This document shows, piece by piece, positions 1 through 48,483 of a stretch of DNA of 48,483 bases. A program made the position numbers and the translations under genes. Below the pieces are notes generated by a model. The model had not been told where the DNA came from. It did no database searches and saw only the letters and a program-made list of their open reading frames with translations. Numbering within the stretch: position 1 is the stretch's first letter; the number at the start of each line of letters is the position of its first letter. This DNA is from Rhodospirillaceae bacterium (GTDB taxonomy: Bacteria > Pseudomonadota > Alphaproteobacteria > MPNO01 > UBA2964): positions 5,844 through 54,326 of the forward strand of contig PAPV01000003.1 of the NCBI GenBank assembly GCA_002709075.1, given 5' to 3'.

Positions 1-320
1 TGTGCTTTTTTAATCATGTGCCTCTTTCGGAAAAAGACAATCTTAGGCTAGTGTTTTTAAAAAAAGAAACCCAGTTCCTAATAGAACACCAATCCAGATC
101 ACATAGAGTAATCAGAATTTTACCAGATTCTCCTACCTTTGGTAGATAAATTATATTTCCTTTAAGAGCTCTAAACTATTTTTAACCCCAATTTAATTAC
201 TTTGTGAACTACTTTAACCACTTGGTCTTTTCGGTTAAATTCTAGAGCTCTAATTCTATATTTAGCAACCTGGAATGCAACGAACAATTAATACTAATCA
301 AAAAAAATTTACTTGTGTTC
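1..320. other. AT-rich non-coding left edge
   Basis: I see no convincing gene here on either strand. There is a short hairpin (CTACC-TTT-GGTAG, 133-145) and a 10-bp direct repeat AGAGCTCTAA (165-174 and 244-253). The region lies downstream of gcrA, which is transcribed toward it, but I see no clear hairpin-plus-T-tract terminator. Confidence 0.5.
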
Positions 321-686
321 TTATGCAACTTGTCTTTTTCTCTGACGATATGCTAAAGTCAAATGTTCAGCGCAATAATGACGTCCAGGTTGTACAGTTT
401 TACCACAGATGTTTAGACCGTGTCGCCCTGGACCCTCAGATGGCCATCGACACATCCAGGGTTTCATGTCCGGGTGATCAATTGGGGGGGGGTCATGTAC
501 CACCGGGGGCTCCGGTTCTGGCTTATATTCAGGAACAGGCTGACCGCGCTGCAGGTTAAGTCTATGAGCCTTCCCTATTACGGCGTTCCGAGTTACTCCC
601 CCTAACTTTCCTGCGATCTGTCGCGCGGACAAACCATCGGCCCAAAGTCTAGTGAGAATTTCAACTCTCTCATTGGTCCATTGCAT
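321..686 (-). CDS. gcrA: GcrA-family cell-cycle regulator
   Basis: GcrA is a sigma70-associated transcription factor that reads CcrM-methylated GANTC promoter sites and drives S-phase genes in Alphaproteobacteria. Here the N-terminal helix-turn-helix half (residues 1-45, with the GGVTRNAVIGKAHRL motif) and the C-terminal CRWP (79-82), C94 and YCAEH (104-108) elements are all recognisable. At 121 residues it is shorter than Caulobacter GcrA (about 170) because the acidic/proline linker is short. That linker contains a run of nine C on the coding strand (484-492), encoding consecutive prolines. The frame stays correct through the run, because the conserved CRWP follows it. The start is the ATG at 686. 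The gene is monocistronic as far as can be seen. Confidence 0.9.
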   Translation of the reverse strand: MQWTNERVEILTRLWADGLSARQIAGKLGGVTRNAVIGKAHRLNLQRGQPVPEYKPEPEPPVVHDPPPIDHPDMKPWMCRWPSEGPGRHGLNICGKTVQPGRHYCAEHLTLAYRQRKRQVA

Positions 687-831
687 GCTGCCACTCCTTC
701 CATATCTCGCATGTCTCTGCGGTATAGATACTATATATAGAGTTTCTCTAGCAGCAACTAGAATTTCTTCGAACTTTTTTTTCCCTGTGGAAAAGTAAAA
801 TTTTTATCAAGTATCTAGTATTTAAAAAATA

Positions 832-1527
832 TTACTTCTGCCCTAGCAATGGTCTAATCACCTCTGGATATTCATTCTTAACATTATTTACCGCTTCTCC
901 GACCCTATAATACACCATTGTTTCCTCTGGATATGGTATCAACAACGACAGCAGATCTGAACTATCATGATTGGCAAATAACCACTTGTCATAATGTTCC
1001 TTCGACAAAATAACAGGCATACGATGATGTATTCGAGAAAGTTTTGCATTAGCATTTGTTGTTATGATTGCTAATGTGGCCTTACGCTCACCAATTACAA
1101 CTGGTTTTTCCTCATTATCTGAATTTGTGTACTGGTAAATACCTGCAAATGCGAACAATTTGCCCCCTTTCATACCAATACGGAAACCTTGTTTGCGGCC
1201 ACTTTCGTCTCGCCATTCATAAAACCCATCACAAGGAACAAGACAACGACGCTTCAAAAATGCCTCTTTAAAACTCATCTTTGTCGCAACACTCTCAGCT
1301 CTCGCGTTAATAATTAATTTGGCACTATTGTTTTTTTTCTTCCATTGAGGGATCAAGCCCCAACGCATTAGTTTAACCTCCTTCAATCCTTTATCATTTA
1401 ACTTTATTGATGCAACTGCCTGTGTTGGCGCAACATTGTATCGAACCTTCAAATTAGCCCTATTTTTATAATTGAAATGGCTTTCAAGTTCTTCAGGTGT
1501 TTTAGTTAATGAAAATCTACCGCACAT
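832..1527 (-). CDS. SRAP/HMCES family abasic-site processing protein
   Basis: SOS response-associated peptidase family (YedK in E. coli, HMCES in humans), which crosslinks covalently to abasic sites in single-stranded DNA through its N-terminal cysteine. The protein begins MCGRF, giving Cys2 after methionine removal. The family asparagine (YNVAPTQ), the glutamate in GFYEWR (about residue 105) and the histidines in HHRMP (about 167) are all present. Length (231 aa) is normal. It stands alone and is divergent from the SDR gene to its right. Function is known for the family; nothing here suggests a specialised role. Confidence 0.93.
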   Translation of the reverse strand: MCGRFSLTKTPEELESHFNYKNRANLKVRYNVAPTQAVASIKLNDKGLKEVKLMRWGLIPQWKKKNNSAKLIINARAESVATKMSFKEAFLKRRCLVPCDGFYEWRDESGRKQGFRIGMKGGKLFAFAGIYQYTNSDNEEKPVVIGERKATLAIITTNANAKLSRIHHRMPVILSKEHYDKWLFANHDSSDLLSLLIPYPEETMVYYRVGEAVNNVKNEYPEVIRPLLGQK

Positions 1528-1857
1528 TTCATGTATCCTCTCTGAAAGAGGCCTGATTGAGTACTTACAATAATTTTAGGCTCATCTTTTTATTTTCATT
1601 TCATTGATAAATTCTTTAACCACTCTCTCTTAACAAATAAATTAATGCATGCAACTCCTTAAAAGCTATTTTTCTAAAGCGATCATTTTGTTTACAATTC
1701 CTAATCAATGGAACATTTTCATGAAAAATAGCATATTTACACCTTTATGTTTATTGCCAGCTAATATGTTCTGGTGTTTCTTTATCTAAGGTGATTTTTT
1801 GATCAAGATGCCACTTTGCTGTGGCAACTTAATAATTTAGACAAAAAAGGGACAAAA
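1528..1857. other. Intergenic region between divergent SRAP and SDR genes
   Basis: About 330 AT-rich bases that must hold both promoters. I could not pick out a convincing -35/-10 pair, operator or RNA. No ORF with plausible coding character is visible. Confidence 0.4.
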
Positions 1858-2706
1858 ATGCAAAAAAGAGACTTAACAAGAAAGATCTGTATTGTCACTG
1901 GTTCAGGAAGCGGTCTTGGTAAAGCAATGGCGTTGGGATTAGCCGATGCTGGTGCAACTGTTGCAGCAGTTGACATTGATTTAAACGCAGCACAAGAAAC
2001 TGCACAAATAAGCAATAGTAACCTTATTCGACCTTATCAATGTGATATAACCGATCAACTGACGGTAGAAAACACAGTGAATTCAATCATTGCAGATTGC
2101 AATGGTTTGAATGTACTTATAAATTGTGCTGGACTCGGCATGGCTTGGATCAACAAAACCTATTTAACCAACAGACTTAATTTTTGGGATACTCCACCTG
2201 AAAAATGGCAAGCTGTAATGGATGTAAATGTGAGAGGTGCATTTTTGATGGCGTATGCATCTGCCTCATATTTTTTAGAGCATAATGAGGGCCGAGTGAT
2301 TAATGTAACAACCAGTCTCAACACTATGATACGAGGCGGTAACATGCCATACGGTCAATCCAAAGCTGCATTGGAAGCTGCCACGGCAAGTTGGGCTGAC
2401 GATTTTTCAAATGCTGGCTCAAAGGTAACTGCAAACGTTCTTGTTCCTGGCGGTGCTGCGGATACACCAATGGTTCCTCATGACTCCCCTTATAAAAGAG
2501 AACACCTTGTGAGACCAGAAGCTATGGTCGCACCAGCAATTTTTTTAGCATCTGATGAGTCCCAGAAAATAAATTCAATGCGTTTCTTGGGACGCCTTTG
2601 GGATGCTCATGAGTCTGATCAACGTAATATTGAGGTTTCAGGCGCACCAGCCGCATGGCCAGAACTAGCTGCTGCTGCAAGCTTAGGGCAGCCGAAAGCC
2701 AAATAA
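1858..2706 (+). CDS. Short-chain dehydrogenase/reductase (SDR)
   Basis: Classical SDR of about 282 residues, an NAD(P)(H)-dependent oxidoreductase. It has the Rossmann TGSGSGLG motif (residues 14-21), an aspartate after beta-2 (AAVDID) suggesting an NAD preference, NCAG in the central strand, and the catalytic YGQSK pair. I chose the ATG at 1858 because an AG-rich ribosome-binding stretch (AAAAAAGGGAC) lies just before it; an upstream in-frame TTG at 1816 would add 14 atypical residues. The substrate cannot be read from the sequence. It is followed 42 bp later by cysQ on the same strand. Confidence 0.85.
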   Translation: MQKRDLTRKICIVTGSGSGLGKAMALGLADAGATVAAVDIDLNAAQETAQISNSNLIRPYQCDITDQLTVENTVNSIIADCNGLNVLINCAGLGMAWINKTYLTNRLNFWDTPPEKWQAVMDVNVRGAFLMAYASASYFLEHNEGRVINVTTSLNTMIRGGNMPYGQSKAALEAATASWADDFSNAGSKVTANVLVPGGAADTPMVPHDSPYKREHLVRPEAMVAPAIFLASDESQKINSMRFLGRLWDAHESDQRNIEVSGAPAAWPELAAAASLGQPKAK

Positions 2707-2748
2707 TTAGAATGTTTTAAACCAACCCCTAATAGTATTTTGCATTAT

Positions 2749-3522
2749 ATGAATGACAGTAACTTAGACCCATTTATAACCGAAATTATAAAAATTGTTG
2801 ATAAGGCCGGCGAAAAAATTATGGAGAAATACGGTACTGATTTCAGAGTAGATCGGAAGAATGACTCCTCGTTGGTTACCGAAGCTGATACGGCTGCTGA
2901 GCAAATAATTATAAATGGACTTCATCGTCTAACGAGAGATATACCCGTGGTAGCTGAAGAGGAAATATCTAGGGGAATTGTAAAGAACATTAGTAATGGT
3001 ATTTTTTGGCTAGTTGATCCTCTCGATGGGACAAAGGAATTTGTTGAAAATCGAAATGAGTTTACAGTTAATATCGCGTTAGTAAAAAATACAGTGCCAG
3101 TATTAGGGGTAGTCGGAGCGCCAGCTTTGGGAACTCTTTATGTCTCAACACAAACGGGTGTTGCTTTCAAACGCATTAATCAAACTTACAAGAAGCTGAA
3201 AGCAAACAGAGTGCCAAGGAGAAATGCAATTATCGTCGCCAGCAGATCACACGGTAACGACGATAAACTGAAACAATTCATTCAAAACACAACCTCGGCA
3301 GAGATTAAAATTGTTGGGAGCTCTCTCAAATTTTGTATGTTAGCGGAGGGATCAGCAGATATTTATCCGCGTTTCGGTGATACCAGTGAGTGGGATACTG
3401 CAGCAGGAGATAGCATATTAAGGGCAGCTGGTGGCAGCGTCCTGACATTAAACGGAGAAAATTTGTGTTACGGAAAAGAAAAATTTTTAAATGCTGACTT
3501 CATTGCATATGGCGTCAAATGA
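2749..3522 (+). CDS. cysQ: 3'(2'),5'-bisphosphate nucleotidase CysQ (inositol monophosphatase superfamily)
   Basis: Mg-dependent phosphatase that hydrolyses PAP to AMP, recycling the by-product of sulfate assimilation and sulfotransfer. Metal-site motifs are present: the glutamates of AEEEIS (about 67-72), WLVDPLDGTKEF (about 87-98) and the C-terminal SEWDTAAGD (about 210-218). DGTKEF followed by an N-rich loop fits CysQ better than plain inositol monophosphatase. The ATG at 2749 is preferred to the in-frame TTG at 2740. The 3' end overlaps the start of tsaC by 14 bp, implying co-transcription. Confidence 0.88.
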   Translation: MNDSNLDPFITEIIKIVDKAGEKIMEKYGTDFRVDRKNDSSLVTEADTAAEQIIINGLHRLTRDIPVVAEEEISRGIVKNISNGIFWLVDPLDGTKEFVENRNEFTVNIALVKNTVPVLGVVGAPALGTLYVSTQTGVAFKRINQTYKKLKANRVPRRNAIIVASRSHGNDDKLKQFIQNTTSAEIKIVGSSLKFCMLAEGSADIYPRFGDTSEWDTAAGDSILRAAGGSVLTLNGENLCYGKEKFLNADFIAYGVK

Positions 3523-4444
3523 TAAAATATCCTGTGCTGCTGAGCTTCTGAGAAGCGGCGAACTTGTTGCATTCGCGACGGAGACTGTCTACGGGCTTGG
3601 AGCCGACGCAACTAATGCAGATGCTGTGGCGGCTGTTTTTGAAGCCAAGGGGCGACCTCAATTTAATCCCTTAATAATTCATGTGGCAGACGTGAAGGCC
3701 GCTCGTAGAATTGTACGATTCACAAAACAAGCCGACGAACTCGCGGAACAATTCTGGCCAGGTGCATTAACTCTTGTCTTACCACGCACTGAAAATTGTC
3801 AGGTCAGTTTTTTAGCTAGTGCTGGCCTTAGTACACTTGCTGTTCGCATTCCCTCAAAAGAGAGCACCCATGACTTTTTACAAGAAGCGGGCGTTCCAGT
3901 AGCTGCCCCCAGTGCAAATAAGTCTGGTCGAGTTAGCCCTACAGAGGCGGCGCATGTCACTGAGGCATTCGGAAATGAAATCAGTATGATTCTGGACGAC
4001 GGATCATGTCCCATAGGAGTCGAGAGTACGGTGTTAGATTTAACAAAGTCCAAACCTGTAATTTTACGACACGGAGGAATTACACTGGAAGAAATAAAAA
4101 CAGTAACAGGTGAAGTGAGTCAAGCTAAGCAATCAAGTCCTACTATCGCATCGCCGGGCATGCTTTCGACCCATTACGCTACAACGGCACCCTTGAGATT
4201 GGGAATCAAAACAGTGTTTAAGGATGAAGCTTTACTAGCCTTCGGAAAAAAAATCCCAGACCATCATGGGCCGATGCTAAATTTAAGTGCAGATAGAAAC
4301 TTACGCGAGGCTGCAGCAAATTTGTTTGGAATGATGCGCCAATTAGACAAATTTAAACCTAAAGCTATAGCTGCGATGCCTATACCCGAAACTGGCCTGG
4401 GTGCTGCGATTAATGATAGACTAAAACGCGCAGCATCATGCTGA
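3509..4444 (+). CDS. tsaC: L-threonylcarbamoyladenylate synthase (Sua5/YrdC type)
   Basis: Makes threonylcarbamoyl-AMP from threonine, bicarbonate and ATP, the first step of t6A37 tRNA modification. The YrdC domain fills about the first 200 residues: ATETVYGLGADA near 24-35, the KGRP motif, and the PSANKSGRVSPT loop near 135-146. A Sua5 C-terminal domain follows, linked by a stretch with SPGMLSTHYAT; the 311-residue total matches the two-domain Sua5 form rather than short TsaC. The ATG at 3509 lies inside cysQ. A longer in-frame start at 3491 adds only six residues. Confidence 0.92.
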   Translation: MASNDKISCAAELLRSGELVAFATETVYGLGADATNADAVAAVFEAKGRPQFNPLIIHVADVKAARRIVRFTKQADELAEQFWPGALTLVLPRTENCQVSFLASAGLSTLAVRIPSKESTHDFLQEAGVPVAAPSANKSGRVSPTEAAHVTEAFGNEISMILDDGSCPIGVESTVLDLTKSKPVILRHGGITLEEIKTVTGEVSQAKQSSPTIASPGMLSTHYATTAPLRLGIKTVFKDEALLAFGKKIPDHHGPMLNLSADRNLREAAANLFGMMRQLDKFKPKAIAAMPIPETGLGAAINDRLKRAASC

Positions 4445-4518
4445 TTGCTTGCTTGAAATAGCAAATGATCTAACATCAAGAATTTAAATCGCCAATCATA
4501 AAAAAAGGGGCAGTCCCC

Positions 4519-5949
4519 ATGAATATATCTGAAACTAATTATTCCAGTGGTTTCTTAAATCAGCTTGTATCCATAGTAGGAAGCAAAGCTGTAATTACAG
4601 AGGAAGCAGATACTGAGCAATATTTAATTGATCAACGGCGAGCCTACAAAGGTAGAACAATCGCAGTTGTCCGCCCTGCTAATACCAATGAGGTCTCAAA
4701 AATTACAAAGCTGTGTGCCAAAAGTTCTACACCAATTGTGCCGCAGGGAGGCAATACAGGACTTTGCGGTGGCGCAACTCCCGATGACACTGGTGACTCT
4801 TTGGTTGTAAATCTCAGTCGAATGAACAACATACGCAAAATTGATGCACTAAATTACACAATTACCGTTGATGCTGGCGTTATACTAGAAAATATTCAAA
4901 AAGCTGCTGACAAGGCTGACAGATTATTTCCGCTAAGCCTCGGTGCGGAAGGAAGCTGCCAAATAGGAGGGAACTTATCAACAAACGCCGGGGGTACGGG
5001 TGTTCTACGCTACGGCGCAATGAGAGAACTGGTATTTGGACTTGAATGTGTAATGCCAGATGGTGAAGTTTGGGACGGAATGACTGCTCTCCGGAAAGAT
5101 AACACTGGATACGACCTAAAACACCTCTTTATGGGTGCTGAAGGAACGTTAGGAATCATCACTGGTGCAGTCCTTAAATTATTCCCAAAACCCAAAGATA
5201 TACAAACAGCATTCGTTGCTATCCGGGACCCCGATGCGGCCTTAGAGCTATTAGCTCGCGCACGAACTAATAGTGATGATCGAGTTACCGCCTTTGAATG
5301 GATTTCTCGCAGGGGCATTGATTTTACGATCAAAAACATTCCAAACATCCGTGACCCACTGGCTACCAAATATTCTGAGTATCTTCTTATCGAACTTAGT
5401 TCCGGTCACCCTGATAACGACCTCCGCACTACTCTCGAAGAACTATTAAATATAGCAATGGTTGATGGCCTGGTCCATGACGCAGCTCTCGCTGAAAACA
5501 AAGGTCAAGCCCAAGATTTCTGGCGACTGCGCGAAGCTATACCTGAAGCACAAATGTTAGAGGGGGCAACAATAAAACATGATATATCCGTACCTATTTC
5601 AAATGTACCTCTTTTCCTGTCCAGAGCAAAGAAAGCAGTTGAAAAAGAAATTCCAGAAATTGTTATATGTGCGTTTGGTCATATCGGAGATGGTAATATT
5701 CACTACAATCTCACGGCACCAAAACATATTGAGTCGAAAAGTTTTTTTGATCATACGGAAATCATTAATCGTGTTGTGCATGATATTGCTGTAGGCCTTG
5801 GTGGGAGCATAAGCGCGGAACATGGTATAGGTGTATCAAAACGGCGGGAACTATACCATTACAAACACCCAATAGCATTAGAAATCATGCGTTCTGTTAA
5901 GTTGGCAATTGATCCAAACGGCATAATGAATCCTGGCAAAGTTCTCTAA
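4519..5949 (+). CDS. FAD-binding oxidoreductase, GlcD / D-2-hydroxyacid dehydrogenase family
   Basis: Vanillyl-alcohol-oxidase-fold flavoprotein oxidising a D-2-hydroxyacid (D-lactate, D-2-hydroxyglutarate or glycolate). The N-terminal FAD domain has VVRPANTNEV near 51-60 and PQGGNTGLCGG near 75-85, plus GGNLSTNAGG. The C-terminal half ends with FGHIGDGNIHYN and EHGIGVSKR, which carry the metal- and substrate-binding histidines, and NPGKVL at the terminus. Length 476 aa is usual. No GlcE/GlcF or iron-sulfur subunit adjoins it, so a stand-alone D-2-hydroxyglutarate/D-lactate type is more likely than glycolate oxidase. GGGG-CAGT-CCCC, directly before the ATG, could fold over the ribosome-binding site. 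Confidence 0.88.
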   Translation: MNISETNYSSGFLNQLVSIVGSKAVITEEADTEQYLIDQRRAYKGRTIAVVRPANTNEVSKITKLCAKSSTPIVPQGGNTGLCGGATPDDTGDSLVVNLSRMNNIRKIDALNYTITVDAGVILENIQKAADKADRLFPLSLGAEGSCQIGGNLSTNAGGTGVLRYGAMRELVFGLECVMPDGEVWDGMTALRKDNTGYDLKHLFMGAEGTLGIITGAVLKLFPKPKDIQTAFVAIRDPDAALELLARARTNSDDRVTAFEWISRRGIDFTIKNIPNIRDPLATKYSEYLLIELSSGHPDNDLRTTLEELLNIAMVDGLVHDAALAENKGQAQDFWRLREAIPEAQMLEGATIKHDISVPISNVPLFLSRAKKAVEKEIPEIVICAFGHIGDGNIHYNLTAPKHIESKSFFDHTEIINRVVHDIAVGLGGSISAEHGIGVSKRRELYHYKHPIALEIMRSVKLAIDPNGIMNPGKVL

Positions 5950-6206
5950 TCAAAAATGCAAATTAACAAAACATTAAATGTGATATAGACAGATATTGTT
6001 TCTCACTGCGTTTAAACTTTTTGTCTATACGGGATCTATACTTTAAAATAAAACATACCTTACTATAGTTTTACTTAAGGTGGTAATTGTATTTTGCTTG
6101 TAGTTGTAACATATCGCGAATTCTTATAAGTCTATTTTTTCTAAATTTTATTTATTAAATTTTTAAGCGATTGAACTATTCAGGAAAATACTTCAGGATG
6201 TAGTGT

Positions 6207-6647
6207 GTGAGTTTAGGGTTTATGATGGTTAAGAACTGCTGCAACTCCGCTCAAACCAACAGAAATAAATTTGTAAATGACCGCTTTACAGATAAAGACG
6301 GCACCTTATTTGCTGGACTCCATATCCTTGCTGATTTCTGGGGTGCAAAAAATCTCACTGATCCTGATCACATAGAACAAGCAATCCGCGAGACTATAAA
6401 AACGTGCGGTGCAACGTTACTAAACATCCATTTGCATCATTTTGGTTCAACGAAAGGTGTCTCTGGGGTGGCATTGTTAGCGGAGTCCCATATAAGCGTC
6501 CATACTTGGCCTGAAAGAAACTTCGCCGCATTTGATATTTTTATGTGCGGAACATGTAATCCCAAGTATGCCTTACCAGTATTAAAAAAATTTTTTATTC
6601 CGGAAGATATAAGAATTTCATTTCATAGAAGAGGAAGAGTGGAATGA
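6207..6647 (+). CDS. speD: S-adenosylmethionine decarboxylase proenzyme
   Basis: Class 1B bacterial AdoMetDC that self-cleaves to generate a pyruvoyl cofactor and supplies decarboxylated SAM for spermidine synthesis. The cleavage site lies in LAESHISVHTWPE, making Ser94 the pyruvoyl precursor. H99 and the cysteines of FMCGTCNP (114-117) match the family. Length is 146 aa with the GTG start at 6207, which has CAGGATG as a weak ribosome-binding site; the ATG at 6222 would remove five residues and is equally possible. The stop overlaps the speE start (ATGA), so the two are translationally coupled. Confidence 0.94.
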   Translation: MSLGFMMVKNCCNSAQTNRNKFVNDRFTDKDGTLFAGLHILADFWGAKNLTDPDHIEQAIRETIKTCGATLLNIHLHHFGSTKGVSGVALLAESHISVHTWPERNFAAFDIFMCGTCNPKYALPVLKKFFIPEDIRISFHRRGRVE

Positions 6648-7498
6648 GCACTCGATGGTTTTCTGAATCTCTATACCCGGATTTCAAACAATCATTCAGT
6701 ATTAGTGAAATTGTTTATGAGGGGCGCACAGAATTTCAAGATATTATTATTTTCCAGACACAACGATTCGGTCGTGTGTTAGCATTGGATGGAATAATCC
6801 AAACGACTGAGGTTGACGAATTTTGTTATCACGAAATGATTGCACATATACCGTTGGTGGCCCATGGTGCCTGTAAAAAAGTTCTTATAATCGGTGGCGG
6901 GGATGGGGGTACTCTGCGCGAAGTACTTAAACATCCTATAGAAAAAGCTGTCGTGGTTGAACTCGATAAAACAGTAATAGAAATTTGCATGAGGCACTTG
7001 CCAAGTCTGAGCGGGGGTGCATTCGATAATCCAAAAACCGATCTTCGAATTCTCGATGGGTTGACTTACGTACGTGAAACCCATGAAAAATTTGATATAA
7101 TTATAATTGACTCTACGGACCCTATCGGTCCAGGAAAAGCACTATTTTCTGAAATCTTCTATCGTAACTGTTCCAAATGTCTAAATGAAAACGGTATACT
7201 TGTCACTCAAAGTGGTGTGACGTGGATGCAATCAGACGTCGCCCGCAAAACATTTGAAAACTTGAATAATATATTTTTAGACGCTGATTTTTTTTTGGCG
7301 CAGGTACCCACTTATGGGGCCGGTTTCATGACGTTTGGTTGGGGTTGCAACAACAAAATCTCCAAAATGATTTCCCGGAATGAACTAGAGCGCCGCATGT
7401 CGAAGTTAAACTTGAATACAAAATACTATAATTCTTCCGTACATCGGGGAGCATTTTTTTTGCCTGGATATATCGAGGCTTTAAAGAATATCCGCTAA
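6644..7498 (+). CDS. speE: Spermidine synthase (polyamine aminopropyltransferase)
   Basis: Transfers the aminopropyl group from decarboxylated SAM to putrescine. The core is recognisable by LIIGGGDGGTLREVLKH (about 83-99), the acidic VVELDK that binds the nucleoside, and the active-site IIIDSTDPIGP near 157-167. 284 aa is normal. It starts inside the speD stop codon. With SpeD this gives a two-gene spermidine module; no ornithine or arginine decarboxylase is nearby. The 3' end overlaps the convergent CAP gene by four bases. Confidence 0.95.
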   Translation: MSTRWFSESLYPDFKQSFSISEIVYEGRTEFQDIIIFQTQRFGRVLALDGIIQTTEVDEFCYHEMIAHIPLVAHGACKKVLIIGGGDGGTLREVLKHPIEKAVVVELDKTVIEICMRHLPSLSGGAFDNPKTDLRILDGLTYVRETHEKFDIIIIDSTDPIGPGKALFSEIFYRNCSKCLNENGILVTQSGVTWMQSDVARKTFENLNNIFLDADFFLAQVPTYGAGFMTFGWGCNNKISKMISRNELERRMSKLNLNTKYYNSSVHRGAFFLPGYIEALKNIR

Positions 7499-7929
7499 TC
7501 CTCATATACAGGGGAAGCTAAAACGAGAACCCAATAGTCTTTGAATACAACCTTGCCACTGTCATCTTCTGCATGAAGATGAAAAATTCCTGCATGAATA
7601 AATTCTTTCATTAATAGGTTTTTCCTATGCGATTTACTGTTAATCCAACTTCGAACAACTTCATGTGGTGGTGACATACCTGCAGCCAAATTCTCACCGA
7701 GCAGACGCCATTTGTATCCGGTTATGTTTACACGCGACCGCAATGTCGACCCACTCGGGCTTACATGATTAAAAAAATCATCTCGTAACATTGAAAATGC
7801 ATGTTGCTTCGCGGCATGTGTAAGTTTAGGCTCAATTTGCAAGGGTGTTCTGGCATTTTCTAATCGAAAACGATTTATAATATTCAGAAGTTCGGACTTG
7901 GATGCAAAAACAGGATCTCCCAAAAGCAA
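7495..7929 (-). CDS. CAP (SCP/PR-1) domain protein, probably secreted; true start uncertain
   Basis: Small CAP-superfamily protein (YkwD-like). It has the helix with HAFSMLRDDFFNHVSPSG, the GENLAAG motif and VVRSWINSKSHRKNLL, which carry the CAP cavity histidines and glutamate. The first in-frame canonical start is TTG at 7929, which gives 144 residues without an export signal. The same frame is open upstream to a TAG at 8116-8114. From a CTG at 8001 it encodes a basic stretch (KKTVRPK), a hydrophobic segment (IYIIYAFTVSILLLL) and PVFA before the mature part, which is a credible signal peptide. A non-canonical start (CTG 8001 or ATT 7977) is therefore plausible; it would overlap the end of the upstream ligase gene. 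Confidence 0.75.
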   Translation of the reverse strand: MLLGDPVFASKSELLNIINRFRLENARTPLQIEPKLTHAAKQHAFSMLRDDFFNHVSPSGSTLRSRVNITGYKWRLLGENLAAGMSPPHEVVRSWINSKSHRKNLLMKEFIHAGIFHLHAEDDSGKVVFKDYWVLVLASPVYED

Positions 7930-7978
7930 AAGGATACTTACTGTAAACGCGTATATTATGTAAATGCGGCAGTAAATT

Positions 7979-9487
7979 TTAGGCCGTACCGTCTTTTTCA
8001 GCCGCTTTAGAAGCTATTTCAAGTAACTTTCGGCGATCAATCTTATTTGTTCCGGACAGGGGCAAATGTTCCATTATAAATACTCTCCGAGGATGCGCAT
8101 ATGGGGGTGCATTCTTCAGAGCGTATTCCTTTACCAGTTTCTCATTAAGATTACTCCCCTCCTTTACGACAATAAAAGCATGCGGAACATGTGCTTTAAG
8201 GATGTTAGGTGCTGGAACAACAACAGCCTGCATTATATCCTCGTGTCGTTCGAGCATTGCTTCAACATCGCCTGGATATATATTTTCTCCACCAGTCACA
8301 AACATATCATCTGCACGCCCTATGAAATAATACCAACCATGCTCATCGCGTCTAAGAATATCACCGGTATTTAGCCAGCCATCTTTCAAATCACGTTTAG
8401 TTGCTTCAGGCAAATTGTGATAGCCAAGCATTACCCCGGGGCTCCTTACCTTCAATATACCTTGATATTCGTTTGGCCCATCTTCAAGAGTAATTTCCAC
8501 CCCATCAATTGGAAAACCAACCGTGGTTCTAGGTCTCTCTAGACCATCTGGATGTTTCCAACTAAACAGGATTGGCCCGCCCTCAGTAATTCCATAGTTA
8601 AGGTTTATACGCGCATCTGGAAATCTATCCTGTAATTGATCTAACAGCACTTCAGAGGCAGGTGCTGAACCCATGCTTATGCTTCTGACAGAACTAATAT
8701 CGGTCGTGCTTATAAGTTTTTCTTGCTGAAGCATCAATGCATACATGGTTGGTACACCTGTTAACATCGTTATCTTATATTTTTCGATATATTTTATGTA
8801 CTTCCTTACATCGAATTTGGGTAATAATACAATTCTTCCGGCAGCTTGAAGTGCAGATTTGACCGCTAACAGCGCATTTTTGTGATAGAGTGGAGCAGAA
8901 ATGATTCCACAATCTTCCGGCACTAAACTGCGGCTCTCAACCAAACGATCTATCATCCAGCGTTGTCCAAAGTGATGAAGTAGTACACCTTTGGGATAAC
9001 CTGTCGAGCCCGAGGTATAAGGCTGCTCAGCAATATCGTCTGAATTAGGTTGATAACTCTCGAAGGGTCCGTGATCTTTAAAGTCTGAATAATTTCCGTT
9101 ATCAAACGAAATATAGCGTGTTTGGCTAGAACATAATTTGCGAAGGTTTTCATCACCGAAGACTATTTGAGCATTTGCATCTGAGATAATGTATTGAACT
9201 TGCTTAAAAGGCAGCTTTGCATTAATCAAAACTGGAACACATCCGGCTCGCATCGATCCAAAAAGTACCTCTAAAAATTCCAATCTGTTTAATGCCAAGA
9301 TTCCAATTCTACTACCCTTTTTAAAACCAGATCGCTTAAGGCCTCTGGCTAAAGAATTACAACCTTCTGTCAATTTGACATAAGACGTTTCGCGTGGATT
9401 TGCGTCATGAGAAAAATCAATTACTGCTAAATCATTGCTGTCACCATGAGCAGAAAAAACATCCCCAAGATTCCCAGAGGATTTCAT
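7979..9487 (-). CDS. Acyl-CoA synthetase (AMP-forming, ANL superfamily)
   Basis: Adenylate-forming ligase that activates a carboxylic acid to its acyl-CoA. Motifs in order are the P-loop YTSGSTGYPKG (about 156-166), SMGSAPAS (about 271), YGITEGGP (about 298), LNTGD (about 373) and the hinge/C-domain FIGRADDMFVTGGENIYP (about 387-404). The lysine of TNKIDRRKL near the C terminus is the catalytic A10 lysine. The substrate is unknown. It starts within the stop of the MDR gene (ATGA overlap), so the two are translationally coupled. The thiol dioxygenase upstream in the same direction suggests a short functionalised acid. Confidence 0.88.
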   Translation of the reverse strand: MKSSGNLGDVFSAHGDSNDLAVIDFSHDANPRETSYVKLTEGCNSLARGLKRSGFKKGSRIGILALNRLEFLEVLFGSMRAGCVPVLINAKLPFKQVQYIISDANAQIVFGDENLRKLCSSQTRYISFDNGNYSDFKDHGPFESYQPNSDDIAEQPYTSGSTGYPKGVLLHHFGQRWMIDRLVESRSLVPEDCGIISAPLYHKNALLAVKSALQAAGRIVLLPKFDVRKYIKYIEKYKITMLTGVPTMYALMLQQEKLISTTDISSVRSISMGSAPASEVLLDQLQDRFPDARINLNYGITEGGPILFSWKHPDGLERPRTTVGFPIDGVEITLEDGPNEYQGILKVRSPGVMLGYHNLPEATKRDLKDGWLNTGDILRRDEHGWYYFIGRADDMFVTGGENIYPGDVEAMLERHEDIMQAVVVPAPNILKAHVPHAFIVVKEGSNLNEKLVKEYALKNAPPYAHPRRVFIMEHLPLSGTNKIDRRKLLEIASKAAEKDGTA

Positions 9488-10497
9488 GGCGTAATTATGA
9501 TTTTTCCAATCACTTTACGATCTTCGAGTAGCCGAACTCCATCCGCTGTCTTTTCAAGAGGAAGAATAGTATCGATGATTGGTTTTAGCTTACCATCACT
9601 TACAAGTTCCATAAGTTTTTGTAGATCTCCCGCCATCCAACTATTAGAACCGAGGACACTGAGTTCAAATGACCAAACGTAACGAAGGTCAGTTTTAGGA
9701 TCAAAACCTGCTGTTGCACCGCATGTTAGGACCTTTCCGCCCCGCCTGGTAACCTTAAATGATTTTACCCAGGTGTCACCGCCAGTGAAATTAATTACTA
9801 CGTCCACCCCACCCTCAAATTTCCTACGATGCGGCTTGGTGAATTTATTCCAAATCCACTTCACAAAATCTTCTTGCTTATAGTCAATTACATGATCCGC
9901 GCCCCAACTTGTTAACGCATCCAGTTTCTCTTGACTGGAACCACAAGCCACAACTTCGCACCCCATCATTTTTGCTAATAACACGCAGCATGAGCCAACA
10001 CCACCACTTGCACCTAATATAAGAACACGCTCTCCCCCCTTAATACCCCCATTCGCAAACATCATGCGATGTGCCGTTCCATAAGCTACGGGTAAAGCTG
10101 CAGCCTGCTCGTAAGAGCAACCTTCTGGAATGCTAATTAGGCGGGAAACATCCACCAAACAATATTCCGCTGTGCCACCATTCAACATTTCTCCCATCAA
10201 TCCTTTGCTAGGGTCTGTTGGATCGAGTGGATTTACTAATACAGCATCGCCAACAGTCCAATCCGTGACTTCCGGTCCGATTTCGTAGATCTCGCCCGCA
10301 ATATCCAACCCAGGTATAATTGGTAAGGGCAGCTTGATCCCCGGCATTCCTCGACATGTAAAAACATCATGGTAATTTAAAGAAGTTGCTTTTACACGAA
10401 TTACCACCTGTCCTATACCAGCCGTTGGATTAGGGAAGTTCTCATCTAGAGTTAATTTATCGGTTCCACCTTGTTCATGCAGACAAATAGCGCGCAT
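9484..10497 (-). CDS. Medium-chain dehydrogenase/reductase (quinone-oxidoreductase/enoyl-reductase like)
   Basis: MDR-family NAD(P)H oxidoreductase of 337 residues. The N-terminal GroES-like domain has SLNYHDVFTCRG and PGLDIAGEI, and the cofactor domain has LILGASGGVGS (about 157-167). The four-cysteine structural zinc lobe is missing, as in quinone oxidoreductase and acryloyl-CoA reductase-type members. The start is an ATG with a good AAGGAG site upstream. It lies between the thiol dioxygenase (65 bp upstream) and the CoA ligase (4-bp overlap). Role in this cassette is inferred only; generic alcohol dehydrogenase or crotonyl/acryloyl-CoA reductase are alternatives. Confidence 0.82.
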   Translation of the reverse strand: MRAICLHEQGGTDKLTLDENFPNPTAGIGQVVIRVKATSLNYHDVFTCRGMPGIKLPLPIIPGLDIAGEIYEIGPEVTDWTVGDAVLVNPLDPTDPSKGLMGEMLNGGTAEYCLVDVSRLISIPEGCSYEQAAALPVAYGTAHRMMFANGGIKGGERVLILGASGGVGSCCVLLAKMMGCEVVACGSSQEKLDALTSWGADHVIDYKQEDFVKWIWNKFTKPHRRKFEGGVDVVINFTGGDTWVKSFKVTRRGGKVLTCGATAGFDPKTDLRYVWSFELSVLGSNSWMAGDLQKLMELVSDGKLKPIIDTILPLEKTADGVRLLEDRKVIGKIIITP

Positions 10498-10562
10498 TAC
10501 AGCACTCCTTAGTATTTGTTTTTAATAATTCTATGCATTGCTTTGAATTTGCAATTAAAATT

Positions 10563-11129
10563 TTAATTATCGAGACTATAGAAGCTATCAACATTTGGCC
10601 CCTGTCTTTCACAATTTCCACCGTATACATGGATTGAAATTGCCCGATAACCAGTGCGGTTTGCAATTCTGTGAATATTGGGGGCGCCCCAGGGTAGGGC
10701 ATTACAATTCCCTTTTTTATGAACACTCAAACTAGTCCTTTCAACAACATCAGGGTCTCTATTAGTAAAATAACACTCCTCAATTTCCCCCTCATATACT
10801 CCTAAAGCACACCAATCGCGATGGTCATGGATAGGCGTCTCTATACCTGCGGGCCAAACCATAGAAAGAATAGAAAACGCGTTGGTAGGACAAATATATA
10901 CATTATTTCTTCCATAGCCCCCGTTTGGCGCAGTGCATTCTTTTTCTGTAAGCAGATTAGGAACATGGACAAGTTTGGGAAGCAACTCAGCAATTCTTGT
11001 GGGAACATCTGTTTCAACCGTTGTTTGGATGATCAAAGATGTTTCCCGACAAAACTCATCTAGTGCATGCTGAGCTAAAACAGAACGCTTTGTGATAATT
11101 TCAGAATCAATCAAACCATGCATATCCAT
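10563..11129 (-). CDS. Thiol dioxygenase, cysteine/3-mercaptopropionate dioxygenase-like cupin
   Basis: Cupin of 188 residues resembling bacterial cysteine dioxygenase and 3-mercaptopropionate dioxygenase, which use Fe(II) and O2 to convert a thiol into a sulfinate. The Fe ligands fit PIHDHRDW (HxH, about 99-106) and NIHRIANRTGYRAISIHVYG (about 150-169), whose C-terminal SIHVYG is typical of this family. Residues outside the metal site are divergent, so cysteine versus mercaptopropionate specificity cannot be assigned. It is the first gene of a minus-strand set continuing into the MDR and CoA-ligase genes. Confidence 0.75.
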   Translation of the reverse strand: MDMHGLIDSEIITKRSVLAQHALDEFCRETSLIIQTTVETDVPTRIAELLPKLVHVPNLLTEKECTAPNGGYGRNNVYICPTNAFSILSMVWPAGIETPIHDHRDWCALGVYEGEIEECYFTNRDPDVVERTSLSVHKKGNCNALPWGAPNIHRIANRTGYRAISIHVYGGNCERQGPNVDSFYSLDN

Positions 11130-11583
11130 TTCCCAGTGATTATTTTACTATAACGTAAAGACGCAGAACATTTTTACATAATAAGATATAAATATGAAAA
11201 GGTTTTTTTACTTTGAAGTAAATTAAAAAATTTTTATTTTAATTCAAATTAGGATCAAAAAAAACTAGAAAACTTTTCTACTTATAAAGATTCGCAGAAA
11301 ATTATTTTCTGCACCTTCTTATAACAAATTTTGATTAAAAGGGAGATTTTAACTGTTTTTAAGTGAAGTGACTGTCAATAACTACAATTCAATTGACTAA
11401 TACTAAAATCTAATTTTTTCTTTGCTAAAAAACTATCAAGGTTTAATCCATTTTGGAAAATCACAGGAATTTAAAATGTTATTTGCGTTTTAAATATTAA
11501 TGGGCTGAAAGATAATAAAAAAATACCTTTTTTCTAACACCATAATAAGACGCTCAACTGAATTAAAAGTCTAAAAAATTAGC
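11130..11583. other. AT-rich intergenic region with a perfect hairpin
   Basis: No gene is visible. It holds a perfect palindromic hairpin at 11294-11312 (GCAGAAAA-TTA-TTTTCTGC). The region lies between the VOC gene stop and the thiol dioxygenase start, both on the minus strand, so it must contain a terminator and the promoter for the cassette. The hairpin has no following T-tract on the minus strand, so it could be either an operator or a weak terminator. Confidence 0.5.
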
Positions 11584-12501
11584 CTACGGCCAAAGGACTC
11601 CTTCCTGGACAATTATAATTGAGGTTCCTTCCGCCTCTTCCGGGTCAACCCGTAATATATCTTTAGACACAGATACGTATCTTATTAAACGTTTAGTAAA
11701 AAATGAACGAGTGTCACTCAAACTGCAACTTTCAAGAATTACCGCAGCCATAAATGGGAGTTCAGGTATCTGAAGTTCAGGTATAAGATTACGACACTGG
11801 TACGCACTTACAAAACACAATCTCCCACGATCGAGATTTACGGTAAAAATTTCCTTGGTTTTTACTGGTTTACGTCGTGCAAATCTAGCAAATCTCTGGG
11901 AGACTTCTTGTGGGTCTTTTACGCAAACAATCATACCAGCTAAAGCGGTTACCGCATTGTCACGCGCAATTAATTCACTACCCCAAACAAGGTCCGGAGT
12001 GTCATGCCGTAACATTTGTATTCGTCCTTCCTCCATTTTATCAGGAGGTACACGTAAGACTGTGAATGCAACTTCTGCTTTTCTCCCGTCCTTCAGTTTA
12101 ATTGGCCGACGCAATTGGACAGGTTCCTGGGGAGTAAACCCTGCCATTTCAAGATTTTGAAAACTTTTTTCTGCATCATCGATAGATAAGGCTATTAAAT
12201 GTATACCCTTATATCTATTGACAGCTTTTTTAAGTTGACGAGCTAGCGCTGTGTTTGCGTCGTTCACAGTAGTGAGAATTTCGAGATAACCACGACCAAG
12301 CATTGCACAACGATTTCCTGTGCCCGCAGCTACTGGTGCGCCGCCGTTTGGACTTGCATTATGCTGAGCAACGAAAGGGGTTAATACGAACCCTAATCTA
12401 TGTAAAGAAGCGGACATAGAATTTATGTCGGACACAAACCACCCTACATGGTCAAGAAAGATTTGGTCTTTCTTAGGGGTTTGTGCATAATGTGCGACCA
12501 C
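11584..12501 (-). CDS. VOC-superfamily protein (glyoxalase-like domain)
   Basis: Metal-dependent vicinal-oxygen-chelate-fold protein of about 305 residues. The N-terminal module starts DHVGWFVSDIN (about 17-27) and reaches GRGYLEILT, a pattern typical of the Glyoxalase_3-like group. A second, more degenerate half follows (VTALAGMIVCVKDP onward). The substrate is unknown. The start is GTG at 12501. It precedes the thiol dioxygenase but is separated by 454 bp, so co-transcription is doubtful. Confidence 0.7.
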   Translation of the reverse strand: MVAHYAQTPKKDQIFLDHVGWFVSDINSMSASLHRLGFVLTPFVAQHNASPNGGAPVAAGTGNRCAMLGRGYLEILTTVNDANTALARQLKKAVNRYKGIHLIALSIDDAEKSFQNLEMAGFTPQEPVQLRRPIKLKDGRKAEVAFTVLRVPPDKMEEGRIQMLRHDTPDLVWGSELIARDNAVTALAGMIVCVKDPQEVSQRFARFARRKPVKTKEIFTVNLDRGRLCFVSAYQCRNLIPELQIPELPFMAAVILESCSLSDTRSFFTKRLIRYVSVSKDILRVDPEEAEGTSIIIVQEGVLWP

Positions 12502-12585
12502 CTTTATTGTCCTGCTTTAAATCAATTAAAAGGTCAATAAGAGCGTATCATTGCAAAAAATATCCAACTTCGAGAACAACAATCA

Positions 12586-13545
12586 TCAATTCCAAACATC
12601 ATCCCATGACCCTTGTGTAGCAGCCTTGGAATATTCTGTCGCACGATTTTCAAAAAAATTAGTATGTTCCACTCCATTGAGTATCTCATCTAACCACGGC
12701 AGGGGATTAGACTCTATTCTAAAAATTGGTTGCAGTCCGAGCTGTACAAGTCGTCGGTCCGCAATATATCGAATATACTCTTTTACTTCAGGTGCAGTTA
12801 AACCTTCAACACCGCCCAGCTCAAAAGCTAAACTTATAAAAGCGTCTTCGTGCTCCACTATAGTTGAGCATGCAACATAAAGTTCCCGCTGCAAGCTTTC
12901 TGTCCATATTTCAGTGTTTTCCGAGACAAAGGTTCGAAATAACTTAATCATTGATTCAGTATGGAGCGACTCATCTCTTACAGACCAAGAAACGATCTGT
13001 CCCATACCCTTCATTTTATTAAAACGAGGAAAATTCAGTAATATTGCAAAAGATGCGAAAAGTTGAAGACCTTCTGTAAATCCCCCAAAAACGGCCATTG
13101 TTTTTGCGATTTCGTGCTTGCTCTCAATATTGAAGTCTTGCATATAATCGTATTTATCTTTCATTTCCTTGTAATGAAGAAAGGCTTCATATTCAGTTTC
13201 AGGCATGCCTATGGTATCAAGTAAATAGGAATAGGCTGCTATATGAACTGTTTCAATATTCGAAAAAGCCGCCAACATCATCTGTACCTCTGTGGGCTTA
13301 AATACTTGCGAATAATGTTTCATGTAACAATTATTCACCTCTATATCTGCCTGCGTGAAAAATCGGAAGATTTGAGTGAGAGTATTTCGCTCTTCCTTTG
13401 AAAGTTTATGGTGCCAATCCTTCACGTCGTCTGCCAGGGGTACCTCCTCCGGAATCCAATGTACCCTTTGCTGCGTTAACCAAGCATCATAGCACCAAGG
13501 GTAGCGAAATGGTTTATAAACAATTTTTTCATCAAGTAATGACAT
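12586..13545 (-). CDS. nrdB: Ribonucleoside-diphosphate reductase beta subunit (class I)
   Basis: Radical-carrying subunit of class I ribonucleotide reductase. Diiron and radical residues are visible: D in FTQADIEVN, E-x2-H-x3-Y in ETVHIAAY (the tyrosine is the radical site), E in EGLQLFASFA, and E and H in RDESLH. The start is placed at the ATG at 13545, six bases inside an in-frame TTG. 319 residues is usual for the short alphaproteobacterial form. It follows nrdA by 59 bp on the same strand. The tyrosine supports the Tyr-radical subclass (Ia/Ib-like) rather than Ic. Confidence 0.95.
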   Translation of the reverse strand: MSLLDEKIVYKPFRYPWCYDAWLTQQRVHWIPEEVPLADDVKDWHHKLSKEERNTLTQIFRFFTQADIEVNNCYMKHYSQVFKPTEVQMMLAAFSNIETVHIAAYSYLLDTIGMPETEYEAFLHYKEMKDKYDYMQDFNIESKHEIAKTMAVFGGFTEGLQLFASFAILLNFPRFNKMKGMGQIVSWSVRDESLHTESMIKLFRTFVSENTEIWTESLQRELYVACSTIVEHEDAFISLAFELGGVEGLTAPEVKEYIRYIADRRLVQLGLQPIFRIESNPLPWLDEILNGVEHTNFFENRATEYSKAATQGSWDDVWN

Positions 13546-13604
13546 ATTCAATTTTCCAAAGCATATAATTGATTTGATACATAAATTCTTTCAATTTGGA
13601 TTAG

Positions 13605-15545
13605 TTACTGACACGAAAGACACTCTTCGTAATCATTTTCGTTTTCAGACACATCGATAGGTTTTTCAGATTGCGCTGCCAAAGTAATTTCAATCTGATC
13701 GGGCAAGGGAACTGGCAATGCTCCAGGCTCTGCCGCCACAACTTCAGCATCCACCTCTGCTTTTTGAGAAACTGCTTCTGCTCTCTGGATTGATTTTGAG
13801 CGACAATAGTATAGTGATTTTAGTCCTTTTTTCCACGCGTTCCAATGGATGTCATGAAGTTCCTTCTTTTGAACATCAGACGGCAGAAAAACATTAACTG
13901 ATTGGGACTGGCAAATATATTCTTGTCGATCTCCAGAGAGCTCCACAACCCACCTTTGATCTAATTCAAATGCTGTTTTAAAGACATCTTTTTCATCTTG
14001 TTTAAGAAATTCTAGATGTTGAACAGAACCTTCGTTAGTAGTGATTGAGGACCAAATCTCTTTTGTGTCATTACCTTTTTCTTCAAGTAACTTTTTGAGG
14101 TAACGATTTCTAACGTTAAAGCTACCGGAGAGAGTTTTATGTGTATATGAATTTGCAGCAATTGGTTCAATACCAGCACTTGCTCCCCCGCAAATTATTG
14201 AAATTGATGCGGTTGGAGCGATTGCCATTTTATGAGAAAAACGTTCATTGATGTTATATTCGGACGCATCTGGACAAGCTCCACGCTCTTCAGCCAGTTT
14301 TACTGAAGCCGCATCGGCTTGTTCCCGAATCTGCTTAAATATTTTTTTATTCCAAACTTTAGCCATTACCGACTCAAAAGGTATCATTTTCTGTTGAAAA
14401 AAAGAATGCAAACCCATTACCCCAAGTCCAACAGAACGTTCACGTGTTGCAGAATAACGGGCCCTTGCCATATCGTCAGGGGCATTCTTGATGAAATCTT
14501 CAATAACATTATCAAGAAAACGCATAATGTCTTCGATTATCAACGGGTTATCGTGCCATTCATCCCAGGTTTCAAGATTCAAAGAGGATAAACAGCATAC
14601 AGCAGTACGCTGTTCGTCGTGGTGATCTATCCCTGTGGGCAAAGTAATTTCACTGCAAAGGTTTGACATCTTAACCTCTAGTCCAGCGAGTTTGTGATGT
14701 TCAGGACGAGCCTTATTTACGTGGTCGATAAATATAAAGTAGGGTTCCCCTGTTTCAACACGACAAGTGAGCAAACGTATCCACAGTGATCTGGCAGATA
14801 GCTTACGTTGAACCGATCCGTCCTTAGGACTGCGCAAAGCAAACTCTTCGTTATTTTCAACAGCCCGCATAAATTCATCGGAAATTAAAATACCATGGTG
14901 GAGGTTTAATGCTTTACGATTAGGATCACCACCAGTTGGCCGGCGCAATTCGATAAATTCTTCAATCTCCGGGTGGTCGATTGGCAAATAAATCGCCGCG
15001 GAACCACGACGCAAACTACCTTGAGAGATGGCAAGAGTAAGCGAGTCCATAACACGTATGAAGGGAATAATACCTGATGTCTTACCGTTGGCACCTACAC
15101 GTTCACCTATGGAACGCAGATTACCCCAATAACTTCCGATTCCTCCTCCCTTTGCTGCAAGCCAAACGTTTTCATTCCAAAGACCAACAATTCCCTCCAA
15201 ACTATCACTAGCTTCATTGAGAAAACAAGAAATAGGTAAACCCCTCTTAGTTCCACCATTCGACAAAATAGGGGTCGCTGGCATGAACCACAAATTACTA
15301 ATGTAATCGTACAAACGTTGAGCATGATCTGAATTATCAGAATAAAAAGCTGCCACTCTGGCAAACATTTGTTGATAACTCTCTTCAGGCATTAAATAAC
15401 GATCTGTAAGTGTTTCCTTACCGAACTCAGTAAGTTTTTGATCCCTAGTGTGATTAATTTCTATGCGAATCCCGCGCTCATTTTGGAACTCTGGTTCATT
15501 ACGGAATACTTCTGGTTCATTTTGCCTAACTTCGCTGTTCAACAC
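13605..15545 (-). CDS. nrdA: Ribonucleoside-diphosphate reductase alpha subunit (class I), no ATP-cone
   Basis: Catalytic subunit reducing NDPs to dNDPs. Features include PATPILSNGG and the first active-site cysteine in LPISCFLNE (about 107-115), the NLCSE active-site triad, the second redox cysteine region AVCCLSSLNLETW, and PTASISIICGG. The C-terminal redox-shuttle cysteines are in EECLSCQ. The 646-residue protein starts directly at the catalytic region: an N-terminal ATP-cone, which gives dATP feedback in many NrdA proteins, is not present. The start is GTG at 15545 with a strong GGAGG site. The leader carries two NrdR boxes and DnaA-box-like sites. Confidence 0.95.
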   Translation of the reverse strand: MLNSEVRQNEPEVFRNEPEFQNERGIRIEINHTRDQKLTEFGKETLTDRYLMPEESYQQMFARVAAFYSDNSDHAQRLYDYISNLWFMPATPILSNGGTKRGLPISCFLNEASDSLEGIVGLWNENVWLAAKGGGIGSYWGNLRSIGERVGANGKTSGIIPFIRVMDSLTLAISQGSLRRGSAAIYLPIDHPEIEEFIELRRPTGGDPNRKALNLHHGILISDEFMRAVENNEEFALRSPKDGSVQRKLSARSLWIRLLTCRVETGEPYFIFIDHVNKARPEHHKLAGLEVKMSNLCSEITLPTGIDHHDEQRTAVCCLSSLNLETWDEWHDNPLIIEDIMRFLDNVIEDFIKNAPDDMARARYSATRERSVGLGVMGLHSFFQQKMIPFESVMAKVWNKKIFKQIREQADAASVKLAEERGACPDASEYNINERFSHKMAIAPTASISIICGGASAGIEPIAANSYTHKTLSGSFNVRNRYLKKLLEEKGNDTKEIWSSITTNEGSVQHLEFLKQDEKDVFKTAFELDQRWVVELSGDRQEYICQSQSVNVFLPSDVQKKELHDIHWNAWKKGLKSLYYCRSKSIQRAEAVSQKAEVDAEVVAAEPGALPVPLPDQIEITLAAQSEKPIDVSENENDYEECLSCQ

Positions 15546-15724
15546 ACCTGATCCTCCGACTACAACTACTTAAATAAATTATTTCATCCCTTGGATCACT
15601 AGAAATGCCACAAATACTATTATCTGCTGGTTTGAAACCTCAAAAACTCTTACGCAGACACTAAACCTGTGTTTCAAGTCGTCTCTTGGGATTTTGAATC
15701 ATGCACCAGAGTGAATCCTCTAGT

Positions 15725-15771
15725 CAACAATAATTAGTGTTTTAAAAAATAAAAAACACAATATTTTGTGA
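15725..15771 (-). promoter_or_regulatory. Tandem NrdR boxes upstream of nrdAB
   Basis: Two 16-bp near-palindromes fit the NrdR consensus acaCwAtATaTwGtgt. They are CAACAATAATTAGTGT at 15725-15740 and ACACAATATTTTGTGA at 15756-15771. Their start-to-start spacing is exactly 31 bp, the three-turn spacing typical of NrdR repressor pairs. They lie about 180-225 bp upstream of the nrdA start. The rest of this 499-bp leader (15546-16044) contains no gene. It also holds GANTC sites at 15696, 15713 and 15965. No nrdR gene lies in the window. Confidence 0.75.
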
Positions 15772-15778
15772 ACTAGGC

Positions 15779-15868
15779 TGTGGATGAACAGTGAGAAACG
15801 CCGTCAATAAGAAGGCAACACTGTGGAAAACCATTGAATAACATTGACTTATCCCTAAGTTATCCACA
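15779..15868. promoter_or_regulatory. Cluster of DnaA-box-like sites in the nrdA leader
   Basis: A perfect DnaA box TTATCCACA lies at 15860-15868 on the plus strand. Close relatives are TTTTCCACA (minus strand, 15822-15830), TCATCCACA (minus strand, 15779-15787) and a weaker TTATCCCTA (15849-15857). Four such 9-mers in 90 bp beside the NrdR boxes suggest DnaA control of nrdAB, as described for nrd promoters in other bacteria. An origin of replication is possible but not favoured: no dnaA, hemE, gidA or parAB gene adjoins it. Confidence 0.55.
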
Positions 15869-16044
15869 ACCACGAACCTAAAGTTTTTTAGAAACTATTT
15901 TCTGTATTATTTCTATTGTTTGGTTTCCTTTACTCATCAATTAGGATGAAAATTAAGTTATCAAGAATCAAATTCCGACAAATTGGTTTATAATCTTTAT
16001 AATTCTAGTATAGTTTTCAGTTATATCTAACAAACGCATAAAGA

Positions 16045-17055
16045 TTATATCCTCAGCCGATTAAAAACTTTCAATGTATTTCCACTAAACACCTCAGTTT
16101 TTTGTTCGGTAGTTAAATTCGGGGTCCCGTCAATATAACGCTTTGTATCATCAAAATTATATCCAGTCGTTGGATCAACCCCTCTGACTGCCCCCACCAT
16201 TTCAGATGCAAAAAGGATATTTTTTGTTGGAATAACTTTTGTCATACAGTCAATGCCAGCCTGATGGTAAACGCATGTATCAAAATAAACATTTTGCAAC
16301 ACATGTTCATCAAGCGGGGGTTTACCCATATCCTGGGCCAATCCACGATAACGTCCCCAATGAAAGGGGACCGCTCCACCACCATGTGGAATAATAAACT
16401 TAAGTGTTGGAAAGTCTTTGAATAGATCTCCTATTATTAATTGCATAAAAACAGTGGTATCACCAGCGATGTAATGGGCACCGGTATGATGAAAATTAGG
16501 ATTACAAGATCCTGATACATGAAGCATTCCAGGCACATCAAGTTCACACATTTTTTCCCAGAGTGGATACCACCACTTGTCAGTAATCGGCGGATCGGTC
16601 CACATCGCTCCGGATGGGTCTGGATTGACATTGCAACCTATAAAATCCATTTCATTAACACACCGTTCTAATTCTGCTATGCAGTTTTTCGGTTTAACTC
16701 CTGGAAATTGAGGCAGTTGACAAACTGGCACAAATCTCGATGGGTAGAGATCACAAACACGACGTATCATGTTATTTGAAATTTCAGCCCAATAGTAGCT
16801 AGTCTGCTCAGTACCCAAATGGTGCCCCATCCCGACCGCGCGGGGTGAAAATATTGATAAGTCTGTACCTCGTTCTTTCTGTAATTTGATCTGATTAGGT
16901 TCCAGTCTCTCACGTATCTCATCATCTGAAATGTTAAGTTTAGCCGGGCTAGGAAGAAAAGATGGATCAGCATCCAAGGCCTCTAATTGCTGACGACGAT
17001 ACGCCGTAAGCGCTTCCGGTTCAGTGGTGTAATGACCGTGACAATCAATAATCAT
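16045..17055 (-). CDS. ligJ: 4-oxalomesaconate hydratase (LigJ)
   Basis: Amidohydrolase-fold hydratase that adds water to 4-oxalomesaconate to give 4-carboxy-4-hydroxy-2-oxoadipate in the protocatechuate 4,5-cleavage pathway. Over its length it resembles sphingomonad LigJ: MIIDCHGHYTT at the N terminus (H6, H8), H179 in LHVSGSCNP, PHGGGAVPFHWGR (H224) and LFASEMVGAVRG with E285, which corresponds to the catalytic glutamate of LigJ. 336 aa is normal. The start is ATG with a good TAGGAG site. It is the last gene of the minus-strand cluster that includes ligI and an aldolase. Confidence 0.88.
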   Translation of the reverse strand: MIIDCHGHYTTEPEALTAYRRQQLEALDADPSFLPSPAKLNISDDEIRERLEPNQIKLQKERGTDLSIFSPRAVGMGHHLGTEQTSYYWAEISNNMIRRVCDLYPSRFVPVCQLPQFPGVKPKNCIAELERCVNEMDFIGCNVNPDPSGAMWTDPPITDKWWYPLWEKMCELDVPGMLHVSGSCNPNFHHTGAHYIAGDTTVFMQLIIGDLFKDFPTLKFIIPHGGGAVPFHWGRYRGLAQDMGKPPLDEHVLQNVYFDTCVYHQAGIDCMTKVIPTKNILFASEMVGAVRGVDPTTGYNFDDTKRYIDGTPNLTTEQKTEVFSGNTLKVFNRLRI

Positions 17056-17229
17056 TTATATCTCCTAAAAAGGAATTGTTTGTGTTAACCCAATTTTCGA
17101 CCCTTACAAAGCGGTACATTAGCTCTCATTCTGTGTTATTGTACAACATGTCTACCAACCAATTGTCGAATTAAACTGGTTACGGTTTGAAAAGAAAATA
17201 ACGACAATATAACACCGCACAGCTTTAAT

Positions 17230-18138
17230 CTAATAGCTTGGCTCACTATCCTCCGTGGTTACACTAGAACTTGATTTACGACCAGATAACTCCAATCCTC
17301 TCTCAAGGCCTGTCAAAGATCGTTGTGCAGCACACATGAGAAAAGTATAGCCTTCATCAAGAATGCGTTGCACGTTAGACGCATTAACGTGTGGATGTCC
17401 TACCGGAACATTGTTATCAACACATGTTTGTGTAATTTTCTTCATAGCATCCAATACCACAGGATGGTCATATTGACGCGGAAATCCTAATTCTTGACTG
17501 AGGTCACCCTCCCCAATTAAAATTGCGCCAATACCCGGAATATTTTTAAGAATATCATCCAAAGCCTCGATACCCTTAGTATCTTCAATCATCAAGACAA
17601 CCAAAATCTCTCCATGAGGCACTAATGGCCACACATCAGCTTTTTTATAGTATTCGTGCTGCGACAATCCCCAGTACCTTACCGCCTGGGTTGGCCCATC
17701 TCCTCTAATTCCTGCCGGTTCGTAAAATGATTTATCCTGAAGTCTTGGATACCGACATGCGGCTACTGCATTGTAAGCTTCTTCCACTGAGCTAATATGA
17801 GGCCAAACAACTCCATACACACCCAAATCCAAAGCCTGCTTGGCTTGAAATTGAGCCATTTCATTGCCGTTTGGAGGCACGCGCACCATTGGGGTAACAA
17901 GTGGTGAGATAGATCCCGAAGTTGCTATTTGGCCCCGATTCAGCATGTATTGCAAACAATCCCGTAATAATGGCCCATCCCAGGGGTTATGCTCCATTTC
18001 AAAAACAATCCCGTCGTAATCTGTGTTATTGCTGAATGCAATAGCACTCGGTACATCTGGTGTTGCAAAAGCTGTAAATGTTGGTTTCTTTGCTTCTAGC
18101 GCCTTTATCACACCGTTTAAGCGGGGGATTCCAGCCAT
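17230..18138 (-). CDS. HpcH/HpaI-family aldolase
   Basis: Class II pyruvate-dependent aldolase/citrate-lyase-beta fold enzyme of 302 residues. Characteristic stretches are FEMEHNPWD (about 47-55), MVRVPPNG with the catalytic arginine (about 88), YGVVWPHISSVEEA, and MIEDTKGIEALDDI followed by LIGEGDLSQELG, which supply metal and substrate contacts. The start has a very good GGAGAGG site. Lying between ligI and ligJ, it is the natural candidate for splitting 4-carboxy-4-hydroxy-2-oxoadipate into pyruvate and oxaloacetate. The usual enzyme for that step, LigK/ProA, belongs to a different (RraA-like) family, so the assignment is inference from context. Confidence 0.85.
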   Translation of the reverse strand: MAGIPRLNGVIKALEAKKPTFTAFATPDVPSAIAFSNNTDYDGIVFEMEHNPWDGPLLRDCLQYMLNRGQIATSGSISPLVTPMVRVPPNGNEMAQFQAKQALDLGVYGVVWPHISSVEEAYNAVAACRYPRLQDKSFYEPAGIRGDGPTQAVRYWGLSQHEYYKKADVWPLVPHGEILVVLMIEDTKGIEALDDILKNIPGIGAILIGEGDLSQELGFPRQYDHPVVLDAMKKITQTCVDNNVPVGHPHVNASNVQRILDEGYTFLMCAAQRSLTGLERGLELSGRKSSSSVTTEDSEPSY

Positions 18139-18157
18139 TTGCCTCTCCTTTCATATA

Positions 18158-19048
18158 CTAAACAAATCGATATAGTCGTTCCGGGTTATCTACAAGGATA
18201 CGGTTTCTAATATTTTCATTCGGTGCGTAAAGCGGTAATAGATTTATTAAATCACCGTCATTAGGCATTAGTCCTCTAATATTGGGGTGTGGCCAATCTG
18301 TGCCCCATAGCACACGATCAGAAGCAGCAGAAATACAAGCTTTAGCGAATGGTACTGCATCATAATACGGTGAACCATTGGATGAGATCCTCTCTGCTCC
18401 ACAGATCTTTACCCAAAAATTTTCGCAATTACGCAATAAGTCGAGCAACAGTTGGAATGCTGCATGCTCAATGCCATTCTCAGTCCTAATCCTGCCCATA
18501 TGATCAATAACCACTGGGACACTCATGGTCGATAGTTTTTTGACATTTTCAATTATATCATCAGATTCCATATAGATGACAACATGCCAACCAAGAGGAG
18601 CAATTTTTTCTACCACCCGATTTACCAAATCGAAATCTGGTTCTTGACCAATATGTCGTGCAAACGAGAATCGCACCCCACATACCCCTACCTCATCCAT
18701 CCTTTTAAATTGTTCCACACTAAAGCTATCATCCGCAATAATAACACCTTTGTAATGCCCCTGTGATCTCTTAACTGCATCTAAAGTGACCGCGTTATCT
18801 GTGCCATGACATGTCGCCTGCACAATGACAGCTCGAGTTAAACCAAGAGCCCTCTGCAATAATTGCAAATCCTGAAATGGTGCATCCGGAGGTGTGTAGG
18901 TTCGTTCTTCGGCAAACTTGAATGTTTTTACTGGTCCAAATACATGACAATGAGCATCACAAGCATTAACGGGAACTACGAAATTTGGTTTTTTAGTCTT
19001 AGGGTCAGGCCCTTGGCAATAATACATACCAAGAACGTACATTTCCAT
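18158..19048 (-). CDS. ligI: 2-pyrone-4,6-dicarboxylate lactonase/hydrolase (LigI)
   Basis: Amidohydrolase that opens 2-pyrone-4,6-dicarboxylate to 4-oxalomesaconate. It shares with LigI the N-terminal DAHCHVFGP (H33, H35), VIVQATCHGTDN (about 78-89), WHVVIYME, VVIDHMGR (His, about 175) and WGTDWPHPN with the catalytic aspartate (near 250). This set is specific to the LigI branch. 296 aa is normal. It lies 19 bp upstream of the aldolase gene, so they are in one operon. Its product is the substrate of the LigJ encoded two genes downstream. Confidence 0.87.
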   Translation of the reverse strand: MEMYVLGMYYCQGPDPKTKKPNFVVPVNACDAHCHVFGPVKTFKFAEERTYTPPDAPFQDLQLLQRALGLTRAVIVQATCHGTDNAVTLDAVKRSQGHYKGVIIADDSFSVEQFKRMDEVGVCGVRFSFARHIGQEPDFDLVNRVVEKIAPLGWHVVIYMESDDIIENVKKLSTMSVPVVIDHMGRIRTENGIEHAAFQLLLDLLRNCENFWVKICGAERISSNGSPYYDAVPFAKACISAASDRVLWGTDWPHPNIRGLMPNDGDLINLLPLYAPNENIRNRILVDNPERLYRFV

Positions 19049-19296
19049 GTATGCACCTGCAAGGTCGAAAGATAAACAAAATGAAAGACCTTCTTATTTG
19101 AACCGAACTAAACTAATCACACAAACTGGAAATATTTGGAGGGAACAAAAAAACTGCCTAACGTCAATCATATTATTCATTTCCTATGCTAATTATAAAA
19201 AATATTTTTTTGTTTTTCCGTAAGGCCCGCATACATGTAAAATATTATATTTATTTTTCATTTTCTTCGTTAGAAGATAACAAAACAGCTTAAAAG

Positions 19297-20253
19297 CTAG
19301 GTGACATATGTCCGCAGCAAACCGATTTGTGCAGACTCAATTTCTACAATATCACCGGATTTTAGAAAACGTTGTTTTTGGGGCTTGAGACCAACGTTAA
19401 TTGGGGAGGAGTCCATAGCTGTACCTTCAGCTGTGCCGCCTGATATAATATCACCAGAAAAAAAAGTTAAGTTCTGAGACAAATATTCCAAATACTCTGC
19501 ATATGAGAAAGCCATATCTCCAGAAATAAATTTTTGCCGCACCTCGCCGTTGATACGAGTTTCTAGTTCAACTTTCATATGATCAATTTCTCCGACAGCA
19601 ATACTCGGCCCTATCGAACAACACCCATCAAAGTTTTTTTGCAGTGCAAAATTAAGAGGCCCGTCCTCAGGCGCCATCCTGATCGACCAATCTCCAAGCA
19701 ATGTTACCCCCCAAACATAATCCCTGATACTTTCTGATTTTATATTTTTCCCGGTTTTTCCAATTATAATAGCGCATTCACCCTCGTAATCTAGATACTC
19801 GCATTGACTCGGATAAGATAGCTTACCATTGTGGCCGAGTGGTTCTCGTTCAACTTTCCAAAAACCCCAGAAGCCTCGATTACGAACATATCTAACTGGA
19901 TTACCTTCTATGGAACTTTTCTCGCCGCGCTCTACTCGACGTTTAGCCATAGCAACCGCGTGTGAGGGGTAATTTCCACCGCAACAAGCAATTTTCGCTG
20001 TAGCAACGCAGGGGGCATGCAGAACTGAGTATTCTAAAGTTTTTATGATATCTTCATCTGCTTCACCAAGATTTTCTGCCGCCGAACCCAATATATCTAG
20101 TGTCGGTTGCCCCCCCTCAATTAGATTTTGCAAATCCGCCATATATTCGGCATTAGAATAACCGATACGAAATAAAGCACGTCCAACATCTATAATGTTT
20201 CCGCCTTTTAAAACACCAGTTCTTTTTTTTGGTCCATAAACAACTATTTTCAT
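19297..20253 (-). CDS. Fumarylacetoacetate hydrolase (FAH) family protein
   Basis: FAH-fold enzyme of about 318 residues acting on a 2-oxo or 2-hydroxy-dienoate acid. The metal-binding glutamates lie in EYLDYEGECAIIIG (about 157-170), followed by VWGVTLLGDWS and the C-terminal SGDIISGGTAEGTA and LKSGDIVEIE. The in-frame TTG at 20259 is possible, but the ATG at 20253 gives the usual N terminus. In this cluster it could be a hydrolase, an isomerase or an oxaloacetate tautomerase/decarboxylase (FAHD1-like). The exact reaction cannot be read from the sequence. It sits 248 bp from ligI and 221 bp from dctM, all on the same strand. Confidence 0.82.
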   Translation of the reverse strand: MKIVVYGPKKRTGVLKGGNIIDVGRALFRIGYSNAEYMADLQNLIEGGQPTLDILGSAAENLGEADEDIIKTLEYSVLHAPCVATAKIACCGGNYPSHAVAMAKRRVERGEKSSIEGNPVRYVRNRGFWGFWKVEREPLGHNGKLSYPSQCEYLDYEGECAIIIGKTGKNIKSESIRDYVWGVTLLGDWSIRMAPEDGPLNFALQKNFDGCCSIGPSIAVGEIDHMKVELETRINGEVRQKFISGDMAFSYAEYLEYLSQNLTFFSGDIISGGTAEGTAMDSSPINVGLKPQKQRFLKSGDIVEIESAQIGLLRTYVT

Positions 20254-20474
20254 GAGCAAAACTATTTTCTTATAATTTCATTTATTATATTCGAGAAATT
20301 TACCTGATGATATTAATTACGGATTTAAATGCTGAAATAATATTAAAAAGTATGTTGTTTGTGCAGAAAGCAGAATAATAACGAAAAAACTAATCAGACC
20401 ACTGTAAGTTTTAAACAATTAGTTCGAAGATATATAAAATAAATCCAGTTATCTGTTTCACCGCAAAATTCTAA

Positions 20475-21785
20475 TTAAATCAATGAGGGAAGAAATGTTA
20501 CCAATTGAGGAAATGCAGCCAGCAAAGCCATTCCTACCAAAAAAAGACCTACAAAAGGCCAAGATGCCCGGAAGACCTCGCTAATTTTAAGGTTATCTGC
20601 CGCGCCCTGAAATGCGAAAATAACATAACCAAATGGCGGCGATATGCCACCCACAGTTACATTCAAAAGCATTATCAACCAAAACCATATTGGATCAAAG
20701 CCTAGTGTGGCTAGCAGTGGTTGATAGATAGGAATTACCACTAACATAAGTGCAATTTGATCAATGAACATACATAAAATAAAGGGAATCGCCATCATCA
20801 CAAACAACATTATCATCGGATGCCACCCCAGAGACACAATAAGATTTGTTAATTCAGATGTTGCACCTGTAAAAGCCAGCAATTGACTGAACATTCTGGA
20901 CGACGCCATTATGAGAAGTATCATACTCGTAATAAATGCAGCAGTACCAAGAGACTCTATTAACATTGACCAACTTAACCGACGATAATAAAGGGCTGTT
21001 ATCATGGACGCCAGAACACCAGTCGCTGCTGCCTCAGATGGAGTCGCAATACCAAACATTATAAACCCCATTACGGAGAAAATTATTAATGCAAAAGGGA
21101 AGCAGCTCCAAATAGCCTTCAGCTTTTCCGAAAATGATACCATCGAAAGACTTGGGTCATTATCGTCTGGGGCAAGGTTGGGGTTTAGCTTTACTCGGAG
21201 CATAGTATATCCAAGAAAAAGAGAGGCGAGCATCAAACCCGGTATAATCCCCCCAATTAAGAGCCCTGCTATCGATGTATTTGATAAAGTTCCAATGATT
21301 ATTGCTAGTACACTTGGAGGAATAATAGGTGCTAGACTAGCTCCGGCCAGCATGTTTCCGATGGCTAGTTTGCTATCATAACCACGGTTCTTCATCGTCG
21401 GAAAAAGAGTTCTTGCTAGCATAGCGGCAACAGCCATACCAGCTCCCGATAGGGCACCAAACACTGTCGAGAGGGATATTGTCAAAACATATTGACGGCC
21501 TTTCATCCTACCAACAAGCTTATCCACGGCCTGAAATAATATCTCAACGGAACCTGATCGAAATAAAATTTCTGCCATAAGAATAAATAATGGTATGGTC
21601 GCTAAATCGGCATTATTTGTGGTGTCAAAAATTGAATTCGCTACCATTCCGAATCCAGCTGGACCCAAAAAAATAACTACGCCTGCTAGATTTATTGTCA
21701 GAAAACCAACAAATAATGGGGCGCCTGTGAGAAAAGCTGCCAGCAGTAGCAAAATTGCAGTAATTAAAATTACTTCCCAACCCAT
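20475..21785 (-). CDS. dctM: TRAP transporter large permease (DctM)
   Basis: Large membrane subunit of a tripartite ATP-independent periplasmic transporter. The 436-residue protein is almost entirely hydrophobic with about 11-13 membrane segments. It has the family motifs TIPLFILMAEIL (about 62-73), FGALSGAGMAVAAMLARTLFP and APIIPPSVLAIIIG, and ends with SPPFGYVIFAFQG and a final anchor. It is three bases downstream of dctQ. Together with dctQ and dctP it forms a complete Na+-driven organic-acid importer serving the catabolic genes around it. Confidence 0.93.
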   Translation of the reverse strand: MGWEVILITAILLLLAAFLTGAPLFVGFLTINLAGVVIFLGPAGFGMVANSIFDTTNNADLATIPLFILMAEILFRSGSVEILFQAVDKLVGRMKGRQYVLTISLSTVFGALSGAGMAVAAMLARTLFPTMKNRGYDSKLAIGNMLAGASLAPIIPPSVLAIIIGTLSNTSIAGLLIGGIIPGLMLASLFLGYTMLRVKLNPNLAPDDNDPSLSMVSFSEKLKAIWSCFPFALIIFSVMGFIMFGIATPSEAAATGVLASMITALYYRRLSWSMLIESLGTAAFITSMILLIMASSRMFSQLLAFTGATSELTNLIVSLGWHPMIMLFVMMAIPFILCMFIDQIALMLVVIPIYQPLLATLGFDPIWFWLIMLLNVTVGGISPPFGYVIFAFQGAADNLKISEVFRASWPFVGLFLVGMALLAAFPQLVTFLPSLI

Positions 21786-21788
21786 AAT

Positions 21789-22307
21789 TCAACTATTCCC
21801 AAAACCACCGGTTGTAGAGGCAGATTTTATATCAATGTTATTGTAGTTCATAAATCGCATAAAATGAATGGTAGAGCTCACAAAACCAAACGGTATAAAT
21901 ATCGAAATTAGATATTTGGGAACTGGCTTAACCGCCATAATATTTACATCATTTGTCCATTGTCGCCATGACTCGTCGAAACAAAACCAAGCCGAAAGTG
22001 CACATGTGAGGAAACCAAGAAGGTAGGTTAACCAAATAACAGGTTTTACCGCAACAAGCGGTAATATCTCAAAAATTATAGCTACGGCTACATGTCCCTT
22101 TTTCCAAGTGACATATGGCATCATTAAAAATGTTCCAATACAAAGTGAATATGACACTGCCTCACTAGCCCACCATTGAGGTGCATTAAAAAAATAACGC
22201 AAAAAAACTTCAATAATGTAGGCCCCAAAGATACTGGCAAGCGCCAGACATGCTAAGTAATATCCAGCCTGAGTAATTTTATCATGAAGATTAAAAAAAT
22301 AATTCAT
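21789..22307 (-). CDS. dctQ: TRAP transporter small permease (DctQ)
   Basis: Small membrane subunit with four predicted membrane helices in 172 residues. Helices run roughly 14-34, 46-65, 78-105 and 132-152, and a polar C terminus ends in GGFGNS. RYFFNAPQWWASE in the first loop is typical of DctQ proteins. It lies 57 bp downstream of dctP and 3 bp before dctM, the usual P-Q-M order. Confidence 0.88.
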   Translation of the reverse strand: MNYFFNLHDKITQAGYYLACLALASIFGAYIIEVFLRYFFNAPQWWASEAVSYSLCIGTFLMMPYVTWKKGHVAVAIIFEILPLVAVKPVIWLTYLLGFLTCALSAWFCFDESWRQWTNDVNIMAVKPVPKYLISIFIPFGFVSSTIHFMRFMNYNNIDIKSASTTGGFGNS

Positions 22308-22364
22308 TACAAAATAGAGGAGAGTGGCTAGGTATTTAAAAAAAACTAACCACTCTTCCTTAAT

Positions 22365-23351
22365 TTATTGTGAAAGCCCAGCTTTTTCGGAAAGAGCTCT
22401 CAGTTCATTAGCAACGCTGCCACAGCATTTTTCTCCCTGTTTCCAAAGCGACTCTGAAAATGTCTTTCGCAATTTCGCTGCTTTTTCAGAAGAAAGTTTA
22501 GTAATTTTCACGCCCTTGGCTGCTAGTGCAGAATCCTCCTTTGCTTGGAGTGCGTCTCCTATCCACGGCATCTCAAGTTCCGTCTGGTAACCAGCTGATA
22601 GCAGAATAGACTTATTGGCTTGTGTTAAGCTTTTGTATTTTTTCAAATTCATAAATACAGGTGGGTGGGTTGTACCAAAGGTTGGTCTTATTTTGTGCTT
22701 TGCTACCTCGTAATGCTTCATATTCAGCATTCCAGCAGAAGGCCAGGCTGCTCCATCAACCACTCCCTTTTCAAGAGCTGAATACACTTGAGAGCCTGGC
22801 AAAACAACAGGTTGTCCTCCAAGAAGTTTGATCACACCAAAATATGTTTGAGTGCCGCGTATTTTTCGGCCTTGAAAGTCACCGGATTTAGATAACGGCT
22901 CTTTCAAGAACATGTGATAGCCATGAGTGCTAGCAGGGGCGGCTGCCAAAAGCTTTAGCCCGTGTGCTTCCTGATAAAATTTGTCAAGTTTATCCCAAAC
23001 ACCTGATAATCTTTTTCCTACTGGATCAGGTAACATTGCATCAATACTTACTGCAAGCCCTTTTGCCCCCGCATGATATGCACCATGAGTGAATAAAATG
23101 TCAAAAACACCCGACTTTACAGGTTGTAGTTGCTGAAATGCCGGCACAACTTCGGGCCCACTAATTTTCAACTTAACCTTTCCACCACCAATTTTTTCTA
23201 CGTTCTTTACGAAAGTATCGAGTACAACATATGTAGGCCATATATTTTTATTCCAACTAGAAAGAACTTTAAGTTCAGTGGCTAGCAATGGACTAGAGCA
23301 GAAAATAGTAAAAATAGAAGTAGCTAAAGCATATTTTGATAAAAATTTCAT
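22365..23351 (-). CDS. dctP: TRAP transporter solute-binding protein (DctP)
   Basis: Periplasmic ligand-binding subunit. A signal peptide is evident: KFLSKYALATSIFTIF followed by a cleavage region near SSPLLA (about 19-24). The carboxylate-clamp region is GRKIRGTQTYFGVIKLLGG (about 150-168), and VYSALEKGVVDGAAW is the conserved DctP block. The strong GGGAGGG site before the ATG suggests high expression, normal for a binding protein. The ligand is inferred to be an aromatic or pyrone dicarboxylate from the downstream enzymes. An imperfect palindrome lies about 20 bp upstream of the start. Confidence 0.9.
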   Translation of the reverse strand: MKFLSKYALATSIFTIFCSSPLLATELKVLSSWNKNIWPTYVVLDTFVKNVEKIGGGKVKLKISGPEVVPAFQQLQPVKSGVFDILFTHGAYHAGAKGLAVSIDAMLPDPVGKRLSGVWDKLDKFYQEAHGLKLLAAAPASTHGYHMFLKEPLSKSGDFQGRKIRGTQTYFGVIKLLGGQPVVLPGSQVYSALEKGVVDGAAWPSAGMLNMKHYEVAKHKIRPTFGTTHPPVFMNLKKYKSLTQANKSILLSAGYQTELEMPWIGDALQAKEDSALAAKGVKITKLSSEKAAKLRKTFSESLWKQGEKCCGSVANELRALSEKAGLSQ

Positions 23352-23436
23352 GAAACCCTCCCTAAGAAATTTCTATATTGAGTATATTGAAATGGTATTC
23401 GTTGACAAATCAACTTGCAACCCCGAACGTGTTATT

Positions 23437-24441
23437 TCAAATTCGAAGTTGTTCGAATGGTTCTAGTGCTTCCTTTGCAAATATATCCTCTGGGTTCAAA
23501 TGTTTTTTAGTTATGCCCTGATAAAAGCAAAATCGTAGGAAACACTCAATGGTATGGTGATTACGCTTGATCCCATAAGGCCAATAGTCACCATTAGGAA
23601 AAAATTCTTCTTTAATTTGTGACGTATGCTGCTGAATCCAAGGCAAAGGGATCTGGGACACATTCATATCGGTTAATCTATTGATTGAACTTATTTTTGC
23701 ATCCTCAAATGCATCGAAAATATTTCTAGCAATCCAAGGATTTTTCTCATACGTTGAACGCTTTAAAGCAATGGTATGCATTATTGGAAAAATACCAGTA
23801 TTTCTGAAATATTCTCGTTCCACATCGTGATAATCTTTATATAACCTTACAATGTTCGGGTCACCTGCCAACATTCGCCGAGGTGGATCAGCGGTAATAA
23901 GTGCATCTATTTTTCCACCAACCAAAAGATCTGCGAGCGATTCATTATTTACATTGCGTAACCGAACACCATTTGGGGGTTGTTCAACAGTATCGTCCAA
24001 ACGACCTGGACTATTCGGTCCTAGTTGTACCCATTCTATTTCTTTTAATGAAATACCAATTGTTTCATTCAACCAACCCCGCACATAAGTGGTTGCAGTT
24101 TGGGCCCATTGTGGCAAGCCAACTTTTTTTCCACTCAAATCCTTAGGAGTTTTTATTAAACCATCGGGCCGAACATAAATGCTAGATAGTCTAAAAAGAC
24201 GGGATGGAAAAATTGGGATAAGTACAAAAGGCGCGTTTCCGCGATCAATTGCCTGACAAGACATAGCAAAGGATATTTCGGAAATATCCCACTCCTGATT
24301 CTTTAGAAATCTCTTAAACGTCTCCTCAACTTCCATAACAAGGCACGTGAGTTCAATACCTTTCGGCTTTACTCGGCCAGTAAAAAGGTCACGAACATGA
24401 TCATAATCGTTTATACCTAGAGTAAGGCTTATATCCCCCAT
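23437..24441 (-). CDS. 4,5-dihydroxyphthalate decarboxylase-like protein (Pht5/NMT1-like), copy 1
   Basis: 334-residue protein of the periplasmic-binding-protein fold family that includes 4,5-dihydroxyphthalate decarboxylase, which yields protocatechuate. It has no signal peptide, so it acts in the cytoplasm. Characteristic blocks shared with copy 2 (37806-38798) are GNAPFVLIPIFPSRLFR (about 69-85), DLSGKKVGLPQWAQTA (about 104-119), EREYFRNTGIFPIMHT and the C-terminal DYWPYGIKRN. Similar proteins are sometimes annotated as ABC substrate-binding proteins. It is the first gene of the catabolic run and lies 48 bp downstream of mntR on the same strand. Confidence 0.75.
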   Translation of the reverse strand: MGDISLTLGINDYDHVRDLFTGRVKPKGIELTCLVMEVEETFKRFLKNQEWDISEISFAMSCQAIDRGNAPFVLIPIFPSRLFRLSSIYVRPDGLIKTPKDLSGKKVGLPQWAQTATTYVRGWLNETIGISLKEIEWVQLGPNSPGRLDDTVEQPPNGVRLRNVNNESLADLLVGGKIDALITADPPRRMLAGDPNIVRLYKDYHDVEREYFRNTGIFPIMHTIALKRSTYEKNPWIARNIFDAFEDAKISSINRLTDMNVSQIPLPWIQQHTSQIKEEFFPNGDYWPYGIKRNHHTIECFLRFCFYQGITKKHLNPEDIFAKEALEPFEQLRI

Positions 24442-24489
24442 TTGTAATGCCTCGCAAACAGATGATTATTTTCCAAAATGCTGAAAATG

Positions 24490-24975
24490 TTATTTCCTTA
24501 CTGCCTGTTTCTTAGTGAATTTTTCAAATGACTGCAGCGTCTCCTCACTGCAGTGGTGTTCGATTCCCTCAGCATCTGCCCAAGCTATTTCTTCTGGAAC
24601 ACCCATTGCAAGCAAAAACTCCACAATTATGTGATGTCGCATACGGCACTTCTCTGCGATCAACCGGCCCTTATCAGTCAAAAAAATAGAACGGTAAGGT
24701 TGAGCAGTAACTAATTCAAGTTGTTGGAGGCGCGCTATCATTTTATTCACTGTGGCAGAGGTAACCCCAAGACGTCTACATATCTCCACTGATCTTGCTT
24801 CACCCAACTCATCAATAAGATCAGCGATTAGCTCTACATAATCCTCAATCGTTTCTGTCTCATGTGCCTGCCGAACCTGACGAAAATGCTTGGCTTGAGT
24901 GTCCGGACTCATATGCGCAGAGACCGCACTTGAACTTCCGGAAGTTTTTTTTGAGGCGCAACTTGTTTCAGTCAT
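24490..24975 (-). CDS. mntR: Manganese-responsive regulator MntR (DtxR family)
   Basis: DtxR-family repressor using Mn2+ as corepressor. Its sequence follows E. coli MntR closely: FRQVRQAHETETIEDYVELI (about 31-50), the winged helix GEARSVEICRRLGVTSATVNKM (about 56-77), PYRSIFLTDKGR, and the metal-binding region RHHIIVEFLLAMGVPEEIAWADAEGIEHHCSEET with its metal-ligand glutamates and histidines. The first ~30 residues are polar and variable. It is divergent from a predicted Mn exporter, and the shared 129-bp gap has a single perfect palindrome (25010-25030) lying between possible -35 and -10 elements of mntR. Confidence 0.92.
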   Translation of the reverse strand: MTETSCASKKTSGSSSAVSAHMSPDTQAKHFRQVRQAHETETIEDYVELIADLIDELGEARSVEICRRLGVTSATVNKMIARLQQLELVTAQPYRSIFLTDKGRLIAEKCRMRHHIIVEFLLAMGVPEEIAWADAEGIEHHCSEETLQSFEKFTKKQAVRK

Positions 24976-25009
24976 ACTACCCTAACAAATCAAACTTAAT
25001 TTTTATATT

Positions 25010-25030
25010 AATACCATCTTTAATGGTATT
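25010..25030. promoter_or_regulatory. Putative MntR operator palindrome
   Basis: A perfect inverted repeat, AATACCAT-CTTTA-ATGGTATT (8-bp arms, 5-bp spacer), sits in the middle of the mntR/exporter divergent gap. Read on the minus strand, a TTGTCA just upstream and a TATTAA-type hexamer at its far edge flank it with promoter spacing for mntR. On the plus strand TTGACA (25029-25034) overlaps its right end. DtxR/MntR proteins bind such palindromes; the exact motif differs from the E. coli MntR box, so the assignment rests on position and symmetry. Confidence 0.65.
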
Positions 25031-25103
25031 GACAATTTTCTTGTAATTGCAAATATTTTTAGCATCTGCTAAGTTTTACAGTGTACAAGGAGATAATTTA
25101 TTT

Positions 25104-26309
25104 ATGGCATCTATCGGATTTAATACGGTTCGTGGATTTGAAGGAACCGCTCGCTCGGCTTTAAACTTTGGCCTAATCAAAATAGGCATTCTTGTGAGTT
25201 TAGTAATTTTATTCGTATCAATACCGACATCAAGGGAAATAATTATTCAAAGCCTGTCAGATGCATTTTTACAGGTAACAGTTTTTGTTGCTCTCACGCT
25301 TGGAATATTTTACTTCATGGAGGCGGTTTTTAGAATCAATCTCGCCAAACTATTAGCCCGTCATACCGCGTGGCAAGTTCCAATTGCAGCAGCTCTCGGG
25401 GCTTTACCTGGATGTGGAGGTGCCGTGATTATTATTACTCAATTCATCCGTGGCGGAATCAACTTTGGTTCAGTCGTGGCTGTACTAACTGCGACAATGG
25501 GTGACGCAGCCTTCTTACTGTTAACGCAGGCGCCAGTGGCAGGAATAGGAGTTTTCACTTGTGGCTTTGCGGTGGGAGTAGTATCCGGTTACCTTGTTAA
25601 TAAGATCCATGACCCTGACTATTTACGCAATAAACAATATCATAGTGGAGACCTTCACCACCCACATATCCACCAAGTCAATTCTAAAGTGTGGCGCCGT
25701 CTTTGGGGAATTTTTTTGATTCCTGGCTTATTTTTTGGCTTACTTATAGCATTTCAGGTAAATACTGAACTGACTTTTGGAGACCTCGGGGGAGTCCCAA
25801 TTTCAACTTGTATTGGGCTCGGAGGAGCAATAATTTCACTTGCTTTTTGGGGTGTCGTTTCGCCTAGTCGTACTAAATACCTACATAATCAAGATACAAG
25901 CCAAAATTCCGCGATAGAAAAACGAATAAGCAATGCATCATCCCGGGTTGTTGGTGATACATGCTTTGTGACCGTATGGGTAATCTTCGCTTTTCTTATT
26001 TTTGAGCTACTTGTTCTTTTTACTGGATTAAATTTAGAAAAATTATTTAATATTTGGGGGCCTTTGGTTCCACTTATTGCAATCTTTGTCGGTTTTATAC
26101 CGGGTTGCGGACCTCAATTATTAGTTACAACAATGTATATAAACGGAACCATCCCGTTTTCAGCTGAACTTGGCAACGCCATCAGTAACGATGGAGACGC
26201 TTTATTTCCTGCGATTGCAATGGCACCCAAATTGGCGGTAATAGCCACACTTTACTCAGCTATTCCTGCCCTTATTGTCTCATACGGATATTACTGTTTA
26301 TTCGAATAA
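25104..26309 (+). CDS. Putative 10-TM heavy-metal (manganese) exporter, ArsP_2-like
   Basis: Polytopic membrane protein of 401 residues resembling the 10-TM heavy-metal exporter family (Pfam ArsP_2). It is an internal duplication: each half carries a PGCG motif in a membrane segment (ALPGCGGAVIIITQF, about 103-117; IPGCGPQLLVTTMY, about 333-346). Each motif is followed by an acidic dyad region (TMGDAAFLLL in half one, NDGDALFPA in half two). I place the start at the ATG at 25104 because AAGGAG lies just before it; a TTG at 25047 would add 19 residues. The transported ion is inferred to be Mn2+ from the divergent mntR. Confidence 0.75.
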   Translation: MASIGFNTVRGFEGTARSALNFGLIKIGILVSLVILFVSIPTSREIIIQSLSDAFLQVTVFVALTLGIFYFMEAVFRINLAKLLARHTAWQVPIAAALGALPGCGGAVIIITQFIRGGINFGSVVAVLTATMGDAAFLLLTQAPVAGIGVFTCGFAVGVVSGYLVNKIHDPDYLRNKQYHSGDLHHPHIHQVNSKVWRRLWGIFLIPGLFFGLLIAFQVNTELTFGDLGGVPISTCIGLGGAIISLAFWGVVSPSRTKYLHNQDTSQNSAIEKRISNASSRVVGDTCFVTVWVIFAFLIFELLVLFTGLNLEKLFNIWGPLVPLIAIFVGFIPGCGPQLLVTTMYINGTIPFSAELGNAISNDGDALFPAIAMAPKLAVIATLYSAIPALIVSYGYYCLFE

Positions 26310-26327
26310 AATCTCTCACGTCGTTAC

Positions 26328-27659
26328 CTAGAGACGAATAGGCAGTCTTTGGACGGACTCTCGAAGACGATCATCTATCCACTTTGCTAACAACAAAACC
26401 TGAGCATCAAAATTGTTTCGACCAACCAATTGAACATTAACAGGCATGTTGTTTGGTCCTTCAAATAAGGGAAGATTAATGGCCGGCATATACATTTGGG
26501 TCCAAAGACGAGTATATACAGGCGTTCGAAGCTCAGTTGTTCCAATCGGTGCCTCACCGGGCAAACTGGGGGTAAGAAATAAATCAAAATTGGACGCAAG
26601 CTTATCCATTTTTGCCCTTGCCGAGTTAAGTAAAGAACTTGACCTTAAAAATTCCTTTTCGGATAGAGAATCAGAAAACCGTATTCTTTCCCGATTGTAA
26701 CCATTAAATTCAGAAAAATTGTTTTTAACCTCCATTGCCAACGCCCTGCGTCCCTCCCACGCATTAACGACGGAAAAATCATTAATTAAATCGTCAAAGC
26801 GTCTTGGTAGCTGGACATCTTCTAGGTAAGCACCGGCTTTTTCTAAAACACTGATGGTATAATTTAGTGCATTTTGAACACAGCGTTCGGCGTCAGACCA
26901 AGACGCGGTCCTTACGATTGCGATACGCGGTCTTATTTCTACATCCAAATGCGCAGCCCGCTTTTGGCCGGTGTTTATCGATCTTAACAAAATCAAGTCA
27001 TCAATAGATCTTGCAAACAAACCAATTGTATCAATGCTTGGCTTGCAATGTCTAAAACCTGTTCGGTCTATTCCATCCAAACTTGCCTTAAACCCATAAA
27101 CACCATTACTTGCAGCAGGACCTATTACTGATCCGCCCGTTTGAGTACCGTTGGCAAGCGTTACCATATAATCTGCAACTGCGGCCGCGGAACCACTAGA
27201 AGAAACGCTCGCAGTGCGTTCGAAATTATGCGGATTCATTGTGCCGATGGGTTGTGGACAGGCAAATTCCGTTGTGATTGTCTTACCAAATATTAGTAAA
27301 CCTGCATCACGTAACAGAGAAACACATTTAGATTCTGCATGCCACATTTTTCCTTTGTAAGGTTTAAATCCATGACCGGTAGGCATGTCCGGTGTGTCAA
27401 AAACATCTTTAATTCCGATTGGCACACCGTGAAGTAGCGACCTTCGTGGTATTTTGTCGATTGCTCTCGCCTGTTCAAGTGCTCTTTCTGGATCAATAAA
27501 CGCCCAAGCATTCACATCAGTATTTCTCTCTTTAATCCGTAAGAGACAATCCGAAACAAGTGCCTCAGATGTTATTTCTCCAGATTCTAACTTCCTAGAA
27601 GCTGCTGTAGCGGTCAATCCATTAAGTCCGAAAGGACCAACCTTGGAGAGATCAGCCAA
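26328..27659 (-). CDS. Amidase (amidase-signature family)
   Basis: Amide hydrolase with the Ser-cisSer-Lys triad. The lysine is in GIKDVFDTP (about 82-90), the cis-serine is in SVSSSGSAAAVAD (about 151-163) and the nucleophile is in GTQTGGSVIGPA (about 172-183). The glycines usually preceding SSSGS are replaced by Ser-Val, a small departure from the family consensus. The only available start is TTG at 27659, just four bases after the stop of the benzoate-CoA ligase gene, so translation is coupled to it. The neighbour suggests an aromatic amide substrate releasing benzoate or an analogue; this is inference. Confidence 0.87.
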   Translation of the reverse strand: MADLSKVGPFGLNGLTATAASRKLESGEITSEALVSDCLLRIKERNTDVNAWAFIDPERALEQARAIDKIPRRSLLHGVPIGIKDVFDTPDMPTGHGFKPYKGKMWHAESKCVSLLRDAGLLIFGKTITTEFACPQPIGTMNPHNFERTASVSSSGSAAAVADYMVTLANGTQTGGSVIGPAASNGVYGFKASLDGIDRTGFRHCKPSIDTIGLFARSIDDLILLRSINTGQKRAAHLDVEIRPRIAIVRTASWSDAERCVQNALNYTISVLEKAGAYLEDVQLPRRFDDLINDFSVVNAWEGRRALAMEVKNNFSEFNGYNRERIRFSDSLSEKEFLRSSSLLNSARAKMDKLASNFDLFLTPSLPGEAPIGTTELRTPVYTRLWTQMYMPAINLPLFEGPNNMPVNVQLVGRNNFDAQVLLLAKWIDDRLRESVQRLPIRL

Positions 27660-27663
27660 CGCC

Positions 27664-29235
27664 TTAGTGCCTCAACTTAAATCGCTGTATTTTTCCAGTT
27701 GCCGTCTTGGGTAATTCTTTCACAAAATTAAACCAGCGTGGAAATTTATAACGTGCCAGACCGTCCTTACAGTGCTCTGCTAATTCTTTAGTCAGTTCAC
27801 TTTCTTCTGTATTGACTTCATTCAAAACAATGTAAGCCTCTGGCTTTATTAGGTTATCAGCATCGGCTCGCGCAACAACAGCTGCCTCCAGTACTTTTGG
27901 ATGTTCAATTAACTTTGCCTCTATCTCAAAGGGCGAACACCAAATACCACCAACCTTCATCATATCGTCATTGCGCCCACAGTAAACAAAGTATCCTTCT
28001 TCATCCTGATAATAAGTATCACCCGTATTAATCCAATCCCCCTGCATCGTAGACTTAGTTTTTTCTTCATTATTCCAATAATATTTGGCAATAGAGTCAC
28101 CTTTTATCATTAGTTCTCCAGATTCTCCTGACGACACTTCATTGCCACATTCATCTAAAATACGCGCTTCATATCCGGGCACCAGTCGACCCGATACGCC
28201 GGGTTTATAGTCATCAATAAAGTTTGAAATAAAAATATGTAAAATTTCAGTAGATCCAATTCCGTCTAAAATCAATAACCCAGTGTTGTTCCTCCAACGG
28301 CGGAAAAGATCCCCAGGCAACGCCTCACCAGCCGAAATACAAACCCTCAACGAGCTAAAGTCAACTGAAACCTCTTCAAGTGCTCTTAGTTGAGCCGCAT
28401 ACAGGGTTGGTACACCAAAATATATGGTTGGTTTGTGCCGTTCGATTACCTCGAATGTTACGTTAGGACTAGGGGCACGTGTGTCTAATATAGAAGTTCC
28501 TCCGACCCAAAGTGGGAATGTCATTGCATTACCGAGGCCATATGCAAAAAATAATTTGGCAGCAGAAAAACACACATCCCTCTCAGTCATACCTAAAACA
28601 CCAACTGCGTATCGGATAGCTGTTACGGGAATATCGGCATGGCTATGGACAGTTCCCTTTGGACGACCCGTGGAACCGGATGAATACAGCCAAAAACAAT
28701 CATCAGATGCTGACGCCGGAGCAGCCTTTAAATCTTTGCTGCAAGTTGAAATCAAACTGTCAAGACCTGAGTATTCATCTGATTGATATACATGTTTTAA
28801 ATTTATATCATTTCCTTCTAATGACTTTTCTACTTCGGCAGCAAAAATTGTTGAATAGAATAACGCCTCACAACCGGAATCTTGGATCATATAATTATAA
28901 TCATCTGCCTTTAGCAACGTGTTAAGCGGCACAGGAACAAATCCGGCTTTAATTGCCCCCCAAAATAAAAAATAAAATCCAGGGGAATCCTGTATTACCA
29001 TCAGAACCCTTGCACCGCGAGAAAGGCCGAGATTGATAAGCATATTTCCTGTTCGGTTTATTTTTTCTACTAGTCTGGCGTATGTTATATTTTCATATGA
29101 TCCGATGATTGCTAGTTTATTCCCACGGCCTTCCTCTAGATGACGATCAATAAATGGAACTGCTATATTAAAATTTTTTTCAAATCCGATTTTTACAGGA
29201 GATGAGACGGTATCTATAATTATTCCATTGCTCAT
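27664..29235 (-). CDS. Benzoate-CoA ligase family protein
   Basis: AMP-forming aryl-CoA ligase of 523 residues. Motifs are YSSGSTGRPKGTVHSHAD (about 189-206), the benzoate-ligase-type CISAGEALPGDLFRRW, DGIGSTEILHIFIS (about 323-336) in place of the usual YG-TE motif, LIMKGDS, WINTGDTYYQD and the C-terminal KTATGKIQRFKL with the catalytic lysine. The GSTEILHIFIS block is typical of benzoate/4-hydroxybenzoate-CoA ligases. It supplies benzoyl-CoA to boxB/boxC nearby. Whether benzoate itself or a substituted benzoate is preferred cannot be told. Confidence 0.88.
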   Translation of the reverse strand: MSNGIIIDTVSSPVKIGFEKNFNIAVPFIDRHLEEGRGNKLAIIGSYENITYARLVEKINRTGNMLINLGLSRGARVLMVIQDSPGFYFLFWGAIKAGFVPVPLNTLLKADDYNYMIQDSGCEALFYSTIFAAEVEKSLEGNDINLKHVYQSDEYSGLDSLISTCSKDLKAAPASASDDCFWLYSSGSTGRPKGTVHSHADIPVTAIRYAVGVLGMTERDVCFSAAKLFFAYGLGNAMTFPLWVGGTSILDTRAPSPNVTFEVIERHKPTIYFGVPTLYAAQLRALEEVSVDFSSLRVCISAGEALPGDLFRRWRNNTGLLILDGIGSTEILHIFISNFIDDYKPGVSGRLVPGYEARILDECGNEVSSGESGELMIKGDSIAKYYWNNEEKTKSTMQGDWINTGDTYYQDEEGYFVYCGRNDDMMKVGGIWCSPFEIEAKLIEHPKVLEAAVVARADADNLIKPEAYIVLNEVNTEESELTKELAEHCKDGLARYKFPRWFNFVKELPKTATGKIQRFKLRH

Positions 29236-29304
29236 TTGACTACTGCCTTTTCTATTGTCAAAACAAACCTTACAATGTGTTTCCGATAGACAAAAGAGTT
29301 ACCA

Positions 29305-30510
29305 ATGACTGATAAAAATCCTATTTTAATTGCAGGCGGTGGCATAGGTGGTCTAGCTATGGCACGCATGTTGGCACTGTCTGGACGAAAATCAATAGTT
29401 TTGGAAAAATCGGAAACTTTTGGCGAAATCGGCGCAGGCATCCAACTAGGCCCAAATACACACAGAGCATTCGAGGCTATGAAAATCAAAAAAGAAATGC
29501 ATGAAATTGCCTGGTTTCCAAAAGATATGGTGATGATGGATAGTTTATCCGGTAATGAAATATTGCGCATGCCATCAGGCAATGCCCTTATTCCCAGTTT
29601 TGGCCAACCGTATGCAGTTATACATAGGGCCGATCTTCACAATGTTCTCTACAAAGCGTGTGAAGAAATGAATGAAATCGACCTGAAAACTTCAGCAGAG
29701 GTGAGGGGGTTTTCGCAAAATCAGTGCGGTGTAGTTGCAGAATTAACCAGTGGAGAAAAATTGGACGGTTCTGGTTTAATAGGTGCAGACGGTCTTTGGT
29801 CTACTATCCGATCGGCCATCATTAATGATGGAGACCCTCTTGTTTCAGGCCACATAGCATATCGGGCGGTGTTGCCAATTACAGATGTGCCAGACGTGTT
29901 AAATGAGTGGATCGACGATGTCGTTCTCTGGGCTGGACCGCGCAATCATCTAGTCCATTATAAACTTCGTAACGGTCAGTTATTTAATATTGTTGCGGTA
30001 TTTCATAGTTCGCGTTACGTGGAAGGTTGGGATGAATATGGTGACCCTGCAGAATTGTTTGAACATTTTGCCACTGTCCAGCCAGAGGTAAAGGCCTTAT
30101 TGGAAAAAATCAATGTATGGAAAATGTGGGTCTTGTGTGATCGAGTGCCAGCTAAAAATTGGACAAATGGTAAAATTACTCTTTTAGGAGATGCCGCACA
30201 CCCAACACTTCAATATTTAGCAGCCGGAGCAGGAATGGCCATGGAGGATGCTGTCTGCATTGCAGCTTTAATTGATAAATACAACGGTAATATCGAAAAT
30301 GCTTTTTCTGAATATCCATCACTTCGATACAAACGAACCGGAAGAGTACAGTTAACAGCACGGCTATATGGGGACCTCTATCACGCCGAAGGTGTTGCTA
30401 GAGAGTTGAGAAATGAGTTGCTCGGCGGTCAAAAGACGATGGCTGATAATCCATATGGCGGCATGTCTTGGCTATATCAGCACAACAGTGGGTTGCCAGG
30501 AGGAATTTAG
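29305..30510 (+). CDS. FAD-dependent aromatic monooxygenase, 3-hydroxybenzoate 6-hydroxylase-like
   Basis: Group A flavoprotein monooxygenase of 401 residues that would hydroxylate an aromatic acid with NAD(P)H. It has the dinucleotide-binding AGGGIGGLAMA (about 10-20), a DG motif in GADGLWSTIRSA (about 159-170) and the FAD ribityl motif GDAAHPTLQYLAAGAGMAMEDA (about 297-318). YLAAGAGMAMEDA and overall length fit 3-hydroxybenzoate 6-hydroxylase or salicylate hydroxylase relatives. It is divergent from the ligase with a 69-bp gap and convergent with boxB. No gentisate dioxygenase is present in the window, so its product must be handled elsewhere. Confidence 0.8.
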   Translation: MTDKNPILIAGGGIGGLAMARMLALSGRKSIVLEKSETFGEIGAGIQLGPNTHRAFEAMKIKKEMHEIAWFPKDMVMMDSLSGNEILRMPSGNALIPSFGQPYAVIHRADLHNVLYKACEEMNEIDLKTSAEVRGFSQNQCGVVAELTSGEKLDGSGLIGADGLWSTIRSAIINDGDPLVSGHIAYRAVLPITDVPDVLNEWIDDVVLWAGPRNHLVHYKLRNGQLFNIVAVFHSSRYVEGWDEYGDPAELFEHFATVQPEVKALLEKINVWKMWVLCDRVPAKNWTNGKITLLGDAAHPTLQYLAAGAGMAMEDAVCIAALIDKYNGNIENAFSEYPSLRYKRTGRVQLTARLYGDLYHAEGVARELRNELLGGQKTMADNPYGGMSWLYQHNSGLPGGI

Positions 30511-30557
30511 CGGGGTTTTCCTCTTTGTGACCATGGTTTCCTGAAAAAAAACCTATT

Positions 30558-31985
30558 TTAATGAAATCTTACGTATTCAAAATCGAGTGGCTGCCCATTA
30601 ATCCCGCGTCCCGGAGGTGCTACCCAACTAGCAAATTTACCTGGCTCAATCACGGCTTTAGTCATCAAAGATCTGACAAATTCTCTATCTTCACGCGTCG
30701 GTAACCAATCTCGCGATCTTTTAGACCAATCCACCCCCGATATTACCTGTCCGTCAGTTGTTATTTTGGCGTCCGAAAATGTGCCGATAGACCGATTAAA
30801 TCCGCGATGTGGTAATGAGAACCTATAATCAGTTTTATTACGCTTGAGAATTTTATTCCAGCGATCTACACCTGCTTGACAATCTGCAATGTAATCATCA
30901 CGCAACCTCTCATTAACTGCGAGCAGTGCATTCTGGTCAGACTGCTTTATTTTTTCATCTTCAAAAAGAATTACTTTGTAGATATCATTGTTCAACTGAT
31001 GATCGTCGTCTATTTTACTTTCTTCGTATCGCCCCTTTAATCCTGCAGTGTAATAGTTTGCTGCATTGGTAGATAGCTCGTTTCCAAACAAATCTAGCGA
31101 AACACTAAAATGGAAGTTGATATACCTCTGCAGAGTAGCCAGATCAATGGCCCCTGCAGCTCTAATCTTTTCGGGGTCTTCCGTTTTAAGCTCTTTCATA
31201 ACTTCGCACGTGCGGGTGATCACGCGCGCAATGCCCGTGGTTCCTATGAACATATGGTGACCTTCTTCAGTTAACATGAACCGGCAAGTACGCGCTAAGG
31301 GGTCAAATCCGGACTCCGCCAATGACGATAGCTGAAACTTACCATCACGATCCGTAAAAAATGTAAACATATAATAAGAAAGCCAATCCGGTGTTTCCTC
31401 ATTAAAAGCACCCAATATACGCGGTTTGTCCGGGTCACCAGAATGCCGTTCCAACATTGATTCCGCCTCATCGCGACCATCTCTTCCAAAGTAAGCATGC
31501 AATAGGTAAACCATAGCCCATAAATGCCGCCCTTCTTCGATATTAACTTGGAACAAGTTTCGCAAATCATACATTGAGGGCGCAGTTAACCCTAATAACC
31601 GCTGCTGTTCTACAGATGCCGGTTCAGTATCACCTTGTGTGACAATTAATCTTCGAAGAGGGGCACGATATTCTCCAGGTACCTCATTCCAAACCCGCTC
31701 ACCTTTGTGTTCTCCAAAAGGTATCGTACGACCTTCCTCTGGTGGAGCTAAAAAGATGCCCCAGCGATATTCGGGCATTTTTACAAAATCAAAATTCGCC
31801 CACCCGTCTGCCTCCACACTTATAGCGGTGCGAAGGTATACATCATAATCAATTGACCCCTCAGGACCTAAATCTTTCCACCAACTCAAAAAACTGGGCT
31901 GCCATGACTCGAGCGCTCTTCGCAATCGCCGATCATCAGCCAGATCCACATTGTTTGGAATCCGTGCATTCAAATCAATAGACAT
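30558..31985 (-). CDS. boxB: Benzoyl-CoA 2,3-epoxidase subunit B (BoxB)
   Basis: Diiron epoxidase that converts benzoyl-CoA to 2,3-epoxybenzoyl-CoA in the aerobic box pathway. 475 residues, the usual length. Diiron ligands are visible in DYDVYLRTAISVEADGW (about 45-61), NIEEGRHLWAMVYLLH (about 150-165) and LTEEGHHMF (about 240-248). It is coupled to boxC (76 bp upstream). BoxB needs electrons from BoxA, an NADPH-ferredoxin reductase-type protein that I do not see in this window. It has no obvious truncation. Confidence 0.95.
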   Translation of the reverse strand: MSIDLNARIPNNVDLADDRRLRRALESWQPSFLSWWKDLGPEGSIDYDVYLRTAISVEADGWANFDFVKMPEYRWGIFLAPPEEGRTIPFGEHKGERVWNEVPGEYRAPLRRLIVTQGDTEPASVEQQRLLGLTAPSMYDLRNLFQVNIEEGRHLWAMVYLLHAYFGRDGRDEAESMLERHSGDPDKPRILGAFNEETPDWLSYYMFTFFTDRDGKFQLSSLAESGFDPLARTCRFMLTEEGHHMFIGTTGIARVITRTCEVMKELKTEDPEKIRAAGAIDLATLQRYINFHFSVSLDLFGNELSTNAANYYTAGLKGRYEESKIDDDHQLNNDIYKVILFEDEKIKQSDQNALLAVNERLRDDYIADCQAGVDRWNKILKRNKTDYRFSLPHRGFNRSIGTFSDAKITTDGQVISGVDWSKRSRDWLPTREDREFVRSLMTKAVIEPGKFASWVAPPGRGINGQPLDFEYVRFH

Positions 31986-32061
31986 AAATTATTCCTATCT
32001 TTCTTCTGTCTTTGCATGTTTGTTTCTTTAACAGTCAGTGTTCGGCATCTTGGTCAACTTT

Positions 32062-33759
32062 TCATACCCTTTGTTTATCAAATTGGCTGCGCTGGCCAGT
32101 ACCATAAAGCTTTAAGGCCCCATTCTCTCCCACAGCGTTTGGTCGCTGAAAAATCCAATTCTGCCATGCACTAAGACGGCCAAAAATCTTTGTTTCGATT
32201 GTTTCAGGTCCAGCAAATCTTAAATTAGCTTCCATGCCAGAGAGCCCATCGGGTGAAAAGGCGGCCCGTTCCTCAACAGCAATTCTTACTTCATCATCCC
32301 AGTCAATATCATCCGGAATGAAGGTTACCAAACCAGCATTATCTGCCTCAACCGCATCTAATTCACTGTTTATAAGCTTTTTCGCATTTTCCACTTTTTC
32401 GGGTTCGCCCAATAAGCGTGTCGTGATTCTCGAAAGCCCATTTGCCATCGGATAGCTTCCAAAATTCATATTAGTGAGTTGAATTGTTGGTGCCGGTACA
32501 TTTTCGCCTTCCATCATACCATGTAGCATGTAGGATCTATCAGAAAGAAAAACCAACTCTAATAAAGTACCAGAAAAACAACTTCCTGGTTCAACTAGTG
32601 TCAATAAACTTCGAGAACTAATATCAATCCGTTTCAGGGTTCGCTTAAGATATAGTATAATCTCACGAACCAACCAATTGTTTTGATTCGCATAAAGAAG
32701 ATCATCGTATGCAGCAACTTTGGAGTTTTCGCCACTGCTACGAAACACCCAAGTTCCTATGTTACTCTCATTTAACCTCAAGTGCATTATTGCATTATCG
32801 AGTTCTCGAGCAATCGCAAGTGGCCAGAAGTCACAACCTAGATTTTCCAGATCCTCTACGGTTGGCGGAGAACAGACTTCGGGTCCGGTTATCAAAAATT
32901 CTGCAATATTTTGTTGGCGGTCAAGCTTAATAGATATATGTTGAGAATTAAGTTGGTTATCACTTTCAAAAACTATTAATTCCTGCAACTTAACTCCTGC
33001 TACGTCCCTCGGTCTATCAGAATCATCAGCGTATGTTTTCGCTCTTTCGAATACTGTCTTGTCAAACTTTGATCTTGGGATAATTTCATCAACCAAGTTC
33101 CATTCAACCGCACGCTTTCCCCTTATACCCTCTACGGTAGTGCAAAAAACATCAGCACGATCATTTCTAACCTTTCGTTTGTCCACAAGTCGAGTTAGTC
33201 CTCCTGTTCCCGGAAGCACTGCTAACAACGGAAGTTCTGGTAACGATATTGTAGAAGAACCATCGTCCAGCAACATGATGTAATCTGTGGCGAGTGCCAA
33301 CTCATATCCCCCGCCTGCTGCTGTGCCGTTTATTGCACAAATGTATCGTTGGTATGAATGGTTGGTTGCATCTTCAATGCAATTTCGCGTCTCATTTGTG
33401 AATTTACAAAAATTCACTTTATGGTCATGACTCGAAATCCCAAGCATTTTGATATTTGCTCCTGCGCAAAAAACATTTGGATAATCCGAGGAAATAATCA
33501 CACACCCCACCTCAGGATGCTCAAACCGAAGGCGTTGGGTTGCATCATAAAGTTCTATATCTACCCCCAAATCATACGAATTTAATTTTAGTTCATACCC
33601 CGAGTTTATAGTGACTTTTTCATTAACTTTCATTGCCAAGCGAGCTACGTTCCCGTCAATGGATAATTTCCAATGCTTATAATCATCTGGACAGGTTTGA
33701 AACGTAACATTATTAGATTCTTTACGGGGTGTATTGAACGTTCCACTTTTTTTGTTCAT
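32062..33759 (-). CDS. boxC: 2,3-epoxybenzoyl-CoA dihydrolase (BoxC)
   Basis: Crotonase-fold ring-opening enzyme of the box pathway, which cleaves 2,3-epoxybenzoyl-CoA with two waters to give a dihydroadipyl-CoA semialdehyde and formate. Two crotonase-like halves are recognisable; the first contains NVFCAGANIKMLG (about 98-110), NGTAAGGGYELALATDY (about 145-161) and ELPLLAVLPGTGGLTRLV. About 565 residues from the ATG at 33759, with GGCGAG as the ribosome-binding site; an in-frame TTG at 33783 adds eight residues. It is upstream of boxB in the same operon. Confidence 0.93.
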   Translation of the reverse strand: MNKKSGTFNTPRKESNNVTFQTCPDDYKHWKLSIDGNVARLAMKVNEKVTINSGYELKLNSYDLGVDIELYDATQRLRFEHPEVGCVIISSDYPNVFCAGANIKMLGISSHDHKVNFCKFTNETRNCIEDATNHSYQRYICAINGTAAGGGYELALATDYIMLLDDGSSTISLPELPLLAVLPGTGGLTRLVDKRKVRNDRADVFCTTVEGIRGKRAVEWNLVDEIIPRSKFDKTVFERAKTYADDSDRPRDVAGVKLQELIVFESDNQLNSQHISIKLDRQQNIAEFLITGPEVCSPPTVEDLENLGCDFWPLAIARELDNAIMHLRLNESNIGTWVFRSSGENSKVAAYDDLLYANQNNWLVREIILYLKRTLKRIDISSRSLLTLVEPGSCFSGTLLELVFLSDRSYMLHGMMEGENVPAPTIQLTNMNFGSYPMANGLSRITTRLLGEPEKVENAKKLINSELDAVEADNAGLVTFIPDDIDWDDEVRIAVEERAAFSPDGLSGMEANLRFAGPETIETKIFGRLSAWQNWIFQRPNAVGENGALKLYGTGQRSQFDKQRV

Positions 33760-33981
33760 AAAACTCGCCAATCCACCCCACAAAGCTTAAACCTGCAAAA
33801 AAATAGTAACGCAATCGAGAAATTTTTAATTAATATGCAATTACGCTTTGATTTATAGTTGTTTACACAACAACTATATAATTCACCAATGAAATTCGTC
33901 AATTTTAAATAAATTTGGTATTTCGGCTTTCAAAAAACCAAATATTACGTCTTGCTCTGGTTGTTAAACGAATAAAACCAA

Positions 33982-35064
33982 TTATTCCCTAAATGGTGTA
34001 TCTGGTGGCTTTCCCAATAAACGCATTGCGGCCACGTAAAGATACTGCGTTCCAATGTTTACAACAATTATCCGCGCCAGATGAAAAGCGACTACAAGAG
34101 GAACACCAACCTCTAGAGCCTGGGCTACAATTGTCATTTCGGCGAGCCCACCGGGCGCAGTTGCAATGATTAAAGTTGAAATTGGAAGATTAGAGTTCCA
34201 CGCGATAAGCAATGCTACCCCGACAGAGGACACAATAATAAAAATTGCGTTAAAGATTGCAAAAGGAATGAAAAGCCGATGGCGCGCAAAAAATGTGCGT
34301 TCATAGCGCTCACCGAGAATAAGACCGAACATCAGTTGGGCAAAATCAGTCATCCACTCTGGAATAAGAGACAGTTCAATTCCGTATATCGTTAACGTAG
34401 CACCAAATATAATTGGTGTCATAAAGCAGCCATTATGAAAATTCAGCCGTTCAGAAATTACACCCAAAAGTCCCCCTGCCAAGATCCAAATGAATATTAC
34501 GCCATAATCCGTCGGTAAATCAGGTGTATAAGGTAAAACTTCAATTGAAATTCCACCGTAGGTCATAAAATACGGAACCACAATTACGAGTATTGAGATT
34601 CTTAATGAATGAGCCACTGCAACTGGCGGAAGTTGGGCGTTATACTTGTCAGCTAAGTTTGCCATTGCCATAGATCCGCCTGGAATTGAGGCAAAAAATG
34701 CGGACTTTGGATTAACACCGGAGACCTTATTCATTATTAGTGCGCCTAATCCACCTATGATAAATGCAGAAAATGTTGCTACAAAGATCAAACCACTATT
34801 CGTTGCAAGTACCGCTAAAACTGCTGGGGTAAAATAAATTGAAACGGCTGAACCGAGAATGATTTGGCCGGTTTGCCGACCATAAGGAATAGAAACAGAT
34901 CGAATTCCACACAAGTTTAATACTGCAACTGCAACCATCGGTCCAATCATCCATGGGATCGGAGTATTCAACCAATCAAGCATTGCGCCAGCAGGAATAC
35001 CAACAAAAAGCGCACGCGCAATGTGTATCCAGCGGTTATTAATACGGAAAAAATCGGTTTTCAT
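33982..35064 (-). CDS. AbrB-family membrane protein, putative transporter
   Basis: Integral membrane protein of 360 residues with about 10 predicted helices arranged as a duplicated unit. Each half has a conserved helix with a PGG motif: SIPGGSMAMANLA (about 129-141) and TAPGGLAEMTIVAQ (about 304-317). This is the AbrB/PF05145 domain often seen beside tricarboxylate and aromatic-acid genes. Older databases call it 'ammonia monooxygenase', which is not supported by this sequence. The substrate is unknown. It is transcribed toward boxC, with a 198-bp gap that likely ends one unit. Confidence 0.78.
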   Translation of the reverse strand: MKTDFFRINNRWIHIARALFVGIPAGAMLDWLNTPIPWMIGPMVAVAVLNLCGIRSVSIPYGRQTGQIILGSAVSIYFTPAVLAVLATNSGLIFVATFSAFIIGGLGALIMNKVSGVNPKSAFFASIPGGSMAMANLADKYNAQLPPVAVAHSLRISILVIVVPYFMTYGGISIEVLPYTPDLPTDYGVIFIWILAGGLLGVISERLNFHNGCFMTPIIFGATLTIYGIELSLIPEWMTDFAQLMFGLILGERYERTFFARHRLFIPFAIFNAIFIIVSSVGVALLIAWNSNLPISTLIIATAPGGLAEMTIVAQALEVGVPLVVAFHLARIIVVNIGTQYLYVAAMRLLGKPPDTPFRE

Positions 35065-35414
35065 AAAAAGTAGTTTACTGTTCTTAACTAAATACGAATG
35101 TTTATTACTTTTTATACAAAGTTTCTTTCACGAAAATTCAAAAAACAAACTTTCTCAAAAAAATATATTCGGAATTTGATTTGAACTTGATAATTAAATT
35201 TAAAAATTTACCTATTACAATTGGTTAAATACACATAAGGAGCCAGTGAAGGTAAGGCATTTTGATAACGCCCTTAAATTCTTTTTTTCGATCAATACCT
35301 TTTGAGACAAAAAAAAACAAGTATTATACCAAGCAATTGTAAAGGCAAGAATTGATAAACATTTGTTGCCCGCATTTCTAAAACACTTAACTTCATTAAC
35401 GGACGAGACATTAA
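35065..35414. other. Divergent intergenic region upstream of the Mo-hydroxylase gene
   Basis: 350 AT-rich bases between the AbrB-family gene (minus) and the CoxL-like gene (plus). A possible sigma70-type promoter for the latter is TTGAGA at 35302-35307 and TATACC at 35325-35330 with a 17-bp spacer. I found no ModE-type palindrome here and no coding sequence. Confidence 0.3.
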
Positions 35415-37766
35415 ATGAGTTACGGGATTGGTCAACCGGTCCATAGAATTGAAGATCCACGATTTCTTACCGGACGAGGAACCTATGTCGATGATATACA
35501 GTTACCAAGAATGGCTTATGGAGCCGTTGTTTATGCACAAGTTGCAAAAGCTACCATAAGGTCGCTCGACACGATAGCTGCTCGACAAATGCCCGGTGTG
35601 CTCGACATAATCACCGGACAAGATTTAAAAAAAGATAATATCGGATTTTTACCACCAGCATTCATGCCAGCTGATATGGGCGGACCGGAGGGATACCGAG
35701 CTGTGCGTCCAATTCTAGCTCACGAACAATCTAAATTTGTCGGAGACCGAATAGCATTTGTAGTTGCTGAGACTGAGTCTCAAGCTCGAGATGCCGCGGA
35801 GGAAATTGTTGTCGATCTCAAAATTGAAGACCCTGCCATATTTTCGGAAACCGCTGCTATTGACGGCGCGCCGGTTGTACACCAAGAAGCCGGTTCTAAT
35901 GTGTGTTATGAGTTGCAAATGGGCGACGAAGCTGCCGCTGAAACTGGACTTGCCTCTGCAGACCATATTGTAAAGTTAACAATCTATAACAACAGAATTA
36001 CAACAAACTCAATGGAACCAAGGGGTTGCATTGGTCAGTACGATCCATCCCAACAGCATTACACAATTTGGAGTAGCACACAAAACATCCACGGATTAAG
36101 ATTATTTTTAGCACAACATGTTTTCCACGTTCCGGAATCACGCTTAAGGGTAATTGCTAAGGATGTTGGGGGTGGGTTTGGTATGAAAAACTCCGTCCAT
36201 CAAGAGGAAGCGCTTGTTCTTTGGGCCTCACGCCGAATTAGCCGCCCAGTAAAATGGATTGCGGCAAGGTCAGAAAGTCACATTAGCGATGATCAAGGCA
36301 GGGATCAGTTAGTGACAGCAGAATTAGGCCTGAACAAATACGGAAAATTCACAGGTCTAAGATGGCGAGGTTTTTATAACGCAGGCGCATATTTGGCAAA
36401 TTCCGGAAATATTCCGATACAGCATTCATTAAAGCTTGCACCCACAGTCTATGACATACCAGCCACTCATGTTGCGCAAAAGTTAGTTTACACAAATACT
36501 GCTCCTATGGCTCCTTACCGTGGCGCTGGAAGGCCAGAAGCAGTTTTTTGCATGGAGAGACTTATAGATTTGGCGGCTAAAGAGACAGGTTTTGACCGAA
36601 TTGAACTTCGAAGAATTAATTATATCGATCCGGAAAATTTTCCTTATACAACAGCTACTGGATTTAAGTACGATTCCGGTGAGTTCGCAGCAACCATGGA
36701 TAAATGTTTAGAATTATCCGACAGTGTAAACTTTGAGAACCGCCGTCAATCATCAGAGGCCAACGGAAAACTTCGCGGACTGGGTATAATTTACTACATA
36801 GATAATTGTGGAAACTTCAATGAGAGAATGGAACTCCACTTCGACCCGAGCGGTGGATTAACGTTAAAAACCGGCACCCTTTCTCACGGACAAGGGCATG
36901 AAACAGTTTTCACACAGATGCTATGCGAAAAGCTTGGGATTGAACCAGAGTTTATAAATTTTGTTCAGGGAGATACTGATCAGGTGCCCTTTGGTCGAGG
37001 TACTTATGCGAGCCGGTCCATGACCGTTGGGGGGAATGCCCTGATTGCCGCAGCTGATGACATTATTCAAAATGGAAAAAAATTCGCTGCACACTATTTG
37101 GAAGCTAATCCTGATGACATTGAATTCGAAAACGGGGTTTTTCGTATTGCAGGCACTGACCGCAAAATTAATTTGGACGCCGTTGTTAAAAGGTCTTTTG
37201 CACCACTAGGCAATCCGGTTGAACTGGGAATTGGTTTACATGGAGTTGGCACATTTGGCATAACTTCGCCTAGCTTTCCAAATGGTTGCCATATTTGTGA
37301 GTTAGAAATTGATCCCGATACCGGAGCCACAGAGATTTCGAGCTACACCGTAGTCGACGATATTGGCCGAGTTCTAAATCCGCTTCTTGCGCACGGACAG
37401 ATACACGGCGGAGTAGCCCAGGGTGTTGGTCAAGCACTGCTGGAAGATATGATATATGACCGCCAATCTGGTCAAGTGTTGACGGGGTCTTTTATGGACT
37501 ACGGCATGCCAAAAGCTGATAACTTCCCCAATCTTGCAGTAGAAACCAATGAGGTTTTATGCAGAACCAACCCTCTCGGTGTAAAAGGTGTAGGCGAAGG
37601 CGGCACAGTAGGAGCAACACCATGCGTAATCAACGCTGTATTGGACGCCTTAGCCCCACTCGGGGTAACAGATATTCAAACTCCGGCAACGCCCAAAAGA
37701 ATATGGGAAGCTATTCAATCGAAAAATTTTAAATACACTGTCGCCACAAGTAATGCTAAGCGATAA
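35415..37766 (+). CDS. Xanthine dehydrogenase-family molybdopterin-binding subunit (CoxL-like, form II)
   Basis: Large Mo-cofactor-binding subunit of a molybdenum hydroxylase, 783 residues. It begins GIGQPVHRIEDPRFLTGRG as aerobic CO-dehydrogenase-family large subunits do. It has KDVGGGFGMK (about 251-260), APYRGAGRPEA (about 363-373, the form II signature rather than AYRCSFR of true CO dehydrogenase), and a C-terminal GVGEGGTVGA with the catalytic glutamate (about 738-747). The 2Fe-2S and FAD subunits that normally accompany it are not adjacent. It is followed 39 bp later by a dihydroxyphthalate-decarboxylase-like gene. Likely substrate is an aromatic or N-heterocyclic compound, by inference. 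Confidence 0.88.
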   Translation: MSYGIGQPVHRIEDPRFLTGRGTYVDDIQLPRMAYGAVVYAQVAKATIRSLDTIAARQMPGVLDIITGQDLKKDNIGFLPPAFMPADMGGPEGYRAVRPILAHEQSKFVGDRIAFVVAETESQARDAAEEIVVDLKIEDPAIFSETAAIDGAPVVHQEAGSNVCYELQMGDEAAAETGLASADHIVKLTIYNNRITTNSMEPRGCIGQYDPSQQHYTIWSSTQNIHGLRLFLAQHVFHVPESRLRVIAKDVGGGFGMKNSVHQEEALVLWASRRISRPVKWIAARSESHISDDQGRDQLVTAELGLNKYGKFTGLRWRGFYNAGAYLANSGNIPIQHSLKLAPTVYDIPATHVAQKLVYTNTAPMAPYRGAGRPEAVFCMERLIDLAAKETGFDRIELRRINYIDPENFPYTTATGFKYDSGEFAATMDKCLELSDSVNFENRRQSSEANGKLRGLGIIYYIDNCGNFNERMELHFDPSGGLTLKTGTLSHGQGHETVFTQMLCEKLGIEPEFINFVQGDTDQVPFGRGTYASRSMTVGGNALIAAADDIIQNGKKFAAHYLEANPDDIEFENGVFRIAGTDRKINLDAVVKRSFAPLGNPVELGIGLHGVGTFGITSPSFPNGCHICELEIDPDTGATEISSYTVVDDIGRVLNPLLAHGQIHGGVAQGVGQALLEDMIYDRQSGQVLTGSFMDYGMPKADNFPNLAVETNEVLCRTNPLGVKGVGEGGTVGATPCVINAVLDALAPLGVTDIQTPATPKRIWEAIQSKNFKYTVATSNAKR

Positions 37767-37805
37767 ATTAATGTAAAATAAAGTAATTTAATCCAGGAGA
37801 TTATT

Positions 37806-38798
37806 ATGTCTGACCTTCATCTTACTATGGCAATAAATCACTACGACCACGTGCAAGATTTGGCGTCGGGACGTGTTAAACCCGAAGGAATAGACCTTAC
37901 AGTAATAAATCACGGTCCTGAAGAAATTTTTCACCGATTTCTTTTTGGATTTGAATGGCAGATCTCTGAAATCTCAATGGGAATGAGCACATCACGTCTT
38001 TCGATGGGCAATGCGCCGTTTGTGCTAATTCCCATTTTCCCTTCACGTGTTTTTCGGCATTCCTCAATTTATATGATGAATAATGGACCCGTTAAGACCC
38101 CAGACGATCTAAAAGGGAAGCGTATCGGTATCCCTGAATGGGGCCAAACCGCGGGAATATATACAAGGGGTTGGATGGTTCACACTGCAGGGGTTGGGCT
38201 AAATGAAGTCAAATGGTTTCAATCCGGTATTAACGAACCGGGCCGTCAAGAAGCCTCAACGCTCAATTTACCTGAAGATGTTAGTTTGACAGTAATTACT
38301 GACCGGTCCTTAACGCAAATGTTGTTTGATAAAGATCTCGATTGTGTGTTTTCTGCAAGACCACCTAAAGAATTTCTTGAGGGGGACCCGAGAATAATTC
38401 AAATGTACCCAGATTTTCGGAGCGCGGAAGAAGAATATTTTAAAGAAACTGGTATCTTTCCAATAATGCATACTGTAGCTGTTCGCAAAGATGTCTTTGA
38501 GAAGAATCCTTGGGTGGCACAAAATTTGATGACTGCATTTGAAGACGCAAAGGCATTAAGTTATGCTCGTATGTCTGGTTACACAGTATCTCACTACCCC
38601 GTTCCATGGCTGTATCACGATGGCCTGAGGGAAAACCAAAAGTTGTTTAAGGGTGATTTTTGGCCCTATGGTATTGAACCCAATAAAACAACACTGACTG
38701 CCTTTTTAGAATTTGCTTGGGAACAAGGAACTATCCATAAAAAACTCTCCATTGAAGACTTATTTCCTGAAGAAGTTCGTCACCACTACAAACTATAA
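37806..38798 (+). CDS. 4,5-dihydroxyphthalate decarboxylase-like protein, copy 2
   Basis: 330-residue homologue of the product of 23437-24441, same family and layout. GNAPFVLIPIFPSRVFR (about 68-84), KGKRIGIPEWGQTAG (about 103-117), ARPPKEFLEGDPRI, EEEYFKETGIFPIMHT and DFWPYGIEPN match copy 1 block for block, whereas linker regions diverge. No signal peptide is present. The start has a CAGGAGA ribosome-binding site. Being the next gene after the CoxL-like subunit, it may decarboxylate the hydroxylated product of that enzyme; the pairing is inference. Confidence 0.75.
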   Translation: MSDLHLTMAINHYDHVQDLASGRVKPEGIDLTVINHGPEEIFHRFLFGFEWQISEISMGMSTSRLSMGNAPFVLIPIFPSRVFRHSSIYMMNNGPVKTPDDLKGKRIGIPEWGQTAGIYTRGWMVHTAGVGLNEVKWFQSGINEPGRQEASTLNLPEDVSLTVITDRSLTQMLFDKDLDCVFSARPPKEFLEGDPRIIQMYPDFRSAEEEYFKETGIFPIMHTVAVRKDVFEKNPWVAQNLMTAFEDAKALSYARMSGYTVSHYPVPWLYHDGLRENQKLFKGDFWPYGIEPNKTTLTAFLEFAWEQGTIHKKLSIEDLFPEEVRHHYKL

Positions 38799-39197
38799 AT
38801 GGCACTGATAAAAATGTGTAGGATTTTATAATCGCTGTTTATCTATTTTGTTTTTGCTGAAAATTTAACGGCTTTTTCTGTGGTGTATCTTTTTTTCATA
38901 GGCAATGTCTTGTTCTGCCGTACGGCCTTGTGTGAAATTGTTTTTTTTGGAGAAATTCAAGAAAGAAAAATCCCAAAATCGAAATCTTGACACAAATAAC
39001 GATAATTTCAGTAATTAAAAAATATGATTTCTAAAAAAAGGTACAGGTAAACTATGGATTATTTCTATTATAGATGAGTAATTTTTTATTTCAGTATTTG
39101 AGAGGCATAAAAAGGTTCCAAAAAGCTGAAACATCACCAATAGAACGGATTTAATACTACCTTTTGATCCTCACAATAGAAAAGGGCAAATCAAAAA
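38799..39197. other. Intergenic region before the ornithine cyclodeaminase-like gene
   Basis: About 400 bases with no ORF I can support. A possible promoter begins with TTGACA at 38987-38992 and TAATTA at 39012-39017, but the 19-bp spacing is poor. No strong inverted repeat is seen. Confidence 0.3.
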
Positions 39198-40334
39198 ATG
39201 TTAATAATCAACAACGAAACAGTCGGGAAGGTTCTGAATATGAAGGACTGCATCTCTGTGCAAGAAGATGCGTTTAAAAAACTGTCCAGTGGAGAGTCTA
39301 TGCATAGGCCACGTGTAGATATGTATATGCCTTGCAATAGAGAGGATGGTTATTTTCGGTGGGGCACGATGGAGGGAGCGAATGATGGGTTTTTTGCGAT
39401 CCGAATGAAATCAGACATAGTGCATTGGCCTAAAGATCAAAGTAAAAACTGGACGGAAGAAAAGTACTGCAGAGAGCCCGGCACATATTGTGGTTTAATA
39501 CTTCTTGTCAGCACAGATAATGCTGAGCCACTTGCATTTATAAATGACGGAATTCTTCAACATTACCGAGTTGGTGGAGGCGCCGCTTTAGGAGTGAAAT
39601 ACCTATCCCGACCAGAGTCACAAGTCGTAGGCATGCTTGGTTCCGGAGGCATGGCTCGAACTTTTCTAAATGCTTTTACCTGCGTCCGTGATATTTCAAA
39701 GTGTAAAGTTTACAGTCCTACAGAGGAACATCGTGTTGCCTTTGCCAATGATATGGAGAAAACCCTTGGCATCGAAGTTCTTCCGGTCGACTCCCCAGAA
39801 GAAGCTCTTCGCGATGTCGACATCGTCTCAAGCTGTACTGACTCGATGGAGCCGGTGTATAAGGCGGAGTGGTTAAAACCAGGCATGCATGTCACAAATT
39901 TGGGGCGAAGAGAGGTCAGCGATGAAGCTGCAAAGAAATTTGACGTAGTTATTCGTCAGGGGACCGCAGGATTGCAAATGAAACAAACGAAGAGATTTCA
40001 GGCCGAACGTGGGCTAAGCCCCGCTGCATTCATCGGGGGTACTAATTCTCAAATGAGAAGAATTCCTGGCAAAAACCCTAACCCTGGATTTGGTGGAGAC
40101 GATCCAGAATTTTCTGATCGAGGTAGGGGAGCAAGCAAACCTGATTTTCAAGCTTTAGCTCAAAATCCCCGATTAGGAAGAACCAATCCCAACCAAATAA
40201 CCTTTTACCGTAATGTTGGAAATCAAGGTCTTCAATTTTCTTCGGTTGGAGGCCTCGTTTATAAAGCCTGCAAAAAACTTGGATTAGGAAAACAGATCCC
40301 TACTGAGTGGCTACTACAAGATATAAGAGATTAG
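39198..40334 (+). CDS. Ornithine cyclodeaminase/mu-crystallin family protein
   Basis: NAD(P)-dependent enzyme of 378 residues in the OCD/mu-crystallin/ketimine reductase family. The Rossmann motif is GMLGSGGMARTFLNAF (about 143-158), preceded by YRVGGGAALGVKYLS and followed by DVDIVSSCTDSMEPVY and HVTNLGRREV. Family members include ornithine cyclodeaminase and imine/ketimine reductases; which applies here cannot be told. At 378 residues it is slightly longer than the common 310-350, owing to a Gly/Asn/Pro-rich insertion near 280-310. It is separated from its left neighbour by 399 bp and convergent with dksA. Confidence 0.83.
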   Translation: MLIINNETVGKVLNMKDCISVQEDAFKKLSSGESMHRPRVDMYMPCNREDGYFRWGTMEGANDGFFAIRMKSDIVHWPKDQSKNWTEEKYCREPGTYCGLILLVSTDNAEPLAFINDGILQHYRVGGGAALGVKYLSRPESQVVGMLGSGGMARTFLNAFTCVRDISKCKVYSPTEEHRVAFANDMEKTLGIEVLPVDSPEEALRDVDIVSSCTDSMEPVYKAEWLKPGMHVTNLGRREVSDEAAKKFDVVIRQGTAGLQMKQTKRFQAERGLSPAAFIGGTNSQMRRIPGKNPNPGFGGDDPEFSDRGRGASKPDFQALAQNPRLGRTNPNQITFYRNVGNQGLQFSSVGGLVYKACKKLGLGKQIPTEWLLQDIRD

Positions 40335-40426
40335 ATTAAAAGCTTTCAGTAAAAATGTTTTCTAAGACCCGCTTATTCGGATTTAACAATAAAGTGTGAT
40401 GTAAAAAGTATTTAATCCACATAGAA

Positions 40427-40840
40427 TCAATCATCGCGATACACTCTTTCTCGTCTCTCGTGCCGTTCCTGCGCTTCAAGACTCAGAGTTGCAATAGGAC
40501 GGGCCTCAAGCCGGCGCAACCCAATCTGTTCGCCTGTTTCTTCACAATATCCATAGGTCTTATTTTCAATTCTTCCCAGTGCTTCATCTATTTTTTGTAT
40601 CAATTTCCGTTCGCGGTCTCGAGTGCGAAGTTCAAGTGCACGATCTGTCTCGGCCGCCGCTCGATCTGCAATATCTGCCGCTGGAACCGTCTCTTCCTGC
40701 AGATGCTTAAGTGTCAAACCAGTTTCATTTAATAATTCTTGTCGCCAATTATTAAGTAATCGCTTAAAATATTCACGTTGCTTTGCATTCATGAATGACT
40801 CGTCCTCGGAAGGACGATAATTTTTTGGTAATTTTGCCAT
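40427..40840 (-). CDS. dksA: RNA polymerase-binding transcription factor DksA (single-cysteine variant)
   Basis: Binds the RNA polymerase secondary channel and works with ppGpp to adjust rRNA and amino-acid promoters. The coiled-coil holds the charged helix around LQEETVPAADIADRAAAETDRALELRTRD (in shorter pieces, about 44-72), including the conserved tip DxxDxA (ADIADRAA). The zinc-finger region reads YGYCEETGE ... ATLSLEAQERHERRE, so only one of the four usual cysteines is left, a pattern known in Alphaproteobacteria. 137 residues is normal. The ATG has a GAGG site upstream. Confidence 0.93.
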   Translation of the reverse strand: MAKLPKNYRPSEDESFMNAKQREYFKRLLNNWRQELLNETGLTLKHLQEETVPAADIADRAAAETDRALELRTRDRERKLIQKIDEALGRIENKTYGYCEETGEQIGLRRLEARPIATLSLEAQERHERRERVYRDD

Positions 40841-41004
40841 GGCTTACACCTCACAGCTCGAAATCGGCGCGGAGTATAAGAATGAGAATACGACTTAGCA
40901 AGTATTAAGCGACTTTGGTGCTAATGATTTTAAAATTTACTTTTGTAAACACAAAGCTTAGAACCTGATTCACATATTTATTTTAATACGTAAAAACAGC
41001 ATAT

Positions 41005-41364
41005 TTACTCATCATTTAGTAGAAGCGCAGTGAATAATTTGATTTCATCCGCTACAGAACTCGCCGCCTTTTGTTCGATACGGCGGTAACGTTTCAAAGC
41101 TTCAGCACCTGCATCAGTAAGCTGTGCGCCGCCTCCCCCACTGCCACCAGATGATGCAACAACCAAGGGAAAACGGAAGTCGCGGTTCATCGCCTCAATC
41201 AACTTCCATGCCCGACTGTAAGACATGTTCATATTCCTCGCCGCTGCGGAAATTGAACCACTTTGCGAAATAGCGTCGAGTAAGTCTGCTTTTCCTGGGC
41301 CTAACGCTATTGTTTTCCCCATAAGGATTCTCAAACGTGGGCGATTAGCATTATCCCTGATCAT
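41005..41364 (-). CDS. modE: ModE-like winged-helix regulator (DNA-binding domain only)
   Basis: 119-residue protein matching the N-terminal DNA-binding domain of ModE: GKADLLDAISQSGSISAAARNMNMSYSRAWKLIEAMNRDF (in shorter pieces, about 24-63) and the wing GGSGGGGAQLTDAGAEALKRYR. The C-terminal molybdate-binding (Mop/TOBE) domains of E. coli ModE are absent. The start overlaps the end of mobA by 14 bp. A canonical ModE palindrome lies upstream of moaA in this window, making it the obvious target. How molybdate is sensed without the Mop domains is unclear. Confidence 0.83.
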   Translation of the reverse strand: MIRDNANRPRLRILMGKTIALGPGKADLLDAISQSGSISAAARNMNMSYSRAWKLIEAMNRDFRFPLVVASSGGSGGGGAQLTDAGAEALKRYRRIEQKAASSVADEIKLFTALLLNDE

Positions 41365-42025
41365 AATTCAGAACTTGCTTTTCAGCCATTTCAAAATCTT
41401 CAGGGTTGTTGATGTTGAAAAATGGGTCATTTGGTTCAGTGGGCCATTCAACCCCCATGGATTTACAACGGGAAATCAACACATTGACCTCGCTCACTCC
41501 CTCTTCCAAAACTGCACGATGTAAAAATTTATGCAGCCTGACCCGCCAGAGGCTGCAAATGTAATGTACTCGTTTCCCGGAGTGAGAGTAAACTATATCG
41601 ACATCTTTATTTTGCACTTGCCAATAAAGTTGCGTTACAAAATCACTTGGTAAGAATGGAGTGTCGCAGGGAAAGCTTGCAATCCATTCGGTCTCAGGAT
41701 GAAACTTTCTAACCCATTCCATTCCAGCAATAATACCCCCTAGTGGACCAACATGGTCCTTACTTTCATCTTGCACGATAGGTATACCGAATGAACAGTA
41801 TTTTTCGTTCCTATGATTAGTACTTAAGCAAAGTGCTTTAAGTTGTGGTTGCACAATTGCAAGTATTCTTTTCAATAGCGGAACTCCGGCTAATACCATA
41901 AAAGCTTTATCATGTCCGTTCATACGACGGGAATGACCTCCCGCGAGTAGGACACCGCAAACTTTGTTCTTAGCAATCAAGGCTGAAATACCAATCTCGA
42001 GTGGACATTTTAAGATTAATCTCAA
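41351..42025 (-). CDS. mobA: Molybdenum cofactor guanylyltransferase (MobA)
   Basis: Transfers GMP from GTP to Mo-molybdopterin. The N-terminal GVLLAGGHSRRMNGHDKAFMVL (about 24-45; nucleotide-binding LAGGxSxRMGxDKA signature) is clear, followed by PIVQDESKDHVGPLGGIIAGM (about 85-105) and SFPCDTPFLPS (about 117-127). The available starts are TTG at 42025 and a later TTG near 41980; the first ~20 residues are atypical, so the true N terminus is uncertain. It overlaps modE-like downstream. It may also supply dinucleotide cofactor for other Mo enzymes. Confidence 0.88.
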   Translation of the reverse strand: MRLILKCPLEIGISALIAKNKVCGVLLAGGHSRRMNGHDKAFMVLAGVPLLKRILAIVQPQLKALCLSTNHRNEKYCSFGIPIVQDESKDHVGPLGGIIAGMEWVRKFHPETEWIASFPCDTPFLPSDFVTQLYWQVQNKDVDIVYSHSGKRVHYICSLWRVRLHKFLHRAVLEEGVSEVNVLISRCKSMGVEWPTEPNDPFFNINNPEDFEMAEKQVLNYDQG

Positions 42026-42317
42026 CTTGCAAATATAATTCCATACTGCTCGAATATATTATTCCTATCCAAACTTCTGATAATTTCTTAAGTGTTTTTG
42101 TCTTGGATTGTCTGCAACAAGTAAAATTATCCGAATTCCCGAACTAAAACAACAAACCATAGAGTGTTATACAATACTTCACAAAACATTCTTCAAAAGC
42201 TTGAGATGCAATAAGTTCCTGTGCGATCATACCTTGCAAACATGGTTAAATAATATCACTCGAATCAATTTCTTAAAATTCGGAATATTTGCTCTAAAAA
42301 AATCAGATATCGTTATT

Positions 42318-42665
42318 TCAGGTATCATTATTATTGCGTGAGATTTTAAAAAAATTTATCAAGCGCATGCTGTATTTTGAGAAATGTTGAAATTCTCCAA
42401 AGCAAACACTGACAAGGATCAAAATTATCTGATAAACAACGAAAAGTATTAATATTCGAAACGTCCAATATAAGAAATTATTTAACAATACAAATTCAAG
42501 TCCTATAAGATCAAGTATTTGGCCCGACACCACAACAGACAGGCTCCCACTCACGCCAAAGATAAAAAATATTAACGCGAGATGTTTTGGCGACCGCGCA
42601 CCAAATATTAATACAATTCGATTAATTAATTTACGCAGAGGGCTATCAATTTTTTTCTTTTCCAT
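42318..42665 (-). CDS. Small membrane protein, DUF6787-like
   Basis: 115-residue protein with two or three hydrophobic helices (about 28-50 and 65-90), a basic N terminus (MEKKKIDSPLRKLINR) and a polar C terminus. The patterns HLALIFFIFGVSGSLSVVV and FRILILFVVYQIILILVSVCFGEF resemble a family of uncharacterised small membrane proteins (I believe DUF6787), recalled rather than searched. It lies 11 bp after hmuV on the same strand and is therefore likely the last gene of the heme-uptake operon. Function unknown. Confidence 0.55.
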   Translation of the reverse strand: MEKKKIDSPLRKLINRIVLIFGARSPKHLALIFFIFGVSGSLSVVVSGQILDLIGLEFVLLNNFLYWTFRILILFVVYQIILILVSVCFGEFQHFSKYSMRLINFFKISRNNNDT

Positions 42666-42676
42666 CCTTCTTCAAC

Positions 42677-43450
42677 TCAAAAGTGCCTGATACGAAGAGG
42701 GTTTTCCGTCACGGTCATCTCTAGACCATAAACATCGCGCAGGTTTGAAACTGTGAGAATTTCTCTCGGGCTTCCCTCAGCAAATATCCTTCCATTGCTA
42801 AGAATAACGATTCTGTCCGCAAAATGGGCTGCAAGGTTTAAATCATGAAGGATTACCATAACACCGAGCCCCTTTCGGGTTTCATTCTTCAAAGTAGACA
42901 AGGCCACAATCTCATGCGGTAAATCTAGGTTTGATGTTGGTTCATCAAGTAATATAAATTTGGGCTCTTCATAATTAATCTCTTCCCAAACTTGAATCAT
43001 TGCTCGTGCAAGTTGGATGAGTTGTTTTTCTCCAGCAGAGAGGTGCCGGAATCTCCGTTTTAAAATATCCACTAAACCTAACAAAGTTGAGATGACATCC
43101 AGTTTTTTTCTATTTGTTTTTTTATCAACGAACTTGCCGGTGACGAAAGTTCCCATTTCGACAACCTCTCCAGCCAAAAAGTTATAAACAATATCTTGGC
43201 TTTGCGACATTACACTTCGAAAATGGGCTCTTGATTCAAGAGCAAGATCTCTGATTGGTGTGTCTGCATATAGTATTTCACCTTTTGTTGGAATAATATC
43301 CCCGGCCAACAAATTTAATAATGTAGATTTTCCAGAACCGTTAGGTCCGATTACAGCCAACATCTCACCCGGAACAAGTTTTAAATTTATCACGTTAAGA
43401 GAAAATTTTTGGGTCAAAAAATATACAATATTTTGTAAAGAAATACTCAA
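42677..43450 (-). CDS. hmuV: Heme ABC transporter ATP-binding protein (HmuV)
   Basis: ATPase of the heme importer, 257 residues. Walker A GPNGSGKST (about 36-44), signature LSAGEKQLIQLARAM (about 138-152), Walker B FILLDEPTSNLD (about 165-176) and the H-loop LHDLNLAAHFADR (about 200-212) are all intact. It starts with TTG inside the hmuU stop (TTGA overlap), so translation is coupled. The order T-U-V-DUF on the minus strand is that of heme-uptake operons. Confidence 0.92.
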   Translation of the reverse strand: MSISLQNIVYFLTQKFSLNVINLKLVPGEMLAVIGPNGSGKSTLLNLLAGDIIPTKGEILYADTPIRDLALESRAHFRSVMSQSQDIVYNFLAGEVVEMGTFVTGKFVDKKTNRKKLDVISTLLGLVDILKRRFRHLSAGEKQLIQLARAMIQVWEEINYEEPKFILLDEPTSNLDLPHEIVALSTLKNETRKGLGVMVILHDLNLAAHFADRIVILSNGRIFAEGSPREILTVSNLRDVYGLEMTVTENPLRIRHF

Positions 43451-44478
43451 TGTGAATTAAACCTTATAATCAGCCAAAGAAAAAATGGCGCCCCTAACGC
43501 ACTGGTTACAAGCCCCACGGGAAGTTCTGCTGGTTGGATAATTATTCTCGAAACTAAATCCGCTGTAACTGTAAGTGCCGCTCCCATTAAAGCTGATGCA
43601 GGAAGCAAAAATCTGTGGTGAGGACCACCCAATATTCTCACAAGATGAGGCACTACAAGACCAATAAATCCTACAATTCCGGCTAGCGCAACACTCAGAC
43701 CAACTAAAATTGAGGAAGACAAGATTACTGCAATTTTTATTTTTTTGGTGTCAACTCCAAGTCTACCTGCCTCAATTTCACCCAGTTGGATAATATCTAG
43801 TCGCCTCGAGTAAGATACCATCCAGAACGCCGCAGATAAGAGCACAATCATAGAGGGAAGAACAAGGTCCCACCTAGCTGCGCCAAAACTACCCATCATC
43901 CAAAATGTCAGTCCTCGCAATTCGCTATCGGTGCTAATAAAAGTAAATAGCCCTATTCCAACAGTAGCTAAAGCGTTGAGAGCAATCCCTACTAAAAGCA
44001 TGTAGGCAACGTCTATCTGAGAAAAACGACCTGTCAGTAAATAAACCAGAATTATAACAAACATAGAACCGATAATTGCAGCAAATGGAACAAGATAAGT
44101 TCCAAAATTTACTCCCAAAGCTAAATTTGAAAATATTACAATTGCGGCTACTGCACCGAAAGCTGCACCCGCAGAAACCCCTATGAGACCTGGGTCCGCG
44201 AGAGGGTTGCGAAATAATCCCTGCAGAGATGCACCGGTGATGCCTAATGAAAACCCTACTATGGCTGCCAATAACACCCGAGGCATACGAATTTCGAAAA
44301 ATACCTCTCTCTCTATTTCACTCGCTGCACCGAAAAATAATTCAAACAAAGGAAGATTAAAACTCCCAGAAGCAAGACTTGATAAACTCACCACAACACA
44401 AAACGTAAATAAAATGAACAAAATAAACTTTTGCCGAGATTTAAAAATTAACTTTCCGGTCACGTTTAGCCTTTTCAC
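43447..44478 (-). CDS. hmuU: Heme ABC transporter permease (HmuU, FecCD/BtuC family)
   Basis: Inner-membrane permease of the FecCD family with about 9-10 helices in 343 residues. Hallmarks are RMPRVLLAAIVGFSLGITGASLQGLFRNPLADPGLIGVS (in shorter pieces, about 64-102), GRLGVDTKK in the coupling helix (about 236-244) and FIGLVVPHLVRILGGPHHR (about 270-288). The GTG start at 44478 lies inside hmuT (38-bp overlap). GIxGASLQGLFRNPLADPGLIGVS is characteristic of heme rather than vitamin-B12 permeases. Confidence 0.92.
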   Translation of the reverse strand: MKRLNVTGKLIFKSRQKFILFILFTFCVVVSLSSLASGSFNLPLFELFFGAASEIEREVFFEIRMPRVLLAAIVGFSLGITGASLQGLFRNPLADPGLIGVSAGAAFGAVAAIVIFSNLALGVNFGTYLVPFAAIIGSMFVIILVYLLTGRFSQIDVAYMLLVGIALNALATVGIGLFTFISTDSELRGLTFWMMGSFGAARWDLVLPSMIVLLSAAFWMVSYSRRLDIIQLGEIEAGRLGVDTKKIKIAVILSSSILVGLSVALAGIVGFIGLVVPHLVRILGGPHHRFLLPASALMGAALTVTADLVSRIIIQPAELPVGLVTSALGAPFFLWLIIRFNSH

Positions 44479-45355
44479 TAATTTTGTTATTCAAGCCGTT
44501 TTGAATTTCAATTGCAACACTCAGAGTTCTAGGACCAAATCCCAAAAAAGACATACCATCCTTGAAGAATATCTTTCCATTTTGCGAAGCCTTTGCCATT
44601 GCCAAACCTGTTTTCGAGAGGAAATTTTGTTTGTTTCCGAAGGGCTTTACTGCTCGCTTAGTGGCGATTAAGAAATCTGGATTAATGTTTAGAATTGCTT
44701 CAATCCCAATCGGTTTCCACCCACGTGAAGACAAACCATTTTCAGCAGCAAGCATTTTCAAAAAACCATCACCCGCTGTTCCAACACCAGCTGCAATTGC
44801 TGACGCACCCCGCATCATAAGAACAATTAAACCTATTTTTTTCTTTCCAGTAATCTTTTTCTGATTTCTAGTAAGAAGTTTTATTTTTTCTCTCAACACT
44901 TCCTCGGCCTGTGTTTTAGTTTTTGCAGAAACACCAAGAACAGACGCCATGCACATCACCTTTTCCAAAATTCCGAGGGCAGTATACTGCTCTGGTATGA
45001 CTCTAAAATCTAATGAAGTTTTTTTGATTTGTGAGACAAAAGTAATTGGCCCAACCGATGGTTCAGCTAAAAATAGTGATGGATTCAATGAGAGAACACC
45101 CTCAGTAGATAAGTTCCGTACGTACCCAATCGAAGGAAGCTTTGCAACAGTAGACGGATAAGCAGATGTCAAATCTACCGCCACTAAAACTTTTTCCTCT
45201 CGAAGGAAAAATATAGTCTCGGTCAGAGATCCTCCGGCAACCACAACTCTGGATTTATCTTTAGCTTTGTAACACATGGCTTCAGCGGGAATACCCCAAA
45301 GCGTTTGCGGCAACATCCCAGCAACAACCATCAAAGATAAAGATAATGTCCTCAT
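44441..45355 (-). CDS. hmuT: Heme-binding periplasmic protein (HmuT)
   Basis: Solute-binding protein of the heme importer, 304 residues. A signal peptide covers roughly the first 26 residues (MRTLSLSLMVVAGM ... IPAEA). HmuT blocks are VVVAGGSLTETIFFL (about 37-51), VAVDLTSAYPSTVAKLPSIGYVRNLSTEGVLSLNPSLFL (in shorter pieces, about 58-96) and RGASAIAAGVGTAGDGFLKM. LPSIGYVRNLS-EGVLSLNP is strongly heme-family. First gene of hmuTUV-DUF. An AT-rich symmetrical element (45380-45393) lies just upstream, but I could not identify a known iron or heme regulator site. Confidence 0.9.
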   Translation of the reverse strand: MRTLSLSLMVVAGMLPQTLWGIPAEAMCYKAKDKSRVVVAGGSLTETIFFLREEKVLVAVDLTSAYPSTVAKLPSIGYVRNLSTEGVLSLNPSLFLAEPSVGPITFVSQIKKTSLDFRVIPEQYTALGILEKVMCMASVLGVSAKTKTQAEEVLREKIKLLTRNQKKITGKKKIGLIVLMMRGASAIAAGVGTAGDGFLKMLAAENGLSSRGWKPIGIEAILNINPDFLIATKRAVKPFGNKQNFLSKTGLAMAKASQNGKIFFKDGMSFLGFGPRTLSVAIEIQNGLNNKISEKAKRDRKVNF

Positions 45356-45578
45356 AATTTGTTTCTCGTGTGTCTATTCAAATTTACAAATTTTTCATTT
45401 TCCCGTATGTTTTATACCGTAAATATATATATATGAGTAAAAATCTAACGCCGATTTATATTTTTTTGTAGACAAAAGCCAAAGCGGTTAAGCACGACTA
45501 TTAATCGCGTTTCCGCCTGCATGCACATTAAACTTCAATAATAGATTAACCAAAACCCTTTCCTGAAACCAAACAAAA

Positions 45579-45602
45579 CGTTATATTTATTCATATATAA
45601 CG
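45579..45602. promoter_or_regulatory. ModE box upstream of moaA
   Basis: A perfect inverted repeat, CGTTATAT - 8 bases - ATATAACG, starts 42 bp and ends 18 bp before the moaA ATG. Arm sequence, 8-bp arm length and 8-base spacing match the classical ModE operator (CGTTATAT...ACATAACG at the E. coli modABC promoter). The adjacent regulator is the ModE-like protein encoded at 41005-41364. Position suggests control of moaA transcription, either as a repressor or an activator. The rest of the 265-bp gap to hmuT shows nothing else clear. Confidence 0.8.
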
Positions 45603-45620
45603 CTTGTAGGCATATTTTTT

Positions 45621-46622
45621 ATGGAATCCCATCTTATTGATCCCTTTGGACGCAAAGTTAATTATCTGCGTGTCTCTGTAACCGACAGGTGCGATTTTCG
45701 CTGTGTTTATTGTATGGCTGAAGATATGACGTTTTTACCTAAAAGCGAAGTACTCTCCTTAGAGGAAATGGAACGTGTTTGTTCTACATTTGTTGACCTC
45801 GGCGTAAAGAAACTTCGCTTAACCGGCGGAGAACCATTGGTGCGCCGCAACATAATGTGGCTTTTCACTAAACTTTCACGGCATTTAGAATCCGGTGACC
45901 TAGAAGAATTAACCGTAACAACCAATGGCAGCCAACTCAGCAAATATGCAAAGGAGCTTGCTGAGGTCGGGGTGCGGCGAATAAATGTATCGCTTGATAC
46001 ACTCGATGAAAAAAAATTTGGCGGCATCACTCGGTGGGGACGCCTCCGACAAGTTTTAGATGGTTTAGAGGCTGCAAAAAAAGCAAATCTTAAGATAAAA
46101 ATAAATGTGGTGGCTCTGCGCGGTATAAATGATGAAGAAATCCACGATTTAGTGGCTTGGTGTGGTGGCGAGGGCTTTGATTTAACTTTTATAGAGGTTA
46201 TGCCAATGGGGGAAATTGGTGATTTGAGGCTTGATCAGTATCTTCCCCTTTCGATGGTGAGGGCAAAATTAAACGAGAAGTGGACACTGGAAGACATTAA
46301 CTACAGCACCGGAGGCCCTGCCCGTTATGTCAAAGTTAAAGAAACAAATGGCAAAATCGGTTTTATTACTCCGATGACCCACAATTTCTGTGAAAGCTGC
46401 AACAGAGTCAGGCTTACCTGCACTGGCCAGCTTTATTTATGTCTTGGACAAGAAGACTCCGCTGACTTACGATCTGCAGTGCGTGCAGATAAAAATAATG
46501 CAAAATTAATAGCTACTATAAATGAAGCTATTGGAAGAAAACCGAAAGGCCATGACTTCATTATTGACCGGCGTCGTGGTCAATCCTCTGTGCCCCGGCA
46601 CATGAGCGTGACTGGTGGTTAA
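45621..46622 (+). CDS. moaA: GTP 3',8-cyclase MoaA
   Basis: Radical-SAM enzyme for the first step of molybdenum-cofactor synthesis (GTP to 3',8-cyclo-7,8-dihydro-GTP). The N-terminal CDFRCVYCM (about 24-32, CxxxCxxC) holds the SAM-binding cluster. [12 protein letters not shown] (about 73-84) and [11 protein letters not shown] follow. The second 4Fe-4S site is in the C-terminal [23 protein letters not shown]. 333 residues is normal. The C terminus lacks a GG motif beyond 'VTGG', which matches the MoaA GG dipeptide. A ModE box precedes it. Confidence 0.96.
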
Positions 46623-46640
46623 CCAAGTATATTATACATA

Positions 46641-46688
46641 CGTAACTTATTGTTTTTAATGATATTTTTTTATTTTAAATAAGTTACG
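46641..46688. repeat. Long-loop inverted repeat downstream of moaA
   Basis: Eleven-base arms CGTAACTTATT (46641-46651) and AATAAGTTACG (46678-46688) are perfectly complementary around a 26-base AT-rich loop. It sits 18 bp after the moaA stop. It could be a transcription terminator without a T-tract, or a terminal repeat of a mobile element boundary. Confidence 0.6.
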
Positions 46689-46902
46689 ATATTAAATTGG
46701 TATACAATTTCTATCCGTTTGATATACATTTTGATATACAAAAAAGATAACTATTTGAAGCTCAGCTACTTCAGTAAGCAATAAACAACATACCCCTACT
46801 AAAAAAAGACAACATCAAATTAATATATAAAATAGACCTTGAGTTTACGGATTTAAATTTAAGGGAAGATCATCATGAAGTTGGAAGCTACTAAGTGACT
46901 TA

Positions 46903-47025
46903 TCAACAAGATATATCGCCATTGCGTTCAACCGTGCAATTATTCTCTACCACTCTTTTTACTGCTTTTTTAAAATCATAATCACTTTTTAACTCGTAGT
47001 AATTCATACCAGCAAAGCCTACCAT
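46903..47025 (-). CDS. Possible 40-residue small protein downstream of the oxygenase
   Basis: Open frame of 40 codons starting ATG at 47025 and ending TGA at 46905-46903, 33 bp after the stop of the 2OG oxygenase on the same strand. It begins MVGFAGMNYYELK and is mixed charged and aromatic, with two cysteines late in the protein. The ribosome-binding site is weak (GAAG). The residue use looks coding-like, but there is no recognised family; it could be a remnant of a longer gene. Confidence 0.3.
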   Translation of the reverse strand: MVGFAGMNYYELKSDYDFKKAVKRVVENNCTVERNGDISC

Positions 47026-47057
47026 AACTTCATTTTAACGGGAATTATAGGGGTCTT

Positions 47058-47738
47058 CTAGAGTGCAAATTCTCTCCAATCGCTTGGTGGAGGAAGAAGG
47101 GGTTCATCTCTTTGATATTGCTTGAGTGTAAACAATGTGTCCATTGCTATCGATAGTCTAGGCTGTTCAGACGGGTTTTCAGAAACGCTGTGTGCCAGAC
47201 TTGACGGAAAAATAAGGCAAGTGTCTTCTTTTGGTTCATAACAAAGTGTGGTTGCGCTTGCCTTTGTTTGTTTAAATACTCCAATTTTTCCATAAGAAGC
47301 ATCCATTATTCCTGGTATCCAATTATGAGTTGGGTTCGGTTCTAGAAAATTTATTGTAGCTTGATTGCACGATGTATCAGGATAATAAACAATACTGAGG
47401 TGCGAATTTATGTGGGTGTGAGCAGATGTAATTGAAGAACGCACATTTAAGTTCGCCCAACTACGAGTTATGTGAATTTTAATATACTCTGGATTTACTC
47501 CATACCCTTTGATAGCTTCTCTAACAGCAGGAATTAGTTTTTGAATTAGTGGCTCCATAATAGGTATTTGATGTAATTTAAAAGGAGATTCTTCAAAAAT
47601 GACACCATCTCTTGACTTTTTTTTAAATTGTTTTTGATTTTGTAGTATATACTTGGTGATATTTCTTTTCTCGGTTGTAGTTAAACCGAGTTTAGTCGCT
47701 GCTAGAATTGTTGGAAATAACGGAATAAATTCTCCCAT
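47058..47738 (-). CDS. 2OG-Fe(II) oxygenase, PF13759-like
   Basis: Putative 2-oxoglutarate/Fe(II)-dependent dioxygenase. The cupin-core pattern SAHTHINSHLSIVYYP (iron HxH-type motif, mid-protein) and the distal LIFPSSLAHSVSENPSEQPRLSIAMD with the second histidine and the 2-oxoglutarate-binding arginine match the 2OG-FeII_Oxy_5 family, frequent in marine viruses and bacteria. I place the start at the ATG at 47738 because GGCGAG lies five bases before it; the GTG at 47771 is also in frame. 226 residues. Substrate unknown. It lies in the AT-rich right segment. Confidence 0.7.
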   Translation of the reverse strand: MGEFIPLFPTILAATKLGLTTTEKRNITKYILQNQKQFKKKSRDGVIFEESPFKLHQIPIMEPLIQKLIPAVREAIKGYGVNPEYIKIHITRSWANLNVRSSITSAHTHINSHLSIVYYPDTSCNQATINFLEPNPTHNWIPGIMDASYGKIGVFKQTKASATTLCYEPKEDTCLIFPSSLAHSVSENPSEQPRLSIAMDTLFTLKQYQRDEPLLPPPSDWREFAL

Positions 47739-48238
47739 TTTGCTCGCCAATATGTTCAGAAATTCTTGCACAAAATCGATTCTTGGGTTCGATAATAAAA
47801 TTTTTCAAGCACTCGATTCCAAAGTCAATATACATTGTCTTAAATGAGAATGCAAATCATTCGCAAAAATATCCGCATCGGCATTACGAGAGTCATCAAA
47901 CAGATGACTAAGTTTACATTATTTTTTCAAAAATATATCATCCATCACATATCCAAGAGAAAAAATAGTTAGAAATTAAATAATTTTATTCATAATAATC
48001 TCCCTAAGTTTAAGAATAACAATAACTACTGTGTAGCTACTAAGTAACTACTGTGGTTAATATTTTGATAAATTAATTAATAAAGATAAAAAGAAATAAC
48101 ACTTAGTATGTTATAATAGTATTAGTACTAATGTATCTTAGTTTTATAAAATAAGAATAATTATTATATATATATATATTATATAATAACTAAGACCTTT
48201 TAGTACCTCCCCAAAAAAATCAATAGACGGAGTTACAA
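47739..48238. other. AT-rich non-coding segment with short direct repeats
   Basis: No gene is visible. TAACTACTGTG occurs twice (48023-48033 and 48045-48055), 22 bp apart. GCTACTAAGT at 48036-48045 also occurs at 46887-46896. A TATAAT hexamer is at 48112-48117 and an alternating AT run lies around 48163-48187. These may form a promoter region for the small genes that follow. Confidence 0.4.
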
Positions 48239-48385
48239 ATGAAAAAATCCAATGATAAAATTAAAAGTGCAAGACAACAAACAATAGAAAAAATTCTAGA
48301 TGGTTCAATTCCAGATAAAGACGTTGTCGCTACTTTGTATGACACAATTAAATATCCTTCTAAACCATTGTATGATTCACAATGA
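48239..48385 (+). CDS. 48-residue hypothetical protein
   Basis: Short ORF starting ATG at 48239 and ending TGA at 48383-48385, preceded by GACGGAG at a plausible ribosome-binding distance. Lysine-, aspartate- and glutamine-rich (starts MKKSNDKIKSARQQ), with no membrane segment or recognised family. Its stop overlaps the start of the next ORF (ATGA), a sign of translational coupling. Confidence 0.5.
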   Translation: MKKSNDKIKSARQQTIEKILDGSIPDKDVVATLYDTIKYPSKPLYDSQ

Positions 48386-48483
48386 CCAATATCTCAGAAG
48401 AGTTTGAAAGCAATTACGAAGATTTTAAAAATAGATCAGCAAACAGTATTAGATGTTTAATAGATTTAGGTGATGAAGAAGCT
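48382..48483 (+). CDS. Partial hypothetical protein running off the right edge
   Basis: Starts ATG at 48382 in the stop of the preceding small ORF and stays open for the remaining 34 codons. Acidic and asparagine-rich N terminus (MTNISEEFESNYED). The window ends before any recognisable domain. Tight coupling of two small genes in an AT-rich segment is a phage-like arrangement, but this is only a hint. Confidence 0.45.
   Translation, partial: MTNISEEFESNYEDFKNRSANSIRCLIDLGDEEA

Follow-up and report, generated by a model that had tools for sequence, protein, structure and literature searches.

The window analysed here is a 48,483-nucleotide stretch (GenBank assembly GCA_002709075.1, contig PAPV01000003.1, positions 5,844 to 54,326 of the forward strand) from a relative of uncultivated and probably marine alphaproteobacteria that are Rhodospirillaceae-like; its genome (G000) is a 2.5-Mb draft of 26 contigs and is 99.9% complete. 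Genomes, contigs, and loci are designated by G, C, and L numbers, respectively, and the window lies on contig C3. It contained a gene for a CoxL-like Mo-hydroxylase large subunit that was followed by genes for a decarboxylase-like and an ornithine cyclodeaminase (OCD)-like protein:

35415..37766, plus strand: orphan CoxL-like Mo-hydroxylase large subunit, 783 aa (open reading frame, domains, motifs, and trees)
37767..37805, plus strand: 39-bp gap between the CoxL and Pht5-like genes, with an AGGAG-type ribosome site before the second start
37806..38798, plus strand: Pht5-like protein with the 4,5-dihydroxyphthalate decarboxylase fold, 330 aa (match to PDB 9jp7, E 5e-58)
39198..40334, plus strand: ornithine cyclodeaminase/mu-crystallin-family protein, 378 aa, probable third member (best PDB match 6t3e)
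41005..41364, minus strand: ModE-like DNA-binding protein (HTH_1), context only
41351..42025, minus strand: MobA-like NTP transferase, context only
45621..46622, plus strand: MoaA, context only

The CoxL-like protein contained the Ald_Xan_dh_C, MoCoBD_1, and MoCoBD_2 domains that characterize form II CoxL and the xanthine oxidase family, and its motifs were intact, including GGGFG (252), PYRGAGR (within 364-375), and GVKGVGEGG (722), which is of the GxGEGG type and carries the catalytic Glu. PYRGAGR is a form II type motif in which P replaces the first A of AYRGAGR, and the ortholog in genus g4 has A. The (A/S)YRCS(F/L)R motif that marks form I CO dehydrogenase (PMC13240472) was not found in a motif test of this protein. 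The original prediction of a form II CoxL followed after 39 bp by a decarboxylase-family gene was therefore confirmed by the reading frames, domains, motifs, and the 9jp7 match. The adjacent coxS and coxM genes that accompany form II CoxL were lacking, and searches for Fer2_2 and FAD_binding_5 domains gave no match on the entire contig, which extends the earlier observation that no 2Fe-2S or FAD subunit is encoded beside CoxL. Marine surveys have recovered form II CoxL alongside form I, and the activity of form II has been described as unresolved (PMC13240472).

The orphan status of this CoxL is real, but it is not unusual in this genome. G000 encoded 22 CoxL, 8 CoxS, and 8 CoxM proteins; only six CoxLs belonged to full sets and the other 16 were orphans. 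All eight CoxS and eight CoxM genes were located off the window's contig, and two CoxS-CoxM pairs (C17 and C21) had no CoxL. A hidden CoxL near these two pairs was rejected because tblastn detected none, the matches there being to the CoxS domain and CoxG-like tails. Similar CoxL:CoxS ratios were obtained for the single-contig genome G005 (41:14) and for G004, G006, and G012 (34:12, 39:13, and 32:11, respectively), and the ratio was about 1.4 (197:139) when summed over the other alphaproteobacterial families sampled, with G086 left out. The complete genome G055, from another family, contained four CoxLs and one CoxS; three of its CoxL genes are tandem orphans (L250, on C21 of G055, about 1969 to 9150). 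Fused subunits were also observed. CoxLs of about 1000 aa (L043:6758-9757 and L025:7143-10103) matched the CoxG gene region in tblastn as well, which suggests CoxL-CoxG fusions, and a 913-aa CoxL with a 2Fe-2S part (L036:11903-14644), a CoxS-CoxL fusion, adjoins a CoxM gene.

The CoxS-CoxM pair on C17 belonged to an operon that is conserved across the order and that lacks coxL:

G000 C17:8008-15024 (L027:7009-14025): coxL-less operon coxG-coxS-coxM-coxD-coxE-xdhC-xdhC-mob

The operon without coxL was found in G000, G004, G005, G006, G009, and G012, in G014, G019, G021, G023, and G025 of family f3 (the operons of G025 and G023 lie near contig ends), and in G055. In G002, G003, G013, G015, and G024 it carried a CoxL gene between S and M. 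The G051 operon, which appeared coxL-less from coordinates alone, was rejected as such because a CoxL gene adjoins it, and searches of G001 and G007 (86% complete), as well as of G008, G010, and G011, detected no operon of this type. The simplest history suggested by these arrangements is that a form II operon lost its coxL on more than one occasion. In phylogenetic analysis, the CoxLs encoded within such operons formed one clade (support 100/100) with the orphans from the window, C12, C14, C15 (two), C18, and C22 (two), and with the three tandem CoxLs of G055, which points to a shared ancestry of orphan and operon-encoded CoxLs. The complete-set CoxLs included in this tree fell outside the clade; a fused C12 CoxL and one C13 CoxL were left out of it owing to long branches, and were outside the orphan clade in another tree. 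The other orphan CoxLs of G000 all fell in different clades from this one.

On the basis of the subunit census, the coxL-less operon, and the common clade, the supply of electron-transfer subunits in trans, as originally predicted, appears to be the best reading, and the search for unlinked coxS and coxM genes named candidates for it, including the C17 and C21 pairs. A somewhat unlikely alternative is that the orphan CoxL acts alone, uses another electron acceptor, or draws its CoxS and CoxM not from C17 but from the C21 pair or any of the six complete sets. Several donors are indeed available in the genome, and CoxLs were detected without any CoxS in G079 and G090 (4 and 6 CoxLs), which are 87% and 68% complete, respectively. 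However, solved relatives of this type consist of L, S, and M subunits in a complex whose clusters are buried (PMC8305194), the CoxLs encoded within the relatives' operons belong to the orphan clade while the tested complete-set CoxLs do not, and G055 has a single CoxS for its four CoxLs. In a broader reading of the sequences, to which we give a little less than even odds, a form II cox operon repeatedly lost coxL and became a hub for electron transfer and maturation (CoxG, CoxS, CoxM, CoxD, CoxE, and XdhC) that is shared by a clade of interchangeable, dispersed CoxLs, each with its own downstream enzyme; the pair in the window would be one such plug-in, serving an undescribed acid-degradation route. 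In the open-licence papers, of which coverage was partial, no account of orphan CoxL sets sharing CoxS and CoxM was found.

A survey of other genomes indicated that the pairing of CoxL with the Pht5-like protein is real, conserved, and not due to chance. Nine relatives within the family carried orthologs of the Pht5-like gene (69-83% identity), and both orthologs were kept in 10 of the 13 family genomes searched, being adjacent in 8 of these 10, with G000 included. CoxL was located directly 5' of Pht5 on the same strand in G000 (39 bp) and in G001, G004, G006, G007, G009, and G010 (55-62 bp); G005 also had CoxL beside Pht5, but its CoxL was frameshifted. The two genes were present and unlinked as assembled in G012 and G003, neither ortholog was found in the incomplete genomes G008 and G011, and in G002 a CoxL (52%) was found, while the threshold used gave no ortholog of Pht5. 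Absence of the pairing in relatives would have counted against the original prediction; the pairing is instead conserved in most of them. The paired CoxLs formed one clade in a tree of intact copies from which G005 was left out (support 100/99). Its sister, L135 from another lineage, has a CoxL gene that overlaps a Pht5-like gene; this Pht5 partner fell outside the window's Pht5 clade, so its link to CoxL either arose independently or reflects an exchange of partners. Further associations included a CoxM-CoxS-CoxL-Pht5 row on C5 of G000, a Roseomonas operon (L179), Nocardioides (L168), and G086 (L112). Across 80 database loci, 8 CoxL matches were located in the 226 kb within 1.5 kb of Pht5, 3 of them from the window's own family, vs 5 in the 778 kb farther out. 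The neighbors in other lineages were catabolic, comprising Amidohydro_2, DHDPS-like, and Rieske genes at L135 and UbiX/UbiD at L168. No terminator-like site was detected in the 39-bp gap by a terminator scan; promoter and terminator scans of the locus were set aside as evidence because their signal did not exceed that of shuffles. In genus g4, a NUDIX-family gene was located directly 5' of the pair (L079:12135-12602 and the same place in others), and it was absent in g1.

The original prediction described a unit of two genes. This description missed the OCD-like gene on the same strand, which is linked to Pht5 in relatives. Its best PDB match, 6t3e, is a delta1-pyrroline-2-carboxylate reductase. 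Linkage of Pht5 and OCD was found in G000 (C3 and C14), G001, G009, G010, G012, and G023, and neighboring OCD and Pht5 genes occurred beyond the family in Chloroflexota (L164), Acidimicrobiaceae (L133), and an alphaproteobacterium (L128), so that this linkage is at least as widespread as that of CoxL and Pht5. Because the OCD-like gene is often located downstream of the pair, the unit may comprise three genes, and a step that reduces an imine would be in keeping with an N-heterocyclic acid as substrate. It is also conceivable, if unlikely, that the functional unit consists of the Pht5-like and OCD-like proteins, with CoxL as a loosely linked neighbor outside the route. OCD lies 3' of Pht5 in G000, G001, G009, G010, and G012, the last of which keeps Pht5-OCD with CoxL not alongside, and C14 encodes paralogs of Pht5 (49%) and OCD (55%) that overlap by 4 bp and have no CoxL. 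On the other hand, the spacing of CoxL and Pht5 (39-62 bp) is tighter than that of Pht5 and OCD (62-399 bp or more), CoxL-Pht5 persists in G004 and G006, where other genes displace OCD, and a CoxL ortholog was found in all 10 genomes that have the window-type Pht5.

At the level of the fold, the Pht5-like protein is related to Pht5, but it is not an ortholog. Its AF2 model (pLDDT 94) superimposed on 9jp7 over the full length with a TM of 0.94 and an rmsd of 1.8, and residues Y13, R44, E55, S57, R81, R84, R121, T215, H222, and W236, near-invariant in the family, were conserved in both proteins. In contrast, its identity to 9jp7 was only 33%, and the two fell in different well-supported clades. 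The earlier description as dihydroxyphthalate-decarboxylase-like is therefore sound for the fold and the conserved residues, but not for orthology. Its neighbors included no phthalate dioxygenase or dihydrodiol dehydrogenase. We consider it rather doubtful that this protein merely binds solutes or acts as a sensor in the cytoplasm, without catalysis. Such a function would be in line with weak matches to the NMT1/THI5 and SsuA families and with a fold superfamily that is that of periplasmic binding proteins, whereas the model resembled SsuA/TauA/THI5/MqnD-type proteins far less closely (TM about 0.42-0.55) than the decarboxylase, and the polar residues shared with 9jp7 are near-invariant. Solute-binding proteins of the SsuA/TauA/NMT1 type are recognized by an export signal and adjoining transporter genes; inspection of the N-terminus, which was made by eye and not with a predictor, revealed no obvious signal, and inspection of the neighbors revealed no ABC or other transporter genes directly beside the window gene. 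Both of these absences, together with the fold, led us to reject a role in a transporter. Other Pht5-like sequences in G000 included a paralog on C19 that is closer to 9jp7 (45%) than the window protein, and a broken copy with five in-frame stops (C16:13996-14397).

It is highly improbable that the window CoxL is a decaying duplicate without function, as its lack of linked partners and the frameshifted copy in G005 might suggest, since its frame is open, its cofactor and Glu motifs are intact, and open-frame orthologs of about 55-78% identity occur in seven relatives (G001, G004, G006, G007, G009, G010, and G003).

Taken jointly, the sequences are best explained by a plug-in CoxL that depends on the shared hub and acts with the decarboxylase-like enzyme on an acid, an explanation in which our confidence is evenly balanced. 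The orphan CoxL would bind Moco and hydroxylate an organic acid, of which an aromatic or N-heterocyclic carboxylate is the probable type. The Pht5-like enzyme, which is probably made from the same mRNA, would then remove a carboxyl group or perform related PBP-fold lyase chemistry, and the OCD-like protein may join the same route in many relatives as an NAD(P)H-dependent imine reductase. Electrons from CoxL would pass to CoxS and CoxM made elsewhere and presumed to form a complex with it, most likely those of the coxL-less C17 operon, which would also provide maturation proteins and serve several orphan CoxLs of one clade.

This arrangement resembles form II cox (coxSLM-DEF) operons in the CoxL domain order, in the GGGFG, YRGAGR, and GxGEGG motifs, and in the coxG, coxS, coxM, coxD, coxE, and xdhC genes of the hub, but here coxL is missing from the hub, and the gene for the window CoxL lies at another place, together with a Pht5-like gene. 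Pht5 of Comamonas testosteroni KF-1 (9jp7) is similar to the window protein in length, fold, and the conserved Arg/Glu/His set, and differs in sequence, clade, and gene neighborhood, as described above. The picolinate route (PicA dehydrogenase, PicB monooxygenase, and PicC decarboxylase) likewise involves dehydrogenase-type hydroxylation of a ring acid and later decarboxylation (PMC10142695); however, PicC belongs to the amidohydrolase family and is not Pht5-like, and a cluster of three genes (picA1A2A3) encodes PicA. In the KdhL/KdhMS ketone dehydrogenase of Paenarthrobacter nicotinovorans, the L gene also lies apart from the MS pair (kdhL, pnh, kdhMS; PMC10494377), but within one cluster and with one L per MS pair, whereas here the donor operon is located elsewhere and is probably common to many L subunits. 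If many CoxLs share one CoxS and CoxM, counts of complete coxMSL operons miss most of the Mo-hydroxylase repertoire in bacteria of this kind, and specificity would reside in the L subunit alone. The paired Pht5-like gene offers a lead to the substrate and suggests that an aromatic or N-heterocyclic acid is processed by a decarboxylating route.

The Moco and ModE-like genes noted earlier near the pair are real; they provide weak evidence because the link is not retained in most g4 relatives, and this linkage was set aside as support. The link was kept in G001, ModE and MobA were about 8 kb away in G012, and most g4 relatives had other flanking genes; the link is thus at most genus-level. The window also encoded a box-pathway set (benzoate-CoA ligase, BoxB, and BoxC) and a 3-hydroxybenzoate 6-monooxygenase, so that the functions of this region include the breakdown of aromatic acids. 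A catabolic cluster on the minus strand (16045-24975) contained two Amidohydro_2 genes, an HpcH/HpaI aldolase, an FAA hydrolase, a TRAP transporter, a MarR-like regulator, and a second Pht5-like gene:

23437..24441, minus strand: Pht5-like paralog, 48% identical, within the TRAP transporter/FAA hydrolase/amidohydrolase/aldolase cluster
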